Notes under the pieces: model-generated
What the model was told of the DNA's origin: nothing
The model's database searches: none
The model's input: only the letters and a program-made list of their open reading frames with translations
Shown here: one piece after another, positions 1-62,082 of the stretch
Position numbering within the stretch: the first letter of the stretch is position 1
Layout: each line of letters opens with the position of its first letter
Translations under genes and position numbers: made by a program
Assembly: GCA_021204025.1 (NCBI GenBank)
Contig: JAJQAC010000081.1
Location: 1 to 62,082, forward strand
Source of the DNA: Clostridiales bacterium
GTDB lineage: Bacteria > Bacillota > Clostridia > Lachnospirales > Lachnospiraceae
DNA: 62,082 nucleotides
Reading direction: 5' to 3'

Positions 1-257
1 CCTGAATCAAGGCTTTGAGAGGATTTGAATTCAATTCAACTGTCGAAGACCCGAATTCCGCAATAAACATCGCTGAAACCGGATCATAAAATGGGGGATT
101 TCCTGTGAAAACAGATTAAAAACTTACTCTTTTTTTATAAAGTTCCACTTTGTTTTCCCGTTAACTTTGGTAAAATATAGTTAAGTTAATAAATAAAAAG
201 AAAGTTGAGACAGAGACAGGAAACGCTGAAAATTTTATAGAGAAGGAGATGGCACAG

Positions 258-488
258 ATGAGTGAGGTCAACGTAAGATTTCAGACGATGGATGATATGA
301 TTGACTTTCTCAGAAAAGTAGAAAAGTATCCTTATCGAATGCGGTTAAACTGCGGTAATGTCGTCCTGAATGCCAAATCTCTCTTATGCGTTGTATATAT
401 TGGAATCAATCAGGCGGCAAACCTGGTGGTCAGTACAGATGACTGTAATGATCTTTGCCGCGACATTGAACGCTACATCGTAGCGTGA
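258..488 (+). CDS. HPr-like small protein lacking the phosphorylatable histidine
   Basis: This 76-residue protein has the size and secondary-structure pattern of the PTS phosphocarrier HPr family, with a central AKSLL segment of the kind found after the active-site loop of HPr. The N-terminal region where HPr carries its HARPA active-site histidine reads RKVEKYPYRMRL, with no histidine, so phosphotransfer is unlikely; a regulatory or orphan role is inference. The ATG at 258 is chosen because AAGGAG at 243-248 lies nine bases upstream, whereas the ATG at 249 abuts that site. It is monocistronic and is followed by a hairpin terminator. Confidence 0.7.
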   Translation: MSEVNVRFQTMDDMIDFLRKVEKYPYRMRLNCGNVVLNAKSLLCVVYIGINQAANLVVSTDDCNDLCRDIERYIVA

Positions 489-527
489 TGACTCAGGCAC
501 TCTCAATTTTATTGTCCCCCATACTGA

Positions 528-556
528 GCAGAATGGCGTTTCGCCGTTCTGCTTTT
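528..556 (+). terminator. Terminator hairpin after the HPr-like gene
   Basis: An 11-bp stem (528-538 with 542-552, one G-T pair) closes a three-base loop and is followed by a short T run. It is also the first hairpin of the repeat element described separately. Confidence 0.6.
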
Positions 557-733
557 GTATTCCATAGGAAAATGCGTCCTATGGAATACAAAGCCCTCCG
601 GGCAGGAGCGCACTGCGGCGGAATGGAAGATGTCGCTGTCGCGTCTACGCTCCTCTCCGGTCGTTGCTAAACGTGTGCCACCGGCACACAGCAACCGCTG
701 CAGGCGGAGAATTTCGCTTTGCGAAATTCTATA

Positions 734-767
734 TTATGCACACGGGCGGATATGGAAATTTGGCAGC
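734..767 (+). repeat. Dispersed post-hairpin repeat, copy A
   Basis: This 34-base sequence beginning TTATGCACACGGGCGG recurs at 51784-51817 with one mismatch, and in more diverged form at 31164 and 39584. Every copy lies directly downstream of a hairpin on the same strand. Confidence 0.65.
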
Positions 768-861
768 GGAAGCTGCATGCAAGGTCGGAGATTGACGGAA
801 GCAAAATCTTTGATTATAATGGAAAACAGACAAGATCAATAAGACATGGGAGAAAGGTTTT

Positions 862-1653
862 ATGAAAAAGGGTATCGTCAGTTTTGATATGGATATGACA
901 CTTCTGGATCATAAAGATTATAAAGTACCGGAAAGCGCGCTGCGGGCGCTGGAACTGCTGCGTGAAAATTATTATATTGTAGTTGTTACCGGGCGGGACA
1001 TGGATTCCGCGTACAGCGCCGGACTTCTGGATCATATAGATCCGGACGCGGTCATTCATCAGAACGGGACCAAGATCACAGTCGGGGACCGGCTGATTTA
1101 TGAACATCGGATGGATCCCGGGCTGGTAGAGCAACTGGTCCGTTATGCGGAGGGAAAACCTTTTGCAATCGGAGCAACTGTGGACGGCCATGATTATTAT
1201 GTGAATCCGCAGTATGTAACGATTCATGATATGCTGCGGTGGAAAAGTTCCATCCGTTCGTTTGCTGATCCGGATGAGATTGGTAAGCTGCCGGTGCGGA
1301 CGATGGTGTATATGGGTCCGGTCATATGGGCCAGCCGGATCGAACAGACATTTCCGGCAGTGAAACTTCCGCTCTTTGCGGCAAAGACCGGAGCGGACGT
1401 GATCGAGATATGCGCGTCCAAGGCAGAGGGTCTGCGCCGCCTGTGCGAATATTTTCATATTGATATCAGGGATACCATCGCTTTTGGGGACAGCATGAAT
1501 GATTATGAGATCGTGAAAGCAGCCGGGATCGGCGTTGCGATGGGGAACGGGTTTCCTGATCTGAAAGCGGCCGCGGATTATGTGACGGCGCCGATCGGAG
1601 ATGACGGAGTGTGGAAAGCCTGCGTTGCGCTGGATCTGATCGGATCAAAATGA
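862..1653 (+). CDS. Cof-type HAD-superfamily phosphatase
   Basis: The 263-residue product has the HAD motif I DMDMT (D9, D11, T13), with the nucleophilic aspartate and acid-base aspartate, and a C-terminal GDSMND motif IV at residues 209-214 that binds magnesium. Size and the long cap between motifs fit subclass IIB (Cof/YidA), cytosolic enzymes that dephosphorylate sugar phosphates or other small phosphorylated metabolites. The substrate cannot be told from sequence. GAGAAAGG lies just before the ATG. The aminopeptidase gene follows 36 bp later in the same direction, so the two may be cotranscribed. Confidence 0.88.
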   Translation: MKKGIVSFDMDMTLLDHKDYKVPESALRALELLRENYYIVVVTGRDMDSAYSAGLLDHIDPDAVIHQNGTKITVGDRLIYEHRMDPGLVEQLVRYAEGKPFAIGATVDGHDYYVNPQYVTIHDMLRWKSSIRSFADPDEIGKLPVRTMVYMGPVIWASRIEQTFPAVKLPLFAAKTGADVIEICASKAEGLRRLCEYFHIDIRDTIAFGDSMNDYEIVKAAGIGVAMGNGFPDLKAAADYVTAPIGDDGVWKACVALDLIGSK

Positions 1654-1689
1654 GATTAAGGGCAAAAGTATTTGAATGAGGTGTAGCAT

Positions 1690-3504
1690 ATGTTAAATGT
1701 AGGAGAGAGATTAAAGAAGCTGCGGCTGTATATGCAGGAGAGAAGGATTGACGCATATCTGGTTCCCACATCGGATTATCATGATTCGGAATACGTGGGG
1801 GAACATTTCGCATGCCGCAGGTTTATCACGGGGTTTACAGGTTCAGCCGGGACAGCTCTGATTACCCGGAACTGGGCCGGACTATGGACAGACGGGCGTT
1901 ATTATATCCAGGCCGCGGCAGAACTGGCGGGGAGTGGGATTACACTGATGAAAGAAGGCATGGAGGGAGTGCCGACAGTCAGTGAATTTATCGAGCAGGA
2001 TCTGCCAAATTACGGAACGCTGGGATTTGACGGGCGCGTGATCAGCGCGAAGATGGGAGAAGAACTGGAGCAGCGGCTGGGGAAAAAACATATTACTCTG
2101 GCGTCTACCGAAGATCTGATCGGTGAGATCTGGGAAGACCGCCCCAGGATATCTGCGGAGCCGGTATGGATACTGAAGGATGGCTGCGCAGGGAAGTCAG
2201 CTTCGGAGAAGATAGAAGAACTGCGCGGCGATATGCGGAAAAAGCAGGCCGATGTTCATCTCATCACGTCACTGGACGATATCGCCTGGCTCTTAAATAT
2301 CCGGGGAAATGACGTTGCCTGCAATCCGGTGGCTTTGTGCTATGCGGCTGCGACGCCGGAGCGGTTTTATCTGTTCATCAATCCGAAAAAGATTACAGAA
2401 GAGACGGAGATCTATCTGCGGAGTTTGGGCGTTACGCTTGCTCCGTATCAGGAAATTTATACGTTTGCCGCGGATCTTCAGGGGAAATCGATTTTGCTGG
2501 AGAAATCCAAAGTAAATTACGCAATTGTCCACAGCCTGGATCCATCCAATCATATCATAGACAGCATGAATCCGGTCACACTCCGTAAGATGCGAAAAAA
2601 TCTGACTGAGATTGAGAATATGAAAAAAGCTCATATCAAAGACGGAGTCGTCATGACAAAGTTTATCTACTGGCTGAAGCATCAGATCGGCAAAACGCCG
2701 ATCACGGAGTGTACGGCTGCTGAGCGTCTTGACTCGATGCGGCGGGAAGCGGGAGCATTGGATCTGAGTTTTGAGACGATATCGGCATATGGAGCAAACG
2801 CGGCCATGTGTCATTATCATGCAGAGCCGGGAAGCTGCGCGACGCTGCGGCCGGAAGGTCTGTATCTGGTAGATTCGGGGGGACAGTATCCGGACGGGAC
2901 GACAGACGTCACACGTACCATCGCGCTGGGACCGGTCACTGACGCTGAGAGGGAGCACTACACGTTGGTTTTGATAGGAATGCTGAGACTTTCCCGCGCG
3001 AAATTTATGAGCGGCTGCAGCGGAGAAGCTCTTGACCTGATTGCCCGCGAGCCTCTCTGGAGACGCGGCCTAGATTATAACCATGGCACGGGTCATGGAG
3101 TGGGGTTTGTCCTGAATGTCCATGAGCGACCCGTAACGATCCGATACAGACAGGGAGCAGCGGGCGTGCGGCCGGTTGCTTTCGAACCCGGTATGATCTG
3201 CTCGGATGAGCCTGGATTTTATCAGGAGGGAAGTCATGGGATCCGGACGGAAAATCTGCTTTTGTGTACAGAGGGAGAGAAAACAGAGTTCGGTCAGTTT
3301 TTAAGATTTGAGATGCTGACTTACGTGCCGATCGACCTGGAACCGGTTAATACGGCGCTCATGGAGCCGTGGGATATTGTGACATTAAATCTCTATCATG
3401 CAGATGTGTATGAGAAGATTTCACCCTGGCTGACAAAAGAGGAGGCGGAGTGGCTGAGAGAAGTGACTGCGCCGATTGGAGTTATCAATGAGAATGAGAA
3501 ATGA
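1690..3504 (+). CDS. Aminopeptidase P family metallopeptidase (M24B)
   Basis: The 604-residue protein has two creatinase-like N-terminal domains and a C-terminal pita-bread catalytic domain. Metal ligands of M24 enzymes are visible: two aspartates in DSGGQYPDGTTDVTRT (about residues 395-406), the histidine motif HGTGHGVG (about 470), and glutamates in DEPGFY and TENLLL (about 507 and 521). The family removes N-terminal residues preceding proline from peptides, usually with two manganese ions. The roughly 600-residue three-domain form is longer than the 440-residue E. coli enzyme and matches the long type common in Firmicutes and eukaryotes. It overlaps the start of the methyltransferase gene by 17 bases, suggesting translational coupling. 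Confidence 0.9.
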   Translation: MLNVGERLKKLRLYMQERRIDAYLVPTSDYHDSEYVGEHFACRRFITGFTGSAGTALITRNWAGLWTDGRYYIQAAAELAGSGITLMKEGMEGVPTVSEFIEQDLPNYGTLGFDGRVISAKMGEELEQRLGKKHITLASTEDLIGEIWEDRPRISAEPVWILKDGCAGKSASEKIEELRGDMRKKQADVHLITSLDDIAWLLNIRGNDVACNPVALCYAAATPERFYLFINPKKITEETEIYLRSLGVTLAPYQEIYTFAADLQGKSILLEKSKVNYAIVHSLDPSNHIIDSMNPVTLRKMRKNLTEIENMKKAHIKDGVVMTKFIYWLKHQIGKTPITECTAAERLDSMRREAGALDLSFETISAYGANAAMCHYHAEPGSCATLRPEGLYLVDSGGQYPDGTTDVTRTIALGPVTDAEREHYTLVLIGMLRLSRAKFMSGCSGEALDLIAREPLWRRGLDYNHGTGHGVGFVLNVHERPVTIRYRQGAAGVRPVAFEPGMICSDEPGFYQEGSHGIRTENLLLCTEGEKTEFGQFLRFEMLTYVPIDLEPVNTALMEPWDIVTLNLYHADVYEKISPWLTKEEAEWLREVTAPIGVINENEK

Positions 3505-4681
3505 TGATGGCAGGCCGGCGCGCAGGGAAGCACGTCCTGTTTCAGTATGTCCCGCAGCAAAGAGATGCGGCGGCTGTCAATATATTGAAATGCCCTACCC
3601 TGAGCAGTTGAGGAAAAAGCAGTCCGAGATGCAGTCCCTGTTTGGAAGTTTCTGTAAGGTACACCCGATGGTCGGGATGGATGATCCTTTTTATTATCGG
3701 AATAAAGTGCATGCGGTATTTGGATATCACAAGGGGCAGATCATTTCGGGGATTTATGAAGAAAATACACACCACATTGTCCCCATTGACCGCTGCATGA
3801 TCGAGGACCAGAAGTCAGATGAGATCATCGTGACGATACGGGGGCTTTTAAAGTCCTTTAAGATCCGGACTTATGATGAGGATACCGGTTACGGTCTGCT
3901 GCGGCATGTGCTGGTGCGCCGTGCCTTTGCGACAGGGGAGATCATGGTGGTACTGGTGACCCGATCCCCGGTATTTCCGTCAAAGAACCATTTTGTCGCA
4001 GCGCTCCGCGAGAGACATCCGGAGATCACAACCATCATTCAGAATATGAATGACCGCGATACCAGTATGGTTCTGGGTGACCGGGAACATGTTCTGTATG
4101 GGAAGGGATATATCGAAGATATCCTGTGCGGCTGCCGGTTCCGCATCTCCGCAAAATCCTTTTATCAGGTCAATCCGGTTCAGGCAGAGAGACTCTACAC
4201 GAAAGCGCTGGAGCTGGCCGGACTCACAGGGAGAGAGACTGTTCTTGACGCCTATTGCGGCATCGGAACGATCGGTATCATCGCCGCGAACCGCGCCCGT
4301 CAGGTATACGGCGTAGAACTCAATCCGGACGCGGTTGGCGACGCGATCTGCAACGCGAAACTCAACGGAATCCGTAATATCCGGTTTTATCAGAATGATG
4401 CTACCAGGTTTATGACGCAGATGGCGCAAAGCGGGGATACCGTTGATGTCGTCCTGATGGATCCGCCGCGCAGCGGCAGCACGGAAGAATTTATCCATGC
4501 AATTAAAGCTGTCCGGGCAAAAAAGGTGGTTTATATTTCCTGCGGACCGGATACCCTGGCGAGAGATCTGAAGGTATTTCGCAGGGAAGGGTATCGGGCA
4601 GAGGGCGTGTGGCTATATGATATGTTCCCGGCGACCGGGCATACAGAATGCGCTACATTAATCGAGAGGACAGGAGCATAA
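3488..4681 (+). CDS. 23S rRNA (uracil-5-)-methyltransferase, RlmD/RumA family
   Basis: The 397-residue protein carries the four cysteines of the RumA-type 4Fe-4S cluster (C21, C27, C30 in CxxxxxCGGC, and C103), an S-adenosylmethionine-binding segment DAYCGIGTIG, the motif MDPPRSG and a catalytic cysteine C352 in YISCGPDTLARDL. The family methylates specific uridines in 23S rRNA at C5. There is no TRAM domain before the cysteine cluster, as in shorter Firmicutes members. The ATG at 3488 is preferred because GGAG lies at 3478-3481; a TTG at 3476 would add four residues. Whether the target is U1939, U747 or both cannot be decided here. Confidence 0.88.
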   Translation: MRMRNDDGRPARREARPVSVCPAAKRCGGCQYIEMPYPEQLRKKQSEMQSLFGSFCKVHPMVGMDDPFYYRNKVHAVFGYHKGQIISGIYEENTHHIVPIDRCMIEDQKSDEIIVTIRGLLKSFKIRTYDEDTGYGLLRHVLVRRAFATGEIMVVLVTRSPVFPSKNHFVAALRERHPEITTIIQNMNDRDTSMVLGDREHVLYGKGYIEDILCGCRFRISAKSFYQVNPVQAERLYTKALELAGLTGRETVLDAYCGIGTIGIIAANRARQVYGVELNPDAVGDAICNAKLNGIRNIRFYQNDATRFMTQMAQSGDTVDVVLMDPPRSGSTEEFIHAIKAVRAKKVVYISCGPDTLARDLKVFRREGYRAEGVWLYDMFPATGHTECATLIERTGA

Positions 4682-4760
4682 AAAATAGCGGGGAAATTCC
4701 CCGCCGTTCGGTGGACCAAGGTCTTGCGACTGGCCCGATGAGTAATCATCACCATTGGTT
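4680..4760 (-). ncRNA. Candidate small RNA with three-way junction and terminator
   Basis: On the minus strand a promoter at 4764-4792 would start an RNA of about 80 nt. Its 5' part folds into a compact junction: a closing stem pairs 4713-4719 with 4755-4761, enclosing a five-pair hairpin (4737-4741/4746-4750) and a three-pair hairpin (4721-4723/4728-4730). The 3' end is a GC-rich hairpin, GCGGGGA with TCCCCGC, followed by TATTTTTT on the minus strand, a typical intrinsic terminator. I do not recognise it as a known RNA family. It lies between convergent or unrelated genes and has no plausible coding frame. Confidence 0.5.
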
Positions 4761-4763
4761 CTT

Positions 4764-4792
4764 AATCTAAACCATATTTACAGAGTTGTCAA
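4764..4792 (-). promoter_or_regulatory. Sigma-A type promoter for the minus-strand RNA
   Basis: On the minus strand TTGACA (4787-4792) is separated by exactly 17 bases from TAGATT (4764-4769). The -35 matches consensus in all six positions and the -10 in four. Confidence 0.6.
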
Positions 4793-4877
4793 TCGGAATT
4801 TTTCCACAAGTTGTGGAATATTTAAAGTGAAAACAGCATTTTTGAGGTCACAAATTGTGATCTCAGAAATTACTAAT

Positions 4878-4984
4878 AAGCGTTGTGTCAAAAAATAAAA
4901 AAATTGACGCAACGCTTGTTTTCTGCTATGAAGTGTGCTAATATGAACGCAGCGTCAAAAAGTAAAAAAATTGACAAAACGCTT
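4878..4984 (+). promoter_or_regulatory. Promoter and duplicated palindromic operator of the AbiE pair
   Basis: Two related inverted repeats lie upstream of the antitoxin gene. The first pairs AAGCGTTgtGTCAA (4878-4891) with TTGACgcAACGCTT (4904-4917). The second has AGCGTCAA (4951-4958) and TTGACaaaaCGCTT (4971-4984). TTGACG at 4904-4909, inside the first palindrome, and TATGAA at 4927-4932 form a promoter with a 17-base spacer. AbiEi antitoxins are known to repress their own operons by binding inverted repeats, so these are the expected operators. Confidence 0.7.
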
Positions 4985-5001
4985 GAAGGGAGGCGAGGCT
5001 C

Positions 5002-5718
5002 ATGTGGACTAATCAGGCGTTAGGAAATCTTTCAGATAAAAAAATATACTCTCGTGAAGAACTGTTTCAAATTTTTTGTGCTGAAAAAGAAGATTTGAGC
5101 GAGAGTACGTTTCGATGGGCATTGTACAATCTGCAAAAAGAACAGCAGCTCTTTCGCGTGGATTACAATGCGTATGTAACGGTTCAGCAGGAGGAACTTC
5201 CTGTGTACAGACCGGTTTATTCTGACAGAGGTATGGAAGTCAGAGAAAAGCTGGAAGATAAATATCCAGAGCTTACTTTTGTTATTTTTGAAAGTGTTCT
5301 ACTAAATGAGTTTTTAAATCACCAGATTGCCCAGAATACGGTATATGTGCAGGTGGAAAAGGATGTGAGTTCTTACATCTTTGAGGAATTACAACAGGAA
5401 TATACCGGAAGTGTGCTTTACAAACCGGGGAAAAAAGAATTTGAGAGATATTGGACGAGAGACTGTATTGTGGTTTTGGAGTTGGTCAGTCAGGCTCCGA
5501 TCTCAGAGGAGAAGCCGCATGAAATGACTGCAGAGAAGCTGCTGGTGGATATTGTGGCAGAAAAAAGTATTGCGACAACATTCAGCCCATCGGAGGTTCC
5601 TTTTATATATGCGAGCATGATAGAAAGCTATCAGGTGGAACGCAGAAGATTGAATCGGTATGCAGGACGCAGAGGGAAAACAGGGTTGGTAAAGAAATAT
5701 GCGGGAGGAAGAACGTAA
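5002..5718 (+). CDS. AbiEi-like antitoxin / transcriptional regulator
   Basis: The 238-residue protein has an N-terminal winged-helix-like segment (about residues 1-65, with REELFQIFCAEKEDLSEST typical of a helix-turn-helix) and a C-terminal alpha/beta domain (FVIFESVLLNEFLNHQ) of the DUF6577/AbiEi_C type. It precedes and overlaps an AbiEii-type nucleotidyltransferase gene, the standard antitoxin-toxin order of type IV systems. The role is inferred from family and context: repress the operon and counter the toxin. GGGAGGCGAGG precedes the ATG. The gene is clearly more AT-rich than the flanking housekeeping genes, which suggests acquisition by transfer. Confidence 0.75.
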   Translation: MWTNQALGNLSDKKIYSREELFQIFCAEKEDLSESTFRWALYNLQKEQQLFRVDYNAYVTVQQEELPVYRPVYSDRGMEVREKLEDKYPELTFVIFESVLLNEFLNHQIAQNTVYVQVEKDVSSYIFEELQQEYTGSVLYKPGKKEFERYWTRDCIVVLELVSQAPISEEKPHEMTAEKLLVDIVAEKSIATTFSPSEVPFIYASMIESYQVERRRLNRYAGRRGKTGLVKKYAGGRT

Positions 5719-5719
5719 G

Positions 5720-6778
5720 ATGCTATCAAGAACTATGTACACATCAGAGTATATCAACGACCTGTATAAGAAAACAGGGAATGACCCCACCCTACTTGAA
5801 AGAGTGGTTTATGCATTTGGTCTTTTGGAAGCGATTAAGCGGGTCGGACTTCCGTTTTGCTTTAAGGGTGGAACCGCTCTCATTTTGTTGCTTGACCGTC
5901 CAAGGAGATTGAGTACTGATATCGACATTATCGTGGAGCCGGGAACGGATATCGACGATTATATCCGCAGGGCGGGAGAAATATTTCCTTTTCTGGAAGT
6001 AGAGGAACATGTTCGCGTTGGCAAGAATGATATTGAGAAGAGACATTTCAAATTTAAGTATCGTTCACCAAGGAGCGAACGGGATGTCACCATTTTGCTG
6101 GATGTTTTATTTGAAAAGATACAGTACAAAATGTGTATTTTAAAGCCGATAAAAAATGAGCTGCTTTTGACAGAGGGAGAAGATCTTTCTGTCAGCATTC
6201 TAAATGTCAATGGCATCCTTGGAGATAAGATGACGGCGTTTGCGCCATATACAACGGGAATTCCGTTTGGAGTGGATAAGGAATTGGAGGTAATCAAGCA
6301 GCTTTATGATTGCGCTTCTTTGTTTGATGCAATGACAGATTTTAGTGAAGTTTGCGAATCCTACCATCGGATTGTCTATTCGGAGATTGCATACAGAGGG
6401 CTTTCCATTTCAGCAGAGGATGTGTTGAAGGATACCATTAACGGGTGTCTCTGTATCGCAAGCAGAGGAATTCCTAATGGGGAAGATTATACATATTTCA
6501 AGGATGGTATCTCCAGAATCAGGAACCACATTATTGGAAGCCGGTTTGGCGGAGATGTTTCTGGGGCATATGCTGGAAAAGTGATGTATCTTGCGGCAGC
6601 GATGTTGACCGGGCAGGAAACTCTGATTAAAATTAATGATCCCGGAGAATATGCTGGACAGAAACTTGGAATAGAAAAACCAAAGAGATTCTTTTATATG
6701 CGCATCGTGGATCCGGTTTCCTATGGGTATCTTATTGAGGCTACTAAGCTCCTGCAAGGAACCGAGTTTGTCTTATAA
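5720..6778 (+). CDS. AbiEii/AbiGii family nucleotidyltransferase toxin
   Basis: The 352-residue product has the minimal nucleotidyltransferase signature FKGGTALILLLDRPRRLSTDIDI, that is a GG-T/S motif followed by the S-x-D-x-D catalytic pair, near residues 47-70, and an LGDKMTAF segment conserved in this family. AbiEii toxins are GTP-binding nucleotidyltransferases that arrest growth and can abort phage infection. The ATG at 5720 is chosen because GGGAGGA at 5703-5709 lies ten bases before it; it starts one base after the antitoxin stop codon. All catalytic residues appear intact, so the system is probably active. Confidence 0.85.
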   Translation: MLSRTMYTSEYINDLYKKTGNDPTLLERVVYAFGLLEAIKRVGLPFCFKGGTALILLLDRPRRLSTDIDIIVEPGTDIDDYIRRAGEIFPFLEVEEHVRVGKNDIEKRHFKFKYRSPRSERDVTILLDVLFEKIQYKMCILKPIKNELLLTEGEDLSVSILNVNGILGDKMTAFAPYTTGIPFGVDKELEVIKQLYDCASLFDAMTDFSEVCESYHRIVYSEIAYRGLSISAEDVLKDTINGCLCIASRGIPNGEDYTYFKDGISRIRNHIIGSRFGGDVSGAYAGKVMYLAAAMLTGQETLIKINDPGEYAGQKLGIEKPKRFFYMRIVDPVSYGYLIEATKLLQGTEFVL

Positions 6779-6880
6779 AATCCGTTAAGTGATACGTCGA
6801 TATGTTTGCGCAGACAACCGATCTGCATGTGATATCAATATCATTTCTTGGTGCCATATCAAGGCTATAGTGGAAATAAA

Positions 6881-6931
6881 TAAAAAACAGGGACTTTTAC
6901 TACCTGGCAAAAAGCAGGTTAGTAAAAGTCC
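6881..6931 (-). terminator. Terminator of the ABC exporter gene
   Basis: A long inverted repeat (6891-6906 with 6915-6931, one bulged base) is followed on the minus strand by CTGTTTTTT. The reverse direction has only a short T stretch. Confidence 0.8.
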
Positions 6932-6987
6932 TTTCCTACGTTTTGACAAAACCAGCCGGATCTTTTCAGACAAAAACCGCCCGCGGC

Positions 6988-8715
6988 CTACCGCATATGA
7001 TACAGCTTTTCATAGATACCGCCCTTAGCCAGCAGCTCCGCGTGCGTGCCTTCCTCCGCGATGCCATCTTCATTTAACACAAGGATTCGCTGGGCGTTGC
7101 GGATGGTGGAAAGCCGGTGGGCGATCACCAGGGTTGTCCGGTTCTGGGCCAGCTTTTCCAGAGATTCCTGCACGATGCGCTCGCTTTCGTTATCCAGGGA
7201 CGAGGTGGCTTCGTCAAAGATCAGGATCGGCGGGTTTTTTAAGAAAACCCTGGCGATGGAGATGCGCTGCTTCTGACCGCCGGAGAGCTTGATGCCGCGC
7301 TGTCCGATGTCGGTCTCATAGCCCTGTGGGAGACTGGTGATAAACTCATGGGCGTTGGCGCTGATGGCGGCGGCGATGACTTCTTCCCGGGAGGCGTCCG
7401 GTTTACCGTAAAGAATATTTTCATAGACCGTGCCGGCAAATAAATAGACGTCCTGCTGGACGATGCCGATCTGTCTGCGCAGGCTGGTAAGTGTGAGCTT
7501 GCGGATGTCGGTGCCGTCGATGCGGATACAGCCGTCCGCGATATCATAAAAACGGGGGATCAGCGAGCAAAGGGTAGTCTTGCCGGCTCCGGAGGAACCG
7601 ACCAGGGCGACATAGCTGCCCGCCGGGATCTGCAGGGAGACATGATTGAGCACCTTTGGCGTATGGTCATTGTAGGCAAAGGAAACCTGCTCAAAGGCGA
7701 TATCACCGGCGAAAGGCTCTGCCTCTACGGCGTCCGGCGCGTCCTGGATATCCGGTTCGATGGCAAGGATCTCCAGAAATCGTTCATAACCGCTGTAGCC
7801 GTTCTGAAACTGTTCGGTGAAATTGATCAGAGTGCGGATCGGTTCGGTAAAAACGCTGATATATAACAGGAAAGTCAGCAGATCCGTTACAGACAGGTCA
7901 CCCCTGACGATCAGGTACGCGCCGGTTACGACCACCAGGACCTGAATCAGCGTGGCGAAACTTCCCATGCCGCCGTTATAAACCCCCATGAAGAAATAGC
8001 GTTCCTTCTTAGAATCCAGGAAGTCGTCGTTGCCTCTGGCAAATTTCCGGCATTCGATGTCCTCGTTGGCAAAGGATTTTACGACCCGGATACCGGAGAG
8101 GTTGTCTTCGATCTGCGCGTTGATTTCTGCCAGACGCGCCCGGTTTTTGCGCGCGGAGGCGAGCATATATCGATTGACGACCCAGGCGTAGACAGCCATG
8201 ACCGGAACCATGACAAAAGCCGCCAGCGCAAGCTGAGGACTGATCCTGGCGAGGATGACCAGCGCGCCGACGATTTTGATCAGTGAGATCAGGAGGTTCT
8301 CCGGACCGTGGTGTAAAAGCTCGGTGATATCAAACAGATCCGAAGTGATCCGGCTCATCAGCTGTCCGACCTTTTCATCGTCATAAAAAGAAAAGGACAG
8401 CTTCTGATAATGATAAAAGATCTGCGCGCGCATATCATATTCGATCTTCGCGCCCATTACATGTCCGTAGTAGGATACATAATAGCTGCAGTAGGCAGAC
8501 AAAAGCACCAGCGCCAGCATGAGTGCGCCCAGGAGCAGAATCTGATTCAGAGCTTCCTGCTGCGGCATGGTAATCACAGTCCCGGTGATGTGGCGGATCA
8601 CCAGCGGCAGCGCCAGAGCCGCGGCGGACTGCAGAAACGCAAAGAACATATCCGCCCAGAAGACGCCGAGATACGGGCGGTAATATTGAAGCAGCTTTCT
8701 TAAATTGTCTTTCAT
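6988..8715 (-). CDS. ABC exporter, fused membrane and ATP-binding domains
   Basis: The 575-residue protein has an N-terminal six-helix ABC transporter type 1 membrane domain and a C-terminal ATPase with Walker A GSSGAGKTT, signature LSGGQKQR, Walker B ILIFDEATSSLD and the switch histidine in VIAHRLSTI. Such half-transporters dimerise and export lipids, drugs or peptides; the substrate is not evident. The ATG at 8715 is preferred over upstream starts because GGAAGG lies nine bases before it, and the preceding residues look unlike a transporter N-terminus. It is transcribed alone, opposite to the recombinase gene, with its own promoter and terminator. Confidence 0.9.
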   Translation of the reverse strand: MKDNLRKLLQYYRPYLGVFWADMFFAFLQSAAALALPLVIRHITGTVITMPQQEALNQILLLGALMLALVLLSAYCSYYVSYYGHVMGAKIEYDMRAQIFYHYQKLSFSFYDDEKVGQLMSRITSDLFDITELLHHGPENLLISLIKIVGALVILARISPQLALAAFVMVPVMAVYAWVVNRYMLASARKNRARLAEINAQIEDNLSGIRVVKSFANEDIECRKFARGNDDFLDSKKERYFFMGVYNGGMGSFATLIQVLVVVTGAYLIVRGDLSVTDLLTFLLYISVFTEPIRTLINFTEQFQNGYSGYERFLEILAIEPDIQDAPDAVEAEPFAGDIAFEQVSFAYNDHTPKVLNHVSLQIPAGSYVALVGSSGAGKTTLCSLIPRFYDIADGCIRIDGTDIRKLTLTSLRRQIGIVQQDVYLFAGTVYENILYGKPDASREEVIAAAISANAHEFITSLPQGYETDIGQRGIKLSGGQKQRISIARVFLKNPPILIFDEATSSLDNESERIVQESLEKLAQNRTTLVIAHRLSTIRNAQRILVLNEDGIAEEGTHAELLAKGGIYEKLYHMR

Positions 8716-8805
8716 CTGAATAACCTTCCAAAATTTCTTTCTAAAATACTTTTCCTGTAAGTATTGGCTGTATCCTGGTGATGGTGAGCCAGGCAAACTT
8801 CTAAC

Positions 8806-8834
8806 AGTATACTTTATTTTCCATGATAAGTCAC
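8806..8834 (-). promoter_or_regulatory. Probable promoter of the ABC exporter
   Basis: On the minus strand GTGACT (8829-8834) and TATACT (8806-8811) are separated by 17 bases. The start codon lies about 90 bases downstream. Confidence 0.45.
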
Positions 8835-8934
8835 GCATTATTAAAAATCATTTATCTTTACGTAAACCGATGGGTCGGTTATGATGGTTTCTCAGAATCA
8901 TAAGTTCTTTGAAATATCCGGAGGAGGGCATGAG

Positions 8935-9777
8935 ATGAAACGAATCATAACAGGACAGATGATGATGGAGTACAGACAGTCTTTAATTGATGAAGAAAAG
9001 AGTGCGTCAACCGTGCAGAAATATATGCATGATTTAAGAGTATTTGTGAGCTTCACGGGAGGGGAGCCGGTCGATAAGGAGCTGATGATCCGGTATAAGG
9101 AATTTTTACTGAAAAATTATCTGGTAACGAGCATCAACAGCATGCTTGCCGGCGTCAACGGTTTCCTGAAATACTTCGGTTGGTACGACTGTGTGGTAAA
9201 GACGATCAAATCCCAGAAAGGACTATTCCGAAAAGAGGACAGGGAGCTTGGACGGGAAGAATATGGCAAACTGCTTGCCGCGGCAAAGGCCGCAGGGAAG
9301 ACGCGCCTCTGGCACATCCTGCAGACGATCTGCTCCACCGGCATCCGGGTGAGCGAGCTGCGGTTTATTACGGTGGAAGCGGTCAGGGCAGGATACGCGG
9401 ATGTCAATCTGAAAGGAAAGAGCCGGAGGATTATCTTTCCGCAAAAGCTGATCAGATTGTTGAAAACTTATATCGGGGAAAAGGGGATCTTAAAGGGGAG
9501 CGTCTTTATCACGCGCGGAGGGAAGCCGGTTGACCGGAGCAACTTATACCATGAGATTCAGAGATTATGTAAGATGGCGGGGGTGGCGCGCAGTAAAGGC
9601 TTCCCGCATAATTTCCGTCACCTGTTCGCCTGCGTCTATTATGAGCAGGAAAAGAATCTGGCAAATCTGGCGGACGTCTTAGGGCACTCCAATCTGAACA
9701 CGACCCGTATCTATGTGCGGAGCGGATGGAAAAAGCAGGTGCAGATCCTGGATGAAATGGAACTGGTCGTGGCATAG
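8935..9777 (+). CDS. Tyrosine recombinase (XerC/D-like), probable promoter invertase
   Basis: The 280-residue protein has an N-terminal SAM-like core-binding domain and a C-terminal catalytic domain with a complete set of catalytic residues: R138 (TGIRVSELR), K162, H225 and R228 (PHNFRH), H251 (LGHSNLNTT) and the nucleophile Y260. GGAGGAGGG precedes the ATG at 8935. Only 23 bp separate its stop from the left 26-bp inverted repeat of the promoter-bearing segment, the standard layout of a dedicated invertase with its switch. Phage integrases are usually longer with an arm-binding domain, which is absent here. The role in inversion is inference from position and the repeats. Confidence 0.88.
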   Translation: MKRIITGQMMMEYRQSLIDEEKSASTVQKYMHDLRVFVSFTGGEPVDKELMIRYKEFLLKNYLVTSINSMLAGVNGFLKYFGWYDCVVKTIKSQKGLFRKEDRELGREEYGKLLAAAKAAGKTRLWHILQTICSTGIRVSELRFITVEAVRAGYADVNLKGKSRRIIFPQKLIRLLKTYIGEKGILKGSVFITRGGKPVDRSNLYHEIQRLCKMAGVARSKGFPHNFRHLFACVYYEQEKNLANLADVLGHSNLNTTRIYVRSGWKKQVQILDEMELVVA

Positions 9778-9789
9778 TCGCCGGAGGAA

Positions 9790-9820
9790 AAAGAAAAACC
9801 ACATAATGCGTGTTATGTGG
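9790..9820 (-). terminator. Left repeat doubles as a leftward terminator
   Basis: On the minus strand CCACATAA and TTATGTGG (9799-9820) form an eight-pair hairpin followed by TTTTTCTTTTT in the flanking DNA. It would stop the leftward transcript of the OFF-state promoter before it runs antisense into the recombinase gene. Confidence 0.55.
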
Positions 9821-9826
9821 TAAAAA
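9801..9826 (+). repeat. Left inverted repeat of the switch
   Basis: This 26-base repeat matches the reverse complement of 10034-10059 at 25 positions. It contains the dyad CATAA-TGCGTG-TTATG, five-base arms around a six-base centre, the form expected for a Xer-type crossover site. Confidence 0.88.
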
Positions 9827-9865
9827 TTTGACGGTAGCCCAAAATCCTCTACTCAGATTAAGGAT

Positions 9866-9894
9866 AGTATACCCTAAAACTGATAAAATTACAA
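9866..9894 (-). promoter_or_regulatory. Promoter inside the invertible segment, facing left
   Basis: On the minus strand TTGTAA (9889-9894) and TATACT (9866-9871) have a 17-base spacer. They match consensus at four and five positions. No comparable plus-strand promoter was found inside the segment. Confidence 0.7.
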
Positions 9895-9941
9895 TCCCTT
9901 TGAATGTAAAAACCGGACTTTTTTATTTTTTTACTCACGCG

Positions 9942-9970
9942 AAAAAACCCGGCAGAATTTTTCTGCCCGG
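9942..9970 (-). terminator. Terminator insulating the invertible promoter
   Basis: GGCAGAA and TTCTGCC form a stem extended by two further pairs past a bulged C, followed on the minus strand by GGTTTTTT. It lies upstream of the promoter and would block read-through into it in either orientation. Confidence 0.7.
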
Positions 9971-10005
9971 CAATGTTAAGCGTGCCCGGATTTGGGATTA
10001 TGGAT

Positions 10006-10038
10006 GTGCGAAATCGTGATGATTCCGCGCTTTTTTTT
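10006..10038 (+). terminator. Rightward terminator at the inner edge of the right repeat
   Basis: Bases 10006-10015 pair with 10021-10030 with one mismatch, followed by eight T. In the present orientation it stops transcription from the recombinase side before the XRE and pilus genes. Confidence 0.7.
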
Positions 10039-10059
10039 ACCTCATAACACGCATTATGT
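10034..10059 (-). repeat. Right inverted repeat of the switch
   Basis: This is the reverse complement of the left repeat except at one position. Its own hairpin is weaker (five pairs) and the plus-strand flank TTGTAAAAA lacks a T run, so it should not terminate rightward transcription after inversion. Confidence 0.88.
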
Positions 10060-10133
10060 TGTAAAAAGGAGTGACGACATTTCCCATAGAAACAGGAAGC
10101 AGACAACAAAGAAAAGACAGGAGATGGCGCTGA

Positions 10134-10484
10134 ATGAAAAGTAATATCAGAAAACTTAGGAAAGACCGGAAGCTGTCGCAGGCAGAATTAGGGGAGATCA
10201 TCGGCGTTTCCCAGCAGATCATCAGCCGGATGGAACGGGACCGCAACCGGATCGAGATCGACAACCTGCTCTCGCTGGCAGATTACTTCGGGGTATCGAC
10301 CGATTACATCCTCGCACACCGGGAGACCGGTACAGACGGAGCGCGCCCGGAGAGACTGCCGATCCCGATGGAAAATATGGATCCGGCAAGGGAGATCATG
10401 GAACTGCGCCGGAAAGTAAACGACGGCGGGATGGACGGGCTCCTGGGAGTGCTGGTGGATCTCAAACATTATATGGCGGAGTAA
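10134..10484 (+). CDS. XRE-family transcriptional regulator
   Basis: The 116-residue protein begins with a Cro/C1-type helix-turn-helix (IRKLRKDRKLSQAELGEIIGVSQQIISRMERDRNRIEIDNL, residues 4-45), followed by LADYFGVSTDYIL, which ends the domain in this family. The C-terminal part has no recognised domain. It is the first gene after the invertible promoter and would be cotranscribed with the pili in the ON state, so it may regulate the operon or couple phase to other genes; this is inference. GGAGA lies ten bases before the ATG. Confidence 0.85.
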   Translation: MKSNIRKLRKDRKLSQAELGEIIGVSQQIISRMERDRNRIEIDNLLSLADYFGVSTDYILAHRETGTDGARPERLPIPMENMDPAREIMELRRKVNDGGMDGLLGVLVDLKHYMAE

Positions 10485-10757
10485 GCGGCTCCGGGAATCC
10501 GCAATGCGGATGAGCAGAGGAATATCGAATAGCCGGTCAGCGCAAACGTTGCTGTACGGCTTATCAGATATCAATAACACTGAGACGGTGAAGGAGGTGA
10601 GGGGACACTGAGAGAAAAAACCGTCCATAAAGCCGTCTCAGGCGGCAGGTTCAACAAAGGAAAACTGAATATGGGGAACTAAAGGCAAAATCCTCCGGAG
10701 GGTGCAGATACGGATCCTGGGAGGAGAACAACAAAAATTTAAAAAATGGAGGTAACT
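10485..10757 (+). promoter_or_regulatory. Structured leader of the major pilin gene
   Basis: The 270-base gap holds no convincing gene. TGAGACGG (10581-10588) pairs perfectly with CCGTCTCA (10633-10640), enclosing an AAGGAGGTGAGG sequence that looks like a ribosome site. Downstream is the perfect palindrome CCTCCGGAGG, whose CCTCC half could also pair with the pilin ribosome site GGAGG at 10748-10752. A purine-rich stretch AACAAAGGAAAACTG and AACTAAAGGCAAAA loosely recalls c-di-GMP-I riboswitch cores, but the helices do not match, so I only call it a structured leader. A 24-codon frame beginning with CTG after the inner AAGGAGG is possible but weak. Confidence 0.4.
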
Positions 10758-12548
10758 ATGGGAAAAAGATTTAGACGACTACTTAGCCTGTTGATGGCGG
10801 TGGTGATGACGATGGGGCTTAGCGTTACTACTTTTGCCGCAGACAGTTACACTATTACGATTAATAGTGAAAAGTCTGGTCATACATATGAAGCGTACCA
10901 GATATTCAGTGGGACATTATATGATGCTAGTGGCTATGTAGCAACATCAGACCCTGAGAATGAGACAGGAAAACTCTACATTTATGATACTAGTTCGGCA
11001 ACATATGTGGAAGCAACTTATGATTCGACGAGTGGTGAGACATACTACATTTATAACGACGCTGACCTTGTTTTGTCTGACATTGCGTGGGGAAGTGGCG
11101 TGGATGGGACAGCTTTGTTAGGGGCCCTTCAGGCAGATACTACGCTGGGAACTATTTTTGCAAATTGTTCTACGGCAAAGGATGTAGCGGTGGCGCTTTC
11201 CGCTTACAAAGATGATTCTGATGTTGCAAAGGCATTTGCACAGCTGGCAAGCGAGAATCTGACATCAACGGTCGCAGGAACCAGTACAGAATCAACTTCG
11301 CCTTATACAATTGCTGGTCTGGATGCGGGATATTATTTAGTGAAAGATAAAGATAATACTGTTACTGCCGAAGGTGATGCTTACACAGATATCATCCTTG
11401 AAGTGGTAAGCGATGTAAACGTGACAGCAAAAGCGGAATATACAACAGTCGAAAAGGATGTAGATATAAGTGATACTTATATTACAGGTACGGTATCTTA
11501 TACACTGACTGGGACATTGCCGGATATCAGCGATTATTCTACATACCAGTATGATTTCCATGATACCCTTTCAAAGGGGCTGACCATTACCAATACTGGA
11601 ACAGATACTAATCCTGTGTATGACGTAACGGTTACGGTTTATGATAAAGATGCAACGACAGGAACTGAGGTAGCAAACGGATATACATTGACCGTTGGGT
11701 CCTACGATGCAACGAACGGGACAAGTATTCAAGTTACCATCGCGGATGTAAATAAACTTTATGCTAAAGATGCCACGGATCCGATTTCAGTAGGAAAGGG
11801 AACAACTATTGTTGTGACCTATACAGCGAGCTTGAATAGTAATGCAGTTGTTGGTGGCGACGGGAATAAGAATGAAGTTTATGTTGAATATTCAAATAAC
11901 CCGAATGGCAGCGGAACAGGAAAAACTACAACGGATGATGTGTTGACATGGACCTTCGAATTAGATGTAACAAAGGTAGATGGGACTGATACAACAAAAA
12001 CTTTGGAAGGTGCAGAATTTGCCCTGTATTATATTGACAGTAATAATACGAAACAATATGTTACTATCAATAGTTTAGACAAGGTAACTGGTTGGACAGA
12101 GTATTTAACAAAACAGGATGGTGATCCAACCGATCGTGTTTATGCTTCTGCATTGACTTCTGATTCGAGCGGAAATTTTGTTATTAGCGGACTGGATGCT
12201 GGAACTTATTACATGAAGGAGACAAAAGCTCCGGATGGATATAACCTTTCAGATGATGTTATTACTATTGTAATCACTCCAACTTATGAAGATACGGATA
12301 GTGATGGAAATGATAACAGCCTTACTAATTTGACAGCGACTGCTCAGGTAGGTACTGGAACTGTTAAAGACTTGAGTGCTGATAAAGACACTGGCAAAAT
12401 CTCTGTAACTGTTACAAATACGGCGGGTTCTACCCTTCCCAGCACCGGTGGCATCGGTACCACGATCTTCTACGTGATCGGCGGTATCCTGGTAGCTGGC
12501 GCGGCTGTTCTTCTGATCACGAAGAAGCGCCTCGGCAAGATGGAGTAA
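10758..12548 (+). CDS. LPxTG-anchored major pilin (SpaA/fimbrial isopeptide type)
   Basis: The 596-residue protein has a signal peptide (MGKRFRRLLSLLMAVVMTMG, cleavage near TFAAD), repeated immunoglobulin-like pilin domains, a SpaA-like domain with DVTKVDG...LEGAEFALY (lysine and glutamate expected to form an isopeptide bond) followed by GLDAGTYYMKETKAPDGY, and a C-terminal LPSTG sorting signal at residues 560-564 with a membrane segment and KKR tail. It would be polymerised on the cell surface by the class C sortase encoded next. The ATG at 10758 follows GGAGGTAACT; the ATG at 10746 overlaps that ribosome site. Confidence 0.92.
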   Translation: MGKRFRRLLSLLMAVVMTMGLSVTTFAADSYTITINSEKSGHTYEAYQIFSGTLYDASGYVATSDPENETGKLYIYDTSSATYVEATYDSTSGETYYIYNDADLVLSDIAWGSGVDGTALLGALQADTTLGTIFANCSTAKDVAVALSAYKDDSDVAKAFAQLASENLTSTVAGTSTESTSPYTIAGLDAGYYLVKDKDNTVTAEGDAYTDIILEVVSDVNVTAKAEYTTVEKDVDISDTYITGTVSYTLTGTLPDISDYSTYQYDFHDTLSKGLTITNTGTDTNPVYDVTVTVYDKDATTGTEVANGYTLTVGSYDATNGTSIQVTIADVNKLYAKDATDPISVGKGTTIVVTYTASLNSNAVVGGDGNKNEVYVEYSNNPNGSGTGKTTTDDVLTWTFELDVTKVDGTDTTKTLEGAEFALYYIDSNNTKQYVTINSLDKVTGWTEYLTKQDGDPTDRVYASALTSDSSGNFVISGLDAGTYYMKETKAPDGYNLSDDVITIVITPTYEDTDSDGNDNSLTNLTATAQVGTGTVKDLSADKDTGKISVTVTNTAGSTLPSTGGIGTTIFYVIGGILVAGAAVLLITKKRLGKME

Positions 12549-12609
12549 TCCGGATCTGCAGGATGGATGATGAAAGAATCATCAAAAAAGATTTTATATG
12601 GCGGCTTTT

Positions 12610-12697
12610 CTCCCGGCCTCTGGGCCGGGAGGGAATCTGCGGACGGGAACCTGCTGGTTGTTCACTGTCAGCCAACGAGAGATTCGCTGGCTGGCAG
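12610..12697 (+). other. Two hairpins between pilin and sortase genes
   Basis: CTCCCGGCC pairs with GGCCGGGAG (12610-12631, nine perfect pairs), and a second stem pairs 12665-12678 with 12684-12697. Neither is followed by a T run. They may partially attenuate or stabilise the upstream pilin mRNA, giving more pilin than sortase; this is inference. Confidence 0.5.
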
Positions 12698-12740
12698 TTA
12701 AGAGTCAACAGGCAATAGATTGGGAGAAATATGGGTTTAT

Positions 12741-13670
12741 ATGAAGGAAACAGCTAAAAGACGCAGATCTTTGAAAGATATCCTGGCGACGGCTATCTTG
12801 GCATTGATATTTCTGATTGGTGTGGGTGTGCTCCTGTACCCGACAGTCAGTGAATGGTGGAATGCCAGAGTTCAGACCCGGGCGGTAGCCACCTACAACG
12901 CATTGGCTGACGCTCTGAGCGAAAAGGATTATTCTGAATATTTTGAAGCGGCCAGAGCCTACAATAACCGGTTATACGAGATCGGTTCGGCGGAGGCGAT
13001 CGCTTCCCCAGAGCTGGCAGGCGAGGATTACTGGGATCTGCTGGATATCGCCGGTACCGGGGTGATGGGTTATGTTACGATTGATAAGATCGACGTACAG
13101 CTTCCTATCTACCATGGGACGGATGCTGCTGTCCTGCAGGTTGGCGCGGGCCACATGGAGGGGACCAGTCTTCCGATCGGCGGGGAGAGTACGCACAGTG
13201 TCATTTCCGCGCATACGGGTTTGCCGAGCGCACTGCTCTTTACTCATTTAGACCGGCTGACCGAGGGAGATATCTTTACAGTTACGATCTTAAAAGAGGT
13301 CTTTACCTATCAGGTCGATCAGATCCTGGTTGTGCTGCCGACGGAGATTGAAAACCTCTATATCGAGGATGAATGTGACTACTGTACGCTTATGACCTGT
13401 ACGCCATACGGCGTCAACAGCCACCGGCTGCTGGTGCGGGGAAGCAGGATCTACCCCAGAGACGACGACGGTGATGTCGGGGAGACAGCGCCAGTGACAG
13501 GAGAGGCAGAGCAGGAACGGCAGGCATTGCCCGCCTGGGCAAAATGGGCAGCGCTGGGGATCGGTGTTTTGCTATTGATCTATCTGATTTCTGATATTTT
13601 GGTTCGTATCATCCGGCACAGACGCAAGCGCAGGAAGGACCGGAGCGAACCGGATAAGGATGCAAACTGA
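12741..13670 (+). CDS. Class C (pilin-polymerising) sortase
   Basis: The 309-residue protein has an N-terminal membrane segment (TAILALIFLIGVGVLLYP), the sortase barrel with catalytic H158 (ISAHTGLPS), C220 (TLMTCTPYG) and the arginine of NSHRLLVRG, and a C-terminal membrane segment plus basic tail, the architecture of class C pilin sortases. It should join major-pilin subunits by isopeptide bonds. The ATG at 12741 is preferred; a TTG at 12720 has no ribosome site, while GGGAGA lies 13 bases before the chosen start, so initiation may be modest. The last codons form part of an 18-bp tandem repeat that continues into the gap. Confidence 0.9.
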   Translation: MKETAKRRRSLKDILATAILALIFLIGVGVLLYPTVSEWWNARVQTRAVATYNALADALSEKDYSEYFEAARAYNNRLYEIGSAEAIASPELAGEDYWDLLDIAGTGVMGYVTIDKIDVQLPIYHGTDAAVLQVGAGHMEGTSLPIGGESTHSVISAHTGLPSALLFTHLDRLTEGDIFTVTILKEVFTYQVDQILVVLPTEIENLYIEDECDYCTLMTCTPYGVNSHRLLVRGSRIYPRDDDGDVGETAPVTGEAEQERQALPAWAKWAALGIGVLLLIYLISDILVRIIRHRRKRRKDRSEPDKDAN

Positions 13671-13799
13671 GAATAGACACGGACTGAGGATATGACATGA
13701 ACTAAGTATAGGATACGAACTGAGAGTATGACACGAACGGAGCATAGGATGCAAACGAGTACAGGATGCAAACGGAGCATACGGTACAAACGGAGCATA
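13658..13799 (+). repeat. 18-bp tandem repeat, eight imperfect copies
   Basis: Eight consecutive units of 17 or 18 bases follow each other: for example GGATGCAAACTGAGAATA (13658), TGACACGAACGGAGCATA (13729), GGATGCAAACGGAGCATA (13764) and CGGTACAAACGGAGCATA (13782). The array begins inside the last four sense codons of the sortase gene and continues past its stop. Later copies are more alike than early ones. Confidence 0.85.
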
Positions 13800-13887
13800 A
13801 ATAAGACCAGATAAGCCCTGAGAGATGGTAGGATCAGGCGCTATCGATATTAACCTGCAGACAGCAAATAAGAAGTAGGGGGATGCT

Positions 13888-14733
13888 ATGAAGAATTACA
13901 GATTGATGAGGAAAATCGCAGGATGGATGAGCGGGACCCTTCTGGCAGTATCCATACTGGGGATGACAGCTTTTGCCTCAGTACCGGATACGGACAGGAC
14001 AGGATCCATCACGGTGACGATGCTGAGCGAATCAACCGGAGCTGCCGTATCAGGCGGCACGCTTACCGCTTATCAGGTCGGCGCAGTCTATGAGGACGAC
14101 GGCAATTACAGCTACGTCCTGACGGAAGACTTCGCGGGGAGCGGGGTTTCTCTTACCGGTCTGGATACGCAGGATCTGTCCGTGATGGCTTCGACGTTGT
14201 CCGCGTATGTATCGGACAACAGCCTGGAGGGGACAACCATTACGATTGGCAGTGATGGGATTGCGGCTTTTCCTGACCTGACGCTGGGGTTGTATCTGAT
14301 GGTGCAGCATACCAATGCGTCGGGTTACTATGCGGTGAGTCCGTTCCTTGTGATGGTGCCGATGGCGGACGGTGAGGAGTATGTATATGATGTAGACGCG
14401 GCTCCCAAGACAGAGCCGTTGAGTAAGAAATCATCGGGCGGCGGTTCCAGCCACCACAGTGGCGGATCGTCCGGCGGCAGTTCCGGTGGATCCAGTTCCG
14501 GCGGCGGATCGTCTTCGAGCAGCGGACCGGGGGTGTCGTCCGGGGATGGGGATTCCGGATCGTCCGGAGAACTGAGCCCCATCGATTCCGGCAGTCCGGA
14601 GCTCTTCAAGCTCCCGCAGACCGGACAGTTAAACTGGCCGATTCCGGTGCTGACCCTGTGCGGGTTTGCGATGTTCGCGCTGGGCTGGAAGCTGGTCTTT
14701 GGAGGAAAAAAACGCATTGAACAGGAAGCATAA
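13888..14733 (+). CDS. LPxTG-anchored minor (basal) pilin
   Basis: The 281-residue protein has a signal peptide (MKNYRLMRKIAGWMSGTLLA, cleavage near AFAS), one pilin-like beta domain ending GLYLMVQHTNASGYYAVSPFLVMVP, a roughly 60-residue Ser/Gly-rich linker with histidines, and an LPQTG signal at residues 242-246 followed by a membrane segment and a KKR tail. A long flexible linker before the anchor suits a basal subunit holding the fibre at the wall. GGGGG lies before the ATG. It overlaps the next sortase gene by 17 bases. Confidence 0.85.
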   Translation: MKNYRLMRKIAGWMSGTLLAVSILGMTAFASVPDTDRTGSITVTMLSESTGAAVSGGTLTAYQVGAVYEDDGNYSYVLTEDFAGSGVSLTGLDTQDLSVMASTLSAYVSDNSLEGTTITIGSDGIAAFPDLTLGLYLMVQHTNASGYYAVSPFLVMVPMADGEEYVYDVDAAPKTEPLSKKSSGGGSSHHSGGSSGGSSGGSSSGGGSSSSSGPGVSSGDGDSGSSGELSPIDSGSPELFKLPQTGQLNWPIPVLTLCGFAMFALGWKLVFGGKKRIEQEA

Positions 14734-15349
14734 GGCAGGTCTTGCCTTGATGGCGGCGGGCGTCCTGCTGATGACCTCGGCGGTCGGCCTGCTGTTACAT
14801 AACCGGGCGGAGGACCGGGAGGCCGGTGAGAGCGTGGACGGACTGCTGCCGATTCTCCGACAGGAGATAGCAGCTCGTGAGTCTGAAGCGGAGGAAGATT
14901 GGTACATGACCCTGCCGGGCCTGGAAGAAGAGGAAGAGGCAGAAGCAGCGGAGTCCGAGGAAGAGACCGTGATGGTTGACGGGTATGATTATATCGGGAT
15001 CCTGACCATCCCGGCGCTGGGTCTGGAGCTCCCGGTGATGGCAGACTGGGATTATACGAGGCTTAAGATCGCGCCGTGCCGTTATACCGGATCGATTGAG
15101 ACGGACGACCTGACGATCGCGGCCCACAACTACAGTCGGCATTTCGGGAGGTTAAAGAACCTGGCGGGCGGAGAAGAAGTCGTCTTTACCGACATGGAGG
15201 GAAACAGTACCGCTTATCTTGTAGCGGAGACGGAGATCCTGGAACCGACCGCGATCGGGGAAATGACGGGGAGCGGGTATCCGTTATCTCTCTTTACCTG
15301 TACCTATGGCGGACAGACGCGGGTGACCGTGCGATGCATTTATCAGTGA
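14717..15349 (+). CDS. Sortase, second enzyme of the pilus locus
   Basis: The 210-residue protein has one N-terminal membrane segment (LALMAAGVLLMTSAVGLLL), an acidic stretch (about residues 55-90) and a sortase domain with H137 (IAAHNYSRHFG), C195 (LFTCTYGG) and an arginine in TRVTVRC. It lacks the C-terminal membrane anchor of class C, so it may attach the basal pilin or the giant adhesin to peptidoglycan. Its class (B, D or other) is not certain from motifs. The TTG at 14717 is chosen since GGAGG at 14701-14705 is well placed and no ATG is near; it starts inside the minor pilin gene. Confidence 0.82.
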   Translation: MNRKHKAGLALMAAGVLLMTSAVGLLLHNRAEDREAGESVDGLLPILRQEIAARESEAEEDWYMTLPGLEEEEEAEAAESEEETVMVDGYDYIGILTIPALGLELPVMADWDYTRLKIAPCRYTGSIETDDLTIAAHNYSRHFGRLKNLAGGEEVVFTDMEGNSTAYLVAETEILEPTAIGEMTGSGYPLSLFTCTYGGQTRVTVRCIYQ

Positions 15350-15525
15350 GAATCGATGGCAATCCATGCTAACGATTACATCATTGGTTGATCGTGGAAA
15401 CCGGAGTAAGAAGTTGATATAGAAGAAACATCCATATTTCAACATATTTCAAATAAAAGAAACCATTTTTTAAAAGAAACAATTCTATCATCAGAAATTT
15501 GTTTTAAGCGAGGGGGAATCAGAAA

Positions 15526-18500
15526 ATGAAACGAATAGCCAGAACCGGCAAATGGAGAGATGGCCTGAACCGATACGCACAGAGATTCCGCAGGGAGGGG
15601 CGGAGGCTTTGTTCTGTCTTTTTATGCGCGAGCCTCGTCGCAGGGAACTGTTCCGTGTCTCCGTTTTCCGCATTTGCGGAGGTAGAGAGCGGAGATTATG
15701 ATTATGAATTTGACCGGATGTCGTTAAAAGAGGCATTGAGGACGGCACTTGACGATGGCGAGACTCTCGAAAAGGAGCTGTCATTTGAGGGTCAGTACGC
15801 GGAAGAATACGACGAACTGCTGAAGCCGGACGGAACGCTTTACGAATTGTTTCCGGAGGGAGTGGAAAAAGATACGGATCGGGACAAGGCTCTGGATCTG
15901 CGCATCTTTGCGCGCGTACAGGGCTCGATTCCGATTGAAGAGACTTATGTCTTTGACGGCTCGGAGGAGATCGTCTTTTTGCTGACCAATAAGACGGATC
16001 AGATCCAGACAGCTACGATCTATATCGATGAGATGCAGACAGAGACCATCACGGTGCTGCCTGCAGATTCGATTGCGGTGGATCAGGGACCGTCTGATGG
16101 GGTGGTGAGCGGAGCCCGCGGAAGCGGCTCTGCGTCCGGAAGTGGCTCTGTGTCCGGAAGTGGTTCTGTGACCGGTTCCGGTTCTGCATCCGGAAGTGGC
16201 TCTGCGTCCGGAGTCGCGGACATCATCACGATCGAGGGTACCGTAGATGAGGAAACGTCTGGTACCGGGATCACGCAGGACTCGGAAGTAAGCATACTGG
16301 GTAACGATGCAGACTCGAAAGAAAACGACATTACAGATGATCGGATCGCCGGTGACAGCGATATGACCATCGATGATGATAAAAAAGACAATCAGGAAGA
16401 AGCAGAAGATAGCGGTCATCGCGGAGACGGGATCGAAGATGCAGGCGAGGATAAGGACTCCTTCGACGCCGCAGATGGTACAGAAGATAAAAATTCCGCA
16501 GAGGCCGCGGGAAAAGAAGAGGCCGCGGACGATCAGAACGATGCGGACAGAGCTGAGGATGACAGCAATCCGGATACCGATGACGCTGACAGCGACACTG
16601 CCGATGCCGATAACGACGATAAGAGTGACAGAGGGGAAGCAGACGCCGATGACAGCAGCGACAGTTCCGATACCAATGATGATAACGATGCGGCAGACAA
16701 TTCCGATACTAATGACAACGATGATGCTGACGACAGCAGCAATGACGGCGACAGCTCTGATGATACATCGGGTAGCAGCGACGGCAATGAGGTGGCGTCC
16801 ATCTCGCTCCATCGCACAGCTTTGCTGAGCGCTTCGGTTGCCAGCGCTTCAGATGCAGATAAAAATGCGACGGCAAATACAAATGCGGCCGCAAATACAA
16901 CAACAAACACAAATGCAGCAGCGAATACGACAGGTACAGATAATGATACGGCAAGCCCGTCCGACGCGACGGCGTCTGACGCCGACCGCATGCTTGATGG
17001 TACGCTGTATGAGGCGGTGCGTCTGGATAAGAAAGGCGCGGTTGCCTTTGTTACAACCGGAGCGGACTGCCGGTTTGATGTGATCGTACTGGAAGAGCAG
17101 GAGATGACCTGTGAGTCCGAGAGCGGCGATCAGGAGTATCTGGTTACGGTGAGCGGCTGGCTGCCGCAGGGCGCGACCATCACGGCAGAGCCGGTGGATG
17201 TGGAGATCGCGGATAAGGTAGTCCTGCTGGCGCTGGATATCTCGATCTATGATGATAACGGGGAAGTGTTTGAACCGGCGGATGGGACAATATCGGTGAT
17301 GATTGAATCTCCGGAGATTACCAGCGCTGTAGAAGATGATGAGGATTTTAATGTCTATTATGTCCCGGAGGAAGGTGAACCGGAACTTCAGGACGTCACT
17401 GAGACGAAGGAAGGCAGTGTCGTCTTTGAGGCGGAGCATTTCTCCATATATGTCGTGACATCCGGTGACAGTACAATTGCGAGTGGGACGATTGAAAACA
17501 GTGATGGGACATCAGTTACCTGGGTAGTGTACGAGGGCCTGGATGGGGAGCGTACGCTGGTAATCTCTTCCGATAATGGAGGAGCCATCCCGGATTATAC
17601 ATCAGCGGATAGTGTCCCATGGCGTTATTATATAACAAGCTCAACAATCAATGTAGTAATTGAAGACGGAGTAACTGGGATTGGAAGCTATACGTTTACG
17701 GGAACGGCTGTTCATATATCGAGCCTGGATATTGGTGATACGGTGGAATCGATTTCCAGCTATGCGTTTTTCCAGGCATACCTGCCGGATACGCTGGTGA
17801 TCCCGGATAGTGTAACAACCATAGGATCCAATGCGTTTAATGTCAATGGAGGCATTACCTCCATTACCTTAGGATCGGGTATTAAGACAATCGGGGAAAG
17901 CGCTTTCTGTACTTCCGGTGGATCTTCTTTCGGCACGATTTACCTTCCTGCTTCTGTCACAAGCATCGGCGGAAACGCGTTTAAGAACGCGACTGGCTAC
18001 GACTGGCAGGATGATAGCAGCGTGACAACAGATGAAAATGGATATGAGACAAATGGAACGTTTACCATCGTGGACGGGGTACTGTACAGTGCTGATCTGA
18101 AGACTCTGGTGGATTATCCGGGCATGCGTGAGGATGAGAGTTACCAGATTCTGGATGGAGTAACGACTATTAAGAGCAGTGCGTTATCGTATCTTCTGCA
18201 AACGAAGGAAATCATTGTGCCTTCTTCTGTAACAACGGTGCCATCGTCCAGTATGTTTAGCTTTTCTTCCGGCCTGGAGTCGGTGGTCTTTGAGGATGGG
18301 GCGAACGCGAACTGTACAAATAATATGTTCTTTAACTGTTCCGGATTGATTTCGGTCACGATACCAAATACCGAAGGGACCGTCATGGGAACACAGTATT
18401 TCTGGAATTGTGAAAGCCTGACCAGCATTTCCATCCCGGAGAATGTGACGACGATCCGGAACCTGACGGATGGAAGCCTGTCTTCCCTGCAGGAGGTTTA

Positions 18501-21500
18501 CTATGACGCGGCAAATGCGTCCATCACAGGAACTTATGTGTTCAAGAGTTCCCCGCCTTATTCGCTGACCATTGGCGCGGATGTGGATACGCTTCCTAAG
18601 AATTTTAATTATTTTGTTCAGTATGCCGACAGTATTATCTTCGAGGGACCGAATTTTATCACCGTGACCGATGGTGCGTTTGCGGACGCGTCGGATTCTG
18701 TGCTGAGCGACCTTTCCGGTTATATTTATGTAGATGCATACGGTGCGATCTATCAGATCAATACGGATGATAAAACGGCTACACTGGTTTACGTCCCGGA
18801 TACATATCTGGATGCGGATGGTAATACGCAGGATCTGACGTCGTATACGGTTTTATCTTCTATTATTGACACGGAAAATGGGGAGGATACAGAGTATCAG
18901 GTAATTGCAGTAGCCACAGACGCTTTCCGCAATGCGGCAAATCTGACTGACCTGGCATTTGAAGACGCTTCCTCAATCACTGAAATTGCAGATTACGCCA
19001 TGGCAAATGCCACGAAACTGGCCAGCGTGACAGATGAGAGTTCGGGTACGGTTGCGTATACCGTGGATGATGCTATCGGGCTTTTTACAAATTCCAATAT
19101 TAATGAATGTTATGGGCCTTTCTATAATACTGCGTTGAAGGGCGCTACCGTCAGCGGATCCGCTGACGATATGGATGGAACAAAATCGCTGAGAGTTTAT
19201 GCGGATGATAATAACGATCATGTATATATGGATATCGTGATGAGTGGTGGGGAGTGGAGTTATGTTGACAATGAGGATGCGGGCGGATATTCTCTGATGA
19301 CGGGAGAAGCATTAACTGTTACGGTAACTGCACAGGCTCCGAGTGCCGATAATTCCTATGTCTATCGTGTTTATCTTTCGTATACGGATAGTGACTATAT
19401 CCTGGATTATAATTTAGCAGGGTATAATGCGACCTGGGGAACCACGGATGACCCTAATACGATTTATGTGGATTTTACGGTAACAACAAGTGATACGGTT
19501 AGTTTTACCCTGACGACTTACTATCCAAATGTAACCTCGGACGGCGGCGGCCTGACCGTCTGGGGAGAAGTGCTTAGTTCCACTGATGAGGGGGAGGTAA
19601 AGGAAGCATCATCAGAAAAGCCTGCGGATGGCGGTCAAACCATTCAGGCCTGGTGGGAAACGGAGCCGGACACCTATGGGTTGACAAAAACAAACGGAAA
19701 CCAGGAAGAGGTGAAACTTTATGCGGAGAACGGTGAGATCCGTTTCGCAAGTTCGCTGATTTATGAGATTGAGAGCGCATTGCCTGATGTTACGAATACG
19801 TATGGGCGTGACCTGGCGACCAGCGTGTATTATGAAGATGTCCTGACGCTGCCAGATGGAGTTAAGTGGGATTCTTATGTGTACACAGAGATTGAGGAAG
19901 GAAGAGTTTATTATGCCTCTGGAGTTCTCTATGTATATGATGCTGACGGCAACAGGGTGGAGGTTGCCAAACTTTCCGTTTCAGCTACGGATGTGCTGCT
20001 GACCGGCGCTGGTATCAAAATAAATGATGCAGGCTTTGTCGTTTTGTACTGGTCTGTACGAAATAAGTCGACCGATTCAACTCTGAGTACCCATACGGTA
20101 ACTCTCAGTATTGATCCGGAAGCGACCATCATTACTGATGTTTCCCAATTGACGGATACAACAGCGACTCCGACCATTAACAATGAAGTGAACGCGGTTT
20201 ATCATTACACCTATAGTGGAGATCAGTCCAAGAGTAGTACAGCCACGAAGACAGTGTCACAGGATAAAGGCGCACTTACGTTCAGCAAGTCGGCAACTTC
20301 GGTGAGTTATTTCGGCGAGGATGTGACTTATACTTTGACGATCGCCAATAACACGGCACAGGATTACACAGCAGATGATGCCGGAGTCTATACGGTTGTG
20401 GATACCCTGAGTCAATATACCTATATCAGTGCGGAAAATATGGAGTCTATGTTTGAAAGCGCCTGCATAGAGGGGTATCCGCTAACAATTACAATTAAAA
20501 ATGCAGTGCTGGGAGTCATTGATACCAAAACAGGCGTCGATGGAAGTACGACAGTCAGCCTGAATGCAGGGAACACCTCTTCGGACAGCGAGTCGACGGT
20601 GGACCTGACGATTACTTGCGAGGAATCAGAAGGTTCTTATACTTACAAGGTTTCTTATAAGGATGACAATAGCGAAAATAAAGAAGTGGAAGGAAGTGAT
20701 CTGGCGGCTCTGCTGCAGAATCTGGGTTATGGCGTGACGAATAGTTCACAGTATACCTGTACCTGGACATTGGGAGGCGGAGAAACAGTAACTGGTGGAG
20801 AAGAAACGGTATCTTCTTTCCAGATGAACGCTGGGACAACCCTGACATTTATGATCTTTGCTACCACAAAGAATACCTTCCAGATGCTTAAGGATGATGA
20901 CCGTCAGAACCTGTATGATCTGGCATCAACTTATAAGATAACTAACAGTGCATATATCAATTCGTCGCAGACTGGAAATGTAGAGAGTGCAAGCCTAAAA
21001 AATCCTCTGGGAGTGAAGCGGGAAGCGTATATTGCCAAATCCCTGTACGCAGCGGATGGGACGCGGCTGACTTCGGATCTGTCTGCGGAGGAGGGAGATG
21101 TCCTCGAGTACTGGCTTACCTTCCGCCATACGGGAAGCGGCGAGTATGACGACCTTCCTATGGTAGATGATCTGTATGGGAGCCAGCTTTTGCTGGTGCC
21201 GTACGCGGAAAACAGCAGCAATCCAAGTATTCTGTCTGCTGATAATAAAGTCACTGTGAAGTATGATGGGGATGGTAATCCGGAGTATTATTGTCTCGGC
21301 GAAGGTATCTATATGGATGTTACTGTCGGCATGGATGAAGACGGAAATTATCTGGTTGCGGCGTCTGTTACGGTAGAGAAGATAACAAGTGAGGCAGAAG
21401 CAAACGCTGTGATAGATGGGAAAAGCACGGTGCTCGGCAGCACGGACACCGGCTGGCATACACAGATTAAGTGGTACTATGATCATCTGGATGGCGGTAA

Positions 21501-24500
21501 TTATAGCAGTACGATTAAATATCAGACACTTGTAACGTATGATGAAAATTCCCTGACCTATTCCCTGGGCAATATCGTTTGGATGAATGATCGGACCGGT
21601 TCCCGTATTTATGACACGATCTGGGGAGACGGTTCCCTGATCGATTTTGAAAAGCATATTGTTGTGAATGAAAGTGATACGAATAACTCCAAGCTGGATG
21701 AATATATCAATGAGACGGGCGAACTGGGAACGGATGGCTATGATGACGATGATTACAGTACGGTTCATGCAGGAGAGTTCGTTACCTACGATCTGGTTTT
21801 GTCGGGAAACGCAAACAGTTATTATACCCTGTACGGCAGTGATCTGTGGGATCTTCTGCCTGCGACGTATGATGTGTTCAATTGGGTAAAAGATGACAAT
21901 GTGACCATGAAATATGAGAAGGGTGATAATATTACAATCAGTCGAAATGACCTTTCCTTAACTGAAGATCAGACGGATCTGGATGCGTGGGGTATTACAA
22001 ACAACCGCGGCGGCAATAAAGGCAGCTGGATCTATTGGCCGGCCGATATGACAATTACCTTTGCGGGTGAAGGTCAGCTGATTATTACTGTGACGCTGAA
22101 ATTCCCTGAGAGTGATAGTGACGGGACGTGGAGCAATTACGTGAGTAAAGTTGGGGGGACAAAGCTGGAAAACACCTTGTACGTGCGCAACTTTACGTCA
22201 ACGGTCACTCACGACCTGGTGGAAGAGGCAAGTGTGATTCTGCAGAAAGGTGTCTGGAGCGAAGTGGCGGATTCTAAAAATTCTTACTCATTCAAACCAG
22301 TAGATGTAGATTTAAAATATTTTAATAACCAAGACAGTTTTTATCGCTATGTTGTTTATTATGTGACGCTTTATAACGCTGGGAATACAAGGTTGTATCT
22401 GAGCGAACTGACGGATCACTTACCGGATGGTTTTACTTATGTGAGTCTTGTGGGGAGTGCATCTGATACAGGAACCAGTGAATCGGTAATTGTGCAGGGA
22501 GGAACTTCAAACAGTCTGGTAACCGGGTTGCCAGATGGCACCGTTTATCGCTCTGCGACGATTACCAGGTCAGGCGCAGATTCCAATGGAAATACAGTGA
22601 CCTTTACAGTCGGCGGGTATTCCGGCGATTATGACCTGCTTTATGATACAGAAAAAGGAATGTATTATCTTGGAAAAGGCGATGCAGTGGTCTTTGGGTA
22701 CGTATGTAGAGTGGGTTCCTACAGTGACACGGGTGAGACAGCGACGAATACAATCAGTATGGAGTACTATGACTATCTGGGAGTAGGAGTTTCGCAGATA
22801 CCGGAAAGTGATTCCAGTTACAATGTGACCGGTGCGGATGTGAGTTATGGTAATGATATCTATTATAACTGGACAGACAATGACGGCAGCCGGGATACCG
22901 AGACAGACAGAGATGGAGCGCTGACTTTGTCGTCCACGGTAACGCAGAAACTTGGGGAAATCATACCAGGTGTCTCGAAAGCATTTACGGGATATACGGA
23001 TAGCAGTGGTGCCCTGCACACGAATACGGAGGATATCACTTCCCTGAATGGATACAGCACGGAAACTCTGCACTGGAAAGCGACATTGACGAATGACGGA
23101 AAGAGAGAGATTTCGGATTATACGATAACAGATACCATGCCGGATCCTTATGTTTTCACAGGCGAAGTAAATATGACAATTTATTCAGCTTCAGGGTCGA
23201 AATCATTGGAGGATAGAACACTCTTTACGATTGGAGATCGTTCTGCGGATGATAAAGAGGTAACAGTAACATACTTAATCAGCGGGGGTACATATCAATA
23301 TACATTAACAATTGATGGAAATCCAATTACAACGCATTTTCCAAATCTTGAATCTTCAGGAACGATTACTGTGTCGCTAAAAACGGATACCAGCGGAAAT
23401 GAAGTGCTGACAGTAGAACTGAAGGGAACGTATTTTGCAGTCCCTGAAAATGGTAAGGTTGAATTGACATATTCCTCGGTCAGCCCGGGAGGAAGCGCTC
23501 CTTATGCAACCTATATAAATAAAATAACCTTTGATCCGGACAGTTCCTTTGAATTGAAAGGCGAGGGAACACTTGAGAAGGATGATGATGGGGCAAATGA
23601 CGCCGTAAGTGCTGTTGCATCTGTGATCGTAGCCGGCGCCTACGCGACCAGTTCATCCAAGAGTGTAACAGAATTGGTGAGTACAGTGGATGCAGATACC
23701 GGCGATAGTACTTTAACAGAAACTACTAACTCAGCAAGTTCGGATGTTTCTGATAATAGTATTGTATTGTCGGGCACCGGTAGTATTTTCCGGTATACAC
23801 TTTCGGTGAAGAATCTTACTTCCTATAATATGGCTAAGCTGATCTTGTTTGATAATCTGCCGGAAGTAGGAGACACTTATGCGGTTGGAAATTCTAACCG
23901 TAACAGCAAGTTTACTGTGAAACTGGCTGATGACCCCAATTTTGCCGTATATGTGACAGATTCAACATCTGGGAACGTTACTAAGATTGATAGCAGCAAG
24001 TATGAAATTCAATACAGTAGCGATGGTACTTTTGAAACCAGTGATTACAGTGAAGAAACTGCTGATGGCTGGGCGACGTGGGATGAAGACGTTAGTGCAG
24101 ATAGTGTACGTGCGATTCGCATAATTATAAAGGATAATAGTGATGAAGGATTGATACCGGCTGGTGCAACCGTTACCGTTACCTTTGATGCGGTAGCTTA
24201 TTGTGCGGATGGAAGCAGCTTTGAAGCAGGTTCTGTTGCATGGAACAATTTTGGTTACCATTATACACTGCATAAAGGTGGTGATGTGACGGACGGATTG
24301 ACAGCAATGCCTCTGGCGGTTGGCGTGCAGGTGCCGTCGGCTCCGGAGCTGGAGAAGAAACTGGTTGATCTGGATGGCTATGCTTATACGGTTGATAAAG
24401 ATACTACGTTTACATTTGTGGTCTACGAGGGGGAGGAACTTAAGGATTCGGATGGAAATAGCTATACAACACAAGATGAATTAGAAAACGCATTGAAGGA

Positions 24501-25314
24501 ATTAAATGATGATACGGATGACGGTAATGATAGAGCTTGCAAGTCGGTGACCATGAAGGTAAGCAGTGGCGAGTCTTCTTCGGGTTATTTATCTTTAAGC
24601 GAAACGAACTGGAACGGCTGGACATGGAAAGATGGGGCAACCTATACCATCGTTGAGTTCCTGCCGGATGGGAGTTATGCTTTCAGAGAGTGGAGTGCGA
24701 CGAACAACAGTGCCGGAGATGCGGCAAATGGCAGTTCCTATACCTTTACTTATCATCGCGAAAAGACACTTTATCTCGTCTGTGATAATACCTACCAGTT
24801 GTGGAAACTGAATCTGACCAAGGTAGACGCAGACAGCTATGATGCGGATAGCAAGACCTATAGCAGATTGCTGGAAGGCGCTGTGTTTGCTCTGTATACT
24901 AAGGTCGCTGCTAAAGCAATGACGCAAGATAAGTATGGTAACCTGACACTGACAGATAAACCAGATCCAACTGTGGAAGTTGTTACAGGAAATGATACCG
25001 TTATCTGGTACCTGTACGATGTGCAGACCACAAATATAAGTGGTATCATCGAGTGGACGGATCTGACCGAAGAAACCTATTATCTGGTCGAGGTCAAAGC
25101 GCCGGACGGCTACAATCTGAGCTGGACTTCCCAGGAAGTCAAGCGTAATGCCAATACGGTATCGTTGACCGTGGAGAACACTGCCGGCGTCATCCTTCCG
25201 GAGTCCGGCGGCCCCGGTACCACCCCGTTTAGAATCGCGGGCTTGCTTCTGATGAGCGTATCGGCTTACCTGATTTATGACATTTTAAAACGGCGGAGGA
25301 TTTACGCATCCTAA
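15526..25314 (+). CDS. Giant LPxTG-type surface adhesin, probable pilus-tip protein
   Basis: At 3262 residues this is by far the largest gene. An extended signal peptide ends near AFAEVESG. Residues about 190-230 are Ser-Gly repeats, and about 250-490 are extremely Asp/Ser-rich and probably disordered. About 700-1030 hold BspA-like leucine-rich repeats (for example VIPDSVTTIGSNAF). A long series of beta-sandwich domains with DUF11-like and isopeptide-type features follows. Near 3090-3215 lies a SpaA domain (LNLTKVDAD...LLEGAVFALY, VEVKAPDGYNL). LPESG at 3224-3228 with a membrane segment and KRRR tail ends the protein. It probably mediates adhesion, covalently joined to the pilus or wall by the upstream sortases. 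GCGAGGGGG precedes the ATG; a strong terminator follows. Confidence 0.88.
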   Translation: MKRIARTGKWRDGLNRYAQRFRREGRRLCSVFLCASLVAGNCSVSPFSAFAEVESGDYDYEFDRMSLKEALRTALDDGETLEKELSFEGQYAEEYDELLKPDGTLYELFPEGVEKDTDRDKALDLRIFARVQGSIPIEETYVFDGSEEIVFLLTNKTDQIQTATIYIDEMQTETITVLPADSIAVDQGPSDGVVSGARGSGSASGSGSVSGSGSVTGSGSASGSGSASGVADIITIEGTVDEETSGTGITQDSEVSILGNDADSKENDITDDRIAGDSDMTIDDDKKDNQEEAEDSGHRGDGIEDAGEDKDSFDAADGTEDKNSAEAAGKEEAADDQNDADRAEDDSNPDTDDADSDTADADNDDKSDRGEADADDSSDSSDTNDDNDAADNSDTNDNDDADDSSNDGDSSDDTSGSSDGNEVASISLHRTALLSASVASASDADKNATANTNAAANTTTNTNAAANTTGTDNDTASPSDATASDADRMLDGTLYEAVRLDKKGAVAFVTTGADCRFDVIVLEEQEMTCESESGDQEYLVTVSGWLPQGATITAEPVDVEIADKVVLLALDISIYDDNGEVFEPADGTISVMIESPEITSAVEDDEDFNVYYVPEEGEPELQDVTETKEGSVVFEAEHFSIYVVTSGDSTIASGTIENSDGTSVTWVVYEGLDGERTLVISSDNGGAIPDYTSADSVPWRYYITSSTINVVIEDGVTGIGSYTFTGTAVHISSLDIGDTVESISSYAFFQAYLPDTLVIPDSVTTIGSNAFNVNGGITSITLGSGIKTIGESAFCTSGGSSFGTIYLPASVTSIGGNAFKNATGYDWQDDSSVTTDENGYETNGTFTIVDGVLYSADLKTLVDYPGMREDESYQILDGVTTIKSSALSYLLQTKEIIVPSSVTTVPSSSMFSFSSGLESVVFEDGANANCTNNMFFNCSGLISVTIPNTEGTVMGTQYFWNCESLTSISIPENVTTIRNLTDGSLSSLQEVYYDAANASITGTYVFKSSPPYSLTIGADVDTLPKNFNYFVQYADSIIFEGPNFITVTDGAFADASDSVLSDLSGYIYVDAYGAIYQINTDDKTATLVYVPDTYLDADGNTQDLTSYTVLSSIIDTENGEDTEYQVIAVATDAFRNAANLTDLAFEDASSITEIADYAMANATKLASVTDESSGTVAYTVDDAIGLFTNSNINECYGPFYNTALKGATVSGSADDMDGTKSLRVYADDNNDHVYMDIVMSGGEWSYVDNEDAGGYSLMTGEALTVTVTAQAPSADNSYVYRVYLSYTDSDYILDYNLAGYNATWGTTDDPNTIYVDFTVTTSDTVSFTLTTYYPNVTSDGGGLTVWGEVLSSTDEGEVKEASSEKPADGGQTIQAWWETEPDTYGLTKTNGNQEEVKLYAENGEIRFASSLIYEIESALPDVTNTYGRDLATSVYYEDVLTLPDGVKWDSYVYTEIEEGRVYYASGVLYVYDADGNRVEVAKLSVSATDVLLTGAGIKINDAGFVVLYWSVRNKSTDSTLSTHTVTLSIDPEATIITDVSQLTDTTATPTINNEVNAVYHYTYSGDQSKSSTATKTVSQDKGALTFSKSATSVSYFGEDVTYTLTIANNTAQDYTADDAGVYTVVDTLSQYTYISAENMESMFESACIEGYPLTITIKNAVLGVIDTKTGVDGSTTVSLNAGNTSSDSESTVDLTITCEESEGSYTYKVSYKDDNSENKEVEGSDLAALLQNLGYGVTNSSQYTCTWTLGGGETVTGGEETVSSFQMNAGTTLTFMIFATTKNTFQMLKDDDRQNLYDLASTYKITNSAYINSSQTGNVESASLKNPLGVKREAYIAKSLYAADGTRLTSDLSAEEGDVLEYWLTFRHTGSGEYDDLPMVDDLYGSQLLLVPYAENSSNPSILSADNKVTVKYDGDGNPEYYCLGEGIYMDVTVGMDEDGNYLVAASVTVEKITSEAEANAVIDGKSTVLGSTDTGWHTQIKWYYDHLDGGNYSSTIKYQTLVTYDENSLTYSLGNIVWMNDRTGSRIYDTIWGDGSLIDFEKHIVVNESDTNNSKLDEYINETGELGTDGYDDDDYSTVHAGEFVTYDLVLSGNANSYYTLYGSDLWDLLPATYDVFNWVKDDNVTMKYEKGDNITISRNDLSLTEDQTDLDAWGITNNRGGNKGSWIYWPADMTITFAGEGQLIITVTLKFPESDSDGTWSNYVSKVGGTKLENTLYVRNFTSTVTHDLVEEASVILQKGVWSEVADSKNSYSFKPVDVDLKYFNNQDSFYRYVVYYVTLYNAGNTRLYLSELTDHLPDGFTYVSLVGSASDTGTSESVIVQGGTSNSLVTGLPDGTVYRSATITRSGADSNGNTVTFTVGGYSGDYDLLYDTEKGMYYLGKGDAVVFGYVCRVGSYSDTGETATNTISMEYYDYLGVGVSQIPESDSSYNVTGADVSYGNDIYYNWTDNDGSRDTETDRDGALTLSSTVTQKLGEIIPGVSKAFTGYTDSSGALHTNTEDITSLNGYSTETLHWKATLTNDGKREISDYTITDTMPDPYVFTGEVNMTIYSASGSKSLEDRTLFTIGDRSADDKEVTVTYLISGGTYQYTLTIDGNPITTHFPNLESSGTITVSLKTDTSGNEVLTVELKGTYFAVPENGKVELTYSSVSPGGSAPYATYINKITFDPDSSFELKGEGTLEKDDDGANDAVSAVASVIVAGAYATSSSKSVTELVSTVDADTGDSTLTETTNSASSDVSDNSIVLSGTGSIFRYTLSVKNLTSYNMAKLILFDNLPEVGDTYAVGNSNRNSKFTVKLADDPNFAVYVTDSTSGNVTKIDSSKYEIQYSSDGTFETSDYSEETADGWATWDEDVSADSVRAIRIIIKDNSDEGLIPAGATVTVTFDAVAYCADGSSFEAGSVAWNNFGYHYTLHKGGDVTDGLTAMPLAVGVQVPSAPELEKKLVDLDGYAYTVDKDTTFTFVVYEGEELKDSDGNSYTTQDELENALKELNDDTDDGNDRACKSVTMKVSSGESSSGYLSLSETNWNGWTWKDGATYTIVEFLPDGSYAFREWSATNNSAGDAANGSSYTFTYHREKTLYLVCDNTYQLWKLNLTKVDADSYDADSKTYSRLLEGAVFALYTKVAAKAMTQDKYGNLTLTDKPDPTVEVVTGNDTVIWYLYDVQTTNISGIIEWTDLTEETYYLVEVKAPDGYNLSWTSQEVKRNANTVSLTVENTAGVILPESGGPGTTPFRIAGLLLMSVSAYLIYDILKRRRIYAS

Positions 25315-25322
25315 GCATTGGA

Positions 25323-25356
25323 AAGACCTGTTCCGATTTGGAGCAGGTCTTTTTTT
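25323..25356 (+). terminator. Terminator of the pilus operon
   Basis: AGACCTG and CAGGTCT form the outer stem, with inner TCC/GGA pairs, followed by seven T. Confidence 0.9.
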
Positions 25357-25515
25357 ACGGATTGATTTGAGAATATAGTATCACATGGGAGGTTAGTCAC
25401 CAATACGAATGTAATATGACTATATTTTTATTGAAATCCTGTCGGTCATCATTTATACTTTAAGTTAAGGGTTGCCATATAAGCGATTCCTGCCCTGCCG
25501 GGAAGGAGCTGTTAT

Positions 25516-26030
25516 TTGAAACGGAAGCCATTTATGGAACTGGAACTGAGAGACGCTTTTATGTTTGCAACGGTGATGATGGATCCGGAGATCTGCCGCC
25601 TGACGCTGGAGAGAATCCTGGGCTTTTCGATCCGGGAGATCACCGTCGATACAGAGCATGCATTTACCGTAAACCCGGATTATCGCGGAGTCCGGCTGGA
25701 CGCCAGAGCGGATGATGCGGATGGCACGGCTTTTACGATAGAGATGCAGGTGAGCGATCAACACAACTTGCCGAAGCGTAGCCGCTGCTATCAGAGCCAG
25801 ATAGGGGACGATATATGACGTTTGGAGAATTGTTGGATGAAGAGCGTATCGAGGGACGTTCTGAGGGGCGTATGGAAGGTCAGAATATGTTATTGGCGCT
25901 GATCGGCGCAATGACCGCGGATGGACGAGATACGGAGATTTCTCGTCTGGCTATGGATAGGGCTTTCCGTGAGGAGATGTTTGCCCGGTATCATATTACA
26001 GATCATATCCGTGAAGTTCAAAATGTCTGA
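25516..26030 (+). pseudogene. Rpn/PD-(D/E)XK nuclease-transposase gene with internal deletion
   Basis: The first reading frame (25516-25818, TTG start after AAGGAG) gives the N-terminal part of an Rpn-family protein: LRDAFMFATVMMDPEICRLTLERILG, RLDARADDADGTAFTIEMQV with the D and E-x-Q catalytic residues, and a KRSRCYQSQI segment. It then stops. The second frame (25815-26030) resumes with the family C-terminus (RIEGRSEGRMEGQ). The middle of a normal roughly 270-residue protein is missing, so a deletion has fused the two ends out of frame. An intact relative lies at 29849. Confidence 0.75.
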
Positions 26031-26401
26031 GTTGTCGGGGCGATGCCCCGGCAGCATATCTCCGGCAGGTTCTGTCTGCGGGAATATTCTTAATATCGGT
26101 TTGTTCAAAAATGTCAGGTATTATCACACGAAAAATTAAAATATGGAAATGTCGGGGCAGGAGATATCCTTATGTGGCAAACCCCAGATGTTTGGAAGTT
26201 TTGTAAGCGCCTAAATTTTGGGTGGTTTATGTAATCGATTCACGCCCTTTATAATGATACGAGTAGCATTTTGCTGCTCGTCACAACAATCTGATGTGGT
26301 AGTGGTAAAAATTTACCGCTTCCGACTGGTAGAATCCAGAGGACTATGTTGATTGTAATGGATGGCTTGAAAGCCGCAGAGGAAATTAAGAGTAAAGAAT
26401 A
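26031..26401. other. Gene-free stretch, degraded sequence
   Basis: No supported gene is visible. A short frame near 26353-26405 encoding MDGLKAAEEIKSKEY just before the toxin-antitoxin promoter may be the tail of a lost gene, but it is too short to identify. Confidence 0.4.
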
Positions 26402-26430
26402 TTGACAATGTAAGTATAGTGTCATATAAT
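26402..26430 (+). promoter_or_regulatory. Consensus promoter of the RelB/Fic pair
   Basis: TTGACA (26402-26407), a 17-base spacer and TATAAT (26425-26430) match the sigma-A consensus perfectly. TGACA (26403-26407) and TGTCA (26420-26424) form a dyad overlapping the promoter, a candidate operator for the antitoxin. Confidence 0.8.
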
Positions 26431-26455
26431 ATCTTTGACTAAGGAGGTATGTGAT

Positions 26456-26836
26456 ATGGAAGTTATGGATCTTGTGCAAGTGAGAACGCCGAAAAACGTG
26501 AAAACGAATGCAATGGATATTCTTGACAAACTTGGCCTGAATATGTCAACTTACATCAATATGGCGCTTAATCAGTTAATCATCCAGGGTGGTATTCCAT
26601 TTACGGTAAAATTAGAGCGCCCTGTTTATAGCGCAGAAGATATTGTACAGGAAATCGAAGCCACTATGAAAATGGAAGGAATGCCTCTGCCGCAAAATGA
26701 GGTTGAACGGTTGAAGTTAATTGTGAGCGGTAAAATGACCACAGACCAGGCAAGACAAGATATATATCGTGAGGTAGCTGAATGGCAGATGAAAAATACT
26801 GTTACCCGGGAACAGACATCCTCATCAACAAATTGA
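26456..26836 (+). CDS. RelB/DinJ-family antitoxin
   Basis: The 126-residue protein starts with the ribbon-helix-helix pattern of RelB/DinJ antitoxins (VQVRTPKNVKTNAMDILDKLGLNMSTYINMALNQLIIQGGIPFTVKL, residues about 5-55). The C-terminal half probably binds the toxin. AAGGAGGT lies seven bases before the ATG at 26456. It overlaps the Fic gene by 55 bases, typical of a coupled antitoxin-toxin pair. RelB-type antitoxins usually pair with RelE/YafQ toxins, so pairing with Fic is less common but is seen in Firmicutes. Confidence 0.82.
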   Translation: MEVMDLVQVRTPKNVKTNAMDILDKLGLNMSTYINMALNQLIIQGGIPFTVKLERPVYSAEDIVQEIEATMKMEGMPLPQNEVERLKLIVSGKMTTDQARQDIYREVAEWQMKNTVTREQTSSSTN

Positions 26837-27351
26837 ATATAAGAAATCAGGAAATATTACATCAATTTGAACGCGAATTTACAACATTAAGGATTAAGGA
26901 ATTATTTGACCACCCCATATCGGGTCATTTTGACTTAAAGCACTTGCAAAAGATCCATAAATATCTTTTTCAAGATGTATATGAATGGGCTGGAAAAATC
27001 CGAATCGTTGATATTGCGAAAGGTAATATGTTTTGCAATGTGCGATTTATTGAAAGTCAAGCTGAGGTTATTTTTGACCAGTTGAGGAAAGAATGGTACC
27101 TGGCTGGTTGCAATAAAGAAGAAATAGCCGTCAGGTTGGCATATTATTTATCAGAAATTAATGCCCTGCACCCATTCCGTGAAGGAAACGGTAGAGCTCA
27201 GAGAGAATTTATTCGCTCACTGGCATTAGAAAATGGTTATCTGGTCGACTTTAAAAAAGCAGGAGATAACGAAATGCTTATTGCAAGCCAAAAATCGTTT
27301 TTATGCGAATACAAAGAAATGGAAGATTTGCTTCGCAAATGTATTCGTTAG
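26782..27351 (+). CDS. Fic/Doc-family toxin (AMP-transferase type)
   Basis: The 189-residue protein contains the full Fic motif HPFREGNGRAQR near residue 132 and the upstream YEWAGKIR segment typical of Fic domains. Fic enzymes transfer AMP or another nucleotide part from NTPs to hydroxyl groups of target proteins, often arresting growth. No clear inhibitory S/TxxxE(G/N) helix is obvious in the protein, consistent with inhibition by the separate upstream antitoxin. The gene is AT-rich compared with the pilus genes, consistent with an acquired cassette. Confidence 0.88.
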   Translation: MADEKYCYPGTDILINKLNIRNQEILHQFEREFTTLRIKELFDHPISGHFDLKHLQKIHKYLFQDVYEWAGKIRIVDIAKGNMFCNVRFIESQAEVIFDQLRKEWYLAGCNKEEIAVRLAYYLSEINALHPFREGNGRAQREFIRSLALENGYLVDFKKAGDNEMLIASQKSFLCEYKEMEDLLRKCIR

Positions 27352-27371
27352 TAAAAACATGATTATCAAAT

Positions 27372-27408
27372 AATGAGGAACTGAAAAGTAACTTCTTACT
27401 CATTTTTT
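27372..27408 (+). terminator. Terminator after the Fic gene
   Basis: AATGAG-GAA pairs with TTC and CTCATT, with a three-base bulge, and is followed by a T run. Confidence 0.6.
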
Positions 27409-27517
27409 CCCCCAAACTGGATAATATCTAAAATATTAGTAATATTTACTAAAAATAATGAAAAATTATGTCGTTTTTTCTGTAGAAATAATCAAGCCAA
27501 AGAGTATAATTTTAACT

Positions 27518-27531
27518 TGTAAACGTTTGCA
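27518..27531. promoter_or_regulatory. LacI/CcpA-type operator before the broken GH28 gene
   Basis: TGTAAACGTTTGCA fits the cre consensus TGWAANCGNTNWCA at 13 of 14 positions and is a near-palindrome around CG. It lies about 50 bases before the remaining start of the GH28 gene, consistent with sugar-responsive control. Confidence 0.6.
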
Positions 27532-27582
27532 TCGTCAAATCGTTTGAATACTGGGAAAGGGGATTTCAAAGAAAAAACGATT

Positions 27583-29664
27583 ATGAACAAGGGGAAAATG
27601 GTAAGGAAGATCCGTCGGATGACGGCAGGCTGGAGAATATCCGTATTACCGGAGAAGGCGTGATCGACGGTAACGGCTGGAAATATGGCAGCGGCGGGAC
27701 GATCGATGGAGACGGCACCAGCGCTTATTATCAGAGCAGCCAGAGCGGAGACCCGGATTTTAACTCCTTAAAGGAGTATCGTCTGCGCAGATGGGTGGCC
27801 GGCAGCAGCAGTAAGCTATATAATTCTGACCTGGAAAGCTCCCTCGGTATACTGGCGGCGGACGCCACGCTGAAAGCCAAGGCAGACGGAAAGAGCGCAA
27901 CCGTTGCCTATAACAACCGGCCCAATCTGATTGTTATCCGTGGGACAGAAAATATTTATATCGGCGGCATCACGGTCCGTAATCCGGCGTTCCACACGAT
28001 CGCTGTGCTGGACAGCGAGAACGTGACCTCGGCCAATGTGAAATACACGACCTATGATTCGAATAACGCGGACGGCATCGAACTGGGCAATACGCAGAAT
28101 GCGATTGTCTTTAATAACTTCTTTGATACCGGCGACGACAGCATCAACTTTGCTACCGGACTGGGCAAGGGCGTACAGGATTCGGGACAGAAACCGTCTC
28201 AGAATATCTGGACATTCAACAATTTCCTGCGGGAAGGACACGGCGGCGCCATCGCGGCCGGCAGCCATACCGGCGCGGGAATCTGTGATATGCTGGTGGA
28301 GGATAATGTGCTGAATCACAGCGATATGCCTTTCCGCTTTAAATCTGCGCCGGTCAACGGAGGCGGTATCTATAATATCTTCGTTCGTGACTGCGCGGTG
28401 GGCGACGCTCAGCAGGCATTTGTCATGAGTACCAGCTACAGCGACGCAAATCAGGCTGTGACGGTAGAACCGGCAGATACTCCGGCAGAATTTTATGACA
28501 TGGACTTTTATAACATCACAGTAGATGTGACGACCAAAAATACGTTCAGCCTGGTGGCAGACGTTTCGTACACGGCTCTGTATAAACCATGGCACAATCA
28601 TCATGACCTGTATTTCTAGGATATCACCTTTACGAACGCAAAGACGGGGACAGAGGTGCTGACCGGGATTGAAAATACGATTTTTTATAATGTAAGGATC
28701 AATGATGAGGATGAGTTGTCTTCTGCGTGGAAATCGATCAATGCCTCTGACGACCTGATTTTTGCCGGCGATACCACAACTTCGGATAACGCGACTCTGG
28801 CCATGACTCCTCCGGTCTGGCCAGATGAAGCAGATCTGCTGGCAACCTCGTCTGACGCTGAGAGAGCGACTCCGTTCTGTGCCGCGAAACTCTCGTGGGA
28901 TGAGGCGGAAGATGCAAGCAGATATATCATTGAAACTTACGTTGATGGTGAAAGCGAGCCGGTCGATATTACAGAACCGGTGACGGGAACGAGTACTGTG
29001 ATCCGCGGATCCGGGGTTATCAGGCCTATGTCAATGGTTCCCTGGTAAAGACAGCTTATAACTATGAGCTGTCGAGCGCTAAGACGGCAGACACCCTGTC
29101 TCTGACGATTGGGCGTATGCTGGAAACGGAAAACGAAGTGAAGCTGGTGGCCTTTGCGGACGACGGGAAGACAGTGGAATATAACATCGAAAAGGTAACT
29201 ACGACCGAAAATTATGACTTCCGGGCGCCGGAATGGGATGGAGACCTGACCGCTGTGCAGCAGGGGGAGGATATCCTGCTGAGCTGGGATGAAGCATGGG
29301 ATGAATCCGGGATTTACGGATACCGGGTCTATGCAGACGGACAGCCTGTCTATCGCCGGGAGGGAGATTATTTCAACCATGTAAATGACAACTACACAAC
29401 AGAGGATACCAGTTACCTGATTTCCAGTCTGGATCTGAATGAGTCTCATACGTTCCGGGTAGAGGCAGCAGACGCTTGGTGGAAAGCTCTGGATGGCAGC
29501 GGATCAACGGATTATGGTGTTACTTGAATCCGGTATCGGACGGCACAAAGGGTATCCTGTACCGGAACCGGTATACGCCGGATGGATATTACGTAACGGA
29601 GACAGGCGTCTGGGATGGTAAGGACGCCGTGGGAAATGAACCAGAGAAACTGACAACTACATAG
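27583..29664 (+). pseudogene. Broken GH28 polygalacturonase-like gene
   Basis: A short start (ATG 27583, MNKGKMVRKIRRMTAGW) runs out of frame into a GH28 beta-helix. The GH28 frame reads GEGVIDGNGW and then shows the family motifs NADGIEL, GDDSI, GHGG and RFKS, which hold the catalytic aspartates and histidine. It is interrupted by a TAG at 28617, where LYF should continue into DITFTN, and by a frame change near 29015. The C-terminal fibronectin-like region (LSWDEAEDASRYII, ILLSWDEAWDESGIYGYRVY) then shifts frame again near 29520. An N-terminal deletion, one nonsense codon and two frameshifts mean no active enzyme is made. Confidence 0.82.
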
Positions 29665-29688
29665 CATATTCATACAAAGGGAGAGGCC

Positions 29689-29719
29689 GCTGCACGAAAA
29701 TGTGCGCAGCTTCTTCTGT
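29689..29719 (+). terminator. Hairpin after the GH28 remnant
   Basis: GCTGC pairs with GCAGC around a 12-base interval, followed by TTCTTCTGTT. The T run is broken, so termination may be weak. Confidence 0.4.
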
Positions 29720-29848
29720 TAAAAAATGGTCCGTATCAATCATAGAAGATCAAAAGTGAAGCTCGTCATTGTAATTTGGATTCCCATCCGATATAATAAG
29801 GATAGAAGACGGGCTTCTGATGATGGAATCGGGAGATGGCAGCAGGTA

Positions 29849-30664
29849 ATGGATATAAAATTAGAACCAGCGAAAGACTGGGAAGAACTGGGGTTATCCA
29901 ATGATTTCCTGTTTGGGAAAATCATGAGCAAGCCGGAGTTATGTAAACAAATGCTGGAGACGATTCTTGATATTGAGATTGAGAGGATTGAATATCCGGA
30001 AGCTCAGAAGAGTATCATTGAGGAAAAGGACGCCAGAAGCGTAAGACTTGATATATACGTGCGCGACGGCAAAGGAACCGTTTATAATGTTGAGATTCAA
30101 ACGGTTGGTAAGAAAGCGCTTCCAAAGAAAGGCCGTTACTACCAGAGTATGCTGGACATCCAGGAGCTGAATAAGGGAGAGTATTATAAAAATCTCAAGC
30201 AGAGTTATGTGATCTTCATCTGCACGTTTGATGCGTTCCACGAGGGCAGACACCGCTATACGTTCGAGAATCTCTGTAGAGAGAATCATGACTTATCCCT
30301 TGGGGATGGGACGACCAAAATCTTTCTGAATACAGAGGGAATCATGGATGATATCAGCGGCGATTTAAAAGCATTCCTGGATTACATCGGAGGAAGAAAA
30401 TCCGATAATGATTTTGTGAAGAAACTGGACGAAGAAGTAAAAATGGCAAAACAAAACCGCGAATGGAGGAGAGAGTATATGACGTTAATGATGCGTGATC
30501 GGGAAAATATAGAAAAAGGGATCGAACAGGGAATTGAGCAGGGAAAACTTGCTTCATTAAAATCCCTTATAGACACTACGGGATGGACGATAACACAAGC
30601 AATGGATGCACTGAAATTTTCAGCGGAAGATAGGGAAAAATATACAAAAGCATTAAAAAATTAA
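29849..30664 (+). CDS. Rpn-family recombination-promoting nuclease / putative transposase
   Basis: The 271-residue protein belongs to the PD-(D/E)XK group: NDFLFGKIMSKPELCKQMLETIL at the N-terminus, then RLDIYVRDGKGTVYNVEIQ with the D and E-x-Q catalytic residues, KRGRYYQSMLD-like helix, YVIFICTFD and a C-terminal EKGIEQGIEQGK helix typical of this family. Rpn proteins are metal-dependent DNases that stimulate RecA-independent recombination in E. coli. The ATG at 29849 is chosen because family similarity begins there; only a weak ribosome site (GGGAG at 29831) is present. It appears intact, unlike the copy at 25516. Confidence 0.78.
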   Translation: MDIKLEPAKDWEELGLSNDFLFGKIMSKPELCKQMLETILDIEIERIEYPEAQKSIIEEKDARSVRLDIYVRDGKGTVYNVEIQTVGKKALPKKGRYYQSMLDIQELNKGEYYKNLKQSYVIFICTFDAFHEGRHRYTFENLCRENHDLSLGDGTTKIFLNTEGIMDDISGDLKAFLDYIGGRKSDNDFVKKLDEEVKMAKQNREWRREYMTLMMRDRENIEKGIEQGIEQGKLASLKSLIDTTGWTITQAMDALKFSAEDREKYTKALKN

Positions 30665-30665
30665 T

Positions 30666-30866
30666 GATCGAGGTAACCGGGAGTTCAGTAAGAGCAACAG
30701 TAGGCGTATCGAGAATCAGATTTATGACCTTGCGTTTGATTATGAGATGTCAGATGGTGTGGTGATTCGGGTTAATATTAAAAATATAGACCAATTTTAT
30801 TACTGGGTGGGTGCATTGCCCTATTATGACAATGTGGAAAAGGAGGGTGTCGTACTTGCAGGATGA
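30666..30866 (+). pseudogene. C-terminal fragment of a nucleotidyltransferase-domain protein
   Basis: In the frame ending at TGA 30864-30866 the sequence reads RRIENQIYDLAFDYEMSDGVVIRVNIKNIDQFYYWVGALPYYDNVEKEGVVLAG. This resembles the end of MNT-type nucleotidyltransferase proteins as I recall them. No start or catalytic N-terminus is present, so it is a remnant. The family call is from memory of the pattern and is only moderately sure. Confidence 0.45.
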
Positions 30867-30917
30867 CAGAAAAATAACGTTAAGTAAGTATCGTATCCAA
30901 AATTCCTTGCTTTTAAG

Positions 30918-30955
30918 CAAAAAAGATCTCAGTAACAAGCCTGTACTGAGATCTT
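30918..30955 (-). terminator. Terminator of tRNA-Gln
   Basis: An 11-pair stem (30924-30934 with 30944-30954) is followed on the minus strand by a run of six T. Confidence 0.85.
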
Positions 30956-30959
30956 CCAG

Positions 30960-31032
30960 CTGGGCTACCTGGATTCGAACCAGGAAAATGACGGAGTCAG
31001 AGTCCGTTGCCTTACCGTTTGGCGATAGCCCA
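30960..31032 (-). tRNA. tRNA-Gln (anticodon CTG)
   Basis: The minus strand gives a full cloverleaf: acceptor stem TGGGCTA/TAGCCCA, D arm, anticodon stem ACGGA/TCCGT with loop CTCTGAC (anticodon CTG), and T arm CCTGG-TTCGAAT-CCAGG. The discriminator base is G and CCA is not encoded. Its 3' end faces the decayed island. Confidence 0.93.
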
Positions 31033-31127
31033 ATGTTTTGCAACGAAATATATTATACATGATAAGAGGGAGTCTGTCAACAATTTTTTTCATTTTTCAG
31101 AAGAAAGTTTAGAGGTAAGAGAACAAC

Positions 31128-31156
31128 GCCGGTGTCCGTCAGACAGGGACACCGGC
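31128..31156. terminator. Hairpin downstream of the activase gene
   Basis: A perfect ten-pair stem, GCCGGTGTCC with GGACACCGGC, lies after the minus-strand activase gene. The minus-strand tail GTTGTTCTCTT is only moderately T-rich; the plus-strand tail is ATTGCTTTT. Confidence 0.6.
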
Positions 31157-31163
31157 ATTGCTT

Positions 31164-31197
31164 TTATGCGCAGGGGCGCGTAAGGAAATATTCCAGC
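31164..31197 (+). repeat. Dispersed post-hairpin repeat, diverged copy C
   Basis: Twenty-six of 34 positions match the copy at 734-767, and again it follows a hairpin and T run on the plus strand. Confidence 0.5.
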
Positions 31198-31269
31198 CTG
31201 GGCTGGATGCGCCCCGCGCAGCGAACATGAGGCAAAAAAGCTGCCTCCTGCTCGATTTGAGGTTATCGT

Positions 31270-34200
31270 TCAGGACGGTTGGATTTCCGCCTGCAGATTT
31301 TTCTGAGCGGTTGCGAGCATCAGCTTGATACGGTTTAACTGGTTGACTTCGCTGGCTCCGGGATCGTAGTCCACGGCGATGATATTGGCGCCCGGGTTCT
31401 TGCGACGCAGCTCTTTGATCACGCCTTTGCCGACGATGTGGTTAGGCAGGCAGCCGAAGGGCTGTGTACATACGATATTTTTCACGCCGCTGTGAATGAG
31501 CTCCAGCATCTCTCCGGTGAGGAACCAGCCCTCGCCGGTCTGGTTGCCGAGGGAGACATAGTCCTGGGCGTATTTTGCCAGCTCGGAGATACGGGAGGGC
31601 GGCGTAAAGTGCGTACTCTTTTCCAGTTCCTTGCGGGCAACACTCCGGAAGTATTCCAGCAGTGAGATGCCGAGGTTGCACAGATGGGCAGTCGATTTTT
31701 TAAGCCCCAGGTTCTGGGAACGGAAGTTAGAGTTATAAAAGCTGTAAAGCATAAAATCCAGCAGATCCGGCATAACGGCTTCCGCGCCCTCGCTTTCCAG
31801 GAGGTCGACAATGTGGTTATTGGCTAACGGCGAGAATTTCACGAGGATTTCGCCGACGATGCCAACCTTTGGTTTCCTGACGTCTGTGCGGGGGAGCGCG
31901 TCAAAGTCCCGGATGATTCCGCAGACATTGCGGCCAAATTCCATCATGTCAGCGGATTTTTTGGAAAGAGCCTGAAAGCAGCGCGCCTTCCATTTCTCAT
32001 GCAGGGCATTGGCGGAGCCTTCCGTCGCCTCATAGGGCCGGGTGGCATAGAGAACACGCATAAAAACGTCTCCATAGACGACAGCCTGCACCACCTTGGT
32101 AAGCAGACCGGGCGTGATCGTAAATCCGGGGTTGGTCTCCATGCCGTTTGCGTTGACAGAGATGACCGGTACCTGAGACATGCCGGCTTTTTCCAGCGCG
32201 CGGCGGATAAATCCGATATAGTTGGAAGCACGGCAGCCGCCGCCCGTCTGGCTCATAAAGACGGCAACATGGTCAAGGTCATATTTCCCCGAGAGCAGGG
32301 CATCCATGATCTGGCCGATGACGATCAGCGACGGGTAACAGGCGTCGTTATTGACATACTGCAGGCCGACGTCGATCGCGTTGCGGTTGGTATTCTGCAG
32401 AACCTCGACATGATAGCCAAATGCGTGGAATGCGGGTTCCAGCAGATCGAAATGAATGGGTGACATCTGCGGGCAGAGGATCGTATAGTCTTTTTTCATT
32501 TCCTTCGTAAAATATACCCGGTGATAAGAACTGGACACGACCTTGCGTTCGTAATGTTTCTGATCACGCACGCGCAGAGCGGCAATCAGCGAACGGACGC
32601 GGATACGCGCGGCGCCCAGGTTATTGACTTCATCGATCTTTAATACGGTATAAATCTTTCCGGAAGAGGACAAAATATCATGAACCTGATCCGTGGTGAC
32701 AGCATCCAGCCCGCAGCCAAAGGAATTGAGCTGGATCAGGTCGAGCTGATCGCAGGTCTTCACATAGGTGGCTGCACGATACAGTCTTGTGTGGTACATC
32801 CACTGGTCGGTCACAATGAGGGGCCGTTCTGCTTTGGCCAGATGAGAGATGGAATCTTCCGTAAGGACCGCCAGTCCGTATGAGGTAATCAGTTCCGGGA
32901 TGCCATGGTTGATCTCCGGATCAACGTGGTAGGGCCGGCCGGCCAGGACAATGCCGTGGCGGTTGTGATCTTTGAGCCAGCGCAGAGTTTCCTCCCCTTT
33001 TTGCTCCATGTCGCGGCGGGAGGCAAGGAGCTCCTGCCAGCCGGCATGAGCAGCTTTTTTGATCTCGCCGGAGGGGATACCATATTCTCGTCCGATGCAG
33101 AAAACAAGCTGGCTGGTCAGGATTTCCTCATTCGTAAATGCCATAAAGGGGTTCATAAAGTGAACCTGATATTCGGACAGCTCCTCAACATTATTTTTGA
33201 TGTTCTCAGCGTAGGAGGTGACCATCGGACAGTTGTAATGGTTTCCCGCGTCGGTTGTCTCATTTCTCTCATAAGGGATGCAGGGATAAAAGATATCCCG
33301 GATGCCCTGTTTGATCAGCCAGGCGATGTGTCCGTGTACCAGCTTGGCCGGATAACATTCGGACTCGCTGGGGATGGATTCGATCCCAAGCTCGTAAATG
33401 TTTTTGGTGGACTGGGGGGACAGGACAGTCCGGAAACCCAGTTCCTTAAAGAATACCGCCCAGAAGGGGTAGTTTTCATACATGTTAAGGACACGCGGGA
33501 TGCCGATCGTGCCTCTGACGGCGAGATCGGCGGTCAGAGGTTCGTAGTCAAACATCCGGTGATATTTGTAATCAAAGAGATTGGGAATCTCCTTTTTCGC
33601 TTTGGCAAGTCCCAGTCCGCGCTCGCAGCGGTTGCCGCTGATGAACTGCCGTCCGCCGCCGAAACGGTTGACCGTCAGCACACAGTGATTGTTGCAGCCT
33701 TTGCAGCGTGCCATCGAGGTGTCATATTTGAGGTTGATGATCTTATCCAGCGGGAGCATGGAGGTCTGTCTGGACGCATTGTAGCGTTCGCGGGCGATCA
33801 GAGCTGCTCCAAAGGCGCCCATGATGCCGGCGATATCCGGTCGGACCGCTTCACAGCCGGAGATCTTTTCAAAGCTCCTTAAAACGGCGTCATTGTAAAA
33901 CGTACCGCCCTGAACGACGACATGCTGGCCGAGATCCGAGGGATTGGTAATCTTGATGACCTTAAATAACGCGTTTTTAATCACCGAATACGCCAGACCG
34001 GCGGAAATATCCGCGACAGTCGCGCCCTCTTTCTGCGCCTGCTTGACGTTGGAATTCATAAAGACCGTGCAGCGGGTGCCGAGGTCGGTCGGATTTTTGG
34101 CGAAGAGCGCTTCCTTTGCAAAATCAACGACTTCATAGTTCAGCGACCTGGCGAAAGTCTCAATGAAAGAACCGCAGCCGGAGGAGCAGGCCTCGTTTAA

Positions 34201-35517
34201 CTGGACGCTGTCTACTGTATTGTCTTTGATCTTGATGCATTTCATGTCCTGACCGCCGATATCGAGGATACAGTCCACTTCCGGCTCAAAAAAGGCCGCG
34301 GCGTAGTAGTGGGAGATGGTTTCCACCTCCCCTTCGTCCAGCATCAGAGCAGACTTTAACAGCGCCTCGCCATATCCGGTAGAGCAGGACCAGGCGATCG
34401 TGACGTCCTCCGGCAGCAGCGCGCGGATCTCGCGGATGGAACGGATTGCGGTAGCCAGAGGGCTGCCGTTATTATTGGAATAAAAATGGTACAGGAGGCT
34501 CCCGTCTTCACCGACGAGAGCGACTTTGGTTGTGGTAGAGCCGGCATCAACGCCCAGATAGCAGTTGCCGTGATATTCTGCGAGCGGAGCTTTTTTCACA
34601 TGGTGTTGTCCGTGACGTTCGCAGAAGGCGTCATAGTCCTCCTGTGAGGCAAAGAGCGGTTCCATGCGTTTGATTTCGGTATCCATCTGAATCCCGTTCT
34701 GCAGCCGGCCAATCAAACTGGTTAAGGATACGGTAACTTCTTCGCCGGCATTCATGGCAGCGCCAATGGCGGCGAACAGATGCGAGTGGTCAGGAGCTAC
34801 CACATGTTCCTGATCCAGATGCAATGTGCGGATAAAGGCGTTGCGCAGTTCCGGTAAAAAGTGGAGTGGACCGCCGAGAAAAGCGACGGTGCCGCGGATC
34901 GGTTTGCCGCAGGCCAGACCGCTGATGGTCTGATTGACGACCGCCTGAAAGATGGACGCAGCGAGATCTTCTCTGGTGGCTCCTTCATTGATGAGCGGCT
35001 GAATATCCGTCTTGGCAAAGACGCCGCAGCGGGCCGCGATCGGGTAAATCATCTGATAGTTTCTTGCGTATTCGTTGAGCCCGGAAGCGTCCGTCTGCAG
35101 AAGCGAAGCCATCTGGTCGATAAATGAGCCGGTACCGCCGGCGCAGATGCCGTTCATTCTCTGGTCGATGCCGCCGGTAAAATAAATAATTTTAGCGTCT
35201 TCGCCGCCGAGTTCGATGGCGACGTCAGTCTGCGGAGCATAATCCTGGAGTGCGGTCGCAACGGCGACGACCTCCTGGGTAAAAGGAATCTCCAGATGAC
35301 GGGCAAGCGTCAGGCCGCCGGAGCCGGTGATGCTTGGGTGAAGCATCAGCTCTCCGAGTTCGTTCTTCGCTTTGATTAAAAGTCCGGCAAGAGTTTCCTG
35401 AATATTGGCGAAATGCCTTTCATAATCTGAAAAAATTCTCCGGTTCTCTTCGTCAAGAATCGCGATTTTGACTGTGGTAGAACCGATATCAATACCTAAT
35501 GTTTTATTTAAATTCAT
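31270..35517 (-). CDS. Acyl-CoA dehydratase activase, BadF-type double-ATPase with DUF2229
   Basis: The 1415-residue protein starts with two ASKHA ATPase modules ([14 protein letters not shown] near residue 7 and [14 protein letters not shown] near 325, each with later GGTGSFIDQ or [10 protein letters not shown] and GGQDMK or GGEDAK motifs). A long C-terminal part of the DUF2229/CoA-dehydratase type carries cysteines ([29 protein letters not shown]). Related short activators use ATP to drive electrons into radical-type 2-hydroxyacyl-CoA dehydratases. The substrate of the long fused form is unsettled. No dehydratase genes adjoin it. The ATG at 35517 is taken because homology begins there; GGAGGAGGG lies unusually far upstream (about 25 bases), so the exact start is uncertain. 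Confidence 0.85.
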
Positions 35518-35742
35518 AACTGTGGGATAATTTCCCCACCCTCCTCCTGAAAACAAAGAATGCGCGATCGCGGGTTGTGCAGGCAGCCATTCCCTGCGCG
35601 ATTATGTGCATCATAACAACATCGATTAGTCTAGCATAAGACGAAAAAAAAAACAATTTGCAAAGCCGTTAAAAAAGAGTAAAGGAATTACAAACGTTTT
35701 ATAAAATTCAGGGAAATTTTGGAGAGAATCGAACCATTCTGT

Positions 35743-35771
35743 TTGACAAAAGGAATAGCGATATTTATAAT
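35743..35771 (+). promoter_or_regulatory. Consensus promoter before the rhomboid-like gene
   Basis: TTGACA (35743-35748), a 17-base spacer and TATAAT (35766-35771) match the sigma-A consensus perfectly. Pyruvate kinase is probably served by the same transcript. Confidence 0.85.
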
Positions 35772-35830
35772 GAATTCGTGATTAACAGAAATCATGATTC
35801 AGCGATATTAAATTTAAGGAAGGATATGGC

Positions 35831-36700
35831 ATGGATTTTTTTCAAAAGCTGGAACGGAAATTCAGTAAATACGCGATCCGCAACCTGATGTATTATATCG
35901 TAATCCTGTATGGGATCGGGCTGGTTCTGTGCGTTTTTAATTCGAGTGGCTATATCAGTATGTACTATCAGTATCTGGCGCTGCGCGGGGACGCGCTGCT
36001 GCGCGGGCAGATCTGGCGGATTGTCACGTTCCTCATTTATCCGCCGGCATTCGGTAATTTTGAGTTCGCGACGGTTTTCTTCGGTGTGATTGCGCTGTTT
36101 ATGTATTACAGTCTGGGGCGGACTCTGGAGTATGTGTGGGGTGCTTTCCGGTTTAATGTGTTCTTTTTTATGGGCGTGATCGGTCAGGTGATCGCCAGTC
36201 TGGTCGGGTATCTGGTCTTTCATCAGATCTGGATTATGGCGACCGGATATATTAATCTGTCCATTTTTCTGGCTTTTTGTATGTGCTTTCCGGATACCCG
36301 GTTTATGATGTTTCTGATCATTCCGGTGAAAGCGAAATGGCTGGCAATAGCGGATGTATGCTTATATGCATATTCCTTTATTATGGGGGGAGCGGCGATT
36401 CGCTGTCAGATCGTGATATCGCTGGCAAATGTGATCCTTTTCTTTGTGCTGACGCGCAGATTCTCCCGGTTTTCACCCAGGGAGGTCAGGCGCAGGCAGG
36501 AGTTTCGCCGGGAGGTCAAAATCGTACCTCAGCAGAGAACCCGGCATAAATGCGCGGTTTGCGGACGCACGGAAGAGGATGGGGCAGAACTGGAGTTCCG
36601 CTATTGTTCTAAATGCGAGGGTAACTATGAGTATTGCCAGGACCACCTCTATACACATCAGCATGTGGTGAGCGGTGGTTCACGAGAGAAGGAGAATTGA
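35831..36700 (+). CDS. Rhomboid-like membrane protein with C-terminal zinc ribbon
   Basis: The 289-residue protein has about six membrane segments in a rhomboid-type arrangement (RGQIWRIVTFLIYPP, SLGRTLEYVWGAFRFNVFFFMGVIG). Where active rhomboids carry GxSG, this one reads ATGYINLSIF, so the serine nucleophile motif is absent and it may be an inactive member (DUF1751-like or pseudoprotease). The cytosolic tail has CAVCGRTEEDG...YCSKCEGNYEYCQDH, a likely zinc-binding ribbon. The gene ends just before pyruvate kinase, only five bases from its start codon, and the two are probably one operon. The function is unknown. Confidence 0.7.
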   Translation: MDFFQKLERKFSKYAIRNLMYYIVILYGIGLVLCVFNSSGYISMYYQYLALRGDALLRGQIWRIVTFLIYPPAFGNFEFATVFFGVIALFMYYSLGRTLEYVWGAFRFNVFFFMGVIGQVIASLVGYLVFHQIWIMATGYINLSIFLAFCMCFPDTRFMMFLIIPVKAKWLAIADVCLYAYSFIMGGAAIRCQIVISLANVILFFVLTRRFSRFSPREVRRRQEFRREVKIVPQQRTRHKCAVCGRTEEDGAELEFRYCSKCEGNYEYCQDHLYTHQHVVSGGSREKEN

Positions 36701-36704
36701 GTTT

Positions 36705-38144
36705 ATGAAGAAGACAAAGATTATCTGCACGATGGGTCCGGGGAGCGATGACCGCGAGGTCATGAAGCAGCTGATGATCAGTGGCATGGATATTGCCCGT
36801 TTCAACTTTTCCCATGGGACACATGAAGAGCAGAAGGCCCGTCTGGACCAGCTGAAAAGCATCCGTGAGGAACTGGATCTGCCGGTTGCTGCGCTGCTGG
36901 ATACCAAGGGACCTGAGATCCGTACCGGGGTGTTAAAGGACGGCAAAAAGGTAACATTAAAGGAGGGTCAGACATATACGCTGACAACCCGCGAGGTTAT
37001 GGGGGATGACCAGGTTGGTTTTATTAATTACAGCGGATTGAATGAAGATGTAACGGCCGGCAATACGATTCTGATCGATGATGGCCTGATTGAGCTGAGA
37101 GTTGAGGAGGTCACGGACACGGACATCGTATGCCGGGTGATCAACGGCGGGGAGCTGGGAGAACGCAAGGGCGTCAATGTGCCAAATGTAAAGGTGAAAC
37201 TTCCGGCGATTACGGATAAGGATGTCGAGGATATCCGCTTCGGGATCCAGCAGGGATTTGATTTTATCGCGGCGTCCTTTGTACGCAACGCCGACTGCAT
37301 CAAGCAGATCCGTGCGATTCTGAATGAGGAAAATTCATCGATCCAGATCATCGCGAAGATTGAGAACGCTGAGGGAATTGAAAATCTGGATGAGATCATC
37401 GAGGCGAGCGACGGGATCATGGTTGCCCGCGGAGATATGGGTGTTGAGATCCCGGCGCCGGAGGTGCCGTATCTGCAGAAGAAGATCATCCGCAAGTGTA
37501 ACCGCGCCTGCAAGCCGGTAATCACGGCGACACAGATGCTGGATTCGATGATCCGCAATCCGCGCCCGACGAGAGCAGAGGTGACGGATGTGGCAAACGC
37601 GGTGTATGACGGTACCGACGCGGTGATGCTCTCCGGCGAGACTGCGATGGGCAAATATCCGGTTCAGGCGCTGGAGATGATGGTGCATATCTGCGAGGAG
37701 AGTGAGAAGCATCTGGATGATACCGCTTTCCGCAAGAGGATTGTTGACCGGGCAAATACTCTGGATATCACCAATGCGGTGTGCTATTCGTCTGTATCGA
37801 CGGCGTTCAGCCTGAAGGCAAAATGTATCATTGCGCCGAGTATCAGCGGCTTCACGACGAGACAGCTTTCCAAGTGGAAACCGAGCGCTCAGATCATCGG
37901 CCTGTCGCCGAACGCGATGGCTGTCCGCCAGATGCAGATCTACTGGGGAGTGCGTCCGTTCTTTGCCAGACGGTCTGATTCGACAGATGAACTGATCGAA
38001 GCTTCTATGGATCTTTTAAAAGAGAAGGGCATGATCGATAATGGGGATATCGTGATTGTGACTGCCGGCGTCGTGACGAGGGCAAACCGCCATAAACCGG
38101 CGACTCATACCAATATTATGAGGGTAATCGAAGTAGAAGACTAG
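36705..38144 (+). CDS. pyk: Pyruvate kinase
   Basis: The 479-residue enzyme begins KKTKIICTMGPGSDD, holds ARFNFSHG, LDTKGPEIR, AASFVRN and KIENAEG with the catalytic lysine and metal-binding glutamate, MVARGDMGVEIP with the metal-binding aspartate, and TATQMLDSMIRNPRPTRAE. It converts phosphoenolpyruvate and ADP to pyruvate and ATP, the last step of glycolysis. The length matches the short form without the PEP-utilising extension found in some Firmicutes. The ATG at 36705 follows AGAAGGAGA; upstream in-frame starts lie inside the rhomboid-like gene. Confidence 0.97.
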   Translation: MKKTKIICTMGPGSDDREVMKQLMISGMDIARFNFSHGTHEEQKARLDQLKSIREELDLPVAALLDTKGPEIRTGVLKDGKKVTLKEGQTYTLTTREVMGDDQVGFINYSGLNEDVTAGNTILIDDGLIELRVEEVTDTDIVCRVINGGELGERKGVNVPNVKVKLPAITDKDVEDIRFGIQQGFDFIAASFVRNADCIKQIRAILNEENSSIQIIAKIENAEGIENLDEIIEASDGIMVARGDMGVEIPAPEVPYLQKKIIRKCNRACKPVITATQMLDSMIRNPRPTRAEVTDVANAVYDGTDAVMLSGETAMGKYPVQALEMMVHICEESEKHLDDTAFRKRIVDRANTLDITNAVCYSSVSTAFSLKAKCIIAPSISGFTTRQLSKWKPSAQIIGLSPNAMAVRQMQIYWGVRPFFARRSDSTDELIEASMDLLKEKGMIDNGDIVIVTAGVVTRANRHKPATHTNIMRVIEVED

Positions 38145-38248
38145 TGCGGCGTATCCGAAGTCCCTGTGAAAATGATCCGGAATATCTGCACGGGGATTTT
38201 CGGCACGCGGCACCAGGGGAAAAGTAACCTGAGAGGAGATAAAAGGGA

Positions 38249-39517
38249 ATGGAGAAGAAGCCATTTGTAACCAAAGCACAGTTGGAGGAAATTGTAAAGG
38301 AGTATCCGACGCCTTTTCATCTGTACGATGAAAAGGGTATCCGTGAGAATGCCGAGAATCTGAAAAAGGCATTTTCCTGGAATCCGGGATTCCGGGAGTA
38401 TTTTGCAGTAAAAGCGACTCCCAATCCTTATATTTTAAAGATTCTACAGGAGTATGGATGCGGTACGGACTGTTCTTCGGCTACAGAGCTTATGATGTCG
38501 GACGCCTGTGGATTTTCCAGTCATGACATTATGTTTTCTTCCAATGATACGCCGACAGAGGAATTTAAGCTGTGTAATGATCTGGGAGGCATCATCAATC
38601 TGGACGATATCACGCATATCGGGTTTGTCGAGGAGGCGCTTGGCTTTATCCCAAAGACGATCAGCTGCCGGTATAATCCGGGCGGTGTGTTTGAGATGAG
38701 TAACGGCATTATGGATAACCCCGGCGACGCAAAGTACGGCATGACGACGGAGCAGATGTTTGAGGCGTATCGGATCCTCAAGGGGAAAGGCGCGGAAAAA
38801 TTTGGGATTCATGCGTTCCTCGCAAGCAATACCGTGACGAATGAATATTATCCGAAACTTGCCGGAGAGTTATTTCACCTGGCAGTCCGGTTGAAAGAAG
38901 AGACCGGTGTGCATATCGCCTTTATCAATCTGTCCGGCGGAGTCGGGATTCCCTATCGTCCGGAACAGGAGCCGAACGATATCTTTGTCATTGCGGACGG
39001 CGTGCATAAGGCTTATGAGGAGATCCTGATTCCGGCCGGTATGGGCGATGTGGCGATCTATACCGAGATGGGACGTTATATGCTGGGACCGTATGGCTGT
39101 CTGGTAACAAAAGCGATCCATGAGAAACATACCTACAAGGAATATATCGGCGTGGATGCCTGCGCGGCAAACCTGATGCGTCCGGCGATGTACGGCGCGT
39201 ACCATCATATCACGGTAATGGGCAAGGAGAATGTGCCCTGTGATCATAAGTATGACGTGATCGGGTCTCTGTGCGAGAATAATGATAAATTTGCGATTGA
39301 CCGGATGCTGCCGGAGATTGAGATGGGAGATCTTCTGGTGATCCACGACGCTGGCGCGCATGGCTTTTCCATGGGATACAACTATAATGGAAAGCTGCGT
39401 TCCGCCGAGCTTCTGCTCAAAGAAGACGGAACCGTGCAGAAGATCCGGCGTGCAGAGACAGAGAAGGATTACTTTGCAACGCTGGATGAGTGTGAATTTA
39501 TGAAAAAGTATCTGTGA
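38249..39517 (+). CDS. Diaminopimelate decarboxylase-like PLP enzyme
   Basis: The 422-residue protein is a fold-type III (alanine-racemase type) PLP decarboxylase. The PLP lysine is K55 in YFAVKATPNP, followed by CGTDCSSATEL; HAFLASNTV, INLSGGVGIPY (phosphate-binding glycines), YTEMGRYMLGPYG and SLCENNDKF follow in the usual order. LysA makes lysine from meso-diaminopimelate. The sequence departs from classical LysA in several motifs (for example CENNDKF for CES.D), so a related substrate is possible. GAGGAGATAAAAGGG precedes the ATG. It is monocistronic with a bidirectional terminator. Confidence 0.85.
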   Translation: MEKKPFVTKAQLEEIVKEYPTPFHLYDEKGIRENAENLKKAFSWNPGFREYFAVKATPNPYILKILQEYGCGTDCSSATELMMSDACGFSSHDIMFSSNDTPTEEFKLCNDLGGIINLDDITHIGFVEEALGFIPKTISCRYNPGGVFEMSNGIMDNPGDAKYGMTTEQMFEAYRILKGKGAEKFGIHAFLASNTVTNEYYPKLAGELFHLAVRLKEETGVHIAFINLSGGVGIPYRPEQEPNDIFVIADGVHKAYEEILIPAGMGDVAIYTEMGRYMLGPYGCLVTKAIHEKHTYKEYIGVDACAANLMRPAMYGAYHHITVMGKENVPCDHKYDVIGSLCENNDKFAIDRMLPEIEMGDLLVIHDAGAHGFSMGYNYNGKLRSAELLLKEDGTVQKIRRAETEKDYFATLDECEFMKKYL

Positions 39518-39554
39518 AATATAAAAAATGAGATAGAAAGAAAGCAAGGAAAAA

Positions 39555-39586
39555 GAGCTGGCGTGGGAAAGCGTCAGCTCTTTTTA
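39555..39586. terminator. Bidirectional terminator between convergent genes
   Basis: GAGCTGGCG pairs with CGTCAGCTC (one G-T pair). T runs follow on both strands, serving the decarboxylase gene and ychF. Confidence 0.85.
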
Positions 39587-39604
39587 TGCACAGGGCCGCA
39601 TAAG
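39584..39604 (+). repeat. Dispersed post-hairpin repeat, short copy D
   Basis: TTATGCACAGGGCCGCATAAG matches the start of the 734-767 repeat at 17 of 21 positions, directly after the terminator. Confidence 0.4.
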
Positions 39605-39606
39605 AC

Positions 39607-40704
39607 TCAGACATTAAACCGGAACAGAATCACGTCGCCGTCTTTTACGACATATTCTTTTCCTTCCAGTCCTACCAGTCCCTTTTCTTTTGCTTTGGCG
39701 TAGGAACCGCAGTCCAGCAGGTCCTGATAGTTAACCACTTCGGCACGGATGAAGCCGCGCTCAAAGTCAGAGTGGATTTTCCCGGCGGCCTGAGGCGCCT
39801 TGGTACCGACCTTGATCGTCCAGGCGCGGGTCTCGTCCTCACCGGAAGTTAAGAAGCTCAGGAGACCCAGCAGACGATAGCTGGCAGTAATCAGTTTATC
39901 CAGGCCGGACTCCTGCAGTCCGAGGGCTTCCAGATATTCCTGCTTTTCATCATCGTCGAGTTCGGCGATCTCTTCCTCGATCTGAGCGCTGATGACAAAG
40001 ACTTCAGAGCCGGTTTCGCTGGCAAATCTGCGGATAGCCGCGACGTTGGCGTTGGTTGCGCCGTCATCCGGGAGGTCGTCTTCCGCGACGTTGGCGGCAA
40101 AGATGACCGGTTTGGCAGTCAGCAGATTCAGAGAGTTGACAAAGGTCATGATATCTTCATCCGGATTGGTATAGCCGGAGGCCAGCTTGCCATCCTCCAG
40201 CATTTCTTTGATTTCTTTTAAAACTTCAACCTCTTTTTGCAGGGATTTGTTATTAAACGCGGATTTGGAGGTTTTGGCGATCCGGCGCTCGAGAATCTCG
40301 ATGTCGGAGAAGATCAGCTCCAGATTGATGGTCTCGATATCACGGAGAGCGTCGACACTGCCGTCCACATGGATGACATTGGAATCTTCAAAACAGCGCA
40401 CAACATGGACGATTGCGTCTACCTCGCGGATATTGGCGAGAAACTGGTTGCCGAGTCCCTCGCCTTTGGAGGCACCTTTCACCAGACCCGCGATATCGAC
40501 AAATTCGATGACAGCCGGAGTGACTTTTTTGGAATGATAAAAATCGCCCAGCAGTTTCAGACGTTTGTCCGGGACAGCGACGACGCCGACATTGGGGTCG
40601 ATGGTGCAGAAAGGATAATTGGCGGCTTCGGCGCCGGCTTTGGTCAGAGAATTAAAAAGGGTGCTTTTGCCGACATTCGGCAGCCCTACGATACCTAATT
40701 TCAT
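39607..40704 (-). CDS. ychF: Redox-regulated ATPase YchF (Obg family)
   Basis: The 365-residue protein begins [20 protein letters not shown] with a Walker A motif at residues 7-15, continues with [34 protein letters not shown] (switch II) and FAANVAED in place of the guanine-specific NKxD motif, which explains the ATP preference of this family. It has a C-terminal TGS domain ([30 protein letters not shown]). YchF/OLA1 proteins bind ribosomes and affect translation and stress responses. The ATG at 40704 follows AAGGAGT; longer in-frame starts precede the family N-terminus. Confidence 0.96.
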
Positions 40705-40948
40705 AGTTGCGATAACTCCTTTTACTGATATGTATTTTATCGTGAAGAGCAGATTATTTTTGTCATTCACGATAAGATATCGGTTGTGGGAAGACGGGAT
40801 GGTATCCTCCGAACCGCTTAATTTCGGTTAAGATTATAGCATACGGATTTTGTTTCCTCAATCAAAAAGTGAGGAGATTTCAGAAAAATGACACAAATAG
40901 ATTTCCTGTGCTATAATGAGCGAAGTGAGGAAAAGGAGTGATCAGAAC

Positions 40949-41596
40949 ATGAAGGGAACGATCCTGTGTTACGGAGATTCGAATACCGTGGGCTTTGACC
41001 CGCGTTCTTATACCGGAGACCGCTATCCGGAGGAGGTGCGCTGGACCGGCATTCTGGCGAAGGAGAGCGGCTGGACCGTGCGCAATTATGGGATGAACGG
41101 ACGGTCAATCCCGGGCAGTGGTCCGGTGGCTGGACGGGTGATGAATATGCTCGACAGAGGTGCGCCGGAGACCGGTCCTGTGTGGTTCTGGGTGATGCTG
41201 GGGACCAATGATCTCCTGCAGCATGGCTGGTTTACGGCGGAAAATGTTGCCTCGCGGATGGAAAAGTTCCTGAGATGTTTAAAGGAGCATCCGGCGGTCC
41301 GCTCGGACCGGATTCGTCTGTGTCTGATCGCACCGCCGGCGATGCGGCCGGGTGCCTGGGTGGAGGAGGAACGTCTTCTGACAGAGTCGCGCCGGCTGGG
41401 CGCGCAGTACAGGGAAGTGGCAGGACGGCTTTCGACGGCGTTTCTGGATACCGGGGAATGGGATATTCCGATGAGTTTTGACGGGGTGCATTTCTCGGAG
41501 GAAGGTCATCGCAGGTTTGCGGAAAACTGTCTGAGCTTTCTGGCTTCCCAGGAAGCTGCCGGGAGCAGCCGGATACTTCGGACTCCGGCAAAATGA
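40949..41596 (+). CDS. SGNH/GDSL-family hydrolase (esterase type)
   Basis: The 215-residue protein has block I GDSNTVGFDP with the serine nucleophile near residue 10, block II NYGMNGRSI, block III MLGTNDLLQ and block V DGVHFSEEGH with the catalytic aspartate and histidine. Such enzymes cleave ester bonds in lipids or acetylated sugars. No signal peptide is seen, so it acts in the cytosol. The ATG at 40949 follows AAAAGGAGTGA; the ATG at 40916 has no such site. Confidence 0.88.
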   Translation: MKGTILCYGDSNTVGFDPRSYTGDRYPEEVRWTGILAKESGWTVRNYGMNGRSIPGSGPVAGRVMNMLDRGAPETGPVWFWVMLGTNDLLQHGWFTAENVASRMEKFLRCLKEHPAVRSDRIRLCLIAPPAMRPGAWVEEERLLTESRRLGAQYREVAGRLSTAFLDTGEWDIPMSFDGVHFSEEGHRRFAENCLSFLASQEAAGSSRILRTPAK

Positions 41597-41627
41597 GAGC
41601 GAATGATGAGATCAGGGAGGAATAATC

Positions 41628-42992
41628 GTGGATAACAAACGGGATTTTACAAGAGGGAACATACTGATAAAAATGATCCGGTTTATGGTGCCGATTCTGG
41701 GAGCGTTGATTCTGCAGGCGATGTACGGAGCAGTGGATCTGCTGATCGTGGGGCAGTTTGGGACGACCGCAGGTATCTCAGGCGTCTCGACCGGCAGCAA
41801 CATCATCAATATGGTAACATTTACGATCAGCGGACTGGCTATGGGAGTAACCGTACTGATTGGCCGGTATCTTGGTGAGGGAAGAGGTGAAAGGGTAGGA
41901 CGGGTGATAGGCGGCGTGATCAGTTTCTTTTTGATGCTGGCGGCTGTGATGATGGTTGTCCTGCTGGTATTTGCCCGGCCGGTCGCGGTGTTGATGCAGG
42001 CGCCGGCACAGGCGCTGGATCTGACTGTGCTTTATATCCGTATCTGCGGGGGCGGGATTGTCTTTGTGATTGCATATAATGTAATCAGCAGCATTTTCCG
42101 TGGGATCGGCAACTCGCGGCTGCCCCTTCTCTTTGTCGCGATTGCCTGCGTCGTGAATATCATCGGAGATCTGGTTCTGGTGGCGGGACTTCATATGAAT
42201 GTAGCGGGGGCGGCGATTGCGACGATTGCTGCGCAGGCTGTAAGCGTTGTCCTGTCGCTCGTGATTATCCGGAGGCAGGAGCTTCCGTTTACCCTGACGA
42301 TGCGGGATATCGGGTTTTCCGGCGAGGTGAAAAAATTCCTGGTACTGGGGGCTCCGCTGGCGTTTCAGGAGCTTCTGACGAACCTTTCTTTTCTGGCATT
42401 ATGCGCGTTTATTAACCGGATCGGCCTGGAGGCGTCTTCCGGGTATGGAATTGGCCAGAAGGTGCAGTCTTTTGTCATGCTGATCCCGTCATCGATCATG
42501 CAGTCGATGTCCTCTTTTGTAGCGCAGAATGTGGGAGCAGGTAAGGAAGACCGCGCAAGGCGGGCAATGAAATGCGGCATTGGGATCGGCGCCGGTGTGG
42601 GAGTCTTCGTCTTTTGCCTGATCTTCTTTGAGGGAGGCGCGATTTCCTCCCTGTTCACAGACAATGAAGCGGTCATTCTGAGAGCCGCGGAGTTCTTGCG
42701 GGGATTTGCGCCGGAGGCGGTTGTTACGAGTATCCTGTTTAGTTTTTACGGCTATTTTAATGGACATTCCCGGTCTTTTTTCGTAATGGTACAGGGACTG
42801 GCTCAGTCTCTGCTGATACGATTGCCGATGTCTTATCTGATGAGCATCCGGTCGGATGTATCATTGACATGGGTCGGACTTGCGGCTCCGACCTCAACGG
42901 TGTTCGGAATTATGCTGTGTCTGATTTATTATTATAAGATGAATCATGAAAAACAGAATAGGGTCGGGAAAAGGATCCAGGATCCGGAATAA
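41628..42992 (+). CDS. MATE-family efflux transporter
   Basis: The 454-residue protein has about twelve membrane segments in two similar halves and begins in the typical way (GNILIKMIRFMVPILGALILQAMYGAVDLLIVGQFG). MATE proteins export drugs and cationic compounds in exchange for sodium or protons. The start is GTG at 41628 after AGGGAGGA. It follows the SGNH hydrolase by 31 bases and may be cotranscribed with it. The substrate is not predictable. Confidence 0.9.
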   Translation: MDNKRDFTRGNILIKMIRFMVPILGALILQAMYGAVDLLIVGQFGTTAGISGVSTGSNIINMVTFTISGLAMGVTVLIGRYLGEGRGERVGRVIGGVISFFLMLAAVMMVVLLVFARPVAVLMQAPAQALDLTVLYIRICGGGIVFVIAYNVISSIFRGIGNSRLPLLFVAIACVVNIIGDLVLVAGLHMNVAGAAIATIAAQAVSVVLSLVIIRRQELPFTLTMRDIGFSGEVKKFLVLGAPLAFQELLTNLSFLALCAFINRIGLEASSGYGIGQKVQSFVMLIPSSIMQSMSSFVAQNVGAGKEDRARRAMKCGIGIGAGVGVFVFCLIFFEGGAISSLFTDNEAVILRAAEFLRGFAPEAVVTSILFSFYGYFNGHSRSFFVMVQGLAQSLLIRLPMSYLMSIRSDVSLTWVGLAAPTSTVFGIMLCLIYYYKMNHEKQNRVGKRIQDPE

Positions 42993-43073
42993 CAGAAATG
43001 GATCAGAGGAAGATTCCCGGGAGACATGATAGAGTAAAGTTTTTGTCAGTTGAACAGGGAGACATTTCAAATC

Positions 43074-43102
43074 TTGTGAAACAGATAAAAGTGTGTTATG
43101 AT
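43074..43102 (+). promoter_or_regulatory. Probable promoter of the nusB-spoIVB run
   Basis: TTGTGA (43074-43079), a 17-base spacer and TATGAT (43097-43102) lie 35 bases before the nusB start. Confidence 0.5.
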
Positions 43103-43137
43103 ACGGATAAGCAACGAGAGACCAGGAGGAAAGGCGA

Positions 43138-43590
43138 ATGACCAGGAGACAGATGCGGGAGCATTGTTTTAAAATGCTGTTCAGCACAGATTTTTATCCC
43201 AGGGAAGAGACAAAAGAGCAGGCAAGACAGTATTTTTCATCTCCCGCGGAGGAGGAAACATCCGAAGACGGAGAGACAGAGATTATCCATGAGGTGGAGA
43301 TCCCGGAGAAGGACAGAGAGTTCCTGATTGATCGTGTAGAGACTATGGTGTCTCTGGTTCCGGCGCTGGATGAAGAGATCAACAGTGTCGCGCAAGGCTG
43401 GAAGACCCGGAGGATGGGAAAGGTGGAACTGGCGATTCTGCGTCAGGCTCTTTTTGAGATGCGTCATGATCAGGAAGTCCCGGAGAAGGTGGCGATCAAT
43501 GAAGCAGTCGATCTGGCAAAAAAATACGGAGGCAAGGATTCGCCGGCGTTTATTAACGGCGTACTGGCGAAACTTGTGACGGCGGAGTGA
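43138..43590 (+). CDS. nusB: Transcription antitermination factor NusB
   Basis: The 150-residue protein has the NusB helical pattern: RRQMREHCFKMLFSTDF at the start and RMGKVELAILRQALFEM...VAINEAVDLAKKYGGKDSPAFINGVLAKL at the end. NusB with NusE binds boxA RNA and promotes antitermination in rRNA operons. An acidic insertion (about residues 35-55) lengthens it slightly beyond E. coli NusB (139 residues). GGAGGAAAGG precedes the ATG. xseA starts one base after its stop. Confidence 0.95.
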   Translation: MTRRQMREHCFKMLFSTDFYPREETKEQARQYFSSPAEEETSEDGETEIIHEVEIPEKDREFLIDRVETMVSLVPALDEEINSVAQGWKTRRMGKVELAILRQALFEMRHDQEVPEKVAINEAVDLAKKYGGKDSPAFINGVLAKLVTAE

Positions 43591-43591
43591 T

Positions 43592-44839
43592 ATGGCAGGC
43601 ATCTATACAGTTTCACAGGTAAACGCATATATTAAAAATATGTTTGCTCAGGATTTCGCGCTGTCGCGGATTTCCATCCGCGGAGAGATCTCAAACTGTA
43701 AATATCATACATCGGGACATATTTATTTTACTTTAAAGGATAAAAGTGGGACCTTATCCGCGGTGATGTTTGCCAGCCAGCGGCGGGGTCTTTCTTTTCA
43801 ACTGCAGGAGGGACAGCAGGTTGTCGTAACCGGTTCTGTCGATGTGTATGAACGGGATGGGAAGTATCAGCTTTATGCCCGCACGATTTCTCTGGACGGT
43901 ATGGGTAATCTGTATGAACGGTTTCAGGCCCTTCGCCGTGAATTAGAAGAGATGGGGATGTTTGCCCCGGAGTATAAGCAGCCGATCCCGCGCTATGCCG
44001 GGAAGATCGGCGTAGTGACGGCCAGCACAGGAGCCGCGATCCGTGATATTATGAATATTACGGCAAGGAGGAATCCTTACGTGCAGCTGATCTTATGTCC
44101 GGCGCTGGTGCAGGGAGAGGGCGCGGCGGCCAGTATCGTCCGGGGAATCCGCATCCTGGATCAGATGGGACTGGACGTATTGATTGTCGGCAGGGGCGGA
44201 GGTTCGATCGAGGATCTGTGGGCGTTTAATGAAGAAAGTGTTGCGAGAGCGATATTTGACTGTTCGACGCCGGTGATCTCCGCGGTCGGTCATGAGACGG
44301 ATGTGACGATCGCTGATTATGTGGCAGATCTGCGCGCGCCGACGCCTTCCGCTGCCGCAGAGCTGGCTGTCTTTGATTATCGCCAGTTTGAGGAACAGCG
44401 GCGCGGTTATGAGACGGAACTCAACAGCCGGATCCGCCGTATGGTAGAATGGAAACGTCATGATGTCGAAAATTATCGTCTGCAGATGAAACTCCATGAT
44501 CCGGCGCATCAGATCCAGGAACAGCGTCAGCGGCTGGCGGATATCGAGGACGATATGAGAGATTTGCTGGAGAGAAAGCTGGTAGAGGCGAAGCATCGCC
44601 TGGCGCTTGTTTCAGGCCGCCTGGATGGAAGCTCGCCGTTAAAAAGGATCAGCAATGGTTATGGTTTTGTGACCGATGATGAGGAAAAGCGGATCCTGCA
44701 TGCGCGGGACGCGAGAGCCGGATCCGGGATCCGGATCCGGATGGCGGATGGCAGGATATCGGCAGAGGTAACCGCGGTTGAGGAGTATCCGATGGAAAAT
44801 GAGCGCAGGAAGAGGAGAGATCATGGCGGACAAGGATAA
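43592..44839 (+). CDS. xseA: Exodeoxyribonuclease VII large subunit
   Basis: The 415-residue protein has an N-terminal OB fold (YTVSQVNAYIKNMF...RISIRGEISNCKYHTSGHIYFTLKD) and a catalytic domain with GKIGVVTASTGAAIRDI, ILIVGRGGGSIEDLWAFNEE-like (VLIVGRGGGSIEDLWAF) and SAVGHETDVTIADYVADLRAPTPSAAAE, all hallmark XseA motifs. With XseB it degrades single-stranded DNA. It overlaps xseB by 17 bases. Confidence 0.96.
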   Translation: MAGIYTVSQVNAYIKNMFAQDFALSRISIRGEISNCKYHTSGHIYFTLKDKSGTLSAVMFASQRRGLSFQLQEGQQVVVTGSVDVYERDGKYQLYARTISLDGMGNLYERFQALRRELEEMGMFAPEYKQPIPRYAGKIGVVTASTGAAIRDIMNITARRNPYVQLILCPALVQGEGAAASIVRGIRILDQMGLDVLIVGRGGGSIEDLWAFNEESVARAIFDCSTPVISAVGHETDVTIADYVADLRAPTPSAAAELAVFDYRQFEEQRRGYETELNSRIRRMVEWKRHDVENYRLQMKLHDPAHQIQEQRQRLADIEDDMRDLLERKLVEAKHRLALVSGRLDGSSPLKRISNGYGFVTDDEEKRILHARDARAGSGIRIRMADGRISAEVTAVEEYPMENERRKRRDHGGQG

Positions 44840-45035
44840 AACAATTGAACAGATATTCGGGGAGCTGGATGAGATCCTGGAAAAACTGGAATCCCCGGAT
44901 ACACCGCTGGAGGAGTCTTTTGCACAGTATGAGGCGGGGATGAAGCTGGTGAAAGCGTGTGGGGAAAAAATTGACAAAGTAGAAAAAAAGATCATCGTAT
45001 TACAGGGAGGCAACGAAGGGGATGTTACAGACTGA
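44823..45035 (+). CDS. xseB: Exodeoxyribonuclease VII small subunit
   Basis: The 70-residue helical protein (IEQIFGELDEILEKLESPDTPLEESFAQYEAGMKLVKAC) is a typical XseB, several copies of which bind one XseA. The ATG at 44823 follows AGGAAGAGGAG; it overlaps both neighbours, xseA and the prenyl synthase gene, indicating coupled translation. Confidence 0.94.
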   Translation: MADKDKTIEQIFGELDEILEKLESPDTPLEESFAQYEAGMKLVKACGEKIDKVEKKIIVLQGGNEGDVTD

Positions 45036-45918
45036 GCTTTTAAAACAGAAGACAAACGAAGCCGAAGCGGTCATCGAACAGTATCTCCCCGCGGAGAGCG
45101 GACATCAGAAGATCATCTTTGAAGCGATGAATTACAGTGTGCGGGCGGGCGGCAAGCGTCTGCGCCCGATTCTGATGCGGGAGACCTACCAGCTCTTTGG
45201 CGGGAAGGGACAGGAGATTGAGCCGTTTATGGCGGCGATTGAGATGATTCATACCTCGTCTCTGATCCATGATGATCTTCCCTGCATGGATAATGATGAG
45301 CTGCGGCGGGGAGTTCCGACGACATGGGTGAAATACGGCTATGATATGGCGGTGCTGGCGGGCGACGCGCTTCTGATCTATGCGGTCGAGACCGCGGTAA
45401 AGGCATTATCCTTTACCGGGACCGCGCAGGAAGGCGCGCGTGTGGCGCGCGCGATCGGTCTTCTTGCGGCCAAAACAGGCATTTACGGGATGGTTGGCGG
45501 CCAGGTGGTGGATGTACAGCTGACGGGGCAGGACATCCCGGCGCAAAAGCTGGACTTTATCTACCGGCTGAAGACCGGAGCGCTGCTGGAAGCGTCGATG
45601 ATGATCGGCGCGATGCTTGCGGGAGCTTCGGATGAGGAACTTGGGCAGGTAGAAGAGATGGCCGGAGCAGTGGGACTGGCGTTTCAGATTCAGGATGACA
45701 TACTGGATGTGACGAGCACGGCTGAGCAGCTGGGAAAGCCGACGCTCAGTGACGAGAAGAATCATAAGACGACTTATGTGACTCTGGAGGGAATCGAGAA
45801 AGCCCGTGCCGATGTGGCGAAGATCTCAGAGCGCGCGATTGAGATTTTACATGGGCTTCCGGGGAAAAATCAGTTTCTGGAAGATTTAATCCGGATGTTA
45901 ATTACAAGAGACCGATAA
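45022..45918 (+). CDS. ispA: Polyprenyl synthetase (farnesyl/geranyl diphosphate synthase type)
   Basis: The 298-residue enzyme has the first aspartate-rich motif DDLPCMDND near residue 86 (SSLIHDDLPCMDND), GGKRLRP, GGQVVDV and the second aspartate-rich motif QIQDDILDV. It condenses isopentenyl and allylic diphosphates; the position before dxs fits isoprenoid supply. The exact chain length is not certain, but the two residues inserted in the first motif suit a farnesyl-diphosphate synthase of bacterial type. The ATG follows GGGAGG and lies inside xseB. Confidence 0.92.
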   Translation: MLQTELLKQKTNEAEAVIEQYLPAESGHQKIIFEAMNYSVRAGGKRLRPILMRETYQLFGGKGQEIEPFMAAIEMIHTSSLIHDDLPCMDNDELRRGVPTTWVKYGYDMAVLAGDALLIYAVETAVKALSFTGTAQEGARVARAIGLLAAKTGIYGMVGGQVVDVQLTGQDIPAQKLDFIYRLKTGALLEASMMIGAMLAGASDEELGQVEEMAGAVGLAFQIQDDILDVTSTAEQLGKPTLSDEKNHKTTYVTLEGIEKARADVAKISERAIEILHGLPGKNQFLEDLIRMLITRDR

Positions 45919-45972
45919 AACTCCTGTATGGGAATCCGGGCAGATGAGTATGAAAATAAAGGACGATTGAGA

Positions 45973-47844
45973 ATGATACTGGATCATATAGAAGGACCCT
46001 GGGATGTAAAAGAACTGAATAATAAAGAGCTGGAGCAGCTGGCGGCAGAGATCCGGCAGTTCCTGTTGGAAAAGGTCAGTCAGACCGGGGGGCATCTGGC
46101 GTCTAATCTGGGTGTGGTAGAACTGACTCTCGCGCTTTTCTGCGCTTTTGATCTGCCGAAAGACAAGGTGATCTGGGATGTGGGACACCAGTCTTATACT
46201 CATAAGATCCTCAGCGGACGAAAGGATCTTTTTGATGAACTGCGTCAGTATGGCGGGATCAGCGGATTCCCAAAGAGAAAAGAGAGTCCGTATGATGTGT
46301 TTGATACCGGACACAGTTCCACGTCCATCTCGGCGGGAGTCGGGATGGCTCAGGGCCGGGATCTGCTGGGAGAGGATTACGCGGTCGTTTCTGTGATCGG
46401 GGACGGCGCCCTGACCGGCGGTATGGCATACGAGGCGTTAAATAATGCGGCGACAATGAAGAAAAATTTTATCATTATTCTGAATGATAACAACATGTCG
46501 ATATCCAAAAATGTCGGCGGTATGTCGCGCTATCTGAATGATCTGCGTTCCGGCGAAGGTTATAATGATTTAAAGAAAAACGTTTCCGATACCCTCTCAC
46601 GGATTCCCGTGATCGGAGGGGACATTGTCGATAAGATCAGCAGGACCAAAAACGGCATTAAGCAGCTGATGATTCCGGGCATGCTCTTTGAAAATATGGG
46701 AGTGACTTATATCGGGCCTCTGGATGGTCATGATATCCGCGGTATGGTCAGGATCTTTAAGGAAGCAAGAAAGATGGATCATGCGGTACTGATCCATATG
46801 CGGACAAAAAAGGGAAAGGGATATCCGCCGGCGGAGCGGAGCCCGGAGCGTTTCCACAGTGTGGAGCCGTTTGATCTTGAGACCGGTAAACCAAAAACGA
46901 AAAAGAGATTTCCGTCTTATACGGATGTGTTTTCCAAAGAGCTGGTGAGCCTCGCGAAGGACAATCCGCGCGTGGTTGCTGTGACGGCGGCGATGCCGGA
47001 AGGGACGGGGCTAAAGGCGTTTGCCCGGGAGTACCCGGATCGTTTCTTTGATGTGGGCATCGCAGAACAGCACGCGGTCACTTCAGCGGCCGGGATGGCT
47101 GCTGCCGGGTGCAAGCCGGTGGTCGCGGTGTATTCGTCCTTTCTGCAGCGGGGATATGATCAGATCCTTCATGATGTCTGTATTCAGAATCTGCCAGTGG
47201 TATTTGCCGTGGATCGGGCCGGCCTGGTGGGAAGCGACGGCGAGACGCATCAGGGGATCTTTGATCTCTCTTATCTGACTTCGATTCCCGGCATGACGGT
47301 GCTCGCACCGAAAAATCTGTGGGAACTGCGGAGCTTTCTGCGCTTTGCAGTCAATGAGTATGAGGGACCGATTGCGATTCGTTACCCCAGGGGAGAGGCG
47401 TATCGCGGTCTGAAGGATCATCAGGCGCCGGTGGAATATGGCAGGGGCGAAATACTGGCAAAGGGCGAGAGGGTCGCGCTTGTCGCGGTGGGAAGCATGG
47501 TCAGTACGGCGCTTCATGTGTATGAGAGTTTGAAAACGTACGGAATATCCTGCACTCTTGTCAATGGCCGTTTTATCAAGCCGATTGATACGATGTTGCT
47601 GAAAGATCTTGCCGCCGGACATGAACTGGTGGTTACGATGGAAGAAAATGTTCTGCAGGGTGGTTTTGGCCTGGCGGCCACTGCCTGTATCCATGAGTGC
47701 TGTCCGGATACAAAGGTATTGAATATCGCGCTGCCGGACGCCTATGTGGAACACGGAAATGTGACTCTTCTGCGTGAAAATCTGGGTATCGACAGCAAAA
47801 GTATCACAGAGAAAATCAGAAAATGCCTGGGGATAACAGAATGA
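45973..47844 (+). CDS. dxs: 1-deoxy-D-xylulose-5-phosphate synthase
   Basis: The 623-residue enzyme has GHLASNLGVVELTLAL, DVGHQSYTHKILSGR with the catalytic histidine, the thiamine diphosphate motif GDGALTGGMAYEALNNA...NDNNMSIS, and the transketolase central and C-terminal domains (DVGIAEQHAVTSAAGMA, DRAGLVGSDGETHQG). It makes DXP from pyruvate and glyceraldehyde 3-phosphate, the entry of the MEP isoprenoid pathway. The ATG at 45973 with AAAGGACGA before it is preferred over 45928. Its stop overlaps the tlyA start. Confidence 0.97.
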   Translation: MILDHIEGPWDVKELNNKELEQLAAEIRQFLLEKVSQTGGHLASNLGVVELTLALFCAFDLPKDKVIWDVGHQSYTHKILSGRKDLFDELRQYGGISGFPKRKESPYDVFDTGHSSTSISAGVGMAQGRDLLGEDYAVVSVIGDGALTGGMAYEALNNAATMKKNFIIILNDNNMSISKNVGGMSRYLNDLRSGEGYNDLKKNVSDTLSRIPVIGGDIVDKISRTKNGIKQLMIPGMLFENMGVTYIGPLDGHDIRGMVRIFKEARKMDHAVLIHMRTKKGKGYPPAERSPERFHSVEPFDLETGKPKTKKRFPSYTDVFSKELVSLAKDNPRVVAVTAAMPEGTGLKAFAREYPDRFFDVGIAEQHAVTSAAGMAAAGCKPVVAVYSSFLQRGYDQILHDVCIQNLPVVFAVDRAGLVGSDGETHQGIFDLSYLTSIPGMTVLAPKNLWELRSFLRFAVNEYEGPIAIRYPRGEAYRGLKDHQAPVEYGRGEILAKGERVALVAVGSMVSTALHVYESLKTYGISCTLVNGRFIKPIDTMLLKDLAAGHELVVTMEENVLQGGFGLAATACIHECCPDTKVLNIALPDAYVEHGNVTLLRENLGIDSKSITEKIRKCLGITE

Positions 47845-48650
47845 AACAACGCTTGGATCTATTGCTCGTAAATAAAAATCTCGCTCCTTCGAGAGAAAAG
47901 GCGAAAGCTCTCATTATGTCGGGCATTGTATATGTAAATGGACAGAAGGAAGACAAGGCGGGTTCTCTCTTTGATGAGTCAAGCCCGGTCGAGGTACGGG
48001 GAGCGACGTTAAAATATGTCAGCAGGGGAGGCCTGAAGTTAGAAAAGGCCGTTGCCCGGTTTGACATCAGGCTGACGGACAAAATCTGCATGGATGTGGG
48101 AGCTTCCACCGGCGGATTTACGGATTGTATGCTGCAAAACGGCGCCAGAAAGGTTTATGCGGTTGATGTGGGACATGGGCAGTTGGACTGGAAGCTGCGC
48201 AACGATCCCCGTGTGGTCTGTATGGAGAAAACAAATATCCGTTATGTGACGCCTGAGGATATTGCAGACAGGATCGAGTTTGCGTCGATCGACGTTTCTT
48301 TTATCTCTTTGTCTAAAGTCTTAGGCCCTCTGAAAGCGCTTCTGACGGATGACGCCCGGGTTGCGGCGTTAATCAAACCGCAGTTTGAGGCCGGACGGGA
48401 AAAGGTCGGGAAAAAAGGCGTCGTCCGGGAGAAAAGCACTCATCTTGAGGTGATAGAAGCGGTGATTGCTGTTGCCATTGAGAGAGGGTTTACGGTATGC
48501 GGACTGGATTATTCGCCGGTCAAGGGACCGGAGGGCAATATCGAATATCTGATTGATTTGCGAAACCGCGTTGGAGATGCCGGAGCCGGGCAGACTGGAG
48601 TGAACCCACGTCAGGTTGTCGATGACGCGCATCAGGAGCTTGACCGATGA
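47841..48650 (+). CDS. tlyA: TlyA-family rRNA 2'-O-methyltransferase
   Basis: The 269-residue protein has an N-terminal S4 RNA-binding domain (QRLDLLLVNKNLAPSREKAKALIMSGIVYVNG) and an FtsJ-like methyltransferase domain (KICMDVGASTGGFTDCMLQNGA, VYAVDVGHGQLDWKLR, ALIKPQFEAGR). TlyA methylates ribose in rRNA and is often mislabelled haemolysin. The ATG at 47841 overlaps the dxs stop as ATGA. The dxs-tlyA-argR-recN-spoIVB order matches that of Bacillus subtilis (yqiE-yqxC-ahrC-recN-spoIVB). Confidence 0.93.
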   Translation: MKQRLDLLLVNKNLAPSREKAKALIMSGIVYVNGQKEDKAGSLFDESSPVEVRGATLKYVSRGGLKLEKAVARFDIRLTDKICMDVGASTGGFTDCMLQNGARKVYAVDVGHGQLDWKLRNDPRVVCMEKTNIRYVTPEDIADRIEFASIDVSFISLSKVLGPLKALLTDDARVAALIKPQFEAGREKVGKKGVVREKSTHLEVIEAVIAVAIERGFTVCGLDYSPVKGPEGNIEYLIDLRNRVGDAGAGQTGVNPRQVVDDAHQELDR

Positions 48651-49522
48651 GACATTTTTATTTGATTGCAAATCCGTTAAAAGAGGGAACCGGAGAGATG
48701 GCGGAGAGAATTACCGCGTATCTGCGTGAGCAGGGCGCAGATTGTTCCTGGAGGCCGCAGAAGCCGGAAAAGGGAGTCCGCCGGATGCCGCGTTCCCTCG
48801 CACCGCCGGAGGATGCCGAGTGTGTGATTACGCTGGGCGGGGATGGAACCCTGATCCGGGCGGCCAGGCTGACCCTTGGCAGAAAGATCCCCCTGCTGGG
48901 AATCAACATGGGAACGCTGGGGTACCTGACACAGGTAACGCCGCGGGAGGCGTTATTTCCGATTCTGGACGCGCTTTTGCAGGATCAGTATCAGCTCGAA
49001 TTTCGCATGATGTTAGAAGGCGTGATCAGCCAGGCATCTGATGAAGAGGGCGCAGATTTCGCGGGAGCAGAACGTGAGACCGCGCTGAATGACATCGTGC
49101 TTACCCGCAACGGCGGAATGCAGACCATACATTTTGAACTGATTGTGAACGGACGTCCGTTAAATGAGTATACAGCGGATGGAATGATTGTAGCGACTCC
49201 GACCGGTTCGACTGGCTATAGTCTGTCGGCAGGAGGCCCCATTGTGACGCCGCAAGCGGAGCTGATGCTTCTGACTCCGATCTGTCCTCATTCGCTGAAT
49301 ACCAGAAGCATTGTACTCACGGGAGAGGACAGCGTAGAGATCCGCCTGCTGGATTCGCCGATGGAGACGAGCAGAATGGCGGTTTTTGACGGGGGGAGGA
49401 CGATTGATCTTGACAGCTCGAAGCGCCTGTTGATCCGCAGATCCCCTCATCAGACGGCATTGATCCGGATGAAGGATATTTCTTTCCTCGACAACCTGCG
49501 GGAAAAGATGTCAAAGATTTAA
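48647..49522 (+). CDS. nadK: NAD kinase
   Basis: The 291-residue protein has the GGDG motif (VITLGGDGTLIRAARL) and LGINMGTLGYLTQV, NDIVLTRNG and DGMIVATPTGSTGYSLSAGGPIV, the conserved segments of bacterial NadK. It phosphorylates NAD to NADP. It overlaps the tlyA stop as ATGA and lies between tlyA and argR, a common order in Clostridia. Confidence 0.96.
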   Translation: MRHFYLIANPLKEGTGEMAERITAYLREQGADCSWRPQKPEKGVRRMPRSLAPPEDAECVITLGGDGTLIRAARLTLGRKIPLLGINMGTLGYLTQVTPREALFPILDALLQDQYQLEFRMMLEGVISQASDEEGADFAGAERETALNDIVLTRNGGMQTIHFELIVNGRPLNEYTADGMIVATPTGSTGYSLSAGGPIVTPQAELMLLTPICPHSLNTRSIVLTGEDSVEIRLLDSPMETSRMAVFDGGRTIDLDSSKRLLIRRSPHQTALIRMKDISFLDNLREKMSKI

Positions 49523-49541
49523 ACCGAGAAATGGAGAATTC

Positions 49542-50012
49542 ATGAAACTGGAACGTCACAGCAAGATCGTTGAACTGATCGGAAAATATGAGATTGAGAC
49601 ACAGGAAGAGCTTGCGAAACTTTTAAATGAGGCCGGCTTTACGGTGACGCAGGCGACGGTTTCCCGTGATATCCGGGAGCTGAAGCTGACCAAGGCACAG
49701 GGAAGAAGCGGCAGGCAGGTTTATCAGGTGGTAGAATCGCAGGAGAGTTATGGGGATAAGTATATCCGTGTGTTGAAGGACGGATTCCTGTCGATGGATA
49801 TGGCACAGAATATTCTGGTGATCCGTACGGTGGCCGGTATGGCGATGGCAGTCGGAGCGGCGTTGGATGCCATGCATTTTCACGAGATCGTGGGCTGTAT
49901 CGCCGGGGATGATACGATCATGTGCGCGGTGCGCAGCACAGACGATACGATCCTGGTAATGGATAAAATACGTAAGATTTTGTCAGATGATGCAGGGGTC
50001 AGAAGTGTGTGA
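49542..50012 (+). CDS. argR: Arginine repressor ArgR/AhrC
   Basis: The 156-residue protein has an N-terminal winged helix (RHSKIVELIGKYEIETQEELAKLLNEAGFTVTQATVSRDIRELKL) and a C-terminal hexamerisation and arginine-binding domain (TVAGMAMAVGAALDAMHFHEIVGCIAGDDTIMCAVRS, including the GDDT arginine-binding aspartates). It controls arginine metabolism genes. GAGAAATGGAG lies before the ATG. Confidence 0.96.
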   Translation: MKLERHSKIVELIGKYEIETQEELAKLLNEAGFTVTQATVSRDIRELKLTKAQGRSGRQVYQVVESQESYGDKYIRVLKDGFLSMDMAQNILVIRTVAGMAMAVGAALDAMHFHEIVGCIAGDDTIMCAVRSTDDTILVMDKIRKILSDDAGVRSV

Positions 50013-50041
50013 CCCATTCGCAAAACAGGGGAGGGAGAACT

Positions 50042-51718
50042 ATGCTGCAGGAATTACATGTGCGCAACCTGGCGCTGATCGAGAAGGCGGACGTTTATTT
50101 TGGCGAAGGGCTGAATATTATGACCGGAGAAACCGGAGCAGGTAAATCGATTATCATCGGCTCGGTCAATCTGGCACTGGGCCAGAAAGCTTCCAGGGAG
50201 ATGATCCGCAGCGGAGCAGAGTATGCTTACATAGAACTTGTCTTTTCCGTGGACGAGAGACAGCAGAAGGCACTGGCGGAACTGGATATCTTTCCGGACG
50301 AAGAGGGAACCCTGATTATCACCCGCAAGATTATGCCCGCCCGCAGCGTCAGCAGGATTAATGATGAGACGGCGACCGCGGCGAAGCTGAAAGCGGTGAC
50401 TGCCCGTTTGATTGATATTCATGGTCAGCATGAGCATCAGTCGCTTCTGCATGTCTCCCGGCATCTGGAAATTCTAGATCTCTATACAAAGTCCACAGTA
50501 GCTGAGTTGAAAAAAAAAGTATCGGAAGAATATCAGAAGTACCGTACGTTCAAGGCAGAGCTCGATGAGAGCGGAGGCGATCAGGAAAGCCGCCGCAGAG
50601 AGGCAGATTTTCTTGGCTTTGAGATCGAGGAAATCGAGTCCGCGGATTTAAAGGAAGGAGAAGAAGAAGAACTTTCTGATCTTTACCGGAAATACACACA
50701 TGGACAGAAGATACGGGAAAGCCTGTCGATTGCGTACGAGGCTGTGGAAACAGAAACAGTCGGACGTGCGCTGCGGGAGGTGGGAGAAGCAGCCTCTTAT
50801 GATCCGCAGGTAGGGGATATCCGTGACCAGCTCTGTGATGCTGAGGCAATCTTAAACGATATCCATCACGCGATTGGGGCCTATCTTGATGAGATGGTAT
50901 TTGATGAAGAAGACCTGATGCGCACGGAAAAGCGATTGGACGAGATCCGTCGGATTCAGTCCAAATACGGAACGACAGTGGAAAAGGTCAGAGAGGCTTT
51001 GTCAGAAAAAAGACAGAGGCTGGAGCAATTAGAACATTTTGATGAATATCGAAAGCAATGTGAGGAAAACTATCAAAAATCAGAAAAACATCTGGATGAG
51101 CTTTGCGGCCGCCTGTCAGCGGAGCGAAGAAAAGCGGCTGTCCTTTTGGCAGAGCAGATTGAAAACAGCCTGAAAGACCTGAATTTTCTGGAAGTATCCT
51201 TCCGCATGGAGGTTCGCCGTCTGGATCATTATACGGCAAACGGATATGACGAGGCGGAGTTTTTGATTTCGACGAATCCCGGAGAGCCGGAAAAACCGCT
51301 CGGCGCGGTGGCGTCCGGCGGTGAGCTGTCGCGGATCATGCTTGCGATCAAGACCGTGCTGGCTGACAGTGATGCGGTGGATACGCTGATTTTTGATGAA
51401 ATTGATACCGGGATCAGCGGACGGACCGCTCAGAAGGTATCGGAAAAACTTGCGATTATTTCCGGGAGCCGGCAGGTTATCTGCATTACGCATCTGCCGC
51501 AGATCGCAGCGATGGCGGACTGCCATTATGAGATCGCAAAGTCCGCGGACAGCGGGAAGACAACGACGCGTATCCGACTGCTGGACGAGGATGAGATAAC
51601 GACAGAGTTAGCCCGTCTGCTTGGTGGTGTGCAGATCACCGATTCGGTTCTGCAAAACGCGAGGGAGATGAAACAGCTGGCAGACAAGACAAAAGCTGAG
51701 GTAAGAAGGAAAAACTGA
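50042..51718 (+). CDS. recN: DNA repair protein RecN
   Basis: The 558-residue SMC-like ATPase has Walker A GETGAGKSIIIGSV near residue 30, DIHGQHEHQSLL, a coiled-coil middle (about residues 150-380), the signature ASGGELSRIMLAIK and Walker B DTLIFDEIDTGISGRTAQKV. It holds DNA ends during double-strand break repair. The ATG at 50042 follows GGGAGGGAGA; an upstream GTG overlapping argR is less likely. A terminator follows, separating it from spoIVB. Confidence 0.96.
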   Translation: MLQELHVRNLALIEKADVYFGEGLNIMTGETGAGKSIIIGSVNLALGQKASREMIRSGAEYAYIELVFSVDERQQKALAELDIFPDEEGTLIITRKIMPARSVSRINDETATAAKLKAVTARLIDIHGQHEHQSLLHVSRHLEILDLYTKSTVAELKKKVSEEYQKYRTFKAELDESGGDQESRRREADFLGFEIEEIESADLKEGEEEELSDLYRKYTHGQKIRESLSIAYEAVETETVGRALREVGEAASYDPQVGDIRDQLCDAEAILNDIHHAIGAYLDEMVFDEEDLMRTEKRLDEIRRIQSKYGTTVEKVREALSEKRQRLEQLEHFDEYRKQCEENYQKSEKHLDELCGRLSAERRKAAVLLAEQIENSLKDLNFLEVSFRMEVRRLDHYTANGYDEAEFLISTNPGEPEKPLGAVASGGELSRIMLAIKTVLADSDAVDTLIFDEIDTGISGRTAQKVSEKLAIISGSRQVICITHLPQIAAMADCHYEIAKSADSGKTTTRIRLLDEDEITTELARLLGGVQITDSVLQNAREMKQLADKTKAEVRRKN

Positions 51719-51749
51719 CAGAGTGGAATTTTATAATTCTCACATACTA

Positions 51750-51785
51750 GGAGGGAAACCCTGATTGAGGTTCCCTTCTTTTTTT
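51750..51785 (+). terminator. Terminator after recN
   Basis: AGGGAA with CC pairs with GG and TTCCCT, one bulge, followed by a long T run that merges into the dispersed repeat at 51784. Confidence 0.8.
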
Positions 51786-51817
51786 ATGCACACGGGCGGA
51801 TATGGAAATTTTGCAGC
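51784..51817 (+). repeat. Dispersed post-hairpin repeat, copy B
   Basis: Thirty-three of 34 positions match the copy at 734-767, fifty kilobases away, and this copy starts inside the T run of the recN terminator. Confidence 0.7.
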
Positions 51818-51838
51818 TGACGTGAGGAGGTATGTGAG

Positions 51839-53128
51839 ATGACAAAAGAGACACCGGTTCGACCGCGGTATAAGAAGACCATGGCAGTACTTTTCCTGGC
51901 GAGCCTGGTCGTATGTGCCGTTTATATCCTGTATTACCTGGAAACAAAAATTCCCAGGCATCTGAGTCTGGTAATCGAGCAGGAAGAAGAGCTTGATTTT
52001 GGACTTCCGTTTTATACGACGCTGTTCAGTGAAAGTAAAGCAGTGATGCTGGGAAATGAATCCGATATAGCCGCGGATGAGATCCGCTTAAAGACGGACG
52101 GACCTTTCTGTGTATGCGCCAATAAACTGGGAAATTACCGGCTGGGTCTGAAATTATTCGGGAAACTTACCTTCCGGGAGATCCAGGTAGATGTGGTGGA
52201 GACTCAGTATGCGGTTCCCTGCGGCGTGCCGGTGGGGCTTTATCTGAAATCCGACGGGATTATGGTGATCGGAACCGGACAGATCACCGATGCGGACGGT
52301 GATCAGGTGGAGCCGGCATACGGTACTCTGGAATCCGGAGATTATATTCAGGCGATTAACGGAAGCCCTTTGCGGGATAAGGAGGCGCTGATTACCATGC
52401 TCAACCGCTCCGAAGGCAGAGAGGTGCTTCTGAAAATCCGCAGGGACGGAGAAGAAATGGAGATCCATATGACGCCGGTTGAGGCGCAGGACGGCAACTA
52501 TAAGCTGGGGGCGTGGGTCAGGGATGATACTCAGGGGATTGGGACGCTGACTTATATAAAAGAAGACGGGAGCTTTGGCGCTCTGGGGCACGGGATCAGT
52601 GACAGCGATACCGGTCAGGTGTTTGAGAGTGGAGAAGGTATGCTGTATGAGACGGAGATCCTGGGCGTAGAGAAAGGAAGCGCCGGACATCCGGGTGTTA
52701 TGGCAGGTGTTATTTATTACGGACCGGGAACGATACTGGGGAAAATCATGGAAAATACGGAAAACGGCGTATTTGGCACGGCGGATGAAAAACTGCGAGA
52801 GCTTGCAGGCGGAGAGGCCGTGGAGGTGGGCTATCGCCAGGATGTCCATAAGGGGAGTGCAACTTTAAGAAGCAGTGTTTCGGGAGAAATCCGGGACTAC
52901 GAGATCGAGATCCAGCGGGTGGAGCAAAATCCCCCGCAGAAAAATAAATGCTTGGTACTTCACATTACAGACCCTGAGCTTCTCGAACTGACCGGAGGGA
53001 TCATCCAGGGGATGAGCGGAAGTCCGATTATCCAGGATGGAAAGTTAATCGGCGCGGTTACCCATGTCTTTGTCCAGGATGCTTCCCGCGGGTACGGGAT
53101 ACTGATTGAGGATATGCTGAGTCACTGA
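51839..53128 (+). CDS. spoIVB: Sporulation peptidase SpoIVB (S55 family, PDZ)
   Basis: The 429-residue protein has an N-terminal membrane segment (MAVLFLASLVVCAVYILYYL), a PDZ domain (about residues 135-210, LESGDYIQAINGSPLRDKEALITMLNRSEGREVLLKIRRDGE) and an S55 peptidase domain with H251 (GALGHGISD) and S395 (GMSGSPII). In spore formers SpoIVB is secreted from the forespore and triggers pro-sigma-K processing. Its presence after recN marks an endospore-former lineage. GGAGG lies before the ATG. Spo0A, the usual next gene, is absent. Confidence 0.95.
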   Translation: MTKETPVRPRYKKTMAVLFLASLVVCAVYILYYLETKIPRHLSLVIEQEEELDFGLPFYTTLFSESKAVMLGNESDIAADEIRLKTDGPFCVCANKLGNYRLGLKLFGKLTFREIQVDVVETQYAVPCGVPVGLYLKSDGIMVIGTGQITDADGDQVEPAYGTLESGDYIQAINGSPLRDKEALITMLNRSEGREVLLKIRRDGEEMEIHMTPVEAQDGNYKLGAWVRDDTQGIGTLTYIKEDGSFGALGHGISDSDTGQVFESGEGMLYETEILGVEKGSAGHPGVMAGVIYYGPGTILGKIMENTENGVFGTADEKLRELAGGEAVEVGYRQDVHKGSATLRSSVSGEIRDYEIEIQRVEQNPPQKNKCLVLHITDPELLELTGGIIQGMSGSPIIQDGKLIGAVTHVFVQDASRGYGILIEDMLSH

Positions 53129-53152
53129 AAAAATATTTGGTTTGAGAAAAAA

Positions 53153-53195
53153 CCTGCGGGAGATCCGGGAGAGGATTTTGTCGCAGGATTTTTTT
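53153..53195 (+). terminator. Terminator after spoIVB
   Basis: CCTGCG pairs with CGCAGG around a long loop and is followed by ATTTTTTT. Confidence 0.65.
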
Positions 53196-53279
53196 GCTTG
53201 AAAAACTATTAATCTGATCCGGAAGAGACATAATTTTTGAGTAATATGCAAATATCGAGTGAAACATGACGAAATTTGC

Positions 53280-53308
53280 TTGCCATTTACTCGTAAAAAG
53301 CGTATAAT
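53280..53308 (+). promoter_or_regulatory. Promoter of the polysaccharide cluster
   Basis: TTGCCA (53280-53285), a 17-base spacer and TATAAT (53303-53308) form a near-consensus promoter 97 bases before the first gene. Confidence 0.75.
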
Positions 53309-53404
53309 CCAAAAATGGATTAAAAATTACCCTGTTTAGAATTACTCATTTGTGGTTGTTGCAGTGCGTTGAAAATACGATATTTGATGCGAGGAGTGTC
53401 GGTT

Positions 53405-53854
53405 GTGAAGGTATGTCTTGTAGGTTCTAGTGGAGGTCATTTAACACATTTATATATGCTTAAACCATTCTGGGAGGACAAGGAGCGATTCTGGGTCACG
53501 TTTGACAAAGAAGATGCACGTAGTCTGCTCGAAGGAGAAAAAATGTATCCCTGCTATTATCCGAGCAACAGGAGCATCAAGGCTCTTATCATTAATACAG
53601 TAAGAGCGTTTAAAATTATTCCGAGGGAACGACCGGATCTGATTATTTCATCTGGCGCAGCGCCGGCCATCCCCTTTTTTTATGTGGGAAAACTCTTCGG
53701 GGCAAAAACAATATACATAGAGGTATTCGACCGCATTGATGCATCGACTATAGCAGGAAAACTATGCTACCCGGTAACAGATAAGTTTATTGTCGAGTGG
53801 GAAGAAATGAAAAAAGTATATCCCAAGGCAATTAACCTGGGCGGTATTTTCTGA
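53405..53854 (+). CDS. PssD/Alg14-like glycosyltransferase membrane-recruiting subunit
   Basis: The 149-residue protein begins VKVCLVGSSGGHLTHLYML, the GGH motif of Alg14/PssD/CpsF proteins, and holds RPDLIISSGAAPAIPFFYVGKLFGAKTIYIEVFDRI. Alg14-type subunits bring the catalytic Alg13-type partner to the membrane to add a sugar to a lipid-linked precursor. The partner lies directly downstream. GTG at 53405 is chosen since GAGGAGTG precedes it by eight bases. Composition is distinctly AT-rich from here to the end of the window. Confidence 0.85.
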   Translation: MKVCLVGSSGGHLTHLYMLKPFWEDKERFWVTFDKEDARSLLEGEKMYPCYYPSNRSIKALIINTVRAFKIIPRERPDLIISSGAAPAIPFFYVGKLFGAKTIYIEVFDRIDASTIAGKLCYPVTDKFIVEWEEMKKVYPKAINLGGIF

Positions 53855-53870
53855 TGAGCGGGGTACGGAA

Positions 53871-54365
53871 ATGATATTTGTGACTGTCGGAACACATGAG
53901 CAGCAATTCAATCGGCTTGCTAAGTGTGTAGACGAACTTAAGATGAAAAATGATATTAAAGAGGATGTTATCATCCAAAAGGGATATTCAACGTACAAGC
54001 CCAAAGCCTGTGAATGCAGCGATTTTTTCCCATATAAAGAGATGGTGTCTTTGGTAGAGAAAGCACGGATTGTGATTACACATGGTGGACCGTCCAGCTT
54101 CATAATGCCACTTCAGATTGGGAAGATCCCCATCGTTGTTCCACGCAAGAAGGAATTTGATGAGCATGTTAATGACCATCAACTGAATTTCTCCAAGGCT
54201 GTGGCTAAAAGGCAAGGAAACATTCTGGTTGTAGAGGATATAGAAAAGCTGGGTGAGACAATAGAAAGGTATGACGATATTGTCGCTGCAATGCCAGCTG
54301 AGATGAAGAGTAACAATGCGAAGTTCTGTGAAGAACTTGAGAAGATAGTGCAAGGGATGTTCTAG
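53871..54365 (+). CDS. PssE/Alg13-like glycosyltransferase catalytic subunit (GT28 C-terminal)
   Basis: The 164-residue protein has the GT28 C-terminal fold: MIFVTVGTHEQQFNRL, ITHGGPSSFIMPLQIGKIPIVVPRKKEFDEHVNDHQ with the nucleotide-sugar-binding HGG and DDHQ-like segments. It works with the preceding PssD-like protein to transfer a hexose to the growing lipid-linked oligosaccharide. The gap between the two genes is 16 bases. Confidence 0.86.
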   Translation: MIFVTVGTHEQQFNRLAKCVDELKMKNDIKEDVIIQKGYSTYKPKACECSDFFPYKEMVSLVEKARIVITHGGPSSFIMPLQIGKIPIVVPRKKEFDEHVNDHQLNFSKAVAKRQGNILVVEDIEKLGETIERYDDIVAAMPAEMKSNNAKFCEELEKIVQGMF

Positions 54366-54380
54366 GTGAGAAAAAATCGC

Positions 54381-55487
54381 ATGAAGAAAATTGGAATTTT
54401 ATCTATGTAGCGTATCTTAAATTATGGCTCTTTTCTCCAGGCATATGGACTTAAGCAAATTATTTCTGATTTAGGATATGATGTACAGTTCGTTGACTAC
54501 CATCCGGGGGAAACTTTGATACCTTCTAGTGATGGTACGGGATTGAAAAGGAAAATTTCAAAGGGAATTGAAGCATTCAGTTACGATGCTCCTATGGCGG
54601 AAAAGCTGAAATTCATCAAATATAAGAAGAACTACGCTGCTAATTATTATCCGTATCTCGGAATTACAGACGAGATGAATTATACACCGGATATTGACAC
54701 GCTTATTATCGGTAGTGACGAGGTTTTCAACTGTGTTCAGAATAACACAAATGTGGGATTTTGTCCGGAATTATTTGGGCAGGGGACAAAAGCAAAAAAG
54801 ATCATAAGCTATGCAGCCTCATTTGGAAATACCACGATTGAAAAATTACAGAAATACCGTGTTGCAGATAAGGTTAGTGGATGGCTTGGAGATTTCAATG
54901 CCATTTCAGTGAGGGACGAAAACAGTTCAGTAATAGTTGAGCAGTTGATTGGAAAAAAGCCTGAACTGAATTTAGATCCTGTACTGATGTATGAATTTAT
55001 TGAGGAATGCAACGCAATTCCTAAAAACGTAACAGAAACTGATTATATGATCCTTTATGGATATTCCGGACGCTTTACAGCGGCAGAATGTAAAAAAATC
55101 AGGGAGTTCGCGGACAAAAAACATCTAAGGGTTTTCTGCATTGGTGGGGTTCAAAATTGCTGTGACAGATTCCTCGACTGTAATCCGTTCGAGGTAATAG
55201 CTTATTTTCAACATGCCGCTTATGTTGTAACGGATACATTCCACGGTACAATCCTTTCTGTGATAACGCATGCACAGTTTACCGCTGTGGTAAGAAGTGC
55301 AGGGTATGGAAATTCCGAAAAACTGACTGACCTTCTTAGACGGTTAGGTTTAACACAGAAGATTCTCGATAGCTTGGATAATTTGGAATTCCAGCTTACG
55401 GAATCTATTGATTATGCTGCAACAGATAAAATAATACATGAGGAACGTAGCCACACGGAAATGTATTTGCGAGAGCAATTGGGATAG
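54381..55487 (+). pseudogene. Polysaccharide pyruvyl transferase with nonsense codon 10
   Basis: From ATG 54381 the frame reads MKKIGILSM, then TAG at 54408-54410, then RILNYGSFLQAYGLKQIISDLGYDVQFVDYHP and the whole of a pyruvyl transferase: IGSDEVFNC, ISYAASFG, SVRDENS, LDPVLMYEF, VVTDTFHGTI. A glutamine (CAG) is the likely original codon. Without suppression or reinitiation at an internal start the protein is not made in full. Such enzymes add pyruvate ketals to surface sugars. A second, intact relative begins at 61131. A sequencing error at this base is possible. Confidence 0.8.
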
Positions 55488-55527
55488 ACACAGGTTTCTG
55501 AACAGACGGGATGATATAGGAAATGCC

Positions 55528-56727
55528 ATGAATGATAATGTTGAACAAATCGGTAAATTTTGTACGGGGTGTCGTGCGTGTGAGCAGGTATGCCCAAAGA
55601 ATTGCATAATGATGCAATCAAATGATGAAGGATTTCTATATCCATCGGTAGATAGGGATATGTGCGTTCACTGTGGATTGTGCCTTAAGAAATGTGCGCA
55701 GAGCGAAGAAGTAGAATCAAAAACAGCCCCGATAGAATTTTATGCCTTTGTTGGTAAAGATAAAGATGAATTGTTTCGTTCGGCATCCGGCGGTGTCTCT
55801 GATGTTGCGGCAAAGGTTATTCTTAGAAATGCTGGAGTTGTGTTTGGCTCTGTCTATACAGATGACTTGGAGGTAAAGCATATAGGTATTTCTGAAGATT
55901 CTGACAGACCAAGACTGCAATCTTCAAAATATGTACAGTCGGACACAGGTAATTGTTATTCTCAGACCCAAAAATGCTTGGAGACAGGACAGAATGTTTT
56001 ATTTACGGGCACGCCTTGTCAAATTGATGGTCTATGCCATTACCTGGGAAGAGATTATGAAAATTTATATACGATAGACATTATCTGTCACGGTGTTCCT
56101 TCTCCATTATTTTTTAAGAAGTATGTGGAATATATGGGGAGAGAAATGGGTGGAAAGTTAATTGAATATGATTTCCGCTCAAAAGAAAAAAGAGGATGGG
56201 GTACATAGTACCTTGCCAAGACCAAGACCAAGACCAAGACCAAGACCAAGACCAAGACCAAGACCAAGACCAAGATCCTTTCTCTTGATAAGTATGGTAA
56301 ACACTTTATGTCTGGTGATTGTTACAGAGAGTGCTGTTATCAGTGTCAGTATGCTGACGTACATAAAAGACCAGGCGATTTGACGATAGGAGATTTTTGG
56401 GGAGTCGATAAGACGCATCCGGAGTTGAGTTCACCATTGGGTGTTTCGTCAGTTATTGTAAATTGTGAAAAGGGAAAGAAATTGCTCGAAATGATGCAAC
56501 CTTATGCTGAACTTGTGCCTATTACCTTGAATGAAGTGCTGGAGAAACAAGGAAATCTGGTACATCCAACAGTAAGACCGAAGACCAGAGATGCGTTCTA
56601 CGATAGTATTTTGGAAGATGATTTTGTTGATAAGTTGGAGATTGGCTTGCAAATGAAAGAAAGATTCAAGTCCGCATTGCCGGCAAACACTGTTAGGTTC
56701 ATAAAACAGAAATGGGGGGATAAGTGA
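55528..56727 (+). pseudogene. F420-hydrogenase beta-subunit-like iron-sulfur protein, interrupted
   Basis: The N-terminus has two ferredoxin-type 4Fe-4S motifs (CTGCRACEQVCP, CVHCGLCLKKC) followed by the FrhB domain (SASGGVSDVAA, GTPCQIDGL, IICHGVPSP). After KRGWGT there is a TAG at 56206-56208, then in the same frame YLA, a Lys-Thr repeat made of ten CCAAGA hexamers, and the rest of the domain (ILSLDKYGKHFMSGDCYRECCYQCQYADVHKRPGDLTIGDFWG). These proteins are frequent in Firmicutes polysaccharide clusters beside pyruvyl transferases; their reaction is unclear. A stop codon and repeat expansion probably inactivate it, although an N-terminal fragment could be made. The ATG at 55528 is inferred from family start. 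Confidence 0.78.
56216..56275 (+). repeat. (CCAAGA)10 hexanucleotide tandem repeat
   Basis: Ten exact consecutive copies of CCAAGA fill 60 bases inside the FrhB-like gene. In the gene frame they encode Lys-Thr. As the unit is two codons long, copy-number changes would keep the frame. Confidence 0.95.
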
Positions 56728-57130
56728 TAAGGTTTCATTTATCATTCCCATATATAATGTCGATCCATTCTTTGAGAATTGTATTGGAAGTGTATGTGAG
56801 CAGAATTATAGAAACTTGGAAATAATTTTGGTTGATGACGGTTCCAAGGATGAATCAGGAGCAATCTGTGATTCTTATGCAGTGAGAAATGCCAATTGGC
56901 GAACACATTCCGATTTTTATGATATGTGTGTCTTGACTCATGCTGAGAAAACATACCCAGAGCTTTATCAGAGATGTGTGAAGGTGACAAAAGAGCAGAT
57001 TTTGATTGCGTTTAAGGTCCCAACATCAAGGCAAAATAAAATAAGGGCTGTTATTATGTGTATTTGCCCACAAATGATTCCGTTTGCAATGCAGTTAAGA
57101 AAGAAACGTTATCACGTGTCGTCTAAATAA
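56720..57130 (+). pseudogene. Family 2 glycosyltransferase fragment
   Basis: The frame DKVSFIIPIYNVDPFFENCIGSVCEQNYRNLEIILVDDGSKDESGAICDSYA is the N-terminal nucleotide-binding part of a GT2 enzyme, with the DDGS metal-binding motif. No start codon lies in frame before it. After about residue 57 the sequence no longer resembles GT2 and runs through NANWRTHSDFYDMCVLTHAEKTYPELYQRC to a stop, so the acceptor-binding half is missing. A deletion has fused the GT2 start to another gene's end. It is not expected to be active. Confidence 0.75.
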
Positions 57131-57228
57131 GAATGATATTATAAGCTCTTGATTTTGTTTGAGTATATTACATAGTTACCATCGCTTTAGCTTCCAAAAC
57201 CTAGATTAAAAAATAACGAGGTAATTTT

Positions 57229-58323
57229 ATGAACAAAAAAAATAATGACATATCTATAGCGATGATAGCAAGTAGCTTATCAATTAATGGGATAAGTGAA
57301 GTAATAATGACATATAGCAGATGTCTCGTTCGTGATGGTTATAAAGTAACTATATTTGCGGGACAGCCTGTAAATGATAAATATATAGAAGATTGTAAGA
57401 GGCTAAACGTCAATATCATTCAATTACCAGCAAGAAAGCCGACAATGTTTCAATACTATATGAGAATGTTCAAACTGTTGAATAAGAGGAAATTTAATAT
57501 AGTACACGTACACGGAAATAGTTCAATTATATCAATTGATTTACTCATAGCCACTGTTAAGGGGATTAAAATTAGGATTGCGCATTGTCACAATAGTGAA
57601 TGTACAAATGTAACGGTTCACAAGCTGTTGCTCCCCATATTTAATCATCTATATACAAGCGGTGTGGCATGCAGTCAGAAAGCTGGCAAATGGCTGTTTG
57701 GAAGCAGACCATATAAGGTTGTTTTAAATTCATTTGACGCGAATCGTTTCAGATATGATGATTTTGAACGCAATAAGATTCGCAATCAGCTGAGACTCAC
57801 TGATGAAAAAATTATTGGTCATGTGGGAAGAATCAATAGCCAGAAAAACCAAGAATATCTTGTAAAAGTATTAAAAGAAATTTGCAAATACAGGGATGAT
57901 GTTAGGTTACTTCTTGTAGGAATTGGACCGGATTATAATCAGTTTCAGGAGCAGGTTTCAAAAAGCGATTTCAAGGATAAAGTTATATTCTACGGTGAAA
58001 CACAGACACCTGAAAAACTGTACTCTGTATTTGATGTATTTGCATTTCCATCGAAATTTGAGGGGTTTGGGATGGTAATGACAGAGGCACAAGCTTCTGG
58101 ACTTCCTTGTGTTGCCTCCACAGCCGTTCCGAAAGATGTTGTAATAAGCGACCAGGTTGTTTTTTTGCCAATTGGCGAGCAAGACATCTCTCGTTGGGCG
58201 CAAGCTATTCTCGCCTTCCTTGATGAAGATAAACCTGATAGAACTGGGCATTGTGATCCGGATAAGGTAAAAAGGTTTGATATTGAAGAGAACATAAAGA
58301 TATTGGAAACTTGTTATGAATAA
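57229..58323 (+). CDS. Family 4 glycosyltransferase
   Basis: The 364-residue protein has the GT-B fold: N-terminal acceptor half (IAMIASSLSINGISEVIMTYSRCL, VHVHGN, AHCHNSE) and C-terminal donor half with IIGHVGRINSQKNQEYLVKVLKEI, LLLVGIGPDYNQF and PSKFEGFGMVMTEAQASGLPCVAS, the E(x7)E motif of GT4. It adds a sugar to the cytosolic lipid-linked repeat unit. The sugar donated is unknown. It appears intact, with GAGG before the ATG. Confidence 0.9.
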   Translation: MNKKNNDISIAMIASSLSINGISEVIMTYSRCLVRDGYKVTIFAGQPVNDKYIEDCKRLNVNIIQLPARKPTMFQYYMRMFKLLNKRKFNIVHVHGNSSIISIDLLIATVKGIKIRIAHCHNSECTNVTVHKLLLPIFNHLYTSGVACSQKAGKWLFGSRPYKVVLNSFDANRFRYDDFERNKIRNQLRLTDEKIIGHVGRINSQKNQEYLVKVLKEICKYRDDVRLLLVGIGPDYNQFQEQVSKSDFKDKVIFYGETQTPEKLYSVFDVFAFPSKFEGFGMVMTEAQASGLPCVASTAVPKDVVISDQVVFLPIGEQDISRWAQAILAFLDEDKPDRTGHCDPDKVKRFDIEENIKILETCYE

Positions 58324-58358
58324 ATACGATATAAAACAGTGGTACGGGGGCTGAGAAG

Positions 58359-59618
58359 ATGACAGTATTTGGAGTCGTATGGATTGCAATTATCTTGTGG
58401 TGTTTTACAAGGGGTAATTTAAAATATATGCTATTGATAACTCTACTTTTTATGACCTTTCAAAGTGATAATGTTATCATATTTGGCGGAAAAGGAATTG
58501 GGCCTGGAATATTAACATCTATAGCGTTTATAGCTTTTTGCTTAATTAGAAATAAGTTTGTTATCCCCGTATATCGAGAGAATCCGTTAACTATAATCTC
58601 ATTGATAAGTTTGATATTACTAATATTATACTCTTCATACATAAATGGTATCTTAAAAGCGAATGTTATGTATGTACTTCAGTTTGTTTGCTATGTTTTA
58701 TGCTTTCTTTTTATGCTTTCTTTTTCGGATGAAATAGGAAAAAAAGATTTATATAGTATTATAAGAAATATTATAATATTTCACTGTATTTTTGGCTTCG
58801 TTCAGATTTTAACATCTAGCGATATTTTGCCGATAAGACAACTGTTAAACATATTATTTTATAATGATGCAAGTACTGATGTCGTATTTCATAAAACGCA
58901 TTATACAAGAGTTATGTCAACCTTTATGGAACCATCATATTTTTCTGGTTTTGCTGTAGGGGCGTTTTATTATTTATTATCAATTAAAGGTGAGTGGAGA
59001 AGAAACAAATATATTTTCTTGGCTTTGATTATTGAAATAATACTTACTCAATCGTCTACGGCTTACGCTGCTTTTTGCATAACAGGGCTTGTATTTATTT
59101 GTGTATCAAAGGAAGTAAATCTCCAAACAAAGATAGGATTTATTATGCTGGGGATTTTTGCTGCATTTGTATTATATTTTGGCTTTTATGGGTTATTAGA
59201 TAGTGTTATCTTTTCTAAACTTAGCACTGGTTCTGGTTTGACAAGGCAGAGATGGAATAAAGAATCTTTTGAACTCTTTATGACTTCGCCGATGTACGGT
59301 GTAGGATATAAAAATTGTCGAGGAAGTAGTATATTTTATTCTTTATTAGGCCAGCTTGGTCTATTTGGATTGATTTTATATGTTCTCCTTAACATTGAAG
59401 TATTATCTATGCTCAAAGGCAATCATTATAAATTTGATAATGTGAATGCTACTGATTATTTTGCTGGATTGATCTATGCTGTTATTACTGCTATGGTTTG
59501 TCAATTGATAGCTTGCCCAGATATTGATTTATGTACTTACTGGTTTTGGCTATACTGTGCGGCATCCTGTCGAGACCATATTTTAAATATGCATAGTGGT
59601 GAGGTGATACTAGAATGA
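58359..59618 (+). CDS. Wzy-like polysaccharide polymerase (O-antigen ligase type)
   Basis: The 419-residue protein is very hydrophobic with about ten to twelve membrane segments and a large extracytoplasmic loop region (about residues 175-200, HKTHYTRVMSTFMEPSYFSGFAVG), a pattern typical of Wzy/WaaL proteins. It would polymerise repeat units on the outer face of the membrane. Low sequence conservation is normal for the family, so the call rests on topology and on position between a glycosyltransferase and a flippase. It overlaps the flippase gene by four bases. Confidence 0.78.
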   Translation: MTVFGVVWIAIILWCFTRGNLKYMLLITLLFMTFQSDNVIIFGGKGIGPGILTSIAFIAFCLIRNKFVIPVYRENPLTIISLISLILLILYSSYINGILKANVMYVLQFVCYVLCFLFMLSFSDEIGKKDLYSIIRNIIIFHCIFGFVQILTSSDILPIRQLLNILFYNDASTDVVFHKTHYTRVMSTFMEPSYFSGFAVGAFYYLLSIKGEWRRNKYIFLALIIEIILTQSSTAYAAFCITGLVFICVSKEVNLQTKIGFIMLGIFAAFVLYFGFYGLLDSVIFSKLSTGSGLTRQRWNKESFELFMTSPMYGVGYKNCRGSSIFYSLLGQLGLFGLILYVLLNIEVLSMLKGNHYKFDNVNATDYFAGLIYAVITAMVCQLIACPDIDLCTYWFWLYCAASCRDHILNMHSGEVILE

Positions 59619-61015
59619 ACAGAGCAGTTGTTAAAAATTTTTTCTATGCTTTTGGCGCTCATGTTGTATCTTTATCGGCAAGTTTGGCGATTACATTTAT
59701 AGCTTCAGGACTTTTGGGGGTTAAGGAATTTGCGTATTGGCAATTATTCTTGACTTATGTAACATATGTTAATATTTCGCGCTTTGGTGTTAATGATGGA
59801 TTATATTTGCGCTTGGGTGGAAAGGATTATGCAAATTTAGATTATTCATTACTTTCTCATGAAAGACAGGTTTTTATCGGGATCCAGTGTGTAATTGCAA
59901 TAACATTGGCTATTGTAGTATGCTGCATAGACATGGATCCCAACAGGCGTTTTGTTTTGCTCGCTTGTTGCGCATGTATTATCATTGTCAATGCTAACGG
60001 TTTTATAATATATATTTTGCAGGCTGTGAACTTAACCAGAATATATTCTGTATCAGTAGTTTTACAGAATTTGCCATGGTTTGTTGCAGTCATTATAATT
60101 GCGATTTTTAAGATATATAGTTTTAAAGTTATTGTGATATGTTATATGGCTGGTCATGTTTGTGGGGGTGTATACCTTGCTTTTCACGCCAAAGAAATAG
60201 TGCGTCATAAGAGGACTAATCGTACACTGGTTTTTCAGGACATTAAGGAGAACATCAGTTGCGGAATAAAACTGATGATTGCAACATATGCGGGTTCTTT
60301 TATAATAGCAAGTGCCAGGATAATCGTTGATGCTGCGTGGGGTGTAGAAATTTTCGGATATTTATCTTTTTCTCTTACTTTAGCAAATGTTTTCCTACAA
60401 TTTGTTAACCAGACTAGTATTGTTGTTTTTCCGGCACTGAGGAAAGTATCAGAAAAAAACCAGAAAAGTGTGTATTATTTGTTGCGCAGCGCATTGGGAC
60501 TTATACTACCAGCAGTTATGTTGGGTTATTTGCCAATCGTGATATTAGTAAACATATTCCTACCACAATATAGGCCCAGTCTGGAGTATTTGCCAATCTT
60601 TCTTCCAATCTGTACCTTTGATGGTAAGATGCAAATGATGTGTAGTTCATTTTTTAAGTCCATGCGCAAAGAGGGTATGCTACTTATGATAAATGTGGCC
60701 ACATTGGTGCTTAGTATTGTTACAGCATTGTTTGGCGCCCTGTTTGTTAAAAATATATACTTTGTTTCGATAGGTATACTTGTTGTGGTTGCTTTAAGAA
60801 GTATTATTTCTGAATTGATACTTGCCAAGTATATGGAGGCTGATATTCGTTGGGAACTGCTACAGGAGATTCTACTGGTTATACTATTTGTTTCTGGCTG
60901 TATGCTATTTAATTCCTATATAATGTTCGTAGTGTATGCTATTGCGTATATGTTATATCTTATGGCAAACCGGAAAAGGGCCTCCGATCTGCTACAATTA
61001 CGAAAAATGAAGTGA
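59615..61015 (+). CDS. Wzx-like polysaccharide flippase
   Basis: The 466-residue protein has about twelve to fourteen membrane segments and begins in the Wzx/RfbX manner (NFFYAFGAHVVSLSASLAITFIASGLLGVKEFAYWQLFLTYV). These MATE/MOP-superfamily proteins move lipid-linked oligosaccharides across the membrane. The start overlaps the polymerase stop. With the preceding polymerase it implies a Wzx/Wzy-dependent capsule or exopolysaccharide. Confidence 0.85.
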   Translation: MNRAVVKNFFYAFGAHVVSLSASLAITFIASGLLGVKEFAYWQLFLTYVTYVNISRFGVNDGLYLRLGGKDYANLDYSLLSHERQVFIGIQCVIAITLAIVVCCIDMDPNRRFVLLACCACIIIVNANGFIIYILQAVNLTRIYSVSVVLQNLPWFVAVIIIAIFKIYSFKVIVICYMAGHVCGGVYLAFHAKEIVRHKRTNRTLVFQDIKENISCGIKLMIATYAGSFIIASARIIVDAAWGVEIFGYLSFSLTLANVFLQFVNQTSIVVFPALRKVSEKNQKSVYYLLRSALGLILPAVMLGYLPIVILVNIFLPQYRPSLEYLPIFLPICTFDGKMQMMCSSFFKSMRKEGMLLMINVATLVLSIVTALFGALFVKNIYFVSIGILVVVALRSIISELILAKYMEADIRWELLQEILLVILFVSGCMLFNSYIMFVVYAIAYMLYLMANRKRASDLLQLRKMK

Positions 61016-61130
61016 ATAATGGGACTTAATACCAGAAAAACATAGACAGGCAGAAACTATTCTATTGTAGAATGTGTCGTTAGAAAACGTATTTATATGT
61101 ACAATTGAATTAGAACAATGGGAGTATTTT

Positions 61131-62082
61131 ATGAAAATAGGTATTTTGACGTTTCACAGAAGCAGAAACTATGGAGCGGTACTTCAGTGCTATGGCCTTG
61201 CCACTTTTTTAACAGAATTGGGTCATCAGGTAGAGGTGATTGATTATTGTTGCGTCACAATTGAAGATGGACTAAAGCTATGGAATCATAACGCATGCAT
61301 AATAAAATCCATACTGCAATTTGGGTTTCGATATGTAAAAAAAATCAAATTTGATTATTTTATTTCAAAGAAGTTACCAATCTCGAATTATAAGAATTTG
61401 AATGCAGAACAGGTCAAGGACATAGTTAAACAGTATGATTGCCTGATTACAGGAAGTGATCAAGTTTGGTGTGAGGCAATTACAGGTGGTGATAGCGTCT
61501 ATTTCTTGGATTTCCCAGACTACAAAGGCAATAGGATTGCTTATGCGGCATCGGCAGGAGATAATATTGCGCTGAGTAAAAAAGCCGTGAAATTCATTCA
61601 GAATATTGGAAAAGTTTCGGTGAGAGAAGAGAAACTACAATCCATTCTTAGAAGCGAAAGAATAGAAGCATCATTGTGCTGTGATCCTACATTACTCTTG
61701 GGAGCGGAATCATACATTTCTTTTATGCGAAAGAGAATTATTAAAGGGAAATATGTCTTTGTTTTCATGATCTGGGAGTCGGAAAAGTTATTGGAATGTG
61801 GTAAAAAGTATGCGAAAGAAAACAATCTGACGTTAGTTACAAACAAGAATAATTTCCTGTTTTTAAGACATTCTGCACCGGAGGATTTTCTTTCCTGGAT
61901 ATATTATTCGGAATGTATTTTTACTAATTCATTTCACGGGACTGCATTTTCAATTTTGTTTCATAAAAAGTTTTATAGTGATACTGTCAAAAAGGATGGA
62001 ACGGAAAATAGAAGAATTGTAGATTTATTAGAAAAAACAGGGTGTAGAAAATGTGCTTTGAGTCATAGTTATAACTTTTTAA
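61131..62082 (+). CDS. Polysaccharide pyruvyl transferase, cut by window end
   Basis: From ATG 61131 the frame reads MKIGILTFHRSRNYGAVLQCYGLATFL and stays open for 317 codons to the last base. Family features are CLITGSDQVWCEAITGG, AYAASAGDN, SVREEKLQ, CDPTLLLG and FTNSFHGTAFSI. It would add pyruvate to a surface sugar and may replace the function of the broken copy at 54381. GGGAG lies about ten bases before the ATG. The C-terminus is outside the window. Confidence 0.85.
   Translation, partial: MKIGILTFHRSRNYGAVLQCYGLATFLTELGHQVEVIDYCCVTIEDGLKLWNHNACIIKSILQFGFRYVKKIKFDYFISKKLPISNYKNLNAEQVKDIVKQYDCLITGSDQVWCEAITGGDSVYFLDFPDYKGNRIAYAASAGDNIALSKKAVKFIQNIGKVSVREEKLQSILRSERIEASLCCDPTLLLGAESYISFMRKRIIKGKYVFVFMIWESEKLLECGKKYAKENNLTLVTNKNNFLFLRHSAPEDFLSWIYYSECIFTNSFHGTAFSILFHKKFYSDTVKKDGTENRRIVDLLEKTGCRKCALSHSYNFL

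Follow-up and report, generated by a model that had tools for sequence, protein, structure and literature searches.

Invertible promoters with their own tyrosine recombinase are a known kind of switch, and strand exchange by such an enzyme demands an identical central region. The Bacteroides Mpi system, which PMC11892184 cites, resembles the locus described here in that several invertible promoters per genome serve surface structures, but a single recombinase acts on many sites, and the structures are capsules instead of sortase pili. The fim switch of E. coli differs from this locus in controlling chaperone-usher fimbriae and in having two recombinases, and it is not known to comprise a set of cassettes with separate cores. 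Its likeness to the present case is that the invertible segment bears the promoter of the fimbrial operon and that recombinase genes lie adjacent, as set out in PMC2784873. That paper also describes the C. difficile RecV/cwpV switch, in which, as here, a clostridial XerC/D-family recombinase, an arm-linked terminator and a surface protein come together, with imperfect 21-bp arms 195 bp apart; unlike here, the promoter lies outside the segment, the OFF state is proposed to arise via termination, and recV is not adjacent (PMC2784873). Phase-variable sortase-dependent pili are described for the gut commensal Bifidobacterium breve, but they are attributed to replication slippage at a G-tract and not to DNA inversion (PMC9187656).

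The closest described group appears to be inverton group 139 of Jin et al. (2025), which is paired with invertase group 35: 32 of its 33 invertons are from Clostridia, nearly all have a tyrosine recombinase within 5 kb, and flipping and orientation were measured with reads (PMC11892184). The family studied here is probably this Clostridia group, an assignment that goes by the published description. An Intestinimonas inverton of group 139 has arm starts 241 bp apart, as do the site starts here, which is possibly a coincidence, and the words "sortase" and "pili" are absent from the main text, whereas the present locus encodes a sortase pilus (PMC11892184). Literature titles and abstract openings, a partial coverage that is no proof of absence, yielded no inversion-controlled sortase pilus. 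What is less expected at the present locus is not the kind of switch, but its occurrence beside several sortase-pilus cassettes and the possible role of the recombination core as an address.

The window, meaning the whole stretch of 62,082 nucleotides that was analysed, is contig C49 of a 91-contig, 3.04-Mb assembly (genome G000). Read rightward, a recombinase gene is followed by 23 bp, a left arm, a spacer of ~210 bp, an inverted right arm, 71 bp, an XRE-type regulator, pilus genes and a 3262-aa surface protein (Table 1). This is the layout that the first-pass annotation had proposed, and it held up on both sides of the arms: the recombinase stop codon ends at 9777 and the 26-bp arm starts at 9801, while domain searches on the right return XRE, a SpaH/EbpB-like pilin, a class C sortase and an LRR/SpaA protein. 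The recombinase, with GGAGGAGG directly upstream of its open reading frame, keeps R138, K160, H225, R228, H251 and Y260, which I take to be its full catalytic set, and its relatives among solved structures are mostly Xer-type. Rfam searches at gathering thresholds gave only a tRNA and a DUF3800-XI RNA, and no match at the switch. I consider it likely, with a probability of roughly 0.86 judged from sequence, that this locus is a self-contained phase-variation switch, i.e., an invertible promoter with its own recombinase.

Table 1. Features of the switch and of the genes behind it, in window coordinates.
Feature	Position	Strand	Evidence
Tyrosine recombinase, 280 aa, presumed invertase	8935..9777	+	Pfam Phage_integrase 1.5e-23; XerC-like PDB 4a8e 2.3e-16; catalytic residues present
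Leftward terminator-like structure: left-arm hairpin (9821-9798), then TTTTTCTTTTT	9785..9821	-	
Left arm of the inverted repeat (IRL); core TGCGTG at 9807-9812; also leftward terminator-like, together with the outer A-rich stretch	9798..9826	+	
Putative invertible segment, core to core, 241 bp between site centres	9807..10053	.	Homologous segments reversed in relatives
Conserved 23-mer over -10 and presumed transcript start, candidate operator	9849..9871	.	Genome pattern search
Promoter-like site of sigma-70 type, TTGTAA-N17-TATACT, facing the recombinase (OFF)	9866..9894	-	Consensus match; conservation
Intrinsic terminator-like hairpin with T tract	9951..9967	-	z -3.98
Right inverted-repeat arm (IRR), core CACGCA at 10048-10053	10034..10062	+	
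116-aa XRE/HTH_3 regulator, the first gene after the switch	10134..10484	+	Domain search; four genome copies at E<=1e-20
Major pilin, SpaH/EbpB family, LPXTG-type anchor	10746..12548	+	98.6 bits, cutoff 95
Class C sortase	12720..13670	+	265.6 bits, cutoff 160
Minor pilin-like protein	13888..14733	+	Partial SpaH/EbpB match below cutoff (46.2 bits, cutoff 95); no Pfam match
Second sortase	14666..15349	+	PF04203 3.6e-13
3262-aa surface protein, BspA-type leucine-rich repeats and SpaA domain; putative member of the pilus transcript	15526..25314	+	Domain search

Recomputing the arms gave the same count that had been noted at first, 25 of 26 positions matching inverted, and lengthening them to 29 nt left two mismatches (93% complementary). 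The CATAA-N6-TTATG dyad described for each arm was likewise found, at 9802-9817 and 10043-10058, with centres TGCGTG and CACGCA that are reverse complements. The dyad motif by itself is frequent (22 places in the genome versus 10 for a reversed control); what goes beyond chance is the presence of two copies with the same centre beside a recombinase.

Relatives of the recombinase were found in 12 of 24 genomes of the genus (E <= 1e-40) and, at E <= 1e-60, in 72 of 397 genomes drawn from the family and 45 of 291 drawn from the class, the own genome being counted each time. The 100 loci studied comprise 31 places in the genus, seven of them in the own genome, and the best 69 of at least 128 in other genomes of the family draw. 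For the arm counts, 22 loci with a contig end within 450 bp were left out, resulting in 78, and ten more with an arm score below 14 were dropped to give 68. An arm pair scoring at least 16 was present in 64 of the 78 loci; among 234 shuffles there was none, and among 74 upstream regions there were six. The six-base core was the same in both sites in 65 of the 68 loci, with 58 distinct left-arm cores among them. Mismatches between the two sites of a locus were absent from positions -1 to +3 (0/68), while the positions 9 to 12 bases away from the centre were mismatched in 5 to 31 of 68 loci. At G342:C5, G052:C139 and G172:C2:13475 the cores did not match; these three appeared mis-centred on inspection, but they were counted as misses and omitted from analyses of 65 loci.

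Finding arms by exact seeds favours matching cores, and an arms-only scan without that bias was run on the same 78 loci. It returned exactly two sites in 42 loci, three in one, one in eight and none in 27, and the cores matched in 41 of the 42 loci having exactly two sites, the one exception (G172:C1:3238901) having two direct copies. Beyond the family, matched site pairs were seen in 17 of 19 class-wide loci, themselves 19 of 62 places in other genomes. A core that is free to vary between loci and fixed within each of them is the pattern that strand exchange by a tyrosine recombinase demands; independent divergence of the arms in homologous loci, which would have spoken against a switch, is the opposite of what was seen, as cores agree within a locus and differ between loci. 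With this core-matching rule, switches of the kind can be located and their sites paired from sequence alone, even in ordinary assemblies.

The genes behind these switches vary, and pilins, large surface proteins and capsule genes are among them. The first gene matched HTH_3 in 13 of 64 cases and signal peptidase in 7 of 64, the second gene SpaA in 6 of 45 and a pilin backbone domain in 4 of 45, and many genes in both positions were without such a match. Two departures from the usual arm layout were noted in passing. Locus G172:C1:3238901 (L093) is an exception with two same-core sites in direct orientation, which would predict excision and not inversion. At L141, L142, L149, L152, L156 and G275:C33, one side has two same-core arm copies 32 to 63 bases apart, and inversion there could yield two segment lengths.

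Segments in reversed orientation were seen in relatives. When paralogous loci within G008, G007 or G383 are compared, their segments align only if one is reversed, yet past the right arm the alignment is forward only. For G008 C18/C10, the segment scored 10 forward and 73 reverse (shuffled maximum 14) and the flank 131 forward and 10 reverse. For G007, the pair C186/C154 gave 12 and 33 (maximum 13) with flank scores of 91 and 10, and C195/C154 gave 12 and 26 (maximum 14) with 102 and 10. G383 C10/C31 scored 11 and 44 (maximum 13) with 174 and 12, and the comparison of G069 with G383:C31, also seen by BLAST, scored 10 and 38 (maximum 16) with 211 and 10. A further candidate pair, G038:C64 and G245:C59, has a reversed segment but flanks that are not homologous and was left uncounted. 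The window locus itself is intact and assembled in one orientation; the reversed segments are those of paralogous loci in relatives.

Contig ends fell within 400 bp of the recombinase on its 3' side in 22 of 100 loci and on its 5' side in 2 of 100 (binomial p 3.6e-5, with counts that are not independent because several loci come from one genome). Such an excess on the 3' side is what mixed orientations would cause, though the breaks may partly stem from repeats common to paralogous loci or strains. Among 23 loci with a contig end within 470 bp, 12 have a recognisable arm at a distance of 31 to 269 bp from that end, and in 11 no arm can be recognised. An automatic promoter scorer labelled 42 of the 65 loci OFF, 16 ON and 7 undecided. 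Its labels for single loci were discarded as too crude: G007:C154 was scored OFF despite a forward site seen by eye and a segment reversed relative to two paralogs. The claim on orientation therefore rests on segment homology and not on scorer counts.

The segment between the arms carries a minus-strand promoter-like site that is conserved in five related switches, including C77 and C42 of the same genome and G006:C15 and G006:C17. It is credited as promoter-like because of this conservation, since consensus scans give some chance matches: a stricter scan found four sites in the region versus 2.5 expected by chance, this being the sole one reported in the segment. A looser scorer added one forward match for C49, weaker and likewise inside the segment (TTTACT-17-CAGAAT), which C77 and C42 do not have. 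The conserved site faces the recombinase and has its back to the pilus genes, a point that the first-pass annotation had not made; the orientation in the assembly is accordingly predicted to be OFF. No plus-strand promoter-like match was found by the scan between the right arm and the first pilin; six such matches lie within the pilin and sortase genes and may leave room for transcription independent of orientation. Taken with the reversed segments in relatives, the conserved site inside and the lack of a forward site outside largely support the original proposal of an invertible promoter with a dedicated recombinase that would drive the pilus operon.

In G000 and its nearest relative G006, this subfamily has six complete switches, every one of which scores as OFF, and a frozen switch would give the same result. 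The locus could accordingly be a real switch that no longer flips, with arms and recombinase as remnants and the operon locked OFF, a reading to which the two arm mismatches at C49 also lend something. I regard it as unlikely, given that the recombinase is intact with all catalytic residues, that core identity is kept while other positions drift, and that the promoter-like site is conserved.

Two terminator-like structures accompany the promoter-like site, one within the segment and one in the left arm. Read leftward, the left arm folds into a hairpin with TTTTTCTTTTT behind it, and the OFF transcript would accordingly stop short of the recombinase gene. This asymmetry is common in the family: at least six A in the ten bases outside the left arm were counted in 40 of 65 loci, and at least six T outside the right arm in 3 of 65 (Fisher 1e-12); A-richness outside the right arm was seen in 9 of 65, and just inside the arms, A-richness on the left was counted in 17 of 65 loci and T-richness on the right in 15 of 65. 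These structures bring to mind cwpV, for which a terminator in the OFF transcript is proposed (PMC2784873), and the segment might likewise work mainly by termination, with the dyads as recombination sites and transcription beginning outside. That seems very improbable here: as assembled, both hairpins have their T tracts on the left, and once the segment was turned to ON, its hairpin would stop transcription entering from the recombinase side, leaving ON silent if the segment held no promoter. The RecV/cwpV arrangement, moreover, has its promoter upstream of the segment, whereas the conserved promoter-like site of the window lies inside it.

For an invertible promoter with its own recombinase, the following course of events is proposed. 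The recombinase would bind both arms, cut at either end of the six-base core that they have in common, and invert the segment. In the OFF state, the promoter would fire leftward, its transcript would end at the left-arm terminator, and the pilus operon would stay silent. In the ON state, the inverted promoter would face right across the right arm and drive the XRE regulator and the pilus genes; the segment hairpin would then lie upstream of the promoter, shielding the operon from read-through from the recombinase side.

The own genome encodes seven recombinases of this family (E <= 1e-40), five of them mutually 81-84% identical. Four accompany near-identical regulator-pilus cassettes, one of these across a contig gap. 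Complete switches are present at C49, C77 (2581-2888) and C42 (22834-23143). Contigs C71 and C17 break off shortly after an arm (by 31 and 2 bases), the core being the same in both, one carrying the recombinase and the other the regulator and pilus genes, and they probably flank one switch that the assembly did not bridge. The five further switches beside that of the window (L015-L020) are thus C77, C42, the start of C71 with the end of C17, the start of C25 and the start of C85. A contig end coincides with three of the five, as mixed orientations or shared repeats might cause. The cores read TGCGTG at C49, TATGTG at C77, TGTATG at C42, TGGAAG at C71/C17, TATGTG at C25 and TACACA at C85. No arms were found near the C68 recombinase. 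Family recombinases without nearby arms (G000:C68, L021; G006:C52, L120; G008:C13, L127) may act on distant sites or serve another function; C68 and C85 are syntenic with G006:C52 and G006:C18, and C68 and C52 are orthologs.

With mostly differing cores, each site pair would recombine with itself, even if near-identical recombinases bind each other's arms. The core common to C77 and C25, and likewise one common to two near-identical G172 loci, means that insulation by core would not be absolute. Two loci seldom have a core in common in any case (19 of 2278 pairs in the whole set and 1 of 36 within genomes), so that the rarity of sharing by itself says little about insulation. A second possible link between cassettes is the conserved 23-mer. 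With up to three mismatches allowed, the genome matches it three times, each time in one of the complete switches that had served to define the pattern, and a reversed control gave no match; the recognition region of the four XRE regulators is near-invariant. A shared operator, and hence cross-talk between cassettes, is a plausible hypothesis; part of the conservation of the 23-mer is simply the promoter.

The pilus operon also occurs where no switch is present. In G006, the ABC transporter beside the window locus is 86% identical and leads directly to a regulator, 41% identical to that of the window, and a pilus operon; this syntenic place (G006:C65, L175, 9380-10060) lacks a recombinase, and no arms could be made out there by eye. 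The G006 operon is preceded by TTGCAA-N17-TATAGT, a promoter-like site in forward orientation (two sites were found versus 1.6 expected by chance). Since this operon has a forward promoter-like site and lacks a switch, the recombinase and switch seem to be a module that replaces, or was replaced by, a fixed promoter.

The module missing from G006 measures ~1.2 kb, and no synteny between G000 and G006 was found in the upstream flanks of the other recombinase-bearing pilus cassettes (1500 bp was used for C49). Both observations would fit a mobile element whose recombinase and sites serve insertion and excision instead of switching. I consider this the least credible of the alternatives: inverted sites such as these predict inversion instead of excision, many genomes have the arrangement, next to genes of various kinds, and a search of viral contigs returned no relative.

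Extending the switch reading to the whole genome, one may tentatively picture at least four sortase-pilus cassettes that flip independently, each with its own recombinase and with its core as an address against cross-recombination. Near-identical XRE regulators would bind a shared operator and set which pilus is shown when several cassettes are ON, and the recombinase with its switch would be a module gained or lost before fixed-promoter operons. Sortase pili and giant adhesins shape the adhesion of Clostridia, e.g., to gut mucus, and their recognition by the host. If several pilus sets flip independently, one strain would present many surfaces, and the phenotype of a single isolate would mislead. 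The locus family would also be a natural system for studying how many related recombinases avoid scrambling a genome.

Several minor observations concern other parts of the window. Positions 4650-6982 encode DUF6577 and AbiEii-type proteins, a probable type IV toxin-antitoxin pair, and contain the DUF3800-XI RNA match (minus strand, 4690-4737); in G006, the corresponding syntenic stretch measures just 115 bp. A ~95-bp repeat at 31162-31257, ~130 bp from a tRNA, may be a small dispersed element, as the majority of 48 matches in G006 in one comparison land on it. The stretch behind the adhesin (25466-26069) recurs behind a pilus cluster at G006:C108 (L176) 1301-2227, where the other matching genes are more diverged.
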